Of a stretch of DNA of 64,000 nt, positions 1 through 64,000 are shown piece by piece. Source of the stretch: Ceratodon purpureus (Eukaryota; Streptophyta; Bryopsida; Pseudoditrichales; Ditrichaceae). Under the pieces are notes generated by a model that ran no database searches, was not told the DNA's origin, and was given only the letters and a program-made list of their open reading frames with translations. Each line of letters opens with the position of its first letter. Within the stretch, counting starts at the first letter, position 1. The stretch is from NCBI GenBank assembly GCA_014871385.1, contig CM026426.1, positions 38,781,799 to 38,845,798 of the forward strand. Reading direction: 5' to 3'. Both the position numbers and the translations under genes were made by a program.

Positions 1-113
1 TTGTGACGGTAGGAGAGAGACGGTGAGACGGAAGTGTTTCCGTTAGTTGAGGGATTGTGGGAGGATCGTGCGTGCAGGTGCTACCGGAGTGACAGTGAGG
101 AGGATTTAGCAGG

Positions 114-1169
114 ATGGGTAGGAAGGGGAAAGAGCCGGTGGAGGAGGTACCGTTGTTGAAGGTACAACGGGTCATGCCGTTGATGCCGGTAGACGACGGA
201 GGGTGGGAGCTCCTCCGAACCGCCTTAGAGGTCATGGGCTGTGAGTTACTATTGGACAGGGAGTGGGGTTGGAGACAGTCCCTTCTGGCACAGGAGATCC
301 TCGTCAAGAACCTCGACAATCCAGGAACCATCCGGGGAGAGCCGGAACAGTGGACGGCCCAAGACTGGAGGGATACGTACGGCTTCACCAACGTTGAGGA
401 GGTTTCGGTACCGGAGGCCCGGGATTTTGTGTGGAATTATATCACAGGGTCCGGAGACAAGAGGGAGGGGTGGGACCTGGATGACATCAAGGATGCGAGA
501 GCCGGGAGGGTGGTAGGGTTTATGAACCCCATTTTCCATCCGGAAAAGCCCAAACGGATCACCATCAAGTGGGTGTCTATCTTCCTCGGAGCCATGGACG
601 GTGAGATCTCTGTAGACTGGGGTCTCATGATTAAGACGATAGTCGACCGGCAGGTAACCAACCTCCGGAAGACCAAGAAGCAGGTCACCTGCCTTCCGTC
701 TTTCCTCGTCCACCTCTACCGTCACCGGGGACTGTTGAACCCTAAGGAGATCCTGGAGTACGACGAAATGAAGAGATTGCAACGATACGCCGAACCGGAT
801 GAGGTGTCCGATCAGGAGGATGATGACGATTGTATGGAGGTCACACCCACACCGGCTAAGAAACCCCGTCCCAGCCCGGAGATGGGACAGCCGTCCGGAT
901 CACCTCGGACTCCCACCCCGACTAGGCGGAACCTGAACACGGAAGTCCTCAAACCCACCGGACCACCGGACCACACCAGGGACCTGTGCCAAGACCTAGT
1001 CAACCTTTCGGAACAGGTGTCGGCGTATGCCCAGTTCCTACAGTCAACTAGGCAGCTTGAGGGCCGGTTGGCGAAGGAGGTAGTTTCACTTACGGGCACT
1101 AACCGGTTGGATGACTGCCTGGTTATCCTTCGCAAGCACCGGGACCTAGCTAGTCTACAGGCCAAGCAC
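114..1169 (+). pseudogene. LTR-borne gag-like / plant transposon-type ORF, first part
   Basis: The frame starts at an ATG after a G-rich leader and encodes about 350 residues. Residues 60-230 share a pattern with the LTR frames at 35, 41 and 45 kb: W-x(3)-YxF near residue 85-90, then a basic stretch ending in a proline-rich F-x-P-I-x-x-P segment, then a hydrophobic helix and SFLxHLYRHxGLL near residue 200. The tail is acidic (DDDD) and proline-rich, then forms a predicted helix. The pattern resembles the 'putative plant transposon protein' family (Transposase_32 type), but I cannot confirm this without a profile search. The frame is split by CACTA-1; the rest lies at 3594-4412. Its product is probably a structural or RNA-binding accessory of the retroelement (inference). 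Confidence 0.5.
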
Positions 1170-1658
1170 CACTAGAGCAGAACAGCATTTTGTCCTGCGT
1201 TAAAGTGCGTCATCAGAAACGTAAACTTGGATTTATGGAAATTAGTGTGGAAATGTGATCCAAATAAACATACTGCACGTTAAAGGTTTTAACGTGCACG
1301 CGTCACTTTTGACGTTGCTTTAACGGCTTCTGTCAAAGAGTGTCAACTTGAATTTTGAAGTGACGGTTCAGTGTTAAAAATAACAACATGAGTGACATCG
1401 CGTCATTTTAAACATAAATCTGCATTGTGGAAAGTAACTTTTTTGGAGAGTTTTTTACCTCACAATAGTTTTTTAATGGTTAAATTTAGTCACATCCCAC
1501 GTCAGCACGTTTCTTTTAACATAGAGGGCGTTTAAAGTGACATCGGAAACGTTCAACTATGTTACTAAAAACATTTTAACAGATCCTACGTAGAATGCCC
1601 TGCTGACTTGGAACAAAGGCGTGGAGGATACGGCTGACCTGGAACGTAGGTTTTGGAT

Positions 1659-2108
1659 CCTAGAGGGTGTCAATAGTGACGCTTGCGTTCTGGGTGACAT
1701 AAAAATGCGTTACACTGTGTTTCAAGAAACATATTGATATAGCTTACGTGGCCCCTATGCGTGTAAGTTAGAGCTGACGTGGCGGCTAGGTTATGACCTA
1801 GTCTACATCCTAGGGGGTGTCAATAGTGACGCGCGCGTTTTGGGTGACATAAAAATGCGTCACACTGCGTTTCAAGAAACATATTGACATAGTTGACATG
1901 TCACATGTGCATGGAGGTCGTGATTGACGTGGCGGCTATGGTTTGACTTGGTCAACATCCTAGGGGGTGTCAATAGTGACACACGCGTTTGAAGTGACAT
2001 AAATTGCGTTAAATTGTGTTTCAAGAAACGTAATCACATAGCTGACGTGTCAGATGTGCGTTGAGGCTATGGCTGACGTGGCGGCTAGGATTTTGGTGAT
2101 GTACACGT
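1659..2108. repeat. Three tandem copies of a 150-bp unit inside CACTA-1
   Basis: The unit begins CCTAG(A/G)GGGTGTCAATAG at 1659, 1809 and 1959, an exact 150-bp period. It carries a GTGACATAAA word, a TTTCAAGAAAC word and a terminal TGACGTGGCGGCTA word in each copy. Copies differ by scattered substitutions. The position close to the left end suits an expanded subterminal repeat array. Confidence 0.85.
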
Positions 2109-2201
2109 TAACTCATGTTTCCATTGTTCATTCTTTGGTGGAAACATTCATCTATGAAGGTCTTAGATTAGGGCTTTAAGCCTAGGTTTAAGGTTAGGCT
2201 G

Positions 2202-2220
2202 AGCCGCCACTTCGGCGGCT
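2202..2220. other. GC-rich hairpin in CACTA-1
   Basis: AGCCGCC and GGCGGCT form a perfect 7-bp stem around a 5-base loop, followed by a T-rich stretch. The role is unknown. Confidence 0.5.
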
Positions 2221-2630
2221 TCTTATCTTGTATTTGAGAGCTTGTTTTCAAGCTTTTTGTGTTTTCTTCTTACTCCATAGAGTGTCTCCCATTGTTTTCC
2301 GTATCAGTCCCTCGTTTCTTGTTCAAGTAGATTGAGATTTGAAAGAGTTGTAGATCTCTTGTAGGGCTTTTCAATGGTAGTAAGCACGTCCAATTCTAAG
2401 TTATAGGGACTGAGATATCGCCTACCGAAGTTGGGGTTGTCAAAGGAGTGCGGCTGGAGGAAGGGTCTCGGATTTGTAGCAATCAGTCTTTGAATTTTGA
2501 TCTTATGATCTTGAGATTTTGAGGGTAGATGCACAATCAACTTAGCTTTCCAAAAAGCTAAGGCACACCTTAATCCAATTAAGGATGGAGTAATGGCGAC
2601 CTATAAACTGAAAGGTACTTCAATAAAATC

Positions 2631-2668
2631 CGGGGGAGGGGGGGGGGGGGGGGAGGGGGGTTGGGGTT
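2631..2668 (+). repeat. G-rich tract
   Basis: A nearly pure G tract broken only by isolated A and TT, with enough runs of three or more G to allow a quadruplex on the plus strand. It is a low-complexity tract inside CACTA-1. Confidence 0.8.
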
Positions 2669-2821
2669 TCTCCTAACTTTATTTTTGTTCTCCATCTTCT
2701 TCTTGTCTCCATTCTTCCCTTGTTCCTTGAATGATGTGTTGCTATGAACTCACCGTGAGCACAGTGATGTGGGGTGTGTAGATTAAGGAGGATCCAGCAT
2801 GAGCAACCCCTTACATTACGT

Positions 2822-3101
2822 CATCCTACGTCTAAAAACGTTTTCCGAAACGCGTTTAAATATGTGACATATGTGTTTATCAGCGTCAAGTTGAACACTA
2901 CATTGTGTTTCTTTTGACAAAAAATTCAAATTGAATGCGTCACTATTGACATGGCAAACATCATCCTACGTCTAAAGACGTTTCTGTAAACGCGTTAAAA
3001 TAAGTGGTACATGTGTTTATCAGCATCAAACAGTGTCAAAGTTAACGTCCAAGACGCACTTCCAAAACACATCACACGGCGTTTACACAAATACAAAATA
3101 A
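2822..3101. repeat. Two tandem copies of a 140-bp unit near the right end of CACTA-1
   Basis: CATCCTACGTCTAAA starts at 2822 and again at 2962. Each is followed by an ACGTTT...AAACGCGTT palindromic-looking segment and TGTGTTTATCAGC. The unit differs from the 150-bp left array, so the two subterminal zones were built independently. Confidence 0.75.
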
Positions 3102-3593
3102 TACAAATCCCAAATTTGATGCGAAAATATATCTTCAATCCACGATCACTCCACTTGTCACAATCTAGGCCATTGAAAACCAAAATGACACGTCAGATTT
3201 CCATGCCACATCAGAATTTTTTTCATCCATCAGGACGACGGAGCCTTGCCCACGTCATATCTGACCTGGAATTAATTAACATTGGGAAATGTCCATGTCA
3301 CATGCAACGTGGAATGCAAAAAAGAAGGAACTGCTCACGTGGCAAAAAACTTACTCTCAAAGTTACTTACCCTGGGTAACTTCTATAATCTGTGTTTGCG
3401 TCTTTTTTAACATAACGTCAACTCCTGTTAAACGGTTTAACATAAGGTTGACGCAGCACGTCAAACCAATGCGACGTCCGTGACCTTTTTGCCATTTTTG
3501 CGTCAAAAAAACTGTCCACGTTAAACTACGTTAAACCGCGTTAAAAACCGCGTTAAACAACGTCACTTTGGACACTGTTCTACTCTAGTGCAC

Positions 3594-4412
3594 ATTGACC
3601 AGATGGAGCAGTACCGGGAGAGGATCAACAAGCTCAAGTAGGAGGTGCATGATGCCCAAAAGGACTTCAATGACGCCCGTGACCGGGCGGCCCATGCTAT
3701 CCAATCTGTTGTAGAGGTCAAGGCTACCTTAGCCCTTCCGGTGGATGTGGCCAATCAGTGCGCCGTCTACCAAGCATTCTTGACCCGCCAACCGGATCCG
3801 GCTCGGAAGTTGATCGTGAAATTCATGCACGACCGGATGCAGGTGATGAGGGACACTTGGTTGCAGATGAGACACTTCGTGGACATCATCAGCGCCGGAA
3901 AGGACGGTCCGTCAAGACCACCAGAGCCACCGGCAGATCGAGAGGAGCCTAGACCATCGCCACCAACCATGGGACCGGCACAGGTACTACCCTTAGCCTC
4001 TCCGGTACAGTCGACCATCCGGCCAGTGCAACCGGAGCCTGGACAACCGTTGGAGGATCCTCTTCCGGACACCCTGGACAGTTTGCACAACCTGCCCAAT
4101 CCGGCTAGAGTTGAGACTGTTAACCTCGAGAACATCTCTTTGGAGGCGGACCAAGGTCCACCACCGGAAGACTTTGTTCCGGTACAGGGATCTCCGGAAC
4201 ATATCCAGGTGGATCTCGGCGTAACCCCGGTGGCTGCACGATCTCCCTCCTCGGCGGTCCAAGCAGGACGAGCCCGGAAGGCCATCGACCAGCCGGCAGC
4301 AGATACACCGGGAGAAGGCCCCTCGCTGAAGAGGCTGAAGAAGGGAGCACAGAAGAAGGAACAACCGGATGGAACCCGGCACAGCCCAAGGTTCGATAAG
4401 AACAAGGAGTAG
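3594..4412 (+). pseudogene. LTR-borne ORF, second part (after CACTA-1)
   Basis: This is the continuation of the LTR-A frame beyond the insertion. It opens with a charged helical segment rich in Q, E and K that looks coiled-coil, then a long low-complexity region with many PxP and PEP motifs, and ends in a basic tail (KKGAQKKEQ, then SPRF). The same order of coiled coil, P/S/T-rich linker and basic tail is seen in the frames of LTR-C and LTR-D. The basic tail may bind nucleic acid or act as a nuclear signal (inference). The frame is broken. Confidence 0.5.
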
Positions 4413-5428
4413 AAGTTAGGATAAGGACCGGATAAAATGGCAGCGACTAACAATGGGGCTCAAGTGCACCAGGCTGTCAATCCGGATAGATAGCGGCAGT
4501 AACTAGGAATAGAAGGCGGCCACCGGTCCGGGATACCCGGGATCCAAGATCCGGAATTTCTGGATCTCGGTTGGCCACTTGGTTGCTATAGGCCCGATAG
4601 GTTTAGTACTTAAGCTGGACGTTTCTCCAAGGCCGGGGCCTTGTTTTGTACGCCGTTTTGTTGTTGCAATTGAGAATATACTTTTGGATTTGTTGTGTCG
4701 ACCGCCTGGCTGACGGGTCCGTTACCGTAATGGTTTGTTGGTACTATTGTCTTCAGTAGTGTTCCGGAGGAGTGTTGAACAGTGGGATAGTTTGGAGAGC
4801 GCCCGGAGAGATTGGGAAGGTGTCAAGCGTCGAGTGTTGATGGTTTTCAGTCCCGGAAGGAGCCTGGAGGGGAGGAGAGACGTACTGCAGCAGGGCTAGT
4901 AGTCTTAAGGACAAGGAGGGCCGTGTGTACACCGGAATCCGGAAACGAACTTGTCGCTTCCTGTAGATGCGATAAAAGCCGGATTTCCTACTGCGAACCA
5001 ATCTGGAAGGGAGATGATATAGTTAGGATACCGTACAATCGTAAGGTGATGTCGTTGTAGTATGATTTCCGTACCCATAACCGGCACTAAGTAGCTATCC
5101 GGACCGGTACCTAGCCATAGAGAAGGATTATTACTCCACTCTCCGGGTGGTAGATAGGAACAGTGGGGTGTCCAGCCACTTTAAGTCTCGGGATGGTGGA
5201 GAATCCAGCCACTTGAAAGAATAGACGGATCAGTGGGAACCGGCCACTAGTCTAAAAAGCCGGAAAATAGGAACGAGGCAAAAACTACCGGACCAGGCCG
5301 ACTTGTCGTGAGAGGGAAGACGGTTGGATTCGGGTGGTGATTTCCGTTATGATCTAAAAGGAGGAAAACTATAGGTCTTCGTGGGAACAAACACGGAGTG
5401 GTTTACTTTGGAGGGTATTTAGAGTGAA
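4413..5428 (+). promoter_or_regulatory. LTR-A untranslated part with TACTTAA box
   Basis: No coding frame is supported here. TACTTAAGCT at 4607-4616 matches in position and sequence the TACTTAAA box of the LTR-C/D/E copies and is followed by a GC-rich palindrome-like word (AAGGCCGGGGCCTTG). By analogy this is the U3/R boundary that starts the genomic transcript. CCGGA words are frequent. I could not find a tRNA-type primer site after it. Confidence 0.4.
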
Positions 5429-5880
5429 TTAAGTGCCTTGTGGAGGAATATGGGTACCACGTCGTGCTACATTAAGAACTAGCAATGTTCCCTCCAAAGA
5501 TTCAGCGGCCGCATCTTTGTCACCCTTGCGAGTTGACGTGGTTGTCCCAAAGCTGGAGGGGAGCCTAGGCATCTTCTGGTCACCGTCTTCATCACTTGAG
5601 GACTCATCTTCAGAGTCGAGCTCTGGCTCCCTAAGTCGTGATCTCCTAGCACCTCCTCCCTCCAAGCACTCAAAGATAGGTGGTTCATCCCTCTTCCGCT
5701 TCGCTCTAGCCGCATTATGCTTCCACAACTACCTCGAAGGGGCATGTTGCAGCGTCACCGGCAGTAATCTCTCACCTTGCACTTCGGGTTGGCAATCATA
5801 AATCTGACTTGATATCTCCTCCAGCACAATCAGTAACGACTCAGCAGGCGCATGGAAGGAGAAGCCTGAAGACTCTACAG
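5429..5880 (-). CDS. C-terminal exon of the unknown 5.4-8.2 kb gene
   Basis: An acceptor-like TGTAG precedes a frame that reads SSGFSFHAPAESLL, then a basic patch (RAKRKRDEPP), then an acidic serine cluster (DSEDESSSDEDGD), and ends soon after THIPP. The basic-then-acidic layout is typical of nuclear proteins, with RAKRKR a possible nuclear signal (inference). One in-frame TAG lies before the basic patch. Confidence 0.4.
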
Positions 5881-7432
5881 CAAGCACGCACCAAAGATAC
5901 AATTAAATTTAATAAAAAATACTAACTATGCTTAAACGACTCAAAAAAAGGACATCATAGTACCTTGAACTGGACTGGAATGTATAGTATGTACAGTGTC
6001 TGCGAGCAAGGATACAAACAGTAGGCTCATTATTATACATTACGTACTTAACATGCACAAGAGTACAGTGAGTACATGAGTTCTGTACTTAGGCTACGAA
6101 ATTAGTACAAGGGCACCGTGACTTCATCGCCGCCTTCACAAAAAACATTTAGAACTATAACAAGGAAGCTGATGAAAGTATGTACATAGTTTTAGTACAA
6201 TAGCAATTCAGCAGCTATAGATACTATATTCACATTGAACACAGTGTACTCAATATACCATACATACTAAAAAGAAGTGCACGCACAAATAGACTGTATC
6301 CAAGAAAAGTACATTCACAAAGAATTGCTGCCACTTCAAGGTTTCATTCTAGACGTAAGTACTTCTAGACTCTGCTAAGTACTCTACAAGTTTGCAAATT
6401 CGACAACATAGTAATTGAACTATTCAATATACAGCCTTATCACACACAGTGACCCGTTTGTACCCTGCAAAACTGAAATTATACATAATAGACAGAGATC
6501 ATACCATTTGATGGCAGCATCTCCTTTGCATAGTCTGCCCTGGCTTGGAGAACTCTGCACCTCTCCTCTAACACGCCCAGTCTTCTCCCCCGATCACGCA
6601 CTTCTGTAGATGGATGTCCCCACCCGAAGCTGTTGTACCAGTCGGGATGGGGAATTGATCGACAGCCCTTGGCCAAGCACGCACCGGCATTGACAAACAC
6701 CAGAGACGCACAGAAAGGGTGATAAAGATGACTACAACTAGATAGAACATCATCGTTACAAGGGAAGGGAAAAAGACACAAGCAACAGGCTGTAACTGCA
6801 ATTGAAACAGAAATCTCCAGACTCCCAACGACGGGCGAATCAATGGCCTGGTTGTACACCATAGGACGTGGCCAGATGGACGCCTTGCTCATCCTTCGCT
6901 TTAGCTGAAAGTTCCCGCTGATAGTGCATCAAACAACTTTTGTCTCCCCTCAACCATTGCTGTCACCTCCCCGAGGTCCAACTCTACTGCTTTTCGCTCA
7001 GCTAGGTCCACAAGCATGTGAGCCTCTTCCCTCCTCAAACTGCTCTTGAATCCTTTCCATCTTAATTTTCTCCCGGACAGAGCTTGCACCTTCTGCCTCA
7101 AGCACGTCGATGCGGACTTTCTTCTACTGAATCTGATGCTTGCAACTGTCCACCAAGCAAGTTCTTTGTTTGCACTTGGACCTCGCAGCCTCCGTCCTCT
7201 CCAAACACTAGACCTGCTTCACGGCAAATGCCTTCAATTCCAGGTGCAACACCCCCATCAACCCCTCTAACTCCTTGAGCCTCTCGTGCACTAAATCCTT
7301 CCTCCAGCCCACTAACCCCTCACTACGATCTTATACACTTCCCTGCACAAACACCCCAGAACCCATCCCACTCTCAAAATTACCATCGCAATCACATGTC
7401 TCTCCAAGGCACGACCCTAAACCCGCATCCAC

Positions 7433-7989
7433 TCACTCCTTCTTCACAGGCAGCGGCTTCCTCTTGCTGTCGAATATCCCGCCCCCACGCTCCCCCTCCG
7501 TTCCAAGCTCAACCTTGATACTCCTCCATTCCTTCCCTCGAACATCCACGGGACCCTTCCCGTCAAATGTCTTCCTCAACGCCAGGAGCTTTGCAAGATT
7601 GTACTTTGAGCGATGGCGTTCGTTTGTCTCTGCACCGAAGGCACACCAGCCCACAAACCCTGCCCCTTCCTCGTATTTGAAAGTCACCCCCTCCGCAAAC
7701 TTAACCTTCACATTGTTCGGAATTTCCCCTGGTCCATGCTGGTACAGGATAGGGTGGAAGAACTTCACCTGCGCCACGACCTCAGGTACCTTGTAGTTGA
7801 GCCAGCAGAATCCGGCACAGCCTGAATCTCCTCGGCGCTCACTGTGTTCTTCCAGAACTGATGTGGGTTGTCACCTTCAAGGAGGAGGTTATGTTCCCTC
7901 TGGAAATCCTCCCTAGTGAGTACGCGAGGGGGCGCCTTCAGACGTCGGATTTCTGCTTCAACATCCTCCACTAACTGAATCTTCTTCAC
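7433..7989 (-). CDS. Middle block of the unknown 5.4-8.2 kb gene
   Basis: This is the best-conserved-looking part of the gene. It opens with a charged helix (DVEAEIRRLKAP), then an FW-containing segment, then WLNYKVPEV in a frame one step away, then FFHPILYQHGPGEIP and GFVGWCAFGA. The spacing of aromatic residues, HP, HGPGE and GWCAFGA suggests a compact globular domain rather than low-complexity sequence. It ends in a basic stretch (RKPLPVKKE). I do not recognise the domain. No membrane segment or signal peptide is visible. Confidence 0.4.
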
Positions 7990-8189
7990 AGATCTCCCGA
8001 TCTTCTTCTACTGAGATGCCAGACCGCCTCCTCATTGCGAACCGCGTCGGCATTGCCCCCTTCCTCGTCGCTGCGGGCCTCCGTCACCGACTCCTCCCTC
8101 TTGCTCGATACGATTGACTTCAACTGCACCGGTCTACCCCGCCTAGTCCCAGCAGACGGTGTCCACGCCGTCAAGCTCTCCTCCATCGC

Positions 8190-8599
8190 GACCCTAAACC
8201 CTTACAACGAAATCTGTCTACGGCATACCCCTCAATGAGGAAACTAACCCTAACCCAACACTCTCTCACACCCCAAAACCTGCCAAGGTAGCTCAGGCCC
8301 AAGCCCTCCCTCAACGTCCACAACAAGCGGAGCCACGCACAGCACCAAGAGCTCATTCAAAACACATATTCGCTAACCCCCCCGCCAAAGTGAGGTGCGA
8401 GACGACAACCGGCGGTCACTGGTCAGTCCGTAGAGTTACCTACGGTCACCGGTTTCCTACTGGGATGACGCAACCGGTGACCAACAGTTGCCACTAGAAA
8501 AGACACTGAACTCACTAACTGAAGTTGATAAGTCACTAAGGCAACCGGCTATGATATAGGAAATCTACATGCCGGGCTATTTCTTTTAAAAAATCAAAG
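8190..8599. other. Spacer with CCGGT words
   Basis: No supported coding frame. Between about 8395 and 8560 there are repeated CCGGTGACC/GGTCACCGG-like words in both orientations, reminiscent of short subterminal repeats, but no element ends were found. Confidence 0.4.
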
Positions 8600-8752
8600 A
8601 GATGAAAATCACATGGACAGCTCACAAGGTGGACAAATGATAGATTTGGGAAGTTAAAAAAAAAGAAAAATAAAATAGATATAATAGAAAGGAAAAAAAA
8701 ATGAATGAATTGATGAAGAAGAAAGAAACAGAAAATTTAATCAATTTATTTG

Positions 8753-8790
<38 letters not shown>

Positions 8791-9790
8791 CAAAAAAAAA
8801 AAAAAAAGGAAATGAAGTGGATAACTCTCAAGGTGGGCAAATGATAACATTAGGAAGATGATAAAATAGAAAAAATAAAATAGAAATAATAGAAATAAAG
8901 AATAAGAAAAAATATAAATGATTTGATGAAGAAAAAAGAAATAGAAAATTTAATCAATTAATTTGAATGAAAAAAAAATGAAAAGAAAAAAAAATAAAAA
9001 TAAAAAAAAATAAAAAAAATGCAATAGAAGTGGAGAACTCACAAGGTGAGTAGATGATAGATTTAGGAGGATGGTAAAGGGTGTCTACAAAAGGGTTGAA
9101 CAATAAAAGAAAATTAAAAAAATCAATAAAGATAAGACCCAATTAAAAATAATGAATGAATGGATGACGAAGAAAAAAGTCAAAATTGAATTAATCGATT
9201 AGAACTAGAAAAACAAACTACAAAAAAATAAAATAAAGTAAAAAAAGATAGGATGTTGAATACTCACAAGGTGAGTAGATGATATATTTAGGAATATGGT
9301 AAAGGATGTCTACAAAAAAGTTGAACAATAAAAGAAAATTAATTAAATAAATAAAGATAGGACATAATGAAAAAAAATGAATGAATGGATGAAGAAGAAA
9401 TAAACTAAAATAAAATCAATAGATTAGAACTTTAAAAACAATCCAACTGTAAAATGAAAAATATAAAATTATAAAACAAATGGAATTGAAGTCACGGAAA
9501 ACTCACAGTGTGCGTAATTGATTTTATTATGAAGATGGGATACGATGTCTAGAGAAGGATTGAACAATAAAGGAAAATTAAATAAATAAAAAAAAAGGGA
9601 AGGACAATAAAATAAAATGATGAATGGATGAAGAAGCAAAAAATGGAAATTGAATTCATAGATTATAACTTATAAAAATATAAGAAGAAGAAGAAGAAGA
9701 AGGAAAAAAAAAAAAAAAAAAAAAAACCAATGAAGTGGAGAACTTACATTATTAGTAAATGATAGATTTATTTAAGGGTTAAGATGTCCT
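8600..9790. repeat. A-rich tandem satellite, six units
   Basis: A unit containing CTCACAAGGTG(A/G)G, ATGATAGATTTAGGA and GTTGAACAATAAA, and a long A-rich filler, recurs with anchors at about 8621, 8825, 9038, 9263, 9502 and 9743. The spacing grows along the array: 204, 213, 225, 239 and 241 bp. Homopolymer A runs (34 A at 8753-8786) and a GAA microsatellite (about 9681-9700) sit in the filler. Open frames here are only the read-out of poly-A or poly-T. Confidence 0.8.
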
Positions 9791-10440
9791 ATATACCTAG
9801 GTTTCATGTCTCCAATACCGTGTAGGGTATCACAAATGTACCCTATGGAAAATCATTCAACAAGTAATTGAATCACCCTACACCCTATATTTACAAGCTC
9901 AATAGGGACACCAAAATTCAAATTAAATACAAATTTTCATGACAATAATCACCGCATGTATTCGATTTCATCTAATATTCATCTTAAATAAGCATAAATT
10001 CAACTTAACCATAGCTCTAGGCACATAAAAAATTGAAGATACGAAGTTATACATCTCGAATCTGTGGCCGCAAATAAGATCCACATCACAATGTTGTTCA
10101 CATTGGATGCTGCAGCCTAATTCAAAGCAGCCAGCTTGTCAGCGTCCTCTTTATCCCAGGATTCCTGCACACGATGCTCGCAGCCACTCTGTTCACGTGA
10201 TACAGACGTCTTCCCATTGGCGAAGCCAGATCGGACGATCCTCGTGACTCCCTGACTATCCCTTCATCCGATGGCCAATGGTGGAGACAAAGCAGAGCCA
10301 TCCAGCAGACAGGGAGTCACAACCGCCAAGACTAGGAAGAAAATACAGCCGACTAAACGCACCCGACTGATTACTATAATACTATCAATATCAACCGTTC
10401 ATACCCATGGAGGAAGGTGAATCGAACGAGCTGTAAGCTG
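9791..10440. other. Spacer upstream of the gag element
   Basis: AT-rich to about 10050, then more mixed. No frame, no clear LTR end and no primer-binding site were found. A 5' LTR of the following element would be expected in this zone but is not recognisable. Confidence 0.5.
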
Positions 10441-10754
10441 AAAGACAAGCCATGGAGACGTACAAACGCTAGCTGCAATATAAGGAGCAGACAGTAGAGC
10501 CAACGTCACCTGAGGTACACAGCCAATTTCGCTCGCAGGGCAGTGCAACTAAGCAGGAGGGTGAACTCATTGACATAGAGGTCAAACATGACATTTCATC
10601 ATCAGATGGGAGGACAAAGGAGAGCCGATTTGAAGAGGGAAGGCAGTTCAAAAAAGGAGATAGGCTGAACAGTCATCTTGATGAAGTTAACATTCCCTGG
10701 AGATATCAAGACAGGAGAAGAACTACGTCATTTAGAGGGGATTTCTCCACTGTA

Positions 10755-13700
10755 GTGGATGACTACAGTACCTTTAATAAAGAAGGGCAGCAAACCTTTG
10801 CAAAGCCTTTGGAGCAAAACGTAACTCAGCAAACCTTTGAAAAGCCGACATGGTGGCTAAATCAAGCTACTGGCAGTGCTAACTCAGGAGCACAGCCAAT
10901 GCAGTGGCCAAGTCGAGTTACTGGGAGAGCCAACTTTCAAGCGGAGCTAATCCAATGGCCAAGTTGGAATATTGGCCGAGCCGACTTGAGAGCAGAGCAG
11001 CGATTGTTGCAAAGCCGACCAATATCACTGGGTTGCCTGCCAAAAACTCTAGAGACGCTACCAGCAGCATTTCAAAACCTGAGGGAGGAGTTGGAGGAGA
11101 CAAAGGGGCAATCAGTTTAGAAACAGGTTCCCAGTAACTAATCTGAAGGCGCCTCTGACAAGAGTGTTCACTTTGTAGATGATTTCAGACTTCTAGCTGA
11201 GTGGACATTGAACGAGGAGGAGTGGCTCGCAGTGAAGGCATTCAGGGCCCACCTATTGGCTAAGCGAGAGCAGGCAAGACAGCAGCATACGACTCAAGCC
11301 CAAGGTAGGCGAGACGAAGGTAAATATCTCCTGCAGCTGGAAGCCTTGAAGCAGACTGCACCGTCCGGAGTAGCATTGTCACATCAGTGGCATACAAAGC
11401 CGCAGTGGCCGGTGAAGCAGCACCCGACACAATAAAGAGCCGAGCTCAACCGGCATGTTCAGAAGGCAGCACAGCAATAGGCAGTTCAGCAGTCGGCAGC
11501 GCAGCAATTGGCAGCTCAACAGTTGGCTGCACTGCAGCAAGAACAGGAGCAGCAAACTCGAGAGCAATACGAGTAGACACAAATCAAGGATTGGTGGAAG
11601 GAGCAACGAAGGAGGCAAGAGCATGAGCGCACAAGAGGGATACCAGCAAGGCTGCTTGATTTATCTACCATCGGCAGGAGCATTTCAAGACCACTACTTG
11701 CAGAGCTGACCTTGACGACACACAGGTTTTCTAAATATTTAGGCAACCTGACATGTGATGGGTACGACGCTCGACAGCCGACTCAGTCAGTATGGTATCC
11801 TAGGCAATCTCCACAACTGACTGTTAGAGACTCAATACCTGGTCCAACTCAGGTGGCCTGGCTAGTGGATGCTCGATCTACTCCAGCACCTCTGGACTAT
11901 AGTGTTGCTGAATTTTTGCGAGCCGACCGGACAGTGCCGGCTGCCGCTAAGGTACAGACGACTTATCCGGCCACTTTGGCAGGATATCCCCTTGATGTAC
12001 CAGTAGTGCACACAACCGACTTTAAGTTTGGTCCTCCACAGCCACCAGCCAGTGCACAGCGGAAGCAATTACCGTATTGGGCATACAAGGAGGGAACTAA
12101 CCCTGATGCTCACCTGAGACATTTTGACAAGAGTGCTTGGTTTAATGGGGAGACCGATGAGATTGTAATCATCCTTTTGTTTGGAACAACCCTTGTTGAT
12201 AAGGCCTAGAGCTGGTTTGATGATTGGTTGGATCATCACCCTAATTGTACTTGGGAGGAGGCGAAGGAGGCGTTCAAGATGCGGTTCAGGGAGCAAGACT
12301 CTGATGAACAAGTGTACATGAGTCTAAAGACCTTCAAACAAGGTGAGGGGGAGAAGGTTCAAGACTATTATGAGAGGTTTACAAAATTGATCAAGTGCTT
12401 GCAAACAGATGTTGGAGAAGGCTTCAAGCTGACCAACTTCAGGGCAGGACTGCTGGAATACCTGAAGGTCACTACAAGCGCCCATACAACCAACACTCTA
12501 ATTGAATTGTAGGAGGTAGCTCGGCGGTGTGAAACCAAGTGCATCAATGCCTCAGGAAAGGAATTGTACTTTCGAGACCGGTATACAGAGCCGACTAGTG
12601 GACAGCCGACTACCTTACCAGCTCAGGCGGAGGGAGCATCATCAGATAGTAGGAGGTATTGCATGGTCTGCAAGAGATACGACCATGCTGATGCTTACTG
12701 TTTTTTCAATCCAGCCAACCCGAACGATAGACTTCCACGACCTGAAGGTACATTGACTTTGGGGGTCGATGAAGTAGCTGCTCAGCAACTCAGTAGCAAC
12801 TCTAGCCGACCTGATAACTGCCGAAATGTTGATAGCCGACGTGGAGGATACCACCATGATGGCTCTCGCCAAAACGATACTTGCTTTATATGCAATGAGA
12901 CCGACTATCAAATGCGCAGCTGTCCTTACAAGTTGAGGTTTGAGCAATTTGTGGCCTCTAAAAACTTGGTAGTGATACTGTGGGTGTCAATAATTTAGAA
13001 CTGCAGGAGCTGGAAGACCTTGAGGTGGCAGTCTCTTTGACCATAGCAGCGGGAGTGAAGGTTGGCTGTCCCTTAGAAGACAAAGAGGCACATGACAACC
13101 TTTAGAGGGCCGCAATAGCCAACTTGAAAGCCAACGCACCTGCAGCACCGATACTGGATGGTGACTAGGGTGGTTTTTCTAACCCTGATTGTCTACAGGA
13201 TATCCCAAAGAAGGCGCCTGACATAAATATAGAGATTCTTCCCAGAACCCAACTAGAAGCTTTGGTGCAGGAGATGAGCGGCCAAATCTTGGAGACCTCC
13301 GTTACAGTATTGTTAGGACAACTGTTGGCAATGGCCCCTACTCTCACAGAGTACTTGAAGAGTCAAGTGTTCCGAGCAAGTGCGTGCGAGCTGACTTTGT
13401 CTGTAGACTCGGTTGAGCCGCCTGCACCAATCGACCATGCCGAGCCGACCGTGAAACAGGGTTCACTAGAGTTGATTCCAAGGCTCTCCAATGATCCAAA
13501 CATACAACCTACGATGGTTGTCGAAGCTCTGGATACTGATCTTAGTCTCTATGTGATTCCTCTATAGGTGTAGGTTTCGACCTTTAAGAACGTACTTCTG
13601 GAAGAGGGCTCTACAGTTAGCTTGACTGTAGAAGAGGAGAAGGTGACGGTACCAGCGTTACAGGAGGCCATTGGATTCAAGCAGCTGCTGGTGTTTGTCA

Positions 13701-13780
13701 ACACTGCATTGACGGAGACAATCTTGGCAGCAGAGCAGACATCAGTACGGCAAGAGGTTTTCACTGCCCAACTGTTTTAA
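10755..13780 (+). pseudogene. gag region of the gag-only element
   Basis: The order of parts is: a 17-residue repeat array, a Q/A-rich coiled coil (near 11450-11600), a linker with many PxP motifs, a Retrotrans_gag-type capsid region around 12080-12510, and a cysteine-rich nucleocapsid-like zone around 12650-12930. The capsid region shows the usual pattern of DAHLRHFDK followed by W-x-x-AKEAFKMRF, then a Y-x-x-FTKL segment. A C-terminal acidic and hydrophobic stretch follows to about 13780. The product would package element RNA. It is broken in several places. Confidence 0.6.
10895..11047 (+). repeat. 51-bp minisatellite encoding a 17-residue repeat
   Basis: Three degenerate units start at about 10895, 10946 and 10997. 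The protein units carry PMQWPS, LIQWPS and RLLQSR at matching places and start ANSGA, ANFQA and ADLRA. An exact multiple of three keeps the frame, so the repeat was expanded as coding sequence. Confidence 0.7.
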
Positions 13781-14179
13781 ACTGAAGTCCTATTTCGAGG
13801 AGGCCGCTCCTTAGGTGGCTCCTGCGAGCCAACGCCTTTATAGAGCCGACCGCCACAGCCTTCTTCAAAGGGCTCTCAGGATGATTATTAAGGCGCCACT
13901 TCAGCTTTTACACAGCTGACTTCTATGGAGCCGACTGTTTCAAACTTAAGCTCCACCAATGGGCCCAGGGAAGAGCGACACCACCAACAGACGACTTCAC
14001 GGCACGAGTTAGCATCACTGCTAGTTAGGTAGGGCTTCCATGTGTTTGATACCAAGGATTAGTTTTCTTCTCCACCATTTCCTAATTTAGTCACTTTTCC
14101 TCACTCCATGCCGCTTCGCCTTCTTTCCATTTACCACCCTCTCTCTTAGTGTCCACGCGTTCTGAGGGCAGAACTACTC

Positions 14180-14190
14180 AAAAAAGGGGA
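14180..14190 (+). other. Polypurine tract
   Basis: AAAAAAGGGGA directly precedes TGATGTTAACCG, the classical position of a plus-strand primer in front of a 3' LTR. Confidence 0.65.
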
Positions 14191-14640
14191 TGATGTTAAC
14201 CGAAGATCCAACCGGTCTCTCCCTTTAACCCCATCCAGTCCCCTCTCAATTTCATCCAGGAAGTTCCCCGACAGTCATCCAGTTCTTGCAAATGAACTCT
14301 GTCAGTCGGCTAGATGAACTCTATCGGAGCCGACTGGATGAACTCTGTTGAAGCCGACTAGATGATTCTGTTCGTTTTCAGGGGGTTTAAGAGGCAGGTT
14401 TAGGGTTTTGGGAGATTATTCTACACTAGAGCAGGTAGAGTCAGAGAGGTCTAAGAGCTGTTAGGAGCTGCTGTACCATGTTTCGGGGCTATTTTGACCC
14501 ATTTTATGCAATTTTGACCTCTTTTTGCACTTGAATTGTACATTTCCAGCATTCTATGAGGGTTTGGAGCGCTTAGTTTAGTTGGGTTTTGTTGGGTTTT
14601 GATGGGGTTGTGAAGGCTAGGATTTAGTGGTTAAATCCTC
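14191..14640 (+). mobile_element. 3' LTR (left part) of the gag-only element
   Basis: The LTR starts at TGATGTTAACCG or three bases later. A 24-bp unit with GATGAACTCT and GCCGACT is repeated about three to four times near 14290-14370, as often seen in U3 enhancers. The right end is not certain; no second LTR was found for comparison. Confidence 0.45.
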
Positions 14641-14751
14641 CCTTTACCACTCGCTGGAGTTGCAACAAAAAACACTCCTTCTATGACTCTGCCATCAACA
14701 CTTGTGAAGGATGTTCGAGCTCCAGAAGTATGTGTAACACCTCAGCCTTAG

Positions 14752-15183
14752 GAATACCAGTCTAACACCGGAATTGACCTCGGAGGCTGCGATGATGTTC
14801 TTACCATCGAAGTGGTTGAAGTGGAAAACACCAACTATTGTGCTGAAGTTCCCCACTCAGACCAGGGAAATCCGAAACCCAAGGATCCATGGGGATTGGA
14901 TGTCCATGGCTCTCCAAGCAATGACTACTCTTTGGAAGGGTACGTTGCAGGTGATTTTGATGAGTTTTTTGGCGGCCAGATCGACTACACGTATTACCTC
15001 CCTTCATCATCGGCGCTCGCCTACTCACCATCCATTTACCTAGACCACGACGATTTTCAAATTGATGATGGAGTCTCGGACTCCATCGACGGTTGGGGCG
15101 ATGATGAGGATCACTGTATTTACATAGGAGATAGTAATACCTCTGATTGTGAAGATTATCACAAATATTGTTCTCATTTCTAA
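14752..15183 (+). CDS. Hypothetical acidic ORF
   Basis: The frame is open from about 14752 and has an ATG at 14812 that would give 123 residues. It is very acidic and aromatic, with many D, E and Y residues (DDEDHCIYIGD near the end) and a short cysteine-containing tail ending YCSHF. No domain was recognised. It directly follows the gag-only element and may be the 3' end of a gene cut by it, or part of that element. Confidence 0.3.
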   Translation, partial: EYQSNTGIDLGGCDDVLTIEVVEVENTNYCAEVPHSDQGNPKPKDPWGLDVHGSPSNDYSLEGYVAGDFDEFFGGQIDYTYYLPSSSALAYSPSIYLDHDDFQIDDGVSDSIDGWGDDEDHCIYIGDSNTSDCEDYHKYCSHF

Positions 15184-17897
15184 ATTTTACCTTCACTTTT
15201 GGTACTTAGCTTCTTCATATGTACATCTAGTTTTATGTGTACTTTATACTAGATTGAATTCCAATTACTATATACTATGTTATGTATAGCGGATGAGTAT
15301 CCACTTAGTCTTTGTACATTTTTCATTCTATCTATAAAGGTCATTATTTACCGAATATATATACCAATATATGTTTCTTTAAACCATAAGCATTGTCTTT
15401 TATATTAGATGAAACCTGTATAATAGAATCCCCAAAGTCAGTGTACACGGTGATTTTTCCTTTAGATTTCCTATAGATTCCATTTAGATTCTACAATAAA
15501 AGGCGCTTCTTTTTATCATTTTCAAAAATTTTCAAAATTTTCAAAATTTTTCAAAAACTGCCTGATGAATAGTCCTATGCTCGCTGCTCGCTGTTCCCTA
15601 CTCACAAGATTGCATTCTTGCCCCCTTTGTCCACCGCCACCCACCCTATAGAGTCGGGGTTTTTTGAAGTGATTGTGCAAAACTTGCCAAATTGCAAGCT
15701 TTGCTCTTCTAGCCTCTCTGCCATCAATGAAGTTTCTTTTAGTTGTGCGTCATCTGTGAACAACTTCTCCAATCTAGAAGGCAAAGTTGACTTCTTATAC
15801 ACCATTTTGGCATGAACTTTATTGAACGATGGCTTACTAGGAACATCATTCTTCATTTCTTATAGTTTATTATCTTTGAATATTACCACATTAATGCCAT
15901 GTGCACTCATAGAGGATAAAACTCTATGCATGTCTTTATATGCCTACTCTTGCAATTTCTTATCTCTTATGGTCAAGATGAACTGAAAATAGAAATGGAC
16001 AGTATTTTCAACAATATGGTTAAAAGCATGCAACATGCAAATGTGCATCTTTATAAGGGGAAGAGGCAAGATTGGTTTCCACCAAACCAAAGCTGCACCT
16101 CCACTAAAAGGCTTTGATTGAACATTAGATGAAAATAGACCTTATCAAGTGCTTCCTCCAAGTTTGCACTACCATAGATTGGGAACTTTGTGACTCTCAA
16201 AATGACTGCAATCATGACAGCACAGAGTCATAAAATCGGGTTTTTAAGTGCGAGTCATATTTTTTGCTAGCGTGGATTGTGACCCAAAGGGTGACAGGGT
16301 GGACTCGTTACCAACGGGTTCCTTTGGACACTCACTCATATGAATAAATACGCTTCAAAACATATACTTGGGCTCCAAAGGCGTGCCACGTCAGCGTTTG
16401 GAAATACAACTTGACCGGTCTTGTTGACGATTACTATCATTGACCTGCCCGGACAGCCAAGTCAAAAATCCGATGTGGCTCATGAATTCGTAGGGTCAAA
16501 TTTTCCGTTGACGTGAAATGTGACTCTGCATGGTCATGTTTCTGTTGACGAGGCACTTCTACGTGGAATTTGAGTGCAGTCATTTATTTGATTGATGTAG
16601 AATGTGATTGTGTAGATTCATATTTAGTGTCATAATGCGGTTGACGTGGAAATTTGATGGTGGTTTTTTTTTTTGGTAGCGATTAATGGTAGATTATGAT
16701 TCAGCCCCGTCATATTTTAGCTAACAATGTGACTGCTGGAAGTGATGTGCGGCCAGACCTCTAGTGATGCTCTAGATTAGTTAAAAAGGTAGATGACATC
16801 TAGTCCTAGAATTGGATGATGTAACCTTCATACATGACTAGTGGTAGTGACAATGTTTGTGCCATGTCTGGCCTATGGCAGTATGACTGCGTAGAGTGAT
16901 GATTTTGCTAACTAAAAAGCACATTCTACATTGGTCCGAGAATCATTCAAAAAATTTATAAAAAAAATAAATAAATAAATAAAAAAAGAAAAAAAAAAAG
17001 ACATGCGTAGTATTCAATGGAAGATACATACAAGGTTTAGAGAAATGCAACAATATTCAGTTGTATTTGGTACCAAACAAGTCTGTACAAAACCAACCAT
17101 GAGGCTTGTGTTTTAGATAGACTTGCTAACTACCTAAACAATTCTTATTTATCACCAAACTATACACCCAACATCCATTAGCTTGTTCTTCCAACTTCTT
17201 TCTTGTTGGAGGTTCCTCCTGGTTCTCTTCAACGTCCTATATGCACAACCGCCTGTTACACTGGGTCACTTAACTAGTGGAACTCTTTCTCAAAATCATC
17301 AAACTATGAGAAAATGATGAAATTATATAGTGCTGAAAAATAATGAAAGTAGAAGTGCTAAAACCAATGTGATGATTGTTATTAAACACTCATGAAGTCA
17401 ACTAGTCTAGACTACATCAAAAGCAAATTTGATTCAAGATGGGAAGAAAATGATACATGAAGAAGTATTGGATGGAAAGTTGCATAGCTGCCTCAAACAT
17501 TCAAAAGTACTCAACCGTATGCAAGAGATCACTAGCTGGAAAGAATATCAATTAATACAATAGTCAGTGCCAAAGCAAAAAAAACACATAAAACCATTCC
17601 TCCTCTACACCTCTCATCTTCCAAACATTTTTCAAAACTCCAACCTCCAAGTACTCCTCTACACCTCCTACCTCCAACAAGGATGTCAGAGTGAAAGAGA
17701 AAGCCCAAAAAATGAGAGGCTGGCGGCTAGCCGCCCTTAATACCTCCAATCTCAACCCTAATTGTAAACAAAAATGACGTCAAGGTCCACCCTGGCCACG
17801 TATCAATTGTTGACTAAGTCTTTGAGGGATTTATGACTTCGTCAAGTCATGTGCATGACAATCTGGAGTCACATAATACCTTCTTGTAATAACTTCG
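15184..17897. other. Spacer with a small minus-strand frame and TGACG-rich zone
   Basis: A minus-strand frame at 15856-15602 (84 residues, SLMAERLEEQSLQFGKF) looks like part of a decayed gene; no family was recognised. From 16380 to 16650 the words TTGACG, ACGTGG and TGTGACT are repeated, similar in style to CACTA subterminal zones, but no terminus was found. Nothing is supported between 16900 and 17890 apart from an A-rich microsatellite near 16950-17000. Confidence 0.4.
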
Positions 17898-17948
17898 TTC
17901 AGCGTGGTAGTACTCGCCAATAAACTGTGGCAAGTTGGCATTCAGCTC

Positions 17949-18548
17949 CTACCGAAGCAATTTCACGTCGTAGGGGCTGGGTAGTATGCTCGCTTTCATA
18001 CCCTTGTTCAAAGCACGAAAAAGATCCCTCACGGCTTTGTAATTAGCACCGTAGCCCCCATGGGACACCCCTGCTTGGTTGCAGGAAGCAAGAATTTTTC
18101 CCGCTCCTACACTTTTTCCAATTGATTTGAGGACGTTGCTGGCAATTTTTGTTTTAACATGCTCCATTGATGGTTGAGTTGCGAGGGTTAGACCTTCATG
18201 CCTAGATAGTATCTTTGCTAACGCTACAGCAGTTTTTGTTTGGGAGGCTTTATCCCCATGAAGTCGTTGGCGCTCATGCTTGACCCGGTTGTTCTCGTTG
18301 ACAGCATCCACAAGATGTGGTTGCAACACTCTTCTCATGAGCTTCACTCTGCGTTTTGCACCCGCGGTACAAGGATTCAACTCAAGAATCCATCTAAGAT
18401 AGCAAGCCCTATGTCGCAATCCCATGGGCATGTCTTTGTCAAAGTTGGCCCTCTCTAATAGACGCTCACTCTCTTCCTGCCAGCGACGCACCTCAGACTC
18501 CAAGCGCTGCACCATCATGTTATAATTTCTCTCTTTGCTGCTCATCAC
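17949..18548 (-). CDS. Element X conserved helical domain, left copy
   Basis: The frame encodes 199 residues identical to those at 28238-28837. It begins with an amphipathic helix (VQRLESEVRRWQEESERLL, coiled-coil-like), then a basic region with RHRACYLRWILELNPC and RRVKLMRRVLQP, and a glycine-rich end (AGVSHGGYGANYKAVRD). Basic helices and the repeated-element setting suggest a DNA-binding part of a transposase, but no catalytic motif is evident. The ATG lies close behind another open block (LRDELETTRGKL), so it is probably an internal part of a longer protein. Confidence 0.5.
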   Translation of the reverse strand: MMSSKERNYNMMVQRLESEVRRWQEESERLLERANFDKDMPMGLRHRACYLRWILELNPCTAGAKRRVKLMRRVLQPHLVDAVNENNRVKHERQRLHGDKASQTKTAVALAKILSRHEGLTLATQPSMEHVKTKIASNVLKSIGKSVGAGKILASCNQAGVSHGGYGANYKAVRDLFRALNKGMKASILPSPYDVKLLR

Positions 18549-19315
18549 GTCAACTTGCCACGGGTAGTCTCCAATTCATCCCGCAACTGCATGCATGTAT
18601 CCTCAATGTCCTTGTAATGGTCAAGCCTCACTCTGCTGCCAACAACCTTATTTCTCACCTTCCACCGTTTTTTTTTCAAGTTGTCTGCATTGCATTTCCA
18701 ACTCACACAGTGTAGGAGGTCCTTCAGGATCCACCTTCAATTTGCATGTATATCTGTACAGACCTTGCTTTCCATGGCATATGAATTCTAGGTAGTCCCT
18801 AAGAGTTCTGAATAGAGGTGGCTTTTTTGTTCTTGGATGAACCGGGTAAATGTTGCCATTGGTCTACAAGCCAATGTTTGTATCCCGGCTGCCCTCCGCG
18901 CTGGAAAAGTTGATGGACAGGGTTGCTCACATCGCAACAAACCTCGCCTAATAAGCGGTGCATAGCGTGCGTCAAGCAAAACCAAAAGAATGTAGCTTGA
19001 ACGCTCCGCCACTCTTGCTGCCATCAAGAGTCCAGTAATTTGAAGTAGTGCTTGAAGTTCTCAATAGCTTTGAACGGACTGCAAGTATGTAGAAAACATT
19101 CTTCTGATTGCCAAGTACCCAGAACTGCAGAGTTGTCAACAACCAAACCCTATACCATAGCCACTCAAGGAAATTGGAAAATGAAATGAAGAATATCATC
19201 TACCCTAGTACTGTGGAACACGACCTAAACTTATGATAGAGAATACGTCATTCGCAGTATATTTTGAGTCCACCCTAGTAGGAGTTACAAGAACACCCTT
19301 GCATCTACTTCTTGC

Positions 19316-19828
19316 TCAAATTTGTAATTGCTCCCAGCGGACATCTGTAAAGAAAGTGCTCAAAATTTCAGTTGTCACTCTCAACCTCGTGCGCCCTTGT
19401 GTTTGCCCAATTACCCTTGAATTCCACCTTACAATGGTGTCTTCCATTTTGCAACACTCAAATTCTAAGCACCTACATTTGTGACTGCTTCTTGTAGGTG
19501 GAGAGCTACGTCGCAGTAGCCAAGCTCCTGCATTCCTACCGTTGTACCAACAAACTTTGAAACGCCGGCTCTCGAAACCGTTGGCATCAAGAACCGAGAT
19601 TCGATAATGGAGTGATTCTTCTCCATTACTGCTCTCCTTCAAATTATGTTGCAGAGTAGTAAATTTTGGAATTCGGTTGTCTGCCAAACACACCACCCAC
19701 ATCTGCGCCAGCGAGCACTCCTCTACGCCATGCAACTCCCTTCCCACACCATTAAGGGAGGCTCTTAACTCTGCTGGCAGAATTCTAGCATCTACTGCCA
19801 CCAGCAAATGGGCCTTTGGGCAGCCCAT
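19316..19828 (-). CDS. Element X N-terminal block, left copy
   Basis: A 170-residue frame reads from near the element start. It contains YRISVLDANGFESRRFKV and a cysteine cluster (HKCRCLEFECC) that could be a metal-binding site. The right copy has the same block at about 26985-27470 but differs in a 57-bp patch at 27234-27290 that shifts its frame. Function unknown. Confidence 0.45.
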   Translation of the reverse strand: MGCPKAHLLVAVDARILPAELRASLNGVGRELHGVEECSLAQMWVVCLADNRIPKFTTLQHNLKESSNGEESLHYRISVLDANGFESRRFKVCWYNGRNAGAWLLRRSSPPTRSSHKCRCLEFECCKMEDTIVRWNSRVIGQTQGRTRLRVTTEILSTFFTDVRWEQLQI

Positions 19829-19885
19829 TTACCTAACCCTTGTTGTCTTAGAGGTGCCTTTTGTGACCCCAAATTTCCCCATATG

Positions 19886-20849
19886 ATCCTTTTATGCCAT
19901 GTTTGCAAAATTTCTTCTTATTCAAATTTATCTTAGTTTCTCTTTCCATGTCTTCTATAGTTTTTTTTCTTTGCAAATTTCATATATTTTTTCATTTCCA
20001 TCAGCTGAATCCTTCTAAATATTATCTTCTTCATTTTTCAATTTTGAATTGTACTTAACTTAGATTTCTTCACTTTAGTCAAAGTTATTTATTTTTATTT
20101 CTTACTGGTCCCCCCTTCTTTTGTTCTCTTGTTTTTATTTTCTTCAACTTTCTTTTTAGTATCGATCATTTGTTATATTATTTGGTCTTTCTTAGAATTT
20201 TATCTTCATTACTAGAATGCTTGGTTTTTAACGTTTTTAGAAAAGATAATCTTCCGTTTTATCTAAATGGCCGATCTTTATTGTCGTGAGTTTTCCTTTT
20301 TTTTTTAGACTTTGTCATTCTTTTTTTTTTTCATTCTCTAGTCCAAGTTATTTTTTTCTTTCTTATTTTTACTTTAGAGAATTAGAAGCCTATCAGGTTC
20401 CTCCTTCCTTGCCACCCCTTCTAAGCATTCACTACACATTAAAGACTAGATAAAACCAAAGACATATACGAATGTAGTGGCTACAGAAAAATATGCGTGC
20501 ACCTATCTCTCCATCCCACTCAGGCCCTACACAATATGATTATATAGTCTTAAAAGATTATCTATTGCTTTCTCTAGAAGTGTGTTATAATGCATGTCTT
20601 AATGTCTATAATAATGTCTGTCTTAAGACTTCAATCAATCAAAAATGACTTATCTTAAAACAGAGAGTGCTGAAGCTACTGAGGCAGGATGATCATGATA
20701 GAGCTTATAAAAAGAGCCTCTAGTTGTTCACTCTCTACTTGACCTCAATAACACCTTCCTCTACCTAGGGCGCTTCGTTTTCTTGGTGTTGAACGGCGTA
20801 GAGCCGGTGGCGCCATCACGCCTAAACCGTTGTAGCAACAAATCGAAGA
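19886..20849. other. T-rich spacer
   Basis: Very T-rich on the plus strand to about 20350. CTTATAAAAAGAGCC near 20705-20720 is a plausible TATA box followed by a C/T-rich leader, and could mark an eroded promoter or LTR. No frame is supported. Confidence 0.4.
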
Positions 20850-21083
20850 AACCATGGATCAAGGCAACAGATCGAGGGAGTTTACTATTCGTAGAGCAAT
20901 AAATTCCACCTCTACGCCAACGAGGCAAAATCCAGCCACGCAGCTCATTAATGTCTCCAAAAGGCTGCTATGGGCACCGTTTCCTCCTCTTGCTAACAGC
21001 GGCAGAGGGGTTTTTGGGCAGGAAGCTCACCTAATCTTGGTTGTCTTACAAGGCCCTTTGCAGACCCTGGATTTCCCCTAATG
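20850..21083 (-). mobile_element. Element X terminus fragment
   Basis: On the minus strand it starts at 21083 with CATTAGGGGAAATCCAGGG, then GCAAAGGGCCTTGTAAGACA, matching the start of the other two copies in order and spacing. Similarity fades by about 20850. It is a solo 5' end or a very short derivative. Confidence 0.55.
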
Positions 21084-21099
21084 AATGAAATGAATTATA

Positions 21100-22240
21100 G
21101 AGTCTATTCCAAAGAAATACAAACAAAAAGGCCAAAGAGATGTTAAGAACACCTCTGCCATCACAAACGCAGCCACTACCACTCGAGAAGTCAATATGAT
21201 GCGAGATGCTCCAAAAAAAGTGCCTTGGGATAGACCTCTTTTTTCATCAACTTCTTTGCAAAAACCAACTACTCAGCAAGACTTACATGAAGACAATATG
21301 GATCTATTGAGATGCTAATTGATTGCAACCTTCTATCGAGTCGCAATGTAGACTGCACAGTCATTGTCGGCGATTGTGTCAAAAGGTATGGCTCGATAGC
21401 CTCTCGTAATGTTTATTAGCAAATGTTGCAATCTAGGAATCCGTAATTTTATAAATTATGTTTGATCGGGACGCTGCTATTCTTGTAAAGTAATTTGATG
21501 TGCAGTCCAATGGACTCGGCTGAAGTGGAATCTATTGGCAACCTGTGAAACCTTAAGTTTGACAACTTTTCACAGGAGTACTCCTGGTTTTATCCACTCG
21601 GCATGAACAAGACAGTGAAGATAGACGTCTCAATAATAGACCTTGCACCAACAAGGTACATTGTCTAGAATTTAGAAGACGTAAGTGTGGTAACTGTCTT
21701 CATCATTCTACTCACTCAAGTGGACCCTTTAAAGCAAGTACTTTGCATCTGTCCCCAAAATCTAGTCAGGGCTCTGGAGTCTGACTTCATGGGACGAAAT
21801 AAACAACTGTAGATTATGGTAATCAATGGACAATACTCCGTAAAGGCTGCTCAAAGATTGCTTGAAGAAGAGGAACTGCCAGCTATCAGGAAAGCCAAGT
21901 TTCAAACATGGGAAGCAGAGATTGTATGATCTAAAGAGCCGTGGATTATACAAAGCATATTGGAATTATTACAATCAATATAATAGGATCATGTCATTAA
22001 AACCTACGTGGGTATCAAATCTTGTACAGTGCCGAAGAATTTGGGAGGAGATGGGACAACCTACCAAGTCAAGATTGAAGGAGAAGGGAAAACTAGGAAC
22101 AGACGACTGGATAGTATGTGGAATTTTCATTATTGCAGATTCAATGCTCTTTTTGACGTGCTCTATCTACAATGTCTTCGGGTGTGCTCATTCTACTTTG
22201 CATTATTGTATTTGATAGGAGCTTCTACAATTGGTTGATT
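21100..22240 (+). pseudogene. Degenerate gene with an NGQ-type motif
   Basis: One frame runs from about 21535 to 21925 with four in-frame stops, reading FYPLGMNKTVKIDVSIIDLA, then QNLVRALES, then MVINGQYSVKAAQRLLEEEE and AKFQTWEAEIV. The piece continues to about 22110 in another frame (KNLGGDGTTYQVKIEGEG). The order of a beta-type stretch, I-x-x-L-A-P, then an I-x-NGQ-x-S-x-x-A helix start resembles the ParB-like or DGQHR-type fold, where a DGQH motif sits before a helix. That link is only a pattern match and uncertain. The gene is dead here. Confidence 0.35.
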
Positions 22241-23198
22241 TTTACAAGTCATTGCTTTAGAAGTACATGCTCATGCTAGCTTCTCTTGAATGTCAGATAA
22301 TGGTGTTATCTTCTAGACTTCTCCAGTGGATGTATTAGTTAAAGGAGGTTTTAGGTGATCACGTAGATCATTGGGTCATTGATCGTTTAGTGTATGGTAT
22401 GTCCATGTTTACTTCTGTCATGGTTCGGTTGGAATTCTTTGAGTGTTCTTATTTTTCAAACCAAACAATGGGGGTTGTAAAAATTTAAATATAATGTATA
22501 AATTAAATATGTACAAAGACTTCGCTCTTTGCGTGTCGTGAAAAATTCTGTCCTTTGTTTGTCCTTTTTATACGATATGTTTTGCTATTAGATCACCAAC
22601 TTCATTCTCTTTTCCAACGGGGGTATATACAGGAGAGGTTTTAGATCATCACCTACAACATTAGTATATCGATCATTCAGAGAATTCTTTATTGATGTAC
22701 ACTTTAGTCGTGGTTTGTTTGCTTACAGTTAGTCACCTAATTCATTAGCCCATGTACTGCTCTTTCTACGACTAATACAGTTTTCCATTTGTTCGCAGAC
22801 TTTCATTTACTGGATAAGTCAAACACTTTCTAGTGTGGACACAAAGAAGACCAAGAAGGGTTCAAATACGCCCAATAACGCTTGTGTTGGTCATATTGAG
22901 GACACCTACAACGACCTTCAGAGTGAGCTGGCTCTAATTTCCAAGAGTTTAGAGTGTTGGACACGGTGGTAGAGATTCTTGAGAAGTATAAATAATGGGA
23001 GCTACCATGCCTAGAGACTGGTATGATGATCAAGACCTACCAATAGCAAAAGGACAAGAGCGGAAGTCAATTTGTTCCCTAAGCAAGAATTGATTTATCT
23101 GCTTAAGAAACCTCACGGAGAAGGAGATGACAAAATTCGTTTGCAACCTTCTTTGAGAGAACTGCGGACTTGGGGAACCGGTCCCTCTATATCCAAAG

Positions 23199-23971
23199 GT
23201 GATACCAGGAGCTCCATCTAAGCTTGCAAAAACTCACAATGCCACATATGCCTTGCTTTGGGGAGGACATAAGAAGTGGAAACGGTACGTGGTAATCAAG
23301 TTTGATCATGAAACTAAAGAAGTCCACAAGCTGATAAACTTTGATGTGGAAAAGAACGACAAAGTCGACAATTGGAAGACTTTTAAAAAAGCTCACAAGG
23401 TGTCTTCAAAGACCATGTCAAATATTATAGAGATGGCAGGAAATGGATTCTTCAAAGGTCATCAACCATCGATTCATAGGAAGCCAAAGGAGTTCTATTT
23501 GCCCATCCAGTAGGCTCTCTAAGCAATTATTGACTCCAATTGTGATGAAGGAATGTCTAGTACCGTAGACTTTGCTACAATGTTGGCAAAGGAAGTTAAG
23601 ACCAGAGGAGAACCAACATTGAAAAAGGTTTGGTTTAAAAACACCTCTCAAACTCTTGGGCTGATATTCGAGCAAAATTAGGTAGAGACTTAGTGGCCAT
23701 CATTGATTTCCGGCACATCAAGGCAACCATGGCTGGGACAAACTCGACTAATAGCCACTTCTGGAGAAGATTTGTTGAGCGTCTTGAGGAATTTAAGTTT
23801 TTCACCTGGAAGGAGACTAACGTATGGCTGTGGATAAATGACGGTGACCGGAAGGAGCATGTGCGTTCCCTATACAATCGTAAGCTAAAAACCTCCTACA
23901 AGAAGCCATGTGCAAATTATTATCATCTTGATCCTTTTGAGGGCTTTAAGAGCAACACGCATATGAAATGA
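23199..23971 (+). pseudogene. Degenerate gene fragment of unknown function
   Basis: Two blocks of 104 and 92 residues (23199-23513 and 23693-23971) lie in the same direction as the NGQ-motif pseudogene and may be its 3' part. The first has YALLWGGHKKWKRYVVIKF followed by a charged helical stretch; the second has FWRRFVERLEEFKFFTWKE. Between them the frame changes and stops occur. No family was recognised. Confidence 0.35.
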
Positions 23972-23989
23972 AAAAATGGTTACAATATT

Positions 23990-25550
23990 CACGATCGTTG
24001 AGAATAAGTACACCATTCAATCCTTGTCAGGGTTGTTTGCAATGGAGAACAACTTAAAGCGGAATCCGCAGCTTAAGTATAGTGTTTACCAAACGAGCTA
24101 AGGATGGAAACTTACCTAAGTATGCTCCAGTGTTTATCCGACCCTTACAAAACAATGATCCGTTTTCTCGAAGGACAAAAGCTTATGTTAGCTTGCTAGG
24201 AAATTACCATTTCTCCTTTATGAGCTTTAATATTGTCTTTTAAACAAATGAGCCGAAGTTGCTCTTACAAGCTATTTTTTCAATAGATAGTAACGTAATC
24301 ACATAGCTACCTTTATACGGCCTCGCCTTTAAATGTTTCATTATATTCGTCTGAACTTTGTGAACAAAACTATATAGTTATTGTTTAGTTTTAGTAACAT
24401 TTTAGAATAGTGACGAAGGAACATCAAATATAGAATATACGTGATGATTGTTTCAGGTGATCTCTTAAAACCTCCGAGAGATTATATCTTGGCGCAGAGT
24501 AACAAAAACTCAGTGTTTCTTCTAATTTAGCCTTCCGTAAAGGTTTAATAGGTTTTCTACAACTACTGACACAGATAAGATATTTGTGAATTCTCAGGGT
24601 AGTTGTAGATGCCTTGTGTTATTTTTGTTTGCCATACTTACAGTATAATATGACATGAAACTAAGCATTACAATAGAAACCAAATTTGAACTCAAAGATT
24701 ATTTATGTATGTCAGTTTTGTCACTATGGTGCGGGCTCTTTAGAAAACTTTGCTATTACATTGCTGAGGCCGTTTGTTCTTGGATGTTTGTTTATTAATT
24801 TCACATCTCTCATAGATTTTAGGAGATCATATAATACGTAGTGAGAGTCCTTTGTAGTATACCATTTGTAGGGTAAGTCCTTCATCGAGAAATGTTAAGT
24901 GATCACCTACATTTTATGGTAGAAGACATTCTGCCAATTTGTTTTTAATAGGCTTATTGTTTTGGTACTGGTTTAGTCGATGTTTGATTTTCCATTACAC
25001 ATAACTCCTAGGTTTCAGGAGATCACCTAAAACTTACTAAAAGTCATTTACAATATACATTTTATAGAATAAGTCCCCCTTTCAAGAATGGTAGATGATT
25101 ATCTAAAGATGGTAGATGAATAAAAAAAGACGTTTTGCTATTTTGGTTTTGCGCTAGAACTTACTTTTTGGTACCAATTTCGATAAATTTACATGCTTGA
25201 GTGTTATTTCACAAACTTGTGACACTGCTTGGTATCTCTAAAGGTTCTGTCTTGATGTTTTATTATAAGTCTAGGGTACTTATTGTTTTTAAAAGATCAC
25301 TTGATTCTAATGTTAGACATTTTTACTATGGAGATTTTTCCCAAGACTAAATTCAACAAAACTATTCACTAGATTGAATTATGTCTTCTACAGGATTTTG
25401 AGTAAGTTGTTTTGTTTGATTGACGACAACTAAATAGTATCCTTGTCATTCCGTTTGTACAGATGCTCAATATTCATGTCTATAACATGCATGTCTATAC
25501 ATCATCGAGGAGGGGTAGCTATCGGAGTTTCAGGATTTCTCTTCGAAGAC
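23990..25550. other. AT-rich spacer
   Basis: No coding frame of note. Repeated short phrases such as AGGAGATCACCTA (near 24480, 24825 and 25015) suggest an old degenerate repeat. Confidence 0.4.
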
Positions 25551-25941
25551 AGGTGCCATGAATTTTGAGGAATTTTTGATGCCAAAGAGAAACTGGACAG
25601 GTGGAACTTCTTCTACCAAAGATGGACAACAAAGCACTACTTTGACGAACCAAAATGATGTGAATCCTTCAACTGCACCTCCGGCGCATACATCATCAAT
25701 TGATATTTTGGATGATGACGACTTTCGCTTAGAGAGTCCAGCATCCCAATCGGCACAACAGAGTGAGTTGCAAGTACACGACGATAGATTCTAGCAACTA
25801 GATGCCACGATATGGATGTTGTCACCTACGGGAGCTCGCCACAAATGATGGTCCTTCAAAGTAGTGGTCTGCAAGGAGTAAAAGAACAAGGAGGCCGCCT
25901 AGAGGTGAAGGACAAGCAGTGTCAGCGAGTAGGAGATACAA

Positions 25942-26341
25942 CATTAGGTGCAAAATGGGGTCAAAATAAGGCCGTGTAAGCCTGCCCTTTCTAGGTGAAC
26001 TCCCTGCTTTGGGCACCTCTGCCGCTGGCAGCGGATGCCAGAGTTGCTGCCCGCACAGGACTGCGTGGCGCACTCACAACAAAGGTCCTCGGAATATTAG
26101 TTGAGACATGAATGATCGGCTTGGGGTTTGGTCCCAAATGGTCAGATTGTGTCAGCCCGGCACTGTAGCTTGTGCCCTCCACACGCCTCGCGGAGAGGTC
26201 ATTGGTTCGAGCCCCCGTGGCGGTTGCTGGCACCACGGTGGCACCTCACATGCCATGTCAAAAAGTACGCGGGCAGCACCCGTTTTTTTCTCTCACGTGC
26301 CGCTTACACGGCCTTTTTGTGACCTGAATTTGCACCTAATG
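25942..26341. mobile_element. 400-bp TIR element related to element X
   Basis: The ends are inverted repeats of about 39 bp: CATTAGGTGCAAA, then GGTCA, then AAGGCCGTGTAAGC on the left, matched by the reverse complement of the right end with few differences. Both flanks show ACAA (25938-25941 and 26342-26345), a possible 4-bp target duplication. The CATTAGG start and the GGTCACAAA...GGCC follow-up are shared with the element X copies at 19885, 21083 and 26899, so this looks like a short non-autonomous relative. The superfamily is undetermined. Confidence 0.65.
26138..26232 (+). ncRNA. tRNA-like segment with RNA polymerase III B box
   Basis: GGTTCGAGCCC at 26204-26214 matches the B-box consensus (GGTTCGANTCC) except in one position. 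An A-box-like TGGTCAGATTG lies about 64 bp upstream, a spacing that fits a tRNA with a long variable arm. I could not fold a convincing acceptor stem, so this is more likely tRNA-derived (SINE-like) sequence than a functional tRNA. Confidence 0.35.
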
Positions 26342-28237
26342 ACAACTGGAAGAGGAGCTAAAACAAATGGAACTTGGGCTTGCAATTATAGAGAAGAAGA
26401 GGAAGTTAGAGGATGCTAGTTTTGGAGGTCCATCTCAGCTAGACTCTTGATGGAGATCTAGCGACTTCAATGTTGCCCCCTCTATTGATGAAGGTGCAAG
26501 GATTGGATGTGGTCATCAAAATGACGACGATGATTTCTAGGGGCAGCGCGATTCATTTCATTCACAAAGAGGAAGTTTCATGTATTAATAACCCGGTGGT
26601 ATGCAAATGCATCCTACAAGAACAAGGACTTGTCTGCCTCTCTTTACGTACGTGCCAAGTTCCAATGAAGATGTTGTTATGCATATAGACAAGGGTTGTC
26701 TTAGCCTCTGCTAGTCTCAACTAGTTGAACTTATAAACAACCCTTTGCAGTCACCGAGGCAATTACGGAGGGTAGACCACCACTCTAAGGACATGGCTTC
26801 CCCGGTTCATAGCATAGGAGGTGAGGATGTTGACAACTTGTCGTTGCCACTTGCTATGGAGCAGTCGCTTTTGGAGGAGCAGTGTAACATTAAAGTGCCA
26901 TTAGGGGAAATTTGAGGTCACAACGGGGCCCTCCAAGGCAACCTGGGTTGAGTAAACCGGCTGCCCAAAGGTTCCTTTGCTGTAGGCAGCAGATGCCAGA
27001 ATTGTTGCCCACAGAGTTAAGAGGCCCTCTTAATGGAGTCAAAATGGGGTTGCATGGCGTGGAGGAGTGCCTAGTGGCGCCAAGGTGGCTTGGGTGTTTG
27101 GCAAACCATTGACTTCTAGCAATTATTGCCCTGCAACGGGATTTGAAGGAGAGCAGTAATGGAGAAGAATCACTCCATTATCGAATCTCGGTTCTTGGTG
27201 CCAACGGTTTCGAGAGCCGGCGTTTCAAAGTTTTCAAGCACAACAATAATACGCCCTGAAGCTTGGCCCCGTCTAAGTTGGTCTCCAACTACAAGAAGCA
27301 GTCACAAATGTAGGTGCTTAGAATTTGAGTGTTGCAAAATGGAAGACACCATTGTAAGGTGGAATTCAAGGGTAATTGGGCAAACACAAGGGCGCACGAG
27401 GTTGAGAGTGACAACTGAAATTTTGAGCACTTTCTTTACAGATGTCCGCTGGGAGCAATTACAAATTTGAGCAAGAAGTAGATGCAAGGGTGTTCTTGTA
27501 ACTCCTACTAGGGTGGACTCAAAATATACTGCGAATGACGTATTCTCTATCATAAGTTTAGGTCGTGTTCCACAGTACTAGGGTAGATGATATTCTTCAT
27601 TTCATTTTCCAATTTCCTTGAGTGGCTATGGTATAGGGTTTGGTTGTTGACAACTCTGCAGTTCTGGGTACTTGGCAATCAGAAGAATGTTTTCTACATA
27701 CTTGCAGTCCGTTCAAAGCTATTGAGAACTTCAAGCACTACTTCAAATTACTGGACTCTTGATGGCAGCAAGAGTGGCGGAGCGTTCAAGCTACATTCTT
27801 TTGGTTTTGCTTGACGCACGCTATGCACCGCTTATTAGGCGAGGTTTGTTGCGATGTGAGCAACCCTGTCCATCAACTTTTCCAGCGCGGAGGGCAGCCG
27901 GGATACAAACATTGGCTTGTAGACCAATGGCAGCATTTACCCGGTTCATCCAAGAACAAAAAAGCCACCTCTATTCAGAACTCTTAGGGACTACCTAGAA
28001 TTCATATGCCATGGAAAGCAAGGTCTGTACAGATATACATGCAAATTGAAGGTGGATCCTGAAGGACCTCCTACACTGTGTGAGTTGGAAATGCAATGCA
28101 GACAACTTGAAAAAAAAACGGTGGAAGGTGAGAAATAAGGTTGTTGGCAGCAGAGTGAGGCTTGACCATTACAAGGACATTGAGGATACATGCATGCAGT
28201 TGCGGGATGAATTGGAGACTACCCGTGGCAAGTTGAC

Positions 28238-28837
28238 GTGATGAGCAGCAAAGAGAGAAATTATAACATGATGGTGCAGCGCTTGGAGTCTGAGGTGCGT
28301 CGCTGGCAGGAAGAGAGTGAGCGTCTATTAGAGAGGGCCAACTTTGACAAAGACATGCCCATGGGATTGCGACATAGGGCTTGCTATCTTAGATGGATTC
28401 TTGAGTTGAATCCTTGTACCGCGGGTGCAAAACGCAGAGTGAAGCTCATGAGAAGAGTGTTGCAACCACATCTTGTGGATGCTGTCAACGAGAACAACCG
28501 GGTCAAGCATGAGCGCCAACGACTTCATGGGGATAAAGCCTCCCAAACAAAAACTGCTGTAGCGTTAGCAAAGATACTATCTAGGCATGAAGGTCTAACC
28601 CTCGCAACTCAACCATCAATGGAGCATGTTAAAACAAAAATTGCCAGCAACGTCCTCAAATCAATTGGAAAAAGTGTAGGAGCGGGAAAAATTCTTGCTT
28701 CCTGCAACCAAGCAGGGGTGTCCCATGGGGGCTACGGTGCTAATTACAAAGCCGTGAGGGATCTTTTTCGTGCTTTGAACAAGGGTATGAAAGCGAGCAT
28801 ACTACCCAGCCCCTACGACGTGAAATTGCTTCGGTAG
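28238..28837 (+). CDS. Element X conserved helical domain, right copy
   Basis: It encodes the same 199 residues as 18548-17949 with no difference, while the surrounding element has decayed. Immediately upstream, in another frame, lie blocks reading LLDARYAPLIRRGLLRCEQP and PRRAAGIQTLACRP-like sequence (27759-27998), which belong to the same protein family. Two identical open copies in otherwise decayed surroundings fit recent duplication or gene conversion better than selection on this copy. Confidence 0.5.
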   Translation: MMSSKERNYNMMVQRLESEVRRWQEESERLLERANFDKDMPMGLRHRACYLRWILELNPCTAGAKRRVKLMRRVLQPHLVDAVNENNRVKHERQRLHGDKASQTKTAVALAKILSRHEGLTLATQPSMEHVKTKIASNVLKSIGKSVGAGKILASCNQAGVSHGGYGANYKAVRDLFRALNKGMKASILPSPYDVKLLR

Positions 28838-30349
28838 GAGCTGAATGCCAACTTGCCACAGTTTATTGGCGAGTACTACCACGCTGAAGGAAGAATAGAG
28901 CTACCAACATTGTTGTAGAAAATCAAAAAATCGGATGAGGTGCGAAAAGAAGTAGTCTTGGATGAAAAGAATTCATTATTCATTGACCTTGAGGTGGTCC
29001 AGCAAAGCATGGTCATCTTTTATGGCATCGCAAAATCAGAGGAATCTTCCTTCAATCATATTAGTGCTTCACTGATTGTCCTTGTGGTGTGAGGAGCCGC
29101 GTTGATAGTGGACAACAGCAAAAGCTGTTTTTTATTCCATCAAACACTAATTCTCACTATCAATAATTGTGTATAGTTGGAAGGGGCTTTGTTGATTTTT
29201 ATCCTAAAACTAGACAAGGCTGAGATTGTGAATTGAAAAAAATTTGAACGTGTTACCATCACGTTGATGAACTAGGCATTGGACGCTGACATTCAGGTGG
29301 ACCATGAGAGGTACTTTTCAATACAATCCAAGCAAGAAAATTGGCCAGTTGCCACGTTCTAGGTCGAGAAGGAGTCCTATGATGTTTTGTTGTGGATTTT
29401 AAGATATCGAACTTGCCGTCTGTGATTGCAGCACAATGAACTGGGAAGAGACTACAAGTCCCTCAAGTTGGTGAATTCTATGTGGAGTGGCACCTTGCAG
29501 CAGACATGATGACAACTAAGTGCATATATGAGCTTCAATTTGGATCTGCATGTGTAATGAACCGCATATACTTGACCAAAAGAGGATTAAGCCCACAGTG
29601 GGGATAGCAAGTCAGTTAAATGTTGCATCGAAAGGTGTGGTAAAGCAAACTGGGTAGGAGGACATTTTTTGAGCAACGTAGAAGAAGAACCTTGTGACAT
29701 GACAGCATCTACTGGGTGGAGGCCTATCCTGCCAATTCCGTCATTCAGAGTGCACATTTGTACACTGCATGCCTTGGTTCGATTGATTGAGAAGATTGTG
29801 CACATGCATATCATGTACGTTTGGAACATACAGAACTAGAGGCTTAAGGCTACGGCAATTGAATTGATGGAGAAGTCGTTGTCAGCGATTCGAGCTCATG
29901 GTGGAAACGTGAAAATAAAGAGGAATCCGAAGCTCAATGGCAACATTGGAAATGTGCCATAGAAACCATCTCTTAGTGGTGTTGTTGCATGCTGATTTTT
30001 TAAGGCCAAGCATTTGGTCAGGCATTGATAAGGCCTGGAAAAATATTTGTCAAGTCGAGAATAATAATATCGGCAGTGGAGCTGACTGCATTGCAAAGGC
30101 TCAGATGTGACAAGCCTTTGAAGAGGTCCTACCATATTTGACCGGATTGGTGTTGACAGCAGACCAACGACTGCAGTTCAAACAAAAGATACACAAGTGG
30201 TGAAGGGCATATTTATAGGCCTTTCGAGAGGAGCATGTTACAAATTAGATGGTATGTTTTCTAATCCATTTTGTTGATGCTTCCGCTCTTTCTTCAAGGG
30301 CCGCTTACTTTATTTCTGTTAGTGATTTTAACTTTCGTGTTTGTCGTGA

Positions 30350-30920
30350 CAGCATGTACTTGTGAGGCACTCCTCTCGGTTTGTCGACAAGTATAGGGGT
30401 CTAGGATTCTGGAGTTGCCAAGGTATGGAGAAATTTCACCATCAAGCAAAGGCAGCAAATCAAGCGCATACAGCCCGTGGTGGTGGAAAGCCCGTACTTG
30501 TGCGATTCTGCAACAATTCCAGCATTGGTACCAAAACATACAACATCAATATAATAAGAAATTGGAGATCGAGGGAGTTGTACCTGATCCAGCTGATGGA
30601 CCAAGGCCGTTGCGGCATCCAGAAGACGCGAGCATATGCATCAATCAAGTGCTGCCATTGCCTGAAAGGAGTGGAGGTCAAGGAGGCGGCGTGTTCGCAT
30701 AGCATTTGTTATTGAAGAAGTCGTGGAAGGTGAAGGAGATGGCTTCATGGAAGAAGAGCCAGAATGGAATTCCAATGGGGACATGGTTGGAAGTGGGGGC
30801 GACGAAGATGAATAGAGGGACGCTGCTGTGAACGATGTAGACATCGAGGATGCTGGCAACAGTGCTAGCGTGGAGGATGTTGCCCGTGATGTCGACATTG
30901 AACATGCTGACAGCCATTGA
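30350..30920 (+). pseudogene. Element X C-terminal block
   Basis: The segment reads HSSRFVDKYRGLGFWSCQGM followed by EKFHHQAKAANQAHT and a glycine run. The pattern G-L-G-x(2)-x-Q-G-x-E-x-x-H-H is one I associate with C-terminal ends of large transposase-like proteins in algae and animals, but I cannot name the superfamily. It is followed by a linker and a very acidic tail (EEVVEGEGDGFMEEEPE, later DVDIEDAG and DVDIEHADSH). Frame changes occur within it. Confidence 0.4.
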
Positions 30921-30989
30921 GTGGATTAGAGCCTGAGGCATAGTTGATATGTTTTTCCTTGACGTACAATGTTTTGTAGAAGGGTAATG

Positions 30990-32320
30990 TTACAATTAAG
31001 TATTTTTTTTCATTTGAACGGCATCTTGTAAAGAGTACAGTGAAGCAAACAGTTTCATGGACGGTAAACCTGTCTTAAAATGTACACTTTTCTTTAAATA
31101 AAAAAATAAAAAAAAATAAAAAAAATAAAAAAATAAAAAAAAAACATTTTGGCAATTCACTTCCAAAATTAAAGAGAGGTGCGAATCCATAGTTAAGAAA
31201 ACATGATCCATACTCAGCCAAATAAGATTGGAATTTTTTTCTATGAGATATTACATTTGGAATATTAAATTTAAATTAAAAAAAAAATATGGATGTTATT
31301 TATAAATATAGTTGTTACAGAAAGCCGAATTTTAAACTTTAAATCATGTTCTCTTATAAAGTAATCTTGCTTTCAGATCAACTTATCTTAATTTTGGATC
31401 ATATATCCTTGTTATTAAGTTTTTTCATTTAAAATATCTGAGTGCATTCAACGAGGTCTTAGGGGCAAGTTTCATCATTTTTGAATTGAATTTTCTTAAA
31501 TTTAATTTTCATATTCATTTTTAAATTTTTGAGTTTTATGTCTCACAATGTATTCTATAAGAAAGTTTAGACGGAAGTAGAATAGATGAAGTCTTTCTCA
31601 TGTGTTTTTTTTTTTTTTTTTTTTTGATTTTATATTAATGAATATAGTTTACGAGACTGGTCATTTAGTTTAATTTTAATCTTTCTCTTTTAATATAAAG
31701 AACTAAAGATCATTTATTTCATAAAAATTTAAAACTTATACAAGTCATATTACTTAATTTATCAAATATAAATAATAATTTATTCAATTTTTTTTTCCCA
31801 AATTTGCTTTTTTTTTTCATTTCTTTGAAATGATGTTTTCTACATTCCTTGGTTATTTACTATTATAGATATTATAGAGTAAATTGTACTTGTAGTTTAG
31901 ATAATTATTAATTTATATATTTTTTTAAATAATCAAAATTTAATAATATACTATTTGAAAATTTTCCTTCTACTAATTTTAGTTAATTTTTCTCTGAATC
32001 ATTATAATAAGTTTTTTCGTACGATTCATTTTTTTCCTTTTTTTTTTAAAATTTCAAGATTTTTTCCCTTCTCTACAAATATTTTGATTAATATTATTTC
32101 CCTTCTCCCAATTTCGGTTCATTTTCTTCTCAATCATTATTTTAGATTTTTCCTATCAATAAGTTTTTTTCCTCTTTTTTAAAAATATATCATGGTTTTT
32201 TCCCTTTTCTTTAAATTTATTATTATGGTATGTATCTTTCTTTTTATATGTATTCCTAGTTTTTTTATTTTTTTCAAATTCGCGGATCTTAATGTAATGT
32301 GACAATGTAGGGGGAGCATG
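30990..32320. other. AT-rich spacer with homopolymer tracts
   Basis: An AAAAATAAA-type low-complexity stretch lies at 31090-31143 and a run of 21 T at 31605-31625. From 31900 to 32280 the phrase TTTTTCCC...TTCTC...AATATTTTGATTAAT-like recurs about three times in degenerate form. No gene is supported. Confidence 0.55.
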
Positions 32321-32661
32321 TTAATGCTCACCGGTCCTTCTCCTACGACCGCGGCGCCGATGCCCGCGGAATATAGAGAGGAGGAGGAGCGTCCTCCTTC
32401 CCCTCTTCTTACCTTCATTGCTTGCAGCGAAACCGGCGCAACGACGTTCAATGCCGCGAGCTGTGTAGCCGAGCAGGGGAGCTGAAGGAAGCAAGTTAGG
32501 GCGCCTCCGAAGAGGCGCAAGAGGAGACAGGAGGTGAGGAGGGCTGAAGGAGGGTGGAGGTAAAGGACGGAAGAGGTGAAGGAGGGGAGGAGAAGGAGGG
32601 GAGCTAAAAGAGGGGTACGGCAAGGAGAACAGAAGGAGGGACATACTGAGGGGAGCGGAAA

Positions 32662-32697
<36 letters not shown>

Positions 32698-32805
32698 CGC
32701 GAGGGGAGCCGAAGGAAGGGCGTCGCGAGGGGAGCCAAAGGATGGGACTTGAAGGAGGTATTCAACATTCAGGTAAACCCATCCATCCACTTTCTTTGCT
32801 TGCAT
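32321..32805. repeat. Purine-rich low-complexity tract
   Basis: The plus strand is almost all G and A with repeated GGAGG, GAAGGAGGG and GGGAGC words. The long open frame on the other strand is only the proline/leucine/serine read-out of this bias and is not treated as a gene. Confidence 0.6.
32662..32697 (+). repeat. 36-G homopolymer
   Basis: An uninterrupted run of 36 G follows AAA in the purine-rich tract. The true length is likely to vary between molecules or to be affected by sequencing. Confidence 0.85.
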
Positions 32806-33042
32806 TGAACATGCTGCAGTTGAAGCCGTGAGCTATGTCTGGAAGCACCGAGACATTGTAGCACGTGTGAGTAATAACTTGTAGCTGTGTCTACCTAGGG
32901 AATTTCATGAATTGTTTTCAAGAAGTCAAGCTCATTGTTTCAGCTACAATTCTTGCTGTCCGCAAAGAGGATAAGCATTTCCAGAGTCTAATTTCTACTT
33001 AATATACTTAAGAATTAGTGAGCTTTCTGTTGTGGGTACATT

Positions 33043-33540
33043 GTGCCACTAATAATTCGTGGTTGTGCTGCAGCCATGGTTGCTAGCAGCAAGGAGGAGC
33101 TGGTGGCTACACCATGGGACCAACCATTCGACCTAAAGTCGCTACCGGAAGATGTGGCGTCCAAGCTCGTGGTGATAGCTCCTTTTCTTCTTGGAAGGAA
33201 GAAGGCCAACTACGACAACTTGTTCTTCCACCGTACACTTGGCCCCTGCAACAATGGAATGCCATTCTCCGAGCTCAGCAGTGATAAGATATACAAGAAG
33301 TCCTTGTTTATAGAGCGGTGGCCGGAGTGGTCATCTGGGCGCCACTACATTTCTGATTGCCGCCTTGTGTGCTTAGTTGACCTCTTTGCCCAACTCGAAG
33401 CTCATGTAACAGGCTCAAAGAAAGGAGGTACCAAATGTGTTGTTGTCAGGGTCACCTCCATACACCTTCGCATGCATCTCTGTGTAAGCATCGATAGCTT
33501 GCTGGTCAATGCAATCAGAAATGTAGTCGCGCCTACATGA
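33043..33540 (+). CDS. Hypothetical gene fragment with acceptor-like start
   Basis: GTGCTGCAG at about 33067-33075 is a good splice acceptor placed directly before an in-frame ATG at 33076. The product reads MVASSKEELVATPW, then a segment with FLLGRKKANYDNLFFHRTLG, then KKSLFIERWPEW and HYISDC. The last 120 bp are antisense to part of an inverted second copy, so the true 3' end of the gene is lost. No family was recognised and no membrane segments are evident. Confidence 0.4.
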   Translation: MPLIIRGCAAAMVASSKEELVATPWDQPFDLKSLPEDVASKLVVIAPFLLGRKKANYDNLFFHRTLGPCNNGMPFSELSSDKIYKKSLFIERWPEWSSGRHYISDCRLVCLVDLFAQLEAHVTGSKKGGTKCVVVRVTSIHLRMHLCVSIDSLLVNAIRNVVAPT

Positions 33541-33593
33541 CGGCTCCGGCCACGACTCTATAGACAAGGATTTTTTGCATACATTGTCACTGA
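33281..33593. repeat. Small inverted duplication of a gene segment
   Basis: The plus strand at 33281-33360 encodes SDKIYKKSLFIERWPEW and HYISDC, and the minus strand at 33593-33511 encodes the related SDNVCKKSLSIESWPEP and DYISDC. The arms are about 80-85% identical by eye and are separated by about 150 bp. The minus copy carries on into IDQQAIDAYTEMHAKVYGG, which the plus copy lacks. Confidence 0.7.
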
Positions 33594-33599
33594 TGAGTT

Positions 33600-33770
33600 T
33601 CCTTAAAGAAAGAAGGAAAATTAGCTTCCTTAAAGAGAGAAGGAAAGTGCTATTATTGTGAAGAAAAGGGCCATAGAGCAAGTAATTGCGCCAAGAATGC
33701 CAAAAAGTCTATTGGTGAAAAGAAAGATTTTCAGATCCTCAAGAAAAGAAAAGTGAGCAATCTTTTGAGG
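33600..33770 (+). pseudogene. Retroelement gag zinc-knuckle remnant
   Basis: CYYCEEKGHRASNC at 33648-33689 is a CX2CX4HX4C zinc knuckle as in retrotransposon nucleocapsid, with basic residues on both sides. Two 27-bp tandem units (CCTTAAAGA...GGAAA) precede it. Nothing else of the element is clear, so it is an old fragment. Confidence 0.55.
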
Positions 33771-33899
33771 TAAAAAGGAAATTTAGGTTTAAGTTTTTGT
33801 AGTCTCTTGTTCCCATCTTAGAATCCAAGACAGTAAGTTCTATTAATTTTGTATTGGATTCTAAATTTTTTAATTTAAATGATGAGATTCAATTGCCTT

Positions 33900-34230
33900 A
33901 TCTCCATAGCTCACTTATACACTTTTTGATGAAGATTCTAGTGTTTATGATCATTGTTTATTACTTGATCCTTTTCTTGAGAATTTAGCCAATTATATGC
34001 CGGTATATAAAAAGGGCAAAAGTAAAAGGCCTTTTGAGAGAAGTGCTTGTATTTTGGTTAAAATGATAAATGTTAAAGTAAAGGATAAAAATAACAATGG
34101 ACAATTGTCAAGATTTCAATTGCTACATGAGTGTGAATACACTTATGGAGATGCTCTTGGAGTGACAAAGAAAGATGCTTGGTAGGTGTATTATGATCCA
34201 CCTAAACCTAGAATCTTGAATGCTCTAAGT
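33900..34230 (+). CDS. Hypothetical fragment downstream of the zinc knuckle
   Basis: The frame reads SVYDHCLLLDPFLENLANYM, then KRPFERSACILVKMINVKVK and LGVTKKDAW. It may be part of the same old element or of a neighbouring gene. Not recognised; no homologous copy elsewhere in the window. Confidence 0.25.
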
Positions 34231-35260
34231 TGATTACCGTCGGAAGAGTCCAGCCCTGCGTTGCACTACTACCTATATGATCCCAAGGGTTAGGCCCATC
34301 CGCCATCCGCTTAAGCAAATCGTGTAAAACCGTTTCACACGCAACGACCTCAAATGAATCTCCCATACCTTTAGACAACTCCCTAGCAAGTACACGCTTA
34401 AGTTCCAAAGAAATGATTGAGCTTATACAACTTCAAGGACGTCTGCTAAGGTTTATATAGATTGTTGCTTGACACTTAAGCTAGGAATGGCCTTATGTAA
34501 AGACCGAGAATTCTTTGACCAAGACAAGCAGTCTGATTTGGTATACATCTTGGTTTCAGGTACTCCATTATTGTACACGAACTCTGAAATATTCCACGAA
34601 CTTTTAAGACCATTTCTTTTTGTTTGTTTCGAGTTTTCTTATTCCTAGAATTCTCTATATTATCTAAGAACATCATGCTGGAATACTCGTATCTAGATCC
34701 AATAAGGGACCAAATCTAAAGGATTTAATGCATGACGTCATCATGACATCAGCCCCAATTTGTACCTCAATAAACAAACGTAAGAAATTATTACCAGCAA
34801 TAACCCTGAATTCCACGGTAATATACTCTTTTCCTAAAAATAAGTAACAAAATCATGCCTTATTTTAGTAATTTTCTACGGTTATAGGGTCCACTTTGCT
34901 TTTGAAAATTTGGCTAATTGTCATTTCTGTGCTCTCCATTCTATGCTCTCCGCTCTCCGCTCACATACAAACTTTCCCCGCGGTATGCTGTGGCGCTGGT
35001 CGCCTGCCGTGCTCCTCCGCTGTTCTCCCTTATCCCTGCCTTTGCGAAACTGCTCTCCACCTGCAGTCGGTGGGTTGTGGTGCCGAGCTGATGTCCCGCT
35101 GCTCCTCCATTCCAAACCCTCCTTCTCGTGTCACTGTGGTGCTCTTCTTGCTCCCGGTGACTTGCGGTGCTGGGCTAATGCCGTGGTCACACGCTGTGTC
35201 CTTCTATCCCCGCCTTAATGGAGCTTCGCTTCTCCTGCTCTCGGTGGATACCGGGCTCTC
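34231..35260. other. Spacer
   Basis: A short minus-strand frame at 34408-34208 (ELKRVLARELSKGMGDSFEV) may be a gene remnant. From 34900 to 35260 the sequence is C/T-rich with CTCTCCGCTCTCC words. No other feature is supported. Confidence 0.35.
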
Positions 35261-35860
35261 CTCCTCCTTATCCTTCAGCAAGCCATAAAACAGGTAGAGG
35301 TGGTAGAGAAAAGGGGTGATTGGGGTCGGCTTCTTTCCGATCAAGGGCACCATTTTCTGCACGGTTTCCGCTATGAGTGCAGCCCAATTCACCGGACGCT
35401 CCTTAGTGTACGCTCCGAGGATGGTGTTTTCGACCGTGATGGTGACCTGTTCCGGTTTCAACGGATACAGGATCGGAACGAGGAAGGCTAGGACCTGTCT
35501 CTGTCTCCTATCCTTGCAGGCGTCTATCACGTATCCATTGTTCTTATGGATCTTCCCGTGGAACCTATTCTGTATGTACTTATCCGTCCGGGTTGCCCAA
35601 AGGAGTCCGTTCCGCTCGAAGTCGTAAACTTCCGCCCACCTTTCCGCACTCCACAGCGTGGGCTTGGCCCGGATTGTATTGTCCCATCTATTGACCGGTC
35701 CTTCCAGGATCTCCATCACCATTGCCTCATCCTTCAGCAACCAAGGCCGTGACAACAAACCCTCGCACCTCATCCGGGTGAGATCGTCAATCAACTCGTT
35801 CATCGCCGACTCTTTCTCCGGAGTGGCGGGGCTAAGAACTCTACACTGAACGTGCGACAT
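35261..35860 (-). pseudogene. LTR-borne ORF of LTR-B (N-terminal part)
   Basis: From the ATG at 35860 the frame follows the LTR-C and LTR-D proteins: CRVLSP near the start, RWDNTIR near residue 60, W-x-E-x-YDF, then DRRQRQVLAFLVPILYPLKP near residue 115 and TPFLYHLY near residue 195. It stops being similar where the LTR is cut. Same protein family as 41-43 kb and 45-47 kb. Confidence 0.6.
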
Positions 35861-36010
35861 TGCTACGCCTTACTTCTCTCCCTTTACAATCCGACAGCAA
35901 GAAACCCGGCAATCCAACTGCCAGTGAATCGGAAAAGACAAGACACCTCACCGCTCTTTCACTCTCTACTACCAGTCCGCAAAAAGGATCTCCAAATTCT
36001 AACACTCCCA

Positions 36011-36020
36011 CTTAAATACC
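36011..36020 (-). promoter_or_regulatory. TATA box of the LTR-B ORF
   Basis: GGTATTTAAG on the minus strand lies about 155 bp before the ATG at 35860, the same spacing as in LTR-C and LTR-D. Confidence 0.5.
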
Positions 36021-36210
36021 CAGAGCATCATAAAGGCTAAGGCGGCGCGTAATTGCAGCCGCCACCGTACCGAGCTCGGCACCTATCCGAGTTATGATGA
36101 CTTCCGCGTTGTTTCGGATCCTAGACGCGGTTACAGTAACGGTCAGTTCTCGGATCGTCGACCCGTTCCGAGTTTTTCTCTTTCGAGTTCTGGGATCAAG
36201 GTTCCTAGAA

Positions 36211-36950
36211 GGGGGAGAGCACAATAAAGTGGACCACAATGTGCAATATGTGATCACTAAGAAGTGAATATGAAGTGTGCTGTTTTTTAAAGCTCAAAGC
36301 TGATTTTGAGCATTCTGGTGAAGTTTTTGAGCATTTTAGTCACTTTCTAGGGTGTCGTAAGGTATCTTATACGCATCTTCATGAAAAGAACATCCTCAAT
36401 TGAAACTAAATTTGACCACTAGTTCTAAATCATGAAAATGAACTTTTCCGAAGTCTTGATTTCTTCATTTGGTGCGCACTATTGTCTTTAGAGGATGTTT
36501 TTTCCAATTTAAAAAACAATGTTCGGTGAAAAAAAACTCACAAAAAGTACTGCCAAAGTGACCCTCCCAAAATACATCCTAGATATACTTCTCGTTCGTC
36601 CACACTTTCGAACGAAGTGGATGGTGCCCATTTCCACGACCACAATTCACGAACGGAGCGCACCATCCGCTCGAAAGTGTTTTCTGACAAGGTTTGCACT
36701 CTTTTCTAGCCACTTTTTCAAATGACTGCATTCACTTTGTCGCACTTTGAGGTACTCGTAGGGCATCGTAAACACCTTACCTTCTTATGCAAATTTCTAG
36801 GACTCAAGATGACCGAGTCTATTTTCTATATCTCATCCCGCTTTCAACATATCAAAAACTTATATGGCACTTTTCTTAGTGTTTACAACAATGGCTGAAA
36901 TTGGCAATGAGCTAAGCACTTTTGTGGTCCACTTTATTGTGCTTCCCCCC
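36211..36950. mobile_element. 740-bp TIR element inserted in LTR-B
   Basis: The left end GGGGGAGAGCACAATAAAGT and the right end, reverse-complemented, GGGGGGAAGCACAATAAAGT continue into the shared GGACCACAA, an inverted repeat of about 28 bp. The surrounding sequence matches intact LTR copies, which shows it is an insertion. No clear target duplication was found; TTA/TTC at the borders would hint at a PIF/Harbinger type but do not match each other. Inside, arms at about 36602-36627 and 36659-36680 (ACACTTTCGA ... TCGAAAGTGT) form a second inverted repeat. No coding frame. Confidence 0.7.
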
Positions 36951-37128
36951 ATAATACTTCCGGCGTTAACTGTTTTAAGGTTCCTGGAGTATCCGGTTTG
37001 TGCTAACCCTTAATGCGGCTAGTGCCTAGCTAGTTTTTACCTAATTAACCAAAAAAATTGAAAATTTAATGAGATTCTAACTCCAGATGGGGCTTTTCGG
37101 GTTTATTCTGAGTTTCTCGGATCCCACA

Positions 37129-40073
37129 GCGTAAGATGTAACCATATGTAATTCACATATGTAATTTTTTAGGGTTTGAAGCCTTCCCTGCGGTTCAGGG
37201 TTTGAAGGCTTGTCTTTCCACCTCCAAAGACTCTTGTGACCAGGATAGCGGGTACCCAAGGTGAATGAGAGAATTAGGCATTTGGCGTCGTTGGTCGGGA
37301 GGTGGATTGGCTATTTGACAATGTGGGCAAGATCTGACGTGAGGATTTCGTTGGGCTGGTTGTATTAAATTGCTTCCGATGGTTTGGAGGGCCTTGTTTT
37401 CGAGGTCTCTTTGGCTGATTTGCAGCAGGACGAGGACCAGGCTTTCCGCATGATCAAGCTGCAGGCTAAGGATGTGCAAGGCAAGAATGTCCGTCACCAA
37501 CTTCTGGATGAGTTGCATTGCATATTTTCAATGAGGGTTTAGGATAGGGCAGCGTGGAAGTCAAGGATGTGCGAGAAGATTGACTTATGTATTAATTGTG
37601 GATTGAATCCTGTAATTTTTTATATTGAGATACTTTTTCAGCAAAAACATATAGCAAGAGATGATGGAGTTGGTGGTCTTTGGCTGGTTGTGTTCACGTA
37701 GGTTAGAGGTTGTTTGAGGTTAAGTCGTGGTAGTTTGGCTTTTTTTGAAGAGCGATGGATCCTTCACGGCGGCAGGCAAGAGGCTATGCGATGTAACGGT
37801 GTTTGTGCAAGAGCAGCCGTAGCAAGAGCGTGAACATGTACAAGGGTTGCGTTTGAGATAAGTGCACAAAATTGGATGTTATTTCCAAGGTTTAGGGTTG
37901 TTGGGTCCGCTCCATGGCATTGAGAGAGAGTTTGTTTTTGTTTCATTGGATTGTTTATTGGTTTACATTATTGCAATGTGGGCTAATGATGGCTTACGAG
38001 GACTCGTTAGCTCATGATTTAGGGGAAGAATTGAAGTTGCCGATCACTCACAAGCCTGTGGATTCCTTCGTCACTAGGGCAGGCTGACTCTCCAGCACTT
38101 CAGATACAGCTTCTAGACTTCAAGATCAAGGAGCCGCAACAAGTTTACTACTGCTCGCAAGAATACTACCTCAGCAAGTGACGACTCTAACGATTTGTTT
38201 TGGTCCTGTGAGGTGAATTTACTTCATGAACAAATATTGCCTAAGTTATTTGATTTCTGCTAATACATTACAATTACAGCTCCTTACTTCACTTGTTCAT
38301 AACATATCATATCAACCCTGGTTCTGACGATGCAAGGAGCCATGCTGAGATGCCCAAGTGCAATTGACATGAATAATCGCAAGGAGACTAGCATGACTTT
38401 GAGGTCGTGAGGAAGCGCTAGCAGTTGAGATGCTTATCCGCCCAACCCGACTGCACTCCATGAGAATCGGTTTGTGAATTCTTGGTGAATTTGGATGTTT
38501 AGAATGTGTGGGTTTTGCTATTTGTGATTGTGTATGGGGTTGTGTCGAGGGTTTGTATGATGAGGTCAAATGAAGTGTTTGTGTATTGATTTGGTGTATC
38601 TGAGATTCTTGGGGGGAGAGTTTTGTTTAGGATTGTAGATTTGGTTTGAATGGTAGTATCAAGCAAAACACTAATGGTTGGTATTGTAACAGGTTGAATA
38701 GTGCATCTTGAGAGTGAGAAGATCCGGAGTACATCTTGAGACTGAGAAGATTTGGAGTACATAGGTGAAATAGTAAATTTAGATATGTTGTAGATTAGAC
38801 GTTTTAGAGTGAAATTTATGCCCTAAGCTTATATTGAAATCTACATCCTGAGGTAATGCTATGTCAGAGAGCCCGGTCATATGCTGACTCATCATCATAG
38901 TCATCAGCAAGTCCACGTTGGACGCATACGTGGAGGACCTGGATTTCTACTTTTTGAAATCAAGTAAAATCTTTTCTCTACGTTCGAATCAACATGTCCG
39001 ATTCAATAGACAGAATCAACTATCTTCTCTTTCCGAGCACTTAATTCCATGTGGAATTCTCTAGTTATTGCCACCTAAACATGCATGGTGAAGGACGATC
39101 ACGTTCTCCATTTACAAAAGAAATACCATTACAGCTCAATCAGACACAGTAATAGACAATTCACATAGCTAGTACCTCGGAGGACTAAGGAACTTAAACA
39201 TAACGTCCTTTGAAAGCCCATCCTACCATACATAATAATGTATTTTGAAATTGGCATTACTTCAGACAACAACACATACGACCATTGCCAGCTTTAGTCC
39301 GTATAAATGAACGACTGAAAGGGCCAGAATTGTATGAAATGACGTTCTATGCATGAAGTTACATTACAGTCGCACACTCTAGTTTGACAACGTCTAGAAA
39401 TATAATCCAGAATCATTGATAGTGTAATTCCAAATCTCGGAGTGAATCTTGAAACCATTATCTCTTCTTGTTTACATACGTGACATTCCGCCTGCCTAAA
39501 GTCGCAGTGAGTGCTAATTAATTCCCATGGAATAACCGTTTCCAGAGCGTAACATTCACCCTAAAATTTGTAGGACTGAAGTGGCAGCAGTTCTAAGTAT
39601 GGAATTCTGAGCCTCTTCACATTGGCTCCAAGAATACAGAACAGTATTAACATCCGTCACAGAATGATCATACGAAAAATGTACAAATCATGCCGGTCTG
39701 ACCTCAACCACTATGCCCACCTAATTACTACAATAAGAATAATGAACAATTGACGAACAATATCGCATATGTGGTGTCCTCGATACATTCAATACGTGGA
39801 CTCCTGACCTTAATTACTGACATCCCGCTTCATCCTAACCCACGTTTATCTATGCGATACAAAGCATGAATGAATATAATTTTAAATTTCAAAAACCTAA
39901 AGGTAAACGAGGCTCCAAAAATCATTATGATTTCTGGAGGTCTTCATATTCCCTAGAATTGCCTATATTTGTGAAATTGTTCACAAAGATCACATTATCG
40001 CATTCAACGACAAGGTTATTTTATGATGTAACAAATTGCATATGACGTAAAATAAACATATGAAATTTATTAC
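37129..40073. other. Spacer, probably partly intron or remains of CACTA-3
   Basis: No frame is convincing. The words AGGGTTTGAAG (37175 and 37198) are a local duplication. The stretch next to 40073 follows a TNP2 splice donor on the minus strand, so the first part to its left should be intron of CACTA-3, but the next TNP2 exon (with an LDxMH motif) was not found. Confidence 0.4.
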
Positions 40074-40390
40074 CTCCCAATATGGTAGACAAAATTGACC
40101 AGTGACTCTTTAATTCCAGTTCGACAAACGGGGTCGTTTACCGGTCGTCTGTCATCCTGTAACAACCACCTCTGTTGCCCTTCGCCTGCCGCCTTTGCTT
40201 GGAATCCTGTTATGGGAGGGGGCGGTGCTCGGTGTTCAGATGACTCAAAATTCGTGGTGTCATCTTGGAGCGGGTGGCCATCGAACAACCACCGTTGCGC
40301 ACAATTAGAGAAGACATTTTTATGAAGAACCGTTGACCTCTGGGATCGGAATTCTTCTCCACAGACTATACAACCCACAAAACCTTTGGT
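40074..40390 (-). pseudogene. CACTA-3 TNP2 transposase fragment, part 2
   Basis: Directly left of the solo LTR, the minus strand reads TKGFVGCIVCGEEFRS, then RWLFDGHPLQDD, which matches the part of TNP2 proteins that follows the NDFPAYG motif (KGxxACPxC, then a RRFLPxxHP-like segment). The exon ends with TACCATATTGGGAG|GTAATA, base for base almost the same exon end as in CACTA-2 (59551-59563), where the protein reads LPYWE. Between these points the frame shifts once, so the gene is decayed. The upstream part of the domain continues at 44355-44052 beyond the inserted LTR. Confidence 0.7.
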
Positions 40391-40753
40391 CATTGTGTGG
40401 GATACGAGAAACTCAGAATAAACCGGATAAACCCCAACCGGTGTTAGGATTCAAATAATTTTTCATTTTTTGGTTAAATAGGTAAAAACTAGCTAGATAC
40501 TAGCCGCATTAAGAGTTAGTACAAACCGGATGCTCCAAAACCTTAAATCTGTTAACACAGGAGATGTTCTCAGATCTTAATCCCGGAACTCTGAAGAGAA
40601 AACTCGGATCGGGTTGACGTTCCAAGAACTGACCGTTACTGGTACCGCGTTCGGGATCCGAAACAACGCGGAAGTCATCATGACTCGGATAACGCTGAGC
40701 TCGATACGGTGGCGGCTGCAATTACACGCCGCCGCGGCGTTTATGATTCCCTG

Positions 40754-40763
40754 ATTATATAGG
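40754..40763 (+). promoter_or_regulatory. TATA box of the LTR-C ORF
   Basis: ATTATATAGG lies about 155 bp before the ATG at 40915. A GC-rich stretch with the CCGCCGC word lies just upstream, and the leader GTGTTAGGGTTTGGAGTTCC is conserved in LTR-D. Confidence 0.6.
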
Positions 40764-40914
40764 CGGGAGTGTTAGGGTTTGGAGTTCCTTTTTGCGGACT
40801 GGGAGTAGAGAGTGAAAGAGCGGTGAGGTGTTTTTGTCTTTTCCGATTTACTAGCAGTTGGATTGCCGGGTTTCTTGCTGTCGGTTCGCAAAGGGAGAGA
40901 AGTGAGACGTAGCT

Positions 40915-43125
40915 ATGGCGCCCGTTCAGTGTAGAGTTCTCAGCCCCTCAGTTCCGAGGGTTGAGCGGGAAATGAACGAGTTGGTTGACGATCTCACCGG
41001 AATGAGGTGCAAGGGGTTGCTTACACGACCTTGGTTGCTGAGGGATGAGGTGATGGTAATGGAAATCCTAGAAGGGCCGGATAATAGGTGGGATAACACA
41101 ATCCGAGGCTGACCTACTCAGTGGAGCGCGGAAGTATGGGCCGAGTGTTACGACTTCGTGCACGAAGGACACCTTTGGGCAACCCGAACGGAGAAGTACG
41201 TGCAGAATAGGTTCCACGTGAAGATCCATCAGAACGGGAAGAACGGATTCGTGATAGACGCCTATAAGGATAGGAGACAGAGACAGGTATTAGCCTTCCT
41301 CGTTCCAATCCTGTATCCGTTGAAACCGGAACAGGTCACCATCACGGTCGGAAACACCATCTTCGGAGCGTACACGGGTCAGCGTCCGGTAAACAGGGCT
41401 GCACTCATGGCGGAAACTGTGTAGAAGTTGGTGCCCACGATCGGAAAGAAGCCAACTCTGATCACCCCTTTCCTCTATCACCTCTACCATTCCGGTGGCT
41501 TGCTGATCGATCACAAGGGAGAGAAGTACACGATCGGGAAGAATCTCCTCACCTTCGAGGAGGTTCCGGCGGGGTTTGAGGTAGAGCATCACGAGGATGA
41601 CTTGGATACGGCGTCCACGGAAGGGGGAGAGGACACGAAGATAATTCCGAATCCCACCCCGACGAAGGCCCATTCCAAGTCACGATTGGAACGAGCCACA
41701 TTGCAAGACGTGGAACCTTCCACGGCCCAAGATGACACGGCACGGAAAGAGGTCAGTTCCGAGCGAGGGTTTCCGGTTGACCCGTTCCAATCACTTAGGG
41801 AAGGAACTCATCAGGCCCAGGCCACTTACAAGTGGATCGAGTCACTGTTCCGGAGGGTCTGCACATCACTAGGAGGCTGTGCACCAAAGGAGGTTATCCA
41901 GGAGGTCGAGCTTCTGAAGGATGCACCAAAGTTACGGGGCGAGAAGCAGCGGCTGGAGCTTCAGATCAAGGAACTTACCTCGGAACTGGCAACGAAGAGC
42001 GAGGAGATCCGTAAATTCCACGTCAAACAGGAGGAGACCTTGGATGAGATCCGGAAGTTGGTGGGAGTTTCGAGCGATGTAGTCAACAAGGCCCGGTTGT
42101 TCGATGAGAACGTGATGGAGTCGGCTCACTTGCAAGATCGAGAGAGGATCATCACGATCATGTCCAAATTTGAGTTCTCGATGAGCAAGACTTTGAAGAT
42201 GATGAAGAAGCTGCTCAACCCAGGAACCGGAAGTCCCAGCGTCGGAATGAGATTTCCCGGATCTGCCTCTCGGACAGTGGTAGGGGAATCTCGTGGGGCG
42301 GAGTTCAGGACCCCACAGGAGCGACATCTCCGGTTTGAGGAGGAGAGGGCTATTGATTTGGACATTTTTGCACCGGCTCGGACGATCGCGGATCTGATAC
42401 GAGAGCATGTGGCCAAGGAGGCGTCACCCGGAGTCAGTGTTGCTCATCAAAGCTGCGCGATTTACACTGGGCAGGCATAGGTTGCGGGAACCACAGTCAC
42501 CGTGAGGCAATCCGAGGAACAAACAGTTACGGAAGAGGTGACCCGGACCACGCAACCAATCGTTTCCCCAACGGTAGGGCCAGCTTTGATTATTCGAGTT
42601 CATCAAGGAGAGGTAGCCGAGAGCAAATGGAGGAGATCCTTTTCACCACCCGAACATACCCAAGTGACTCAGGAGGGGACACTCACTCCTTCACCCACGG
42701 CCCGGACCAAGACTGTGACTCCGACTTCGACCGTAATGCCCGTCGCGGAATCTCCAGCTGATTCTTCTGGTGCTAAGCGGGTTCTGAGGAAGAGACAGGA
42801 TCCCGAGGAGAAGGGAACGATTGAGATTTCTGGATCTGACTCGGATACCTATGGGAGTTCTCCGGTAGGGACAGCCGGAACTGAGACCCGGACCCCGACA
42901 TCCGGAACTCCTCCCTCGAGGGTTATCTCCAAGTCTCCCAAGTTTCCCAAGACCCGGGTTGTTATCCGATCTTCCTTGGACACCAAGTAGAAGGGGACAA
43001 AGGAAGAACGGAGTGTTGGACGTCATGCGGATTGTGCAGGGAAGGTAGGAGGATCCAAGCCACGAACGACCCGGTCGAAGGGGAAGGAGAAGGAGCAGGA
43101 GAGCCACAAGAAGACAAAAATAGGA
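40915..43125 (+). pseudogene. LTR-borne ORF of LTR-C
   Basis: The protein pattern runs in this order: CRVLSP start, a helical segment with RCKGLL, RWDNTIRG, a W-x-YDF segment, DRRQRQVLAFLVPILYPLKP, VTITVGNTIFGAYTGQRPVN, TPFLYHLY near residue 200, an acidic linker, a long coiled coil (KEVIQEVELLKDAPKLRGEK onward, 41880-42180), then a P/S/T-rich tail with repeated PTPT-like words and a basic end. The N-terminal half resembles plant transposon-associated domains (Transposase_32 type); the coiled coil suggests self-association. Role in the element unknown. Broken. Confidence 0.6.
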
Positions 43126-43290
43126 TAGATTCCTCGCCCTGCAACTGCCAGTCACTTTCCGGAATTATAGGAGTAGGTATCGGACCGGCGAGATCCAGAT
43201 TAACTATAAAGTAGGATTCTAGGTAGATGATTAGGAATTAGGGTTTTTGATTGAACTTTTGGCGCCGCCGCTTTTGTGAAAGCCCCTGCT

Positions 43291-43300
43291 TACTTAAAAG
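43291..43300 (+). promoter_or_regulatory. Second TATA-like box of LTR-C (genomic transcript)
   Basis: TACTTAAAAG sits in a strongly conserved block (GAAAGCCCCTGCT before, GGGGAAGGCGATGCA after) and is followed 30-60 bp later by a T-rich region with ATATTCCGTATCAGTAAAG. The same block occurs in LTR-D (47247) and, inverted, in LTR-E (49441). I infer it starts the full-length RNA. Confidence 0.5.
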
Positions 43301-44051
43301 GGGAAGGCGATGCAACTGGGTCTTCGTTTCGCATGTTTTCTTCCTATATTCCGTATCAGTAAAGTATTCGTGTTTTGCAAGTACTGTGCGTGGTTTCTAG
43401 CTAAGTGTGAATGATCCGAGAGGGTGTTGAGAGTTCCGCTATGGTTTGGATAGGAAGGTGATGGAAGTTGTGACGAGACCCGAATTGGAATGGTACTGAG
43501 ATTGAGCGGAAAGATTGAGCGGGTCGTCATAGGAGTTGAAGCCTAACTGTTCTGTTCCCACTTCAGCCTCACGCGGAATAACCGTCGCTAGGGTCGAAGC
43601 GGATCGAGGGGTACTTGATCGGGCTCCCTGAACTTCTGAAGAGGTTTCGCACTCTGTGAAAGGGGGATTCGGAAAGTGGTATGGGTCACCTAGGGATAAC
43701 CGGATCTTGGTTCTTTCAGATCTGGATCCGTTTGTCGTTGTAGTCTCACGGATCGGAAGTGGCCGCGTGTGTGACCTCCTGGCCAGAGTGTTCTAAGTCA
43801 GTTGTGAAGTAGCATCCTTTCCGAGACGTTGGGGTTTATTGACTAAACACCGGAGGTAACAGAGAAGAGTAGAAGAGTTACGTTTCGAAATTACTATCCG
43901 AGCAGTGAGGAGGCTCGGAACAATTGTAAGTAACTACCTGACAAAGCACTATTGAATCCCTGGACAATACTTGGAACCGAGTTGACAATACAAGAGTTTA
44001 CGCTTGTTTTGAGTGTTATTCAGATGTTAAGTGAGTTTCCATGTTCCGACA

Positions 44052-44355
44052 CATTGAACCGGCCATCTCACATAGGCCGGATAATCACCCACTGTGCAAA
44101 TGATCATTGCCTTCATCACAAAGTGGAACAATCTCCTGTAGTTTGATGCATCCATGCAGTAAATTTTGTCAGTCCACAACTCCAACACTTCATCAATCAA
44201 TGGATCAAGATAAACTTTGAATTGTTATTTGGTGAGGGACTTTGAGCCTGGAATTAGAATAGCTAGCATCACAAAGTATTTCTTTGTTGACAGCCACGCA
44301 GGTATACTGTAATTCAACAGTAGCACTGGCCTTAGGGAGTAGACACTGCGCTTGT
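44052..44355 (-). pseudogene. CACTA-3 TNP2 transposase fragment, part 1
   Basis: On the minus strand from 44355 the frame reads YSIPAWLSTKKYFVMLAILI, then PGSKS, then VYLDPLIDEVLELWTD, then FHFVMKAMIICTVGDYPAY. This matches the TNP2 core in order: NLPPW, LSLLIPG, the V-Y-L-x-PLI-x-EL-x-LW motif, and the LRA-x-x-x-T-x-NDFPAYG motif; the acidic residues of the PLIDE segment are kept. One in-frame TAA lies after PGSKS. It was cut on the left by LTR-C and on the right by LTR-D. The gene runs on the minus strand, opposite to both LTRs. Confidence 0.8.
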
Positions 44356-44720
44356 TGTGGGATCCGAGAAACTCAGAATAAACCGGAAAAGCCTCATCCG
44401 GAGTTAGTATTCCAATAATTTTTCATTTTTTCGGTTAATTAGGTAAAAACTAGCTAGACACTAGCTGTATTAGGAGTTAACACAAACCGGATACTCCAGA
44501 AACCTTAAAACAGTTAACGTAGGAAGTATTCTCGGAACCTGGGTTCCGAAAACTCGGAAGAGAAAACACGGAACGGGTGGACGATCCGAGTACTGACCGT
44601 TACTGTAACCGCGTCAAGGATCCGAAACGACGCGGAAGTCATCATGACCCGGATAGGCGTCTAGCCCGGTACGGTGGCGCCTGCAATTATAGGCCGCCGC
44701 AGCGTTTATGATGCCTGGGG

Positions 44721-44728
44721 TATATAAG
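44721..44728 (+). promoter_or_regulatory. TATA box of the LTR-D ORF
   Basis: TATATAAG, the best TATA of the set, lies about 155 bp before the ATG at 44880. Confidence 0.65.
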
Positions 44729-44879
44729 CGAGGGTGTTAGGGTTTGGAGTTCCTTTTTGCGGACTGGGAGTAGAGAGTGAAAGTGCGGTGAGGTGTTTTT
44801 GTCTTTTCCGATTCACCGGCAGTTGGATTGCCGGGTTTCTTGCTGTCGGATCGTAGAGGGAGAGAAGTAAGGCGTAGCA

Positions 44880-47086
44880 ATGTCGCACGTGCATTGTAGA
44901 GTCCTTAGTCCCGGTACTCCGGTGAGGGAATCGGAGATGGAAGAGCTGATCGCCGACCTCACCCGGATGAGGTGCCAGGGGTTGTTGTCATGGCCGTGGT
45001 TACCGAAGAGTGAGGTGATGGTGAGGGAGGTCCTGGATGGGCCGGACAATAGGTGGGATAATACGATCTGAGGCAAGCCCACGCTGTGGAATGCGGAACA
45101 GTAGGCGGCAGCTTACGATTTCGAGCAGAACGGGCTCCTCTGGGCGACCCGGACGGATAGATACGTGCAGGATAGGTTTCACGGGAAGATCCATAGGAAT
45201 AATGGATACGAGATAGATGCCAGCAAGGATAGGAGGCAGAGGCAGGTCTTAGCCTTCCTCGTTCCGATCCTGTATCGGCTGAAACCGGAACAGGTCACCA
45301 TTACGGTCGGGAACACCATCCTCGGAGCGTACACGAGGGAACGTCCGGTGAATTGGGCCGCACTCATGGCGGAAGTTGTGCAGAAGATGGTGCCAACGAT
45401 CGGAAAGAAGCCGACCCCGATCTCCCCTTTCCTCTTCCACCTTTACAAGGCGTATGAGTTGCTGAGCGATAAGGAGGAAGAGACTTATACGATGGCGAAG
45501 AACTTCCTCAGCTTTTCAGAGATTCCGCCCGGAATGGAAGCTGATCCACGGGGCGAAACCTCGGATACAGCGTCCACGGAACAGGATGACGATACGGCGG
45601 TCATTCCGAACCCCGGGACTACTAGGGCTCAGTCCAGGTCACGATCGGAGCGCGCTGCGTCGCAGCACGCGCAGCCTTCCACGGTCCGGGGAGATACGGA
45701 ACGGAGGGAGGTCAGTTCCGAGAGGGGATTTCCGGTGGAGCTATTCCGGGGGATTCGGGAGGAGACCCATCGGGCGCAGGCCTCTTACTATCCGATCGGG
45801 ACACTGTTCCGGAGAGTCTGCACATCTCTGGGAGGTTGTTTACCGGAGGAGGTGATCCGAGAGGTGGAGTTGTTGAAGGACGCCCCGAAACTTCAGAGTG
45901 AGAAGAAGGAGCTGGAGCTTCAGTTGCAGGAGCTGACGAAGGAACTGGCGGCGAAGAGCGAGGAGATACGGAAGTTCCATGCCAAACAGGAGGAGACCTT
46001 GGGGGAGCTTCGGACGTTGGTAGGGAGTTCGGGTGCGGTAATCAACAAGGCCCGGCTGTTCGATGAGAACGTATTGCAGCCTGCAGATTTCGAGAACAAG
46101 CAGAGGATCATCATGATCCTCTCCAAATGAGAGCACTCGATGAACCAGATTCTGAAGAAGGTTCGGCAGCTGCTCAATCCGAGTGTCGGAAGTCCTAGTA
46201 TCGGAACCGCTGGTCGGAACCTTCCGCTCCCCGGATCTCCTTCTCGGACCGTTGTAGGAGAATCACGAGGGGTAGGGTTCCGAACCCCAATAGACGTAAC
46301 CTCCAGCTTGAGGAGCGGATGGCAGTCGACGCGGACATCTTGAAGACGAACCGGACGATCGCGGAGAAAATCCGGGAGCACCAAGCACAGGTGGCATCAC
46401 CCGGAGCCAGTATGGTCCAGCAGAGCTGCGCGATCCCCACCGGTCAGGCGGAAGTTACCGGAACTACAGTGACCGAGAGGCGGATCGAGGAGCGGACGGT
46501 AACGGAGCAGGTGACCCGGTCCGTGCAGCCGGATGTTCTTCTACGACTCGGAACGGGGGTGATCATCGCGGATTACCAAGGGGAGATAGCGGGAACGGAA
46601 TGGGGACGAGCCATTTCACCAACCGGACGGACCCAAGTGACTCAGGAGGGGGGACTTACCCCTTCACCCACAGCCAAGACCGGAACGGTGACGCCTACCC
46701 CCACCGGAACGCCAATGGTGGACTCACCTGCTGACAGTTCCGGTGCTCGGAGAGTTTTGACGAAGAGGAAGGAGCCGGCGGTGAAGGGCACCATTACGAT
46801 TTCAGAGTCCGACTCGGAGACTTATGCGAGCTCTCCGGTTGGGACAGCCGGAACTAGGACTCGGACTCCTACGACCGGAACCCTTCCCCCACATATGATA
46901 CCGAAGTCTCCCAAGTCTCCCAAGAACCGGATCGTTACCCGGCTGTCCTTGGAAACCAAGGCGGAACGGAGTGCTAGGCGTAAGGCGGAGCCAGCAGCAG
47001 GGGTAGGAGGATCCGAGTCGCGGGTGACCCGGTTGAAGGAGAAGGATCGCGAGCAGGAGAGCCACAAGAAGACAAAGATGGGGTAG
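44880..47086 (+). pseudogene. LTR-borne ORF of LTR-D
   Basis: This is the least damaged copy of the LTR protein, with about three breaks. It shows the same order as LTR-C: CRVLSPGTP start, RWDNTI, an YDFEQNGLLWATR segment, DRRQRQVLAFLVPILYRLKP, TPISPFLFHLYKAYELL, an acidic linker, the coiled coil (KEELELQLQELTKELAAK-like, 45840-46130), a P/S/T-rich linker with TPTPTGTP, and a charged tail ending ESHKKTKMG. The tail is nearly identical to the one in LTR-E. Many ACCGG and CCGGA words give it a codon use unlike the AT-rich surroundings. Confidence 0.65.
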
Positions 47087-47246
47087 ATTCCTCTCGCTGC
47101 CACTGGCCGTCACTTTCCGGATTTATAGGAGTAGATTCCGGATCGCGAGATCCGGTTTAGTCGAAAAGTAGAATTCTAGGTAGATAATTAGGGATTAGGG
47201 TTTTGATTGAACTACCGGCGCCGCCGCTTTTGTGAAAGCCCCTGCT

Positions 47247-47256
47247 TACTTAAACG
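47247..47256 (+). promoter_or_regulatory. Second TATA-like box of LTR-D
   Basis: TACTTAAACG within the block shared with LTR-C and LTR-E, preceded by GAAAGCCCCTGCT. Confidence 0.5.
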
Positions 47257-47732
47257 GGGAAGGCGATGCAGTCCGGGTCTTCGTTTTGCATGTTTTCTCC
47301 CTATATTCCTTATCAGTAAAGTATTCGTGATTTGCAAGTACTGTGCGTGGTTTCCCGCTAAGTGTGAATGATCCGGGAAGGATATGAGAGTTCCGCTGTA
47401 GCTCGGATAGGAAGGTGATGGGAGTTGTGACGAGACCCGAACCGGAAAGGTAATGGGATTGAGCGGAAAGATTTCGTGGATTGTCGTAGGAGTGAAGCCT
47501 CACTGTTCCGTCCCCAACCCAACCTCACGCGGAATAGCCGTCGCTAGGGTCGAAGCGGATCGAGGGGTACTTGATCGGGCTCCCTGAACTTCTGAAGGGG
47601 TTCCGCACACTGTGAGAGGGGGATTCGGAACGTGCACGGGTCGCCTAGGGATAATCGGATCCTGGTTCTCCCAGATCCGGATCGGTTTGTCGTTGTAGTC
47701 TCACGGATCGGAAAGGATCGTCTGTGTGGCCT

Positions 47733-48638
47733 CCTGTAGTGTAGCGGGTGGGTTTGTCGGATCTGAAACCCCATCTCCTCTGGGAATCCGGCGACAAACA
47801 ATTCCACTTGTACAGTTGGAGCTATGGTCGTGGTGAGTTTCTGTATGAACGCCTTCACTCTCTGACTGTACTTCCGTACTGACTCAGTAGATCTCATCGT
47901 CATCCGGCTCAACTTTCTGAGTGCGCGAGCTTCTCCTCCGGCTTCACGGAACGTACGTTGGAACAAGGTAACGAAACTGGTCCAGTCGTTACGTGTACGT
48001 TCCGGAACGTCTTGGTACCACTGTAGAGCTTCTCCCTTCAGGAGACCTTGGAATATCCTCCTCTTCGCATCCGGGTCCTCCTGGTTGGCCTGAGCGATGG
48101 ATTCGAACTCACAGAGCCATTTGTCCACGTCTTGACTTCCGTCACCTTTGAATCTCCTGTACTTCAGTCGGGTAGAGGGGGCCATCGGATTGTCTTCCTC
48201 GTCCTCTTCTGCTTCCTCGGTCTCCTCCTCGACTCCCGCGTCGGCTTCGACTTCGTCGGCTACGATTTCTTCTCCTTCCGGATCCTGAGCTACACCCCCT
48301 CCGGCTGCTGAGGTTCCGGCCAAGGATACCACGATCATGTCTCCTTCTCGTTCTACAGCTGTCTGGATCCGGGGTAGCAGATTCGTACCCGGTAGATCGT
48401 GTACCGAAACCCTACCCCTCGTTTGTAGCAACCGAGTGGATCTTCTTCCTCCTAACTCATCCGGTTGCGCCCCAACCATGGAAAAGATTGGGAGTTCTTC
48501 TTCCGACTCCTCGGAAGGCTCGATTTTTGCGTAAGACTTCCGTCTACCTAATATCCACCTAAATGAAGCCTTCACTGTCTGGCTCCACTTTTCTTCAAAT
48601 CTGCACTCGCTTATCTTCAAAGTATCCACTTGGTTCAC
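47733..48638 (-). pseudogene. Ty3-type gag gene of the D/E element
   Basis: On the minus strand, just inside the primer site, the frame starts with a helical segment, an acidic stretch (EEETEEAEEDEEDN) and then a good Retrotrans_gag domain at about residues 155-300: FKGDGSQDVDKWLCEFESIA, FQGLLKGEALQWYQDVP, SFVTLFQRTFREAG, and VRKYSQRVKAFIQKL. These are the hallmark helices of Ty3/gypsy capsid. The domain ends near 47736, where the sequence passes into antisense LTR-D. No zinc knuckle or pol follows. Capsid part looks open; the element as a whole is broken. Confidence 0.8.
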
Positions 48639-48650
48639 AGCTTACCGAAT

Positions 48651-48667
48651 CCCCGGCAGCGGCGCCA
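48651..48667 (-). other. Primer-binding site, tRNA-Asp type
   Basis: TGGCGCCGCTGCCGGGG on the minus strand lies 10 bases inside the LTR-E end. It resembles the TGGCGCCGTTGCCGGGG site of plant Athila/Tat-type Ty3 elements, which I recall as complementary to the 3' end of tRNA-Asp; one base differs. Confidence 0.75.
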
Positions 48668-48677
48668 GATTTTTACG

Positions 48678-49847
48678 TGTCGGAACACGGAAACGCACCT
48701 AACGTCCGGATAGTACTCTAATTGAGCGTAAACTTCCGTATTGTCACTAGGTTCCGAGTATCGTCTAGGGATTCAATAGTGTTTCACCAAGTAGTTACTC
48801 CTAATCGTTCCGAGCCTTGCCACTGCTCGGATAGTGTCTCCGGAACGTAACTCCTCGACTATCTCTCTCTCTCTTTCTCTTTCTCGTCAGGTGTTTCGTC
48901 CACAAACCCCAACGTCTCGGAACAGCTACCGTCTCACAACTGTCCTAGAGTACTCTGGCCTGCAGGTCACGCAGACGACCGCTTCCGATCCGTGAGACTA
49001 CAACGACAAACCGATCCGGATCTGGGAGAACCAGGATCCGATTATCCCTAGGCGACCCGTGCACGTTCCGAATCCCCCTCTCACAGTTTGCGGAACCCCT
49101 TCAGAAGTTCAGGGAGCCCGATCAAGTACCCCTCGATCCGCTTCGACCCTAGCGACGGCTATTCCGCGTGAGGTTGGGTTGGGGACGGAACAGTGAGGCT
49201 TCACTCCTACGACAATCCACGAAATCTTTCCGCTCAATCCCATTACCTTTCCGGTTCGGGTCTCGTCACAACTCCCATCACCTTCCTATCCGAGCTACAG
49301 CGGAACTCTCATATCCTTCCCGGATCATTCACACTTAACTGGAAACCACGCACAGTACTTGCAAAACACAAATACTTTACTGATAAGGAATATAGGGAGA
49401 AAACATGCAAAACGAAGACCCGGACTGCATCGCCTTCCCCGTTTAAGTAAGCAGGGGCTTTCACAAAAGCGGCGGCGCCGGCAGTTCAATCAAAAGTCCT
49501 AATCCCTAGTTATCTACCTAGAATCCTACTTTTCGAATAATCCGGATCTCCCGATCCGAAACCTACTCCTATAAATCCGGAAAGTGACGGCCAGTTGCAG
49601 CGAGAGGAATCTACCCCATCTTTGTCTTCTTGTGGCTCTCCTGCTCGCGGTCCTTCTCCTTCGACCTGGTCATCCGTGGCTCGGATCCTTGTGCCCTCGC
49701 TGCCCGCTCCGCCTGACGCCTAGCGCTCCGTTCCGCCTTTGACTTCTTCGTCTGGGCCTCCCAGGAAAGCCGGGTGACGACTCGGTTCTTGGGAGACTTG
49801 GGAGACTTCGGCAACATATGCGCGGGAGGGGTTCCGGACGTAGGGGT
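48678..49847 (-). mobile_element. Long-LTR fossil, copy LTR-E (right part, cut by CACTA-2)
   Basis: It ends at 48678 on the minus strand with GTTCCGACA, next to the primer site, so it is the 5' LTR of the element that carries the gag at 47.7-48.6 kb. It holds the U5/R part, the TACTTAAAC box (about 49441-49450) and the end of the LTR-borne frame (ESHKKTKMG at about 49611). At 49847 it is interrupted by CACTA-2; the rest should lie beyond the window. Confidence 0.8.
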
Positions 49848-50010
49848 CACTAGTAGAATCCTTTGAAAAAATGACCCACTTAATGACCCAAAACCGAGTC
49901 ATTTCGGACCGTTTGAATATGAAATGACCTACGAGGTCTGGGTCATTCCGGACCGGTCATTCTCTGAACAGGGTCATTCCGGACCAATTTAACCCAGGCG
50001 CCAGCGACTT
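49848..50010. repeat. CACTA-2 left TIR and subterminal repeats
   Basis: After the CACTAG terminus, GGTCATTCCGGACC-like words occur in both orientations: GAGTCATTTCGGACCG, GGGTCATTCCGGACC, ACCGGTCATT and GGGTCATTCCGGACCA, at about 10-25 bp spacing. Such arrays bind the TNPA-type protein. Confidence 0.75.
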
Positions 50011-50728
50011 CATCGGATGGACTTGCAGTTAGGAAAGGAGCTGTACATGAACAGTTCAAAATCTACATTTAGCTGCGACTTCCCCTTTTCAACGAAGATG
50101 AGGCATTCACCATCATATGTACGTAGCTCGTACTGTTCTGAGTTCTACGTAATCTTCTATACTTCTGTAGATTTTTGTCAGATTCACCATTCTTCCAGCT
50201 TAGTCGGTTTACAATTGCTTAGCGACACGCATTGGAGTGTGTGCACTCGGAACTGGATGCTTCTTCCGACCAAGAATTACAATCTGTCCAATCATATGCT
50301 CACACGTGGATGGCTTACAATGTTTGGATACAGTACGTAGCCGAGCCAAATCAACGACAGAGGACTGAAGCATCGGTGGTTGTTCCGTTCACACACTTGT
50401 CCATCTCACAGCACTCCAAATATACGAGCTTTTGGAACAATAAATCCGAAACGGAATGTTTATAATTGCATTCAAAAGAGCAATCACGTAGTGATTACCG
50501 GTACATGGATTATGCCTTCATGACGACAAAAGGCTGGTAATAGCACTTTGCAATTGCCATCTGTGATAGATACACAGATCTGATATCTCTCTGAAACTCC
50601 AATATGCGTCTGTGAACAGTGGATTCACCTGAATTCTTTGGTCGAATTTGCCAAAAAACTGCCGCAACATTGACACTGGATTTCGAAGTCCAGTTAATCA
50701 ATACGCATCTAATATCTCACCGGGTACT

Positions 50729-50986
50729 TCATTTCTCCAACATGGTGAGCTCCCTTGCCCACAGTACGCTGGACCCTATTGCATCTTCTAAATTGAACTG
50801 CTCTGCCTCTTCAACTGGAACCATGAGTGGTTGGTTCACATATACCTTCTCCAATGTGACACGGACAAAAATCGGTGGTATGGGTTTCCCGTGGAATAGA
50901 CCTGCTCCTCCCAATGCCATTATAGTTCCGCTTGCAACTGTTATCTCCGGATACAGAGTATTGGACAACTTCACTTTGTCGCCAAC
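50729..50986 (-). CDS. TNPA-like gene, last coding block (DUF8039-type)
   Basis: An acceptor (AATTTCAG) is followed by VGDKVKLSNTLYPEITVASG, then GKPIPPIFVRVTLEKVYVNQ, then FNLEDAIGSSVLWARELTML and a stop at 50729. The layout of V-A-x-G-T, a I/L-P-x-x-F-V-x-V strand, a P-L-M-V-P segment and an A-I-G-x-x-V-x-W end is the same as in the DUF8039-type C-termini of plant CACTA proteins. Confidence 0.65.
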   Translation of the reverse strand, partial: VGDKVKLSNTLYPEITVASGTIMALGGAGLFHGKPIPPIFVRVTLEKVYVNQPLMVPVEEAEQFNLEDAIGSSVLWARELTMLEK

Positions 50987-53900
50987 CTGAAATTGCATCA
51001 TGAGCCACTTCTCGAGATGTGAGTAAAATAAACATCTTTGACTACAACTGTGTATCTTACGACGTGCTATAGTCTATACTATCCGTCAAAACCTGGAAAA
51101 ATAGCTACTTCATCACCGCTTTAAAAAGCACTCACCTCCATGTTATGTCGACGTGGTGTACCCTGGGAAGTAGAATGTCCAGTTCCTTTCTGCACACATT
51201 CGATTATGTTGGGGTAAGAACATGTACACTTCATCACTCTGGAAATCCACTCCAAATTGATACTCTACTTGTCGAACAAGATAAGTAAGATCATGAGCAA
51301 CTAACTTCCAATATAGGCCGGCGTTTGAGTTCATAATCAGAAATCTCAGAAGGCTAAATACACTGCGATTGCATGTCATTAATAAATTCAAATTTTTCCA
51401 TTATAATGCTAGTATCAATGAATACATTGGAGAGAATGACCATATCTTCGATTTAGATTCAGCATATCCTGTGTCACTTATGGATACAATTCCTTCAGAG
51501 CATATGAAACCGGTATTATCAGAGTAAACAACCAAAGTCTCCCTATTATATGCTCTCCACTTAAAACTTATGATGTAATCGTGAAAACCATCGACGTTAT
51601 AGCAAATTCATAACCAGTACCAAAGATATGGTAACAACTTACCTACTGTATTTTAAGAGTCTGGCATTCCTGGACGGTAGTATTTCCAATTCCCTGCGGA
51701 CGTCAAGATTCATGAAAGTTAGTCAAGCTGAGTTGAATTGAGTTACATCCCCCATTTGTAAATCGTTGGAAATTCACGAACACGAAAGGAATTATATGTA
51801 ACTGTCAGGAGATGTTTTAAAACATTCGCTGTACGAATTCACTATCCCCAAGTGATTCCATGTGATCATCTAAAACCATGTACGAAATTAAAATAATATG
51901 CCTACCGAGAAAACCACTTCAAAGTAACCCTCGCCCTACAACGAACACGTCACATCAGTTCTGAAATACAATCTCCTGGAAGTACTCGACGATATTCGGC
52001 GGATCTGAGTCGAATTACACCCGGGGTATCTCAATACTACATACTCAATGCAATACATCACTTCAGTCGACCGATCACATGAACAATCTCCGTGACAGAT
52101 TGAAAATTGTAGAAAACATAGTTCATGATGCGACCTTAGTGGCAACAACTTTATTGAACATTCACTGTTTACTTCATTTATGCCAGGGAACATACCTGTA
52201 CGCAGTATTTAATAATTCAGTGAAGCCTTCTTTATCAGGGGACACTTAGAAAATACAGGATAAGACGTCGATGGAGATAATTAGAGTTCAAAACTCACCT
52301 CTGCAACACCTCTATTGGGATTGTCTTCAACACCTCGCTTACGTGTGACAGAAGGTTGTTTCTGTCAATAACGCTCAAGAATTAGATAACGTACGTGGAA
52401 ATTGGAAATGACTAGATATTATGATCTACAACTGCATAATGAACATAAACAATACAGAAGAACTCTGCTTACTTAACGCATACCAAGTGATTTTCCGAAA
52501 TTATCACATAATCATTGGTTAACCTCTGTGTTTCAAATCCTTGAAATTACCTACAATCGAAAAAACAATAATTTCCAATAAACCAATAATTATAAGGACA
52601 TCAGTGTATTGTTCTGAATGAACAAGGTACACGTTGATCACATTTTGAGATATCAGAATTATATGAATTAATAAACAATCCAGTTCAAAAACAATTCAAT
52701 TGACGGTGCGCCATGAAGGCCGTCTTCTCCAAATTCTTCTCACTGAGTCAGTTAGAAAAAAATATGCTGTACATACCTCCTCCATGAACTGGTTGTCTTT
52801 AACATTATTAAGCTTCACTGTAACATCTTCTTCTTCTTCTTCTTCTTCTTCTTCTTCTTCTTCAGACGTTTTGCATAACCTGTCCCACCAGCGCTCACTA
52901 CTTCCAATGCCGCTTGAATTCCCTACCACGTTGGCAGGTGGATTGAGATCGTTCAACGTCGACTCACCTGGGTTCGTACTTCCTGTCCGCGGTAACTTCG
53001 CAATCTCTGTGGCATCAGAATTTGGAAAGCTACTAATAAATGACTGCAGCATTGTTTGAATGCCGAGATTAGTTTTCATAACATCTCCAAGCATCCGACG
53101 TGTCTCCACTTGGTTTTTCTCCACTGCTGTGAGTCTCTGAGAGTTTTTCTTCTCCATTTCCTGAACAGCTTCCCATCTCATCAGTCCAGTACTTGTATGT
53201 TAGAGGATTTCTATGAATTCCCGTACACTGATCAATAGCACTCATCGTATATACAAAATCATTGAAGTTGAAGAAATTTTTAGATGCATCGCTCAATGCT
53301 GGTATCCTAGACAGCAAATGTGATTCAAATAAGTTACTTTCGAACATTCAGATCTTGCGAGAGTTTACGATATTTTCTCTTGATAACACAGTTACGGGTT
53401 TTTGGTAACAAATCAACTCCCCGTTTTATCCTCAGCCGAGTAATCCTAGAAAGTGTAAACCGAGAAGATACAGCTCGCGAGAGCAGAGAAATTGAAAGTC
53501 AGAATTGACTGAAAGATACGGTTGGAGGTGTCAAAGCACTTACAGAGGGGTTTGGATTATCCTTTGCTGATCTTATTTCATTCCCAACGTCTATAACCCC
53601 GGGAGAATTCTCTTTCTCATTCCTCTGCATACAGAATGTCAGCTTAAACATACATGGATTTCGCCGGAGAAAACGTCGTGCATGGATAACTATTACATCA
53701 TAGACTGCATCATCATTGGTATATTGATAAACATACTTGTGAAGCAAGAGTACATAAGTTTAGGTTTAGTTCTGACCAGTTTTGCAGCCTTCCCAGCATA
53801 ACCCAAACGTCCAACGCGAGGGTTTCGAGCTACCTTCTTCCTCTTTTCGATCATTCTCTCGGATTCCTCTTTCGTACTCGGTGAATCCCAATGTTTTTTT

Positions 53901-55665
53901 AGACCGTCCCACTCTTTCTCAGCGTACCTTGCAGGGGCTTTCAACTTCCCACCGTGTCGCCTCTTCATACGCTCTCGATCTTTCCGCATCCACGTCTTCA
54001 CCATCTTGTCTATAGCTGCATCCGGAACCTCATTATCTAAAAACTCAAACTTCTTTCTCAACGCCTCCCGCAGTTTGATTTTCGAATCCTCATACTGGTC
54101 TTCAAACATAATCACACTCATGTCTAACATGCGTGGCGTTAAGTTGCAAATGTATTCATGCCACTTGAGATGACCTGCGCACGCACTATCAATTATACCG
54201 GAAGGTTTTACTTGTACTACGTATGGCGGAAGTCCAGCAACCTCCCTTTTTCTTGCGGCCTCGTCGGCGTCTCGTTTGCTGGCTCTCCTGAACCTTTTTT
54301 TAATAGAATCTTCTTTCACGGAGACAGACTGAGACTCTGATTCCCTCTCCTTCCCTTTGTTACCTGCTCCCTGTAATTCAGAGGTATGAGACCGCCGGTT
54401 CTCTTGTGAAAAGTTCCAATTCATTGGAAAATTAGACTGCGGTAGTACAGAGAACATGTTCCGCATTTCCTGACTAGAAGAAGCCTGAGGTACAGGCACC
54501 CAAAAACACCCAGGACCGACAGGCATCTGCATAGGGTTTGTTGGAGGCATAAAAGTTTTTGCTTCCGCACGAGTATAACTTGTCGCGACTCCGCGAGATG
54601 CCTGCAAAGAGGTACTGTCATGACAAACTCCACGACTGGAATCACCATATGTTTTGTCGGCTTTCTGTCCCTTCCCTTTTCCGGTTCTATCACTGTTGCC
54701 GATTGGGCGTGAACCCCGTCCATCTTCTAATTCATTAGATTCTGAATCACTTTCACCATCCTCCATGGGCTCAAAATCGTCTGATAACAGAGGGAAAACA
54801 ATATTACATGCTATGTTTATGAGCAAATAATGAGAATCACTGTAAGGCATTTCTAATCTGTAACCCTAAAAATTACAAGATATATGACTGTTACTTCCTT
54901 TCCATAAATGGGACGAGAAAGGCACACGAATTAGGAGAGTAGGGTGGTCATTTCCATGTAGTGCAACGACCTAATTTGAACAAGGGCTGAATGTCGCGGT
55001 AAAAACGTTTGCGTGAAATGCCAGCATCTTTGAATTGCAAAGTTAGGGTCACGAAACAGTGACGCAATTTTCTTACCTGTTGGCTCACTACCAGATGAGG
55101 TACCGTCATCTCCTTCTCCAGATTTGTCCATACACTCGCCATCGACGTATACTTTGTTGCTGTCACTGTTTTTGGAATGACTTTGTTGAAGTCGACTGCT
55201 TCGACGACTGGGTCCTCCTTCTCCTCGTATTTTCCTTTTCTTTGCGGCCTACTTGTTACCTCTCAAGGATGAATACCTGCATGATACCAAACTCACAACT
55301 ACAATTGAAGTAACGCCGACTCTTCATCAACAACGCAGACAATGCAAATTGGAAGACAATCGAAATAGCGTCCTCGGTTGTGCACCAAGAAAACAATAAC
55401 AAAATCTGTAATCTCAACCGTTGACTATGACACGTGTCAGCAATCCTCTATTTCTGTGGATGAAAATCTAGGGTTAGTAGGGGGAAGGACAAGAGACTTA
55501 CAATGACTGGGCTAAGTCGACGGAGGGTTGTAAAAAAGCTTTGTTCCTCGCGATTCTCGAGGCACGCTCCATCTCATACTCGTTCATCTCCTCTTTGTCC
55601 TCCTCTATTTCCGTACTGTTGTTGTCGTCCACTTCGTGTAGGCTTGTGCGGGACATCGTCGCCAT
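50729..55665 (-). CDS. TNPA-like regulatory gene of CACTA-2 (Transposase_24 and DUF8039 type)
   Basis: Five exons join in matching phase or nearly so on the minus strand: 55665-55502, 55276-55077, 54780-53777, 53624-53544 and about 53181-52777; a last coding block is 50986-50729. Exon 1 carries NEYEMERASRIARNKAFL, a motif common at the start of plant element proteins. Exon 2 carries PSRRSSRL after one in-frame TAG. Exon 3 holds the plant Ptta/En/Spm Transposase_24-type region. The last block matches the DUF8039-type C-terminus. The protein should bind the subterminal repeats, help excision and regulate the element, as TNPA does in maize. Exons between 52777 and 50986 are not resolved. Confidence 0.7.
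50990..52690. other. Interior of the TNPA-like gene without resolved exons
   Basis: AT-rich, with several acceptor- and donor-like sites on the minus strand and a short frame (51391-51143). It is probably intron sequence with one or more small exons. Confidence 0.4.
52777..53181 (-). CDS. TNPA-like gene, coiled-coil exon
   Basis: It reads WEAVQEMEKKNSQRLTAVEK, then QVETRRMLGDVMKTNL, a heptad-like helix that probably mediates dimer formation, then a P/N/S-rich linker and a poly-glutamate run from a TTC/GAA microsatellite (52826-52863). The donor is GGAGGAG|GTATGT. The 5' border is uncertain; an acceptor-like ACAAG lies near 53195. Confidence 0.6.
52826..52863. repeat. TTC/GAA microsatellite inside the TNPA-like gene
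   Basis: About 12 uninterrupted TTC units on the plus strand, read as glutamates on the coding strand. Confidence 0.9.
53777..54780 (-). CDS. TNPA-like gene, exon 3 (Transposase_24-type region)
   Basis: The exon is uninterrupted for 335 codons counted with the phase carried over from exon 2. It begins with an acidic stretch (DDFEPMEDGESDSE), then an S/P/M-rich linker, then a basic patch (KKRFRRASKRDADE), then the conserved region: ICNLTPRMLDMSVIMFEDQY, EALRKKFEFLDNE, KTWMRKDRERMKRRH, and WDSPSTKEESERMIEKRKKV followed by GRLGYAGKAAKL. The W-x(6)-EESERMxEKRKK pattern followed by a glycine turn is characteristic of plant Ptta/En/Spm proteins. Confidence 0.75.
55077..55276 (-). CDS. TNPA-like gene, exon 2
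   Basis: The acceptor is ATGCAG and the donor ACAG|GTAAGA. It reads YSSLRGNK, one TAG, AAKKRKIRGEGGPSRRSSRL and then an acidic serine tail (DGTSSGSEPT). The basic KKRK and RRSSRL parts suit DNA binding or nuclear import. The TAG is the clearest sign that this gene copy is damaged. Confidence 0.6.
55502..55665 (-). CDS. TNPA-like gene, exon 1
   Basis: It starts at an ATG (MATMSRTSLHEVDDNN) and ends SVDLAQS before ATT|GTAAGT, a consensus donor. The E-Y-E-x-x-R-x-x-x-I-A-R-N-K-A-F-L pattern is a recurrent nuclear-protein-like helix in plant transposon ORFs. The split codon is completed correctly by the next exon. Confidence 0.6.
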
Positions 55666-57416
55666 TTTCTTCAACGTCTACAACCTTGCTGTAGTTCTAA
55701 AAGCAGAAGTTTATGGAGCGGAATCGTAACAGCGTGGAAGCTGATAGGAGGCGTATATCGTTCAAGTCAAGGACAGCGGAGGCACTACAACGTCAATGAA
55801 AACAAGGTGAGTGTCTTCTGCCATTCTGTGGTATCATTTTCTGGGGTGAATTTCCCATCGCATGCATAACTTAGACTGAACTGCGAGTGAAATTAGAAGT
55901 TTTTCTACATCATCTGCTTCATGTGAACCGTCACGCACATGTCAATTTAGAGTGAGCTGTAGTTCTTCCAAGACCTCGTTTATCGGTGACTGCGAGGTTA
56001 TTAGTTTCCCCAACCCGACTTCTGGAGATAGCGACTCTAACGATCCATTTTCGAGAGTCCCAAAATTGTGCGGATACAGTTCAAATGGAGTCGATTCTTT
56101 TGGGAGGTAATGGATTCACAATTACGAGATCTTCTAAAGTGTATCAGTGAGAGAAGCGAAGTGTTCCACCTGTTCTCTTGAATTACTTTCTTCATTCACT
56201 TGCTTATCATCAAAATCATTTCGTTGTGGCGCTGTTGGCAATGACTGCTATTACTTGATGAAATCAGGTCACGGCATTTCGATGTTGGCGATGATCGGTG
56301 TTGGCGGATTGGTCTTCTTTGGTTGGAGGTGATTTCAGAATCACATGTTGGAGGCAGCGAATTCATCAGGGTATTGGTCTTCACATAATTCACTTCGCTC
56401 TGTTATGACTTCCTTCCCAGTCATTTCTGTCCATGTTCTGAATTGGTTTGACAAAAGCGGAATATGACGGACTGAATATAGTATTACACAACCTCTTTTA
56501 ATCAGATTATCGATTAAGTTTTATATGTACTATGATTGACGCAATCTGGGATTTATTTATTTCATGATTCAACAAATGCAGGTACTGAGTAGGAAGCAGT
56601 GGCGCTTTCTGACGGTGATACGCCGAACTCAGAGTCACACGGTGCCACTTCTAATTGTATGACTGCTGTAACGTTTCAATACGTTTCCAACGATTCTAGA
56701 ATGTACTGTGAGTACCTCTTCTCACCACCGCTGTCCTCACATCAAGTAAGGACGATTGTCGAATTCGGTTCCATTTAAATATCTAAATGTAAAACCACAG
56801 AAAGTCAATTGTTATCTCTTGAGAAATCGTTTTGCTTCATTTAACAGGAATGGATGTATCGTAGCAGTAACAGATACTATTGATGAACTGGCAGAATATA
56901 CTCGTACGGAAGATTGAGTTACAAGTATTTCCGCACGACGCAAGAGGATAACATGTTCGCAATGAGACTTCAATAAGAGTTTCTGAACTCTGTATCCAGG
57001 TTTGTAATCGCTAATACTTACCTAATTTTGACATATCAATGTACAAATCTGGTCTGTTTATAGGATTTTAATGACGCATTGATGAGGCGACAGATATCTT
57101 CCAAATGACGTGCTAGGTAGCAACATCTTAAGCAACGTCACTAAGAAGGTGTGTTCATGTTTAGTCCAACTGTTCAATCAGAGGTTGTAAGATTAAAAAC
57201 AGTTTCAATTTAGGAGAACACAAAGGATGATTAATGGATACATGTTACTCCGTTTCACTTGTCATTTCCTTCTAGACGAAAACAATGGACTTCACATTCT
57301 TCTATGAGTTCCTCTTCATTTATAAATATTGAGATAGATAAACTTTTTTACAGCGATCAAACACATGAATCTACAATCATTAATGAATTCTTTTTGCCCA
57401 GTGTAGACTTCTCAGC
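55666..57416. promoter_or_regulatory. Shared 5' region of the two divergent CACTA-2 genes
   Basis: This 1.75-kb stretch separates the start of the TNPA-like gene (minus) from the start of TNP2 (plus). It has no supported frame. A single bidirectional control region, or two promoters back to back, is expected here. I could not point to a specific TATA box with confidence. Confidence 0.45.
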
Positions 57417-57980
57417 ATGGCAGAGCGGCTATCTATTTCCGACCCTCGCCGTATCAAAGCAAGAGATGACAAACTATGGGTGCGGGAGAAGAAGCGGGCT
57501 GCTATGTATGGGTTTCCCAGAATTCAATGTCCCTGCACCCTCCATAAGGGGACTGGACACTGCTTTAAATGGGATGAAGTTGAAAAACACTTGTACCTTC
57601 ACGGGAGATCACCTGATTGCAGGACCTGGCACGGTCCAGGAGATCCGGACTCCTCCGACGAGGAGTGGGAGGAGTAGTTTACAATGCAGAATAAGCAATC
57701 GGCCTCTTCTCCTGCAGAGCGAGATAATGGAGTACAGATACGGACAATGATGCAACACATTTACCAAGAAGTTGAAAACATAGCAGCAACAGAGAAAAGA
57801 CTGGACCGGACTACAATGGATGCCTTGGAAACTTCAGACAATATCATCAACGCCAACGTAGAGGAGAATACACCATCTATTAATGAAGATGGTGACCGCT
57901 GTGAAAACGTATCTACTAGTACTCGACATTGCGATCCAGATGCTCTAGGAAATCAGGGTAACATACGTTCGCATACGGAG
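57417..57980 (+). CDS. TNP2 exon 1: transposase-associated domain
   Basis: It starts MAERLSISDPRRIKAR. The domain shows IQCPCTLHKGTG, then VEKHLYLHGRSPDCRTWHGP, i.e. the CPC...HLYxxG...W-x-x-HG pattern of the transposase-associated family. A TAG at 57675 follows the acidic SSDEEWEE stretch; after it the same frame continues to the donor ACGGAG|GTATGC. The exon part after the TAG is a helical linker. Confidence 0.7.
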
Positions 57981-60900
57981 GTATGCTTTCCCCGTGAGAT
58001 CATAAATGCAGCATTTTTCAAATTCATATGTGGAATGTGCGATTCTGTACAAGCGTTTGTTTTAATGCATTTTCCCTTCGTTGACTTCAATAAATGTGTG
58101 ACTGTCTTCTACAGGGACTTCAGTTCCAGTCCATGGACGAAGAGAGAGTGAGAGACTCTAAAGCGTTAGAAGAGGCTGTTCGTCACCTGTACCAGGGATC
58201 ATGCAACTCGAAGCTAGGAGCAACCATAATGTTGGTTAACGTAGTCGCCACGCACCCAGGAATCACGGAAAGAGCTGCGGACGATATATTCACTACAGTG
58301 AAGAGTCTACTTCCACCGGATAACTGCTTGCCGTCGTCACTGTACCAAGCCAAGACCTTGACAAAACGACTTGGCCTCGACTTCAAAAACATAGATGGTT
58401 GTCCGAACGGGTGCGTGCTCTATGACCAACCAGAAACAATTAATCTCGACCGATGTCCTACCTGCAGCGCTCAACGGTATAAGGACATGTTCAACACATG
58501 CAGACCATTGAAGGTGCTCAGATTCTTCCCCCCTACTCCACGGCTACAGAGATTTTTCAGAATCCCTGTCTTGTCGAAACTGATGAGGTGGCATAAGGAG
58601 AACGAGAGCACAGATGGTAGAGCCAGGTATCCCGCAGACTCAATGGCATGGAAGGCGTTGGATACCATGGACCCAGCTATATTTGATACAAAGGGATTTG
58701 GTGAAGAAGTTACCGATGTACGTCTCCAGATATCGTGCGACGGAATATGCCCATTCAAGCTGCACAAGTCTACATGGTCAGCCTGGCCGGTTATTGCCAC
58801 GATCCTGAATTTGCCGCCATGGTTAATCACGAAGAAATTCTTTACTATTCTAACTCTACTCATCCCAGGCAGATCACAGGTTCCCTTCGAATATTTCAAT
58901 GTATGGCTACGGCCGTTGATTGATGAGATGAAGGTTTTATGGGATGGTGTTCCATCGTATGCTGTCTTGAGAGAAGAGGGAGATCGACACTTTAGGCTGA
59001 GAGCTGCAGTTTTATACACAACCCATGATTTTCCGGGTTATGGCACTGTTTCCGGCACTTCTCACCAAGGCTTTGTGGCCTGTCCTCCTTGCGGTCCCCA
59101 GCTTCGAGGACGCTACGCTCACGAGAGTAGAAAATTAACGTACAGGGACGCTCGACGGTGGTTGAGGCCGGATCACTACCTCCGGACAGAAGGGTACAAC
59201 TCATTGTTCGATGGACTCCCAGAGGATAGAATGCGACTTGTTCCTGTAACACCAGCGCAGCAGCGTTCTGCGCTGCATCGGTACCATGCCTGGCTTGGAA
59301 GACGTGGACGACGAACTCCTTGTCAAGAGCACACTTCTCAGCAGCAGGCGAGATCGCAAGCAGCCACTGGTGAAGCGAATGCATCTTCTTCACATGGTAA
59401 TTCGTCTCTAAATGCAGCAGCTTCTACTGTGCGCGAACGTTCCAAAACACGTGGACGAACTATGTCGAAGAAGACGACTAGGAGGAAACGTTCATCACCA
59501 GATCCTTCAAAAGTGGATGGCGTCAAACGGAGCAGCATATTCAGTGAATTACCGTATTGGGAGGTCAGTTACGTTTTTTTTAATTATCGTATATCATTTT
59601 TTAATCCCCCTTTCTGGAAGAAAGTTTTGTTGTGATATATGAAGTGCGAATCAGACAGTCTGCCTCGATGGTCTTGTGTATTGGAGAATAGGACCGAAAA
59701 CTTATTTGAAGGTGATCCGAGATCTGCTAAACAAACTTTTTCAGAGTTGGAAAAAATGACATGTTGTGGTTGGTTCTGTATTTCTTAATTGAACTAATCG
59801 ATATTGTTCCAACGTAACTCTGCATAGAAAAAGCTTGGTATGATTGTTTGTTGCCTCTTTGATTCAAATCTTTTCATTATTAATTCTTTTTTAACTAAAA
59901 TGAACAATTTCATTTTAGATTACTGTCAGACATGTGGGCATACGTGTAAATGATTTACATGAAGTACACAGTTTGGTTAAGGAATATGCCCATTCTTCCT
60001 CCAATTCAGTGATTGTCACTGGCCTATGGTAGTAATGCGGTGAATCCGCTGGTTAATGAAATGGATTTGTAAAAGTTATAATCTTATACGAGAATGAATA
60101 CTGCGAGACTTAATTTCTTCCCAAAACACACTGATATTTTGAGAGACATTCCTCGTTTATAAGTGTATCAATATCTCTTAAGGGTCACTCTGTTCAGGTT
60201 TGTATGATTGAGTCAAGTGAATGTTTTGAACTTTCACATGTGAAATCCGGTTTACTCTAAGTCAGTTGGCTTACTGGGGTACAATTCATCTTCGCTGCCG
60301 TATAACATGTTTTTTCCTCACTTTACAGTACATGTGCCACAGGACACTAAGAATTCGATGTAACAGAATTTTATGTATGATTTAAATTTTCTGTTGCTCG
60401 ATTCATCTTGCTTCATGGCATCATGTTTTAACGGACTGTGCTTTCGTTTGCAGCATCTACTGATACGGAACACATTGGATATCATGCACTGCGAAAAAAA
60501 CTTTGCTGAGAACCTTCTTAAGACAATATGTGGCTGTAAGGAGAAGGACTCTGTATAAGTCCGAAGAGATATGCAGAGGGAGGGAATTCGAAGACATTTA
60601 TGGATGGTACGAGACCCAAGAAACTCCTCTAGGATGTTGAAGCCGGTGGCGAATTACGTTCTTACAGCAAAGGAGTTTGATACATTCTGTACCAGGTTAG
60701 AGAACTTAAAAGTCCCCTCCGAATACTGTTCAGAGTTAGGTGGCCACATTAGAAACAAAAAATTCAGTGCTCTGAAATCGCATGATTACCATATACTAAT
60801 GCAGACTTTGATTCCTCTGGCTCTGAGGGGGCTTATGGAGCCCAAAACCCGGATGGCTATAATGAGATCCTGCAGAATATTCAGACGACTATGTTGCAAG

Positions 60901-62906
60901 GTCTGGGATCCGGCACAGACAGAAAACTTACGAGAGGATGTGGCAGAAACCATGTGCCTCATGGAGATCACTTTCCCCCCTGCCTTTTTCAACATCATGT
61001 CGCATCTACCATTTCATCTAGTTGATGAACTTGTAGTTCTAGGTCCTACTCAGGTTAGGTGGATGTACCCTATTGAGAGGAACATGATGACTCTGAAAAA
61101 TCATGTGAAAAATAGGGCTCGCCCTGAAGCATCGATTGCGCATGGTTATCTGATGGAGGAGACAATGGGATTTGCTACGTCATATATGCATGGATTCGAC
61201 GTGGTGAGGAGGCGGGTGTGGGACGCAGATCCGGAAGATTGTGAAGAATTCGAAGTTCTTCAGGGTGCTCCAGTGAATATTACGCTGACAAGAGCAGAAC
61301 GTGATACTCTGCACAAATTTGTCATCAGAAACAACACGCTCACTGCTGCTTACTACAGGTAAGTTGTCCGCCACTTCTGACCACGGACTCTCTCTGAAGA
61401 TATGTGTTTTCATGCTTATTCCTACAAATGATTCCCACTCCTGTAGTTCTCTCGCGAAACAAATAGATGCGTGGGTACTGTACCCTGCGAATCCATTGTC
61501 CGATTGTCATCTAGAAGAAATTGAAAACATTATTTTTTTTAAAGATTTCTGCCGAACTATCCTGACTACTCCAGTGTTTACTCTGTGTTTCAGTATTCAG
61601 AGTATCTGTTAATGGTAGATTGCGTCGTCAAAGTATTAAAGGACCGTTATCCTGCTGCAGTATTACCGTTTTCTTTTATTCTACTAGATATCGTTGATGT
61701 GCCTGGGTCGTCGTTGTAGACTTCTGCGTAAATTCAAGATGACGATTTATGTAGACCGAGACACATTCATGTGTTAACGGTAATGTAAACTCAGATCTAC
61801 AGTTACTTTTAATTTTTCTAAAGCCTGTGGAAAGACTGACGCCTACAGGATATAGTTGTTTGTGTCGATGAAGACTACAGGGTAGTCGAATGTTCAATCA
61901 TATTACGTTGGATATTCTTTTACTGGGAACTAATTGCTTTGTATCAATTATTCGAAGTAGATTATTTTGAAAAAACCGTTTAGTCGAGCTTAGTAAGTCA
62001 CAGTGGATGAAGACTTCCGAGTGGTATCACCTTAATTGTGCAACGGTTTTGTCCAGGAAGTTAGGATACTCTGTTGTGCGGACGTGCACTAAACACTCCT
62101 GAGATATACTATTTTGCACAGAATGGGAAGAGGACTGTCATAATGCTGGAAGTACTATAGTTCCTGTGGAAGACTGGATGAGAAGAAAAATTCACTCTTT
62201 GAGTCTTGACTTGTTCGATCCAAATGAGGCTGACCTTCTTCTACTTTCGAATCCTCCATTGCTAACATGCAAACGATATTCGAAAATGAAAGCTTACGGG
62301 AATCATTGGAGAGTGGAGGATGAGGTGAGCAGCTCCTGGACAAATTATGACTGCGGAGTGGCCTGCTTTGAAGCGAGTGACCACGTCGTGCGTTCCGGTG
62401 TAGACTATGTGGGCATTTTACAGGACATTATTGTTCCAGATTATGGTGATTTAAATACACAAGTGATCATCTTCTCATGTACCTGGAAGAAGAGAACCGA
62501 CAACCATAACAACAGCACCTACGTTCGTGATGGAGACGGCTTTTTAGTAGTCAACTTCAAGCACAACATCCCGAAGTCCGTTGATCCATACGCTTTCCCT
62601 AGTCAGTGCACACAGGTGTTTTTCTCAGACGATGACCTTCGACCTAAAGGTTCACAGTGGAAAGTGGTTCTTAGGAAGGAAGCTAGAGGAAGGCGAAAGG
62701 TAGAAGAAGATGACGATCTGTTCATAGCCACCAACGCGTCTGTGATGGGGGGACTGGTATCCGGAAGTTCACTGTTAAACCAATCAGTTGAACCTAATCT
62801 AACGGGAGCTATAGTCCTCAACGACGTTGATAATGCCATAGCAATGCAGGGTTTTGATGATGATGCTACAAACACAGTTAGAGGAAAAAGGAAACGGCGT
62901 ACATAG
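57417..62906 (+). CDS. TNP2-type CACTA transposase gene of CACTA-2
   Basis: Exons 57417-57980, 58115-59563, 60454-61358 and 62122-62906 carry, in order, the transposase-associated zinc-finger-like domain, the TNP2 catalytic-type domain, DUF4218 and DUF4216, the full set and order of plant CACTA transposases. The first two introns (57981-58114 and 59564-60453) keep the reading phase. In-frame stops occur at 57675 (TAG) and 60556 (TAA), and the junction between 61358 and 62122 is not resolved; an extra small exon near 61594 is likely. The protein cuts at the CACTA termini in the nucleus together with the TNPA-like protein. The copy is probably inactive as it stands. Confidence 0.82.
58115..59563 (+). 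CDS. TNP2 exon 2: TNP2 domain
   Basis: Acceptor TTCTACAG, phase 0, 483 codons without a stop. Motifs in order: CPNGCVLYDQ, CPTCSAQRYKDMF, KVLRFFPPTPRLQRFFRIP, MRWHKENES with DGRARYPADSMAWKALD, VRLQISCDGICPF (the TDGxxPF equivalent), WPVIATILNLPPW, LTLLIPG, NVWLRPLIDEMKVLWDGV, LRAAVLYTTHDFPGYGTVSG and GFVACPPCGPQL. The acidic residues in the SCDG, PLIDE and THDFPGYG motifs are all present. The end of the exon is a basic, serine-rich linker (RGRTMSKKTTRRKRSS) and SELPYWE. Confidence 0.85.
60454..61358 (+). CDS. TNP2 exon 3: end of TNP2 and DUF4218
   Basis: Acceptor GTTTGCAG. It begins HLLIRNTLDIMHCEKNFAEN, the conserved RHNLDVMHxEKNV motif. One TAA follows EKDSV at 60556. DUF4218 then reads LKSHDYHILMQTLIPLALRG, ETMCLMEITFPPAFFNIMSH, LVVLGPTQVRWMYPIERNMM and KNRARPEASIAHGYLMEETM. 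It ends at TACTACAG|GTAAG. Confidence 0.82.
62122..62906 (+). CDS. TNP2 last exon: DUF4216
   Basis: Acceptor TTTGCACAG. It reads WEEDCHNAGSTIVPVEDWM, then the domain: NYDCGVACFEASD, VDYVGILQDIIVPDYG, VIIFSCTWKKRTDN, GFLVVNFKHNIPKSVDPYAF, and CTQVFFSDDDL, which are the conserved blocks of DUF4216 (VDYYGxLxDIIELxY, VVLFKCDW, PFxLASQAxQVFY). An acidic tail and a basic end (RGKRKRRT) follow, a possible nuclear signal. Confidence 0.82.
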
Positions 62907-64000
62907 CGGAGATAAAGGCTATGTAACAGTAGACATAGTGAACTCAAGATAAGCAGGTGAGAGCATCTAATCTCAATGTTTAATGCCCTGATAACTGTAT
63001 AAATTATTTACGTTGTAAGCTTGAATTTGGCTTTCTACTCAATTTCAGTGAAATTGTACTTAATGTTTCCTTTTCACCGTACAGTACATGTTATATTTCC
63101 CACTTATGTAATAGAACAAGTGGAGGTAAAATGGCTTTCGTCAAAGTCGACTTAGTGACGTACATACTGTTTTGATCGTGATAAATTTATCATTTTTATT
63201 TCAAACACCTGTTGAATGATACTCAGATTGCTTTGAATACAGGAACTACTGCGGAGGTCAAACAACATCGCAATAGCGCAGTCTGCTACGAGGTAAGCCT
63301 TGCGTCATCTCCTCTGTGCAACAGACTTACAAAACTTCGAGTCTATATGGTCAGTACAAGTATTTGATGTTTCTTGATTTATATTGTTCGGATTAGACAA
63401 AGTAATTCATTGAGTAAAGCGAAATGTTCCACCTCTTCGTCATTTACTTAACTTCAGTAGAAAAAGAGTTGACATAATGTCATCGGAATATACGTTGTCA
63501 CTGTATATTTAAGAAATTTGTTATGGAAGTGGACGTCGGACTGTCTCTTAATACTTATCCAGTAGTCACGAGTCTGCGATTGTTGTTTACTGTAAACCAG
63601 ACGGTACATACTGTTTAAGACGAATCTGACATATATATTTTACTGGAACACCGACTTTATCTTTTTAATTGAGCTTACATTGATAATTTGGAACACTGTA
63701 CTCTACATTGTGAGGAAAAAAACAAAAAAAAACAGTCGATGGTGTATTTGTTCTCGAGCAAGGGTAAAACATGAGATGCTATGATCTCTGTTTTTGACAA
63801 TTACGCTAAGTTCTGAAGTTTTTTTCCGACGACGTTGTTTATCTTCAGAGAACCATATGAGTATACGTGGAAACTGATATTTTGTTTCACCGGTGAAATG
63901 TATGTACCGACAGCGCTATGTTTTTTATTCATCGGCGTACGTAGTGCATTCGTATTTGAACTGGCACAATCAAATGGCTGGCCTTATCCTTTATGCTATA
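62907..64000. other. CACTA-2 sequence after TNP2
   Basis: AT-rich, no frame over 60 codons. It should be the 3' untranslated part or lead towards the right subterminal region. GGTCATTCC words like those of the left end are not seen, so the right terminus is probably some distance beyond the window. Confidence 0.45.

Follow-up and report, generated by a model that had tools for sequence, protein, structure and literature searches.

LTRs of two families in the window

The window, a stretch of 64,000 nucleotides of Ceratodon purpureus DNA whose host chromosome fits the U sex chromosome, contains at 40396-44051 (plus strand) a solo LTR of a Ty3/gypsy family, here called family B. This LTR is 3656 bp long with TGTGGG...CCGACA ends and is flanked by the target-site duplication (TSD) CATTG at 40391-40395 and 44052-44056, the boundaries reading CATTG then TGTGGGATACG on the left and GTTCCGACA then CATTG on the right. 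An earlier note on this DNA had described a 3.66-kb LTR with these ends and this duplication, and that observation was confirmed. A first TATA box (TATATAGG, 40756-40763, plus strand), the presumed promoter of an LTR gene, lies ahead of an ATG at 40915, as had been claimed, at a distance of 159 bp and not 155 bp. From this ATG the coding phase is kept for 737 codons (40915-43128, plus strand) as far as a TAG at 43126-43128. The frame had been put at about 700 codons; its coding phase was found, but intact copies have approximately 740 codons and the window copy has four in-frame stops (codons 66, 170, 522 and 692), making it a relic. The second TATA-like box reported behind the frame is present (TTACTTAAAAGG, 43290-43301, plus strand); it is presumed to be the genomic-RNA promoter, with the U3/R border presumed shortly downstream. 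Both boxes are conserved in an alignment of family B, with TATATA of the first retained in 26/31 rows and TTACTTAA within the second in 28/31.

Three further copies with the same layout had been proposed, and all three are real family B LTRs, but each is partial. The second (44356-47736, plus strand) lacks its 3' end, and its frame is interrupted by 3 stops as well as a frameshift. The third (48678-49848, minus strand) lacks its 5' part and its 3' end joins an internal region, with a primer-binding site (PBS; TGGCGCCGCTGCCGGGGATTCG, 48646-48667, minus strand) 10 bp past the LTR's end, of which the first 19 nt can pair with the CCA-extended 3' end of tRNA-Asp(GTC). Directly downstream is a gag frame (47733-48641, minus strand), which matched Retrotrans_gag (PF03732, E 1.8e-12) in a profile scan covering 47547-48641. 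Only the first part of the fourth LTR remains (35257-37128, minus strand), comprising the promoter box region, the ATG and about 200 codons, and it contains an insert of about 0.75 kb with inverted ends.

The window also contains a solo LTR of a second family, A (LTR-A; 1-5471, plus strand; TSD TTAAG), which starts 475 bp to the left of the window and is interrupted at about 1170-3590 by a CACTA-like insert. Its gene is present in two parts, the first of 353 codons (114-1172, plus strand) and the second at 3590-4412 (plus strand), the aligned portion of which contains one in-frame stop. By blastn the window family B LTR did not match a family A LTR. The proteins are approximately 30% identical, with 33% identity in the N-terminal domain (BLASTP 2e-29), and both families have the order TATA, ORF, TATA, which bears out the suggestion that LTR-A is a distant version. 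In copies L068 (family B) and L073 (family A) the respective positions are 366 and 380 for the first TATA box, 524 and 589 for the ATG, 2744 and 2452 for the stop, 2907 and 2649 for the second box and 3680 and 3512 for the LTR end.

The gene lies inside the terminal repeat

We examined copies elsewhere in the genome to determine whether the frame lies within the LTR or in an internal region between shorter LTRs. The family B LTR is about 3.65 kb long and carries a gene in sense orientation, which encodes 735-740 aa in the intact copies read. Of the 74 close matches which were scored, 52 fall in 25 same-strand arrays with a spacing of 9,710-9,714 bp (query array included). One such array, a triple array on C10, was read directly: it has the TSD GTATT and three LTRs of 3653 bp which are 99.9% identical. 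The 3' LTR is preceded by the purine-rich tract TTTGAAAATGGGGTAA, and a purine tract was also read in copies L016 and L030; pol ends 36 bp ahead of the 3' LTR. On C6 we found a complete family A element with the TSD GTGGC, LTRs of 3512 bp (99.94% identical), the purine tract GGTCAAAAAGGGGTAA before the 3' LTR, a 621-aa ORF intact in both LTRs and a frame after the PBS (unscanned for domains). In complete elements, therefore, each terminal repeat contains the frame, and the gene is inside the LTR, doubled in complete elements and left behind in TSD-flanked solo copies, as the earlier note had proposed. It had also claimed that the frame survives in every solo LTR, which is not the case: most of the older copies examined, among them the window copy, are broken. 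The frame is intact in L063, L065, L067 and L068, within LTRs with exact TSDs.

Among other family B copies read at both ends, 13/20 had exact 5-bp TSDs at homologous boundaries, and in a further batch TSDs directly flanked the unit in 5/6. The LTR-PBS junction pattern TGGCGCCGCTGCCGGGGAT, allowing up to 3 mismatches, was found 110 times versus 0 in the control, and for 35 of 100 listed junctions the distance to a listed ORF match was constant. A first pattern search was too loose, returning 98 and 112 matches against 30 and 28 in controls. While the first tRNA pattern search gave 0 matches, tRNA-Asp(GTC) with a matching 3' end was found at 2 of 3 loci scanned. Three genome searches also returned 1240, 1906 and 1509 first-look candidates, which are largely unscored.

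Family B thus has the features of an LTR retrotransposon: near-identical TG...CA direct repeats with a 5-bp TSD, a PBS and a purine tract. In copy L062, PF03732 and PF00098 share one frame, with PF00078, PF17917, PF17921 and PF00665 in order in the next; the reverse transcriptase, RNase H and integrase are in gypsy order, placing the family in Ty3/gypsy.

Selection and the encoded protein

As a control for chance, dN/dS was calculated in the reading frame and in the two other frames. Across 702 pairs from 38 family B copies the median was 0.305 in frame versus 1.106 and 1.282 off-frame, and this contrast, together with the stops, rules out a chance frame. Values were 0.25-0.43 for six copies chosen for their open frames (15 pairs) and 0.36-0.45 over five family A comparisons, including 0.445 for the second part of the window gene against L073. 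The excess of synonymous change anticipated in the earlier note was therefore found among family members and, as judged from these substitution patterns, purifying selection has acted on the LTR gene in both families, which share no blastn similarity. Two values count against this: gag had a lower dN/dS than the LTR gene (0.12; 180 codons, one comparison), and a short comparison of the window copy at 48678-49848 gave 0.655 over 32 codons. It should be noted that the closest pairs gave the highest dN/dS (median 0.374 at dS <0.15 versus 0.279 at dS >0.6), as would be expected if copies decay after insertion. At least one in-phase stop was present in 30 of the 38 copies; the other 8 comprise the six chosen for open frames, L010, in which a deletion has removed the promoter and the ATG, and L060, which is frameshifted.

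The LTR protein has an N-terminal domain common to both families, a middle which looks coiled-coil-like by eye and an S/T/P-rich, strongly basic tail (in L068, pI 10.4 for residues 601-700 and 11.3 for 701-740). Pfam scans of the LTR proteins gave no match above the cut-off, and hence no function from family matches, a PDB sequence search returned 0 matches, and structure modelling of the N-terminal domain with three sequences from the window failed (pLDDT 37). Membership of Transposase_32 (PF20167, a putative plant transposon protein), which had been raised as a candidate, was not supported by profile searches, as none of the scanned LTR proteins matched; 20 sub-cut-off places were found genome-wide, none of them among the listed LTR ORFs when compared by eye. 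There is a weak likeness, near GE.VNW..L...PFL, to a Transposase_32-like ORF of a family C in the same genome (hhalign probability 38%, E 3e-4; best BLASTP 8e-4), but hmmsearch with the LTR N-domain profile found 0/4 family C ORFs.

Possible role, origin and precedents

The usual view is that LTRs are regulatory and do not encode proteins, and that solo LTRs are dead leftovers. On balance, we lean towards the reading that the LTR of these tRNA-Asp-primed Ty3/gypsy elements carries a complete sense accessory gene with its own promoter, the protein of which would help the family in trans. The LTR part holding the gene is probably U3. Transcription from the upstream TATA box of any LTR would yield an mRNA of the protein's own, and the genomic RNA would be driven by the downstream box. 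The protein may be a trans-acting nuclear factor, with LTR chromatin, transcription or RNA export among its possible targets. Against this reading, all three LTRs of the young C10 array have a frameshift in the ORF, suggesting that the protein either is not needed in cis or comes from other copies in trans. The arrangement could have originated when the polypurine tract shifted upstream of an accessory ORF which formerly followed pol, so that later cDNAs would carry the ORF in both LTRs; the family C ORF follows pol in one frame, which makes this route plausible.

Alternatives were weighed which are partly compatible and not all mutually exclusive. The frame may lie in R, with the first box as the genomic-RNA promoter and the protein translated before gag from full-length RNA, without a separate mRNA. 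This reading, which we regard as rather doubtful, would account for the first box being the closer to the TATA consensus (TATATA in 26/31 rows) and for the stretch from that box to the ATG being among the best conserved non-coding parts. However, in both families a second box lies beyond the stop, even though their DNA is unalignable, and R would have to exceed 2 kb and the poly(A) site of the 5' LTR would have to be bypassed. A structural or env-like protein, serving particles or cell-to-cell movement rather than the nucleus, seems unlikely: if the gene is in U3 it would follow pol on the genomic RNA, which is the env position, but the tail is basic and GENE23 of Grande, an internal accessory protein and an analogy only, is reported to be nuclear (PMC7264820).

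We consider it very unlikely that solo LTRs have been domesticated to serve the host, with selection acting on the solo copies; several TSD-flanked LTRs do retain the full frame, but most compared copies have stops, six of the eight without were preselected and the other two are defective, and the rise of dN/dS among the closest pairs is that of post-insertion decay. That the LTR reading is artefactual, with the frame belonging either to a separate transposon or to an internal gene flanked by shorter LTRs, has a negligible probability, since despite a long coding frame being unusual in an LTR, and the extra ORFs of plant elements being reported in the internal region (PMC7264820), the TSDs directly flanking the unit, the LTR-PBS and purine-tract junctions and the complete elements make the whole unit the terminal repeat.

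The nearest precedent is the superantigen that mouse mammary tumour virus (MMTV) encodes in its LTR. According to the cited account, the MMTV LTR is exceptionally long because of the encoded accessory protein sag, which is produced from spliced transcripts that begin within either the 5' LTR or env, and in endogenous MMTV the virion genes are mutated in most copies and sag is intact in almost all (PMC3026287). Both systems have an accessory ORF inside the LTR which is retained in inserted copies, a likeness of arrangement; MMTV, however, is a vertebrate retrovirus with an LTR of about 1.3 kb, whereas the moss LTR is 3.5-3.7 kb with a TATA box ahead of its ORF. Grande, RIRE2, Retand, Athila and PvRetro13 are described as having a conserved extra ORF besides gag-pol, with gene23 of Grande having its own promoter (PMC7264820). 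In the Grande-type elements described there the extra ORF is internal, mostly between pol and the 3' LTR, unlike the moss ORF, which is part of the LTR, present in two copies in each element and also in solo LTRs. Retrosat2, RIRE3 and RIRE8 of rice have long LTRs (>3.2 kb; about 3 kb) and an ORF0 of unknown function, which the cited text places upstream of the gag-pol ORF and does not describe as inside the LTR (PMC3485330). Searches of an open-licence literature library found no plant counterpart of a protein-coding LTR, one case being a host gene within an element.

Here, a land-plant LTR of 3.5-3.7 kb holds a gene which selection has maintained and, as the gene is inside the LTR, solo-LTR formation drops gag-pol and leaves the accessory gene. 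A possible regulator would thereby be decoupled from the replication genes, which may bear on the persistence of the family on a sex chromosome. More tentatively, the LTR could be a mobile gene complete in itself, with promoter, ORF and terminator in U3-R, which arose by the polypurine tract shifting past an accessory ORF, and scattered solo LTRs could keep supplying a trans-acting nuclear regulator of the whole family (an activator, an anti-silencer or a copy-number brake), chiefly on the presumed non-recombining U chromosome. If this were true, loss of the element body by recombination would leave the regulator in place. The polypurine-tract shift offers a testable account of how a coding LTR originates, and repeat masking may conceal a protein family.

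The LTR gene of family B in the window and in the genome

The Ty3/gypsy LTR of family B at window 40396-44051 (+) starts TGTGGGATACG and finishes GTTCCGACA with CATTG on either side, so the sequence at both ends bears out the LTR ends and target duplication claimed in the earlier note. Its gene runs from an ATG at 40915 to a same-phase TAG at 43126-43128, with a first box at 40756 (+, TATATAGG) and a second box at 43290 (+, TTACTTAAAAGG). The frame of about 700 codons and both TATA boxes are therefore present as described, but this copy is broken by stops at codons 66, 170, 522 and 692, and full frames encode 735-740 aa. The three further window copies are likewise real relatives, but each is only partial: 44356-47736 (+), 48678-49848 (-) and 35257-37128 (-). 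In copy 48678-49848, TGGCGCCGCTGCCGGGGATTCG stands 10 bp beyond the LTR end CCGACA and precedes a gag frame (PF03732, E 1.8e-12), all on one strand. It should also be noted that the opposite-orientation LTR pieces at 47201-47732 and 48964-49495 are 98% complementary and closer to each other than to other window copies, and that the minus-strand LTR copy holds a MITE-like insert of ~0.75 kb (~36200-36960) with inverted ends around GCACAATAAAGTGGACCACA.

Queried with 351 residues of the window protein, the genome yielded 1240 first-look candidates; 116 were scored and every one was a match, window copy included. The 3' boundary was read in 20 long-match loci out of 30 returned (the window copy being one of the 30). 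Exact 5-bp duplications were found at the homologous ends of 13 of these 20 copies, and in L025 four of five duplication bases agree inside a G-rich run. In copies L019 and L030 the LTR is followed by a stretch resembling a PBS and by gag-like sequence (the PBS of L030 being mutated), and TGAAAATGGGGTAA precedes the LTR in L016 and L030. Among the 20, the duplication was absent at the ends of L026 and L034, and the 3' LTR end of L022 was not located.

An array on contig C10, read in four pieces, has the order LTR-internal-LTR-internal-LTR with TSD GTATT. Its LTRs (3653 bp) are 99.9% identical and each carries the gene, with a frameshift dividing the frame into 159 + 589 aa. Gag (PF03732, zinc knuckle) is encoded in the first internal region, followed by RT, RNase H and integrase in the order typical of gypsy elements; only 36 bp separate the end of pol from the LTR, leaving room for little except the purine tract. 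As a query, the 589-aa piece brought 1906 first-look candidates and at least 74 scored matches at ≥ 98% identity, including the three query LTRs. Among the 74 matches listed, 72 had no stop in the match, 70 had an open frame of 734 aa, 52 formed 25 same-strand arrays (23 pairs, 2 triples) spaced 9,710-9,714 bp apart and 22 were single. By ORF spacing, the triple-LTR arrays are at C1:18184118-18205306 and C10:13325894-13347080, the latter with a single TSD at its outer ends.

Allowing ≤ 3 mismatches, the LTR-PBS junction pattern occurred at 110 genome places and the LTR-start pattern at 522 (control 0 for each). If every junction marks a two-LTR element, very roughly 300 LTR starts are unpaired, a count which misses decayed ends and in which arrays share LTRs. 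Among the junctions listed (100 of 110), 35 were separated from a listed ORF match by a fixed distance. The complete-element array, the ORF spacing and the junction distances thus place the frame inside the LTR, twice per element, and not between shorter LTRs, the arrangement that the earlier note had set against its own claim.

Intact copies and selection on the frame

Of six copies picked for long open frames as listed (L063-L068), four encode 740 aa (L063, L065, L066 and L068), L067 encodes 735 aa and L064 has lost its ATG. Except for L066, which lacks its 5' end, each of the six is flanked by an exact 5-bp TSD, which shows that intact genes occur in TSD-flanked single LTRs. The claim that the frame survives in every solo LTR failed: the window solo copy has four stops, and 30 of 38 family B copies compared have at least one in phase.

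The excess of synonymous change that was sought was found. Window copies gave dN/dS of 0.286 in frame against 1.23 and 1.25 off-frame (680 codons), 0.386 against 1.01 and 0.83 (205 codons) and, over 32 codons only, 0.655 against 1.18 and 1.45. The median was 0.327 against 1.05 and 1.20 in 31 copies (464 pairs) and 0.305 against 1.106 and 1.282 in 38 copies (702 pairs); pairs with < 300 codons or dS < 0.02 were excluded (one in each set), and pairs have a common history, so the tests are not independent. The 31 copies carry 0-11 stops each in frame versus 21-40 in other frames, and 6-bp indels are commonest, with one- and two-base indels also present. One gag pair gave 0.12 (180 codons). In the 38 copies the median falls from 0.374 at dS < 0.15 (17 pairs) to 0.279 at dS > 0.6 (180 pairs), so selection seems to act mainly during lineage replication, with decay following insertion.

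Related families, the protein and the primer tRNA

Like 40396-44051, LTR-A is a solo LTR (TSD TTAAG). Its gene is interrupted at 1170-3590 by an insert of ~2.4 kb, with inverted ends CACTAGAG(C/T)AGAACAG and 3-bp duplication CAC, which we take to be CACTA-like. The first 353 codons of the LTR-A gene gave 1509 first-look candidates, 115 scored. A family A pair 9,377 bp apart, read at both ends, has LTRs of 3512 bp (99.94% identical) with an intact 621-aa frame in both, TSD GTGGC, PBS TGGCGCCGCTGCCGGGGATC and a purine tract. That LTR-A is a distant version of family B is upheld by the protein match (E 9e-32, 30% over 250 aa, confined to the N-terminal ~250 residues), with no blastn match between the LTRs of the two families. 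The order TATA, ATG, stop, second box, LTR end agrees between them (one copy of each measured), and family A dN/dS was 0.36-0.45 in frame against 1.04-1.61 off-frame (five comparisons).

The LTR proteins matched no Pfam family at its cut-off, Transposase_32 included. The middle of the protein looks, by eye, rich in heptad-like charged helices, and residues 601-740 of L068 have pI values of 10.4 and 11.3; judged from sequence, it is best read as a putative nuclear, multimeric, nucleic-acid-associated accessory protein. A genome-wide Transposase_32 search gave 20 sub-cut-off places (best E 0.008), none among the LTR ORFs listed. The four of these that were examined are members of a third family, C, for which 825 first-look candidates were obtained and 104 scored. 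The family C ORF is embedded in frames as long as 2,696 aa; in L082 it comes after the apparent pol C-terminus. Family C matches listed had no repeated same-strand spacing by eye, hmmsearch with the LTR-domain profile found 0/4 family C ORFs, and their resemblance to the LTR protein is weak. Family C, with its Transposase_32-like ORF, is represented by L079-L082, C2:14201872, C5:7193620 and others; five places on different contigs have identical scores.

For the primer, a 22-nt pattern was built from the reverse complement of the family A PBS without CCA plus a T-loop motif. It occurred 59 times in the genome (control 0), and ARAGORN placed tRNA-Asp(GTC) at the site in 2/3 loci scanned, the third having tRNA-Asn and tRNA-Gly only. 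The equivalent pattern with the family B ending had no genome match; the family B PBS has 19 nt complementary to tRNA-Asp and diverges beyond. tRNA-Asp-like 3' ends recur at C11:11007903-11054618 with a spacing that is mostly 1,676 bp, which probably marks a tandem array that bears a tRNA.

Proposed mechanism, known systems and chromosomal place

The gene lies in the LTR, is duplicated in complete elements, is retained in solo LTRs, has evolved under selection and is accompanied by conserved boxes. The first box may drive an mRNA of its own for the LTR protein and the second the genomic RNA, and the protein would act in trans; the frameshift in the young C10 array is consistent with a protein that is supplied in trans or is dispensable. 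The gene could have arisen by a purine-tract shift, by which an ORF after pol became U3 sequence in both LTRs. Additional ORFs of plant elements sit in the internal region according to a 2020 review (PMC7264820), whereas the moss family A and B gene sits in the LTR. The known case of a coding LTR is that of MMTV, with its sag gene (PMC3026287). Searches of an open-licence library turned up no gene encoded in the LTR of a plant retrotransposon.

The window is C6:38781799-38845798 of a 362.5 Mb assembly, of which C6 (110,524,308 bp) makes up 30.5%. The sex chromosomes of Ceratodon purpureus are given as U 110.5 Mb and V 112.2 Mb in a review (PMC9273592), and we infer from the agreement in size that C6 is the U chromosome. 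It holds 87/116 older-type matches, 36/74 young matches and 33/100 LTR-PBS junctions listed; among those listed, then, older-type copies are concentrated on C6 but junctions are not. Among the matches listed, older LTR copies seem to be retained on the sex chromosome, which we offer as a lead only. Elsewhere in the window, a 513-aa frame at 58094-59635 carries Transposase_21 (PF02992, E 5.5e-48). An inverted repeat at 17893-19526 / 27260-28893 has 1.6-kb arms, 99% complementary and 7.7 kb apart, each with an identical 208-aa open frame, and forms a young palindrome on what is presumed to be the U chromosome.
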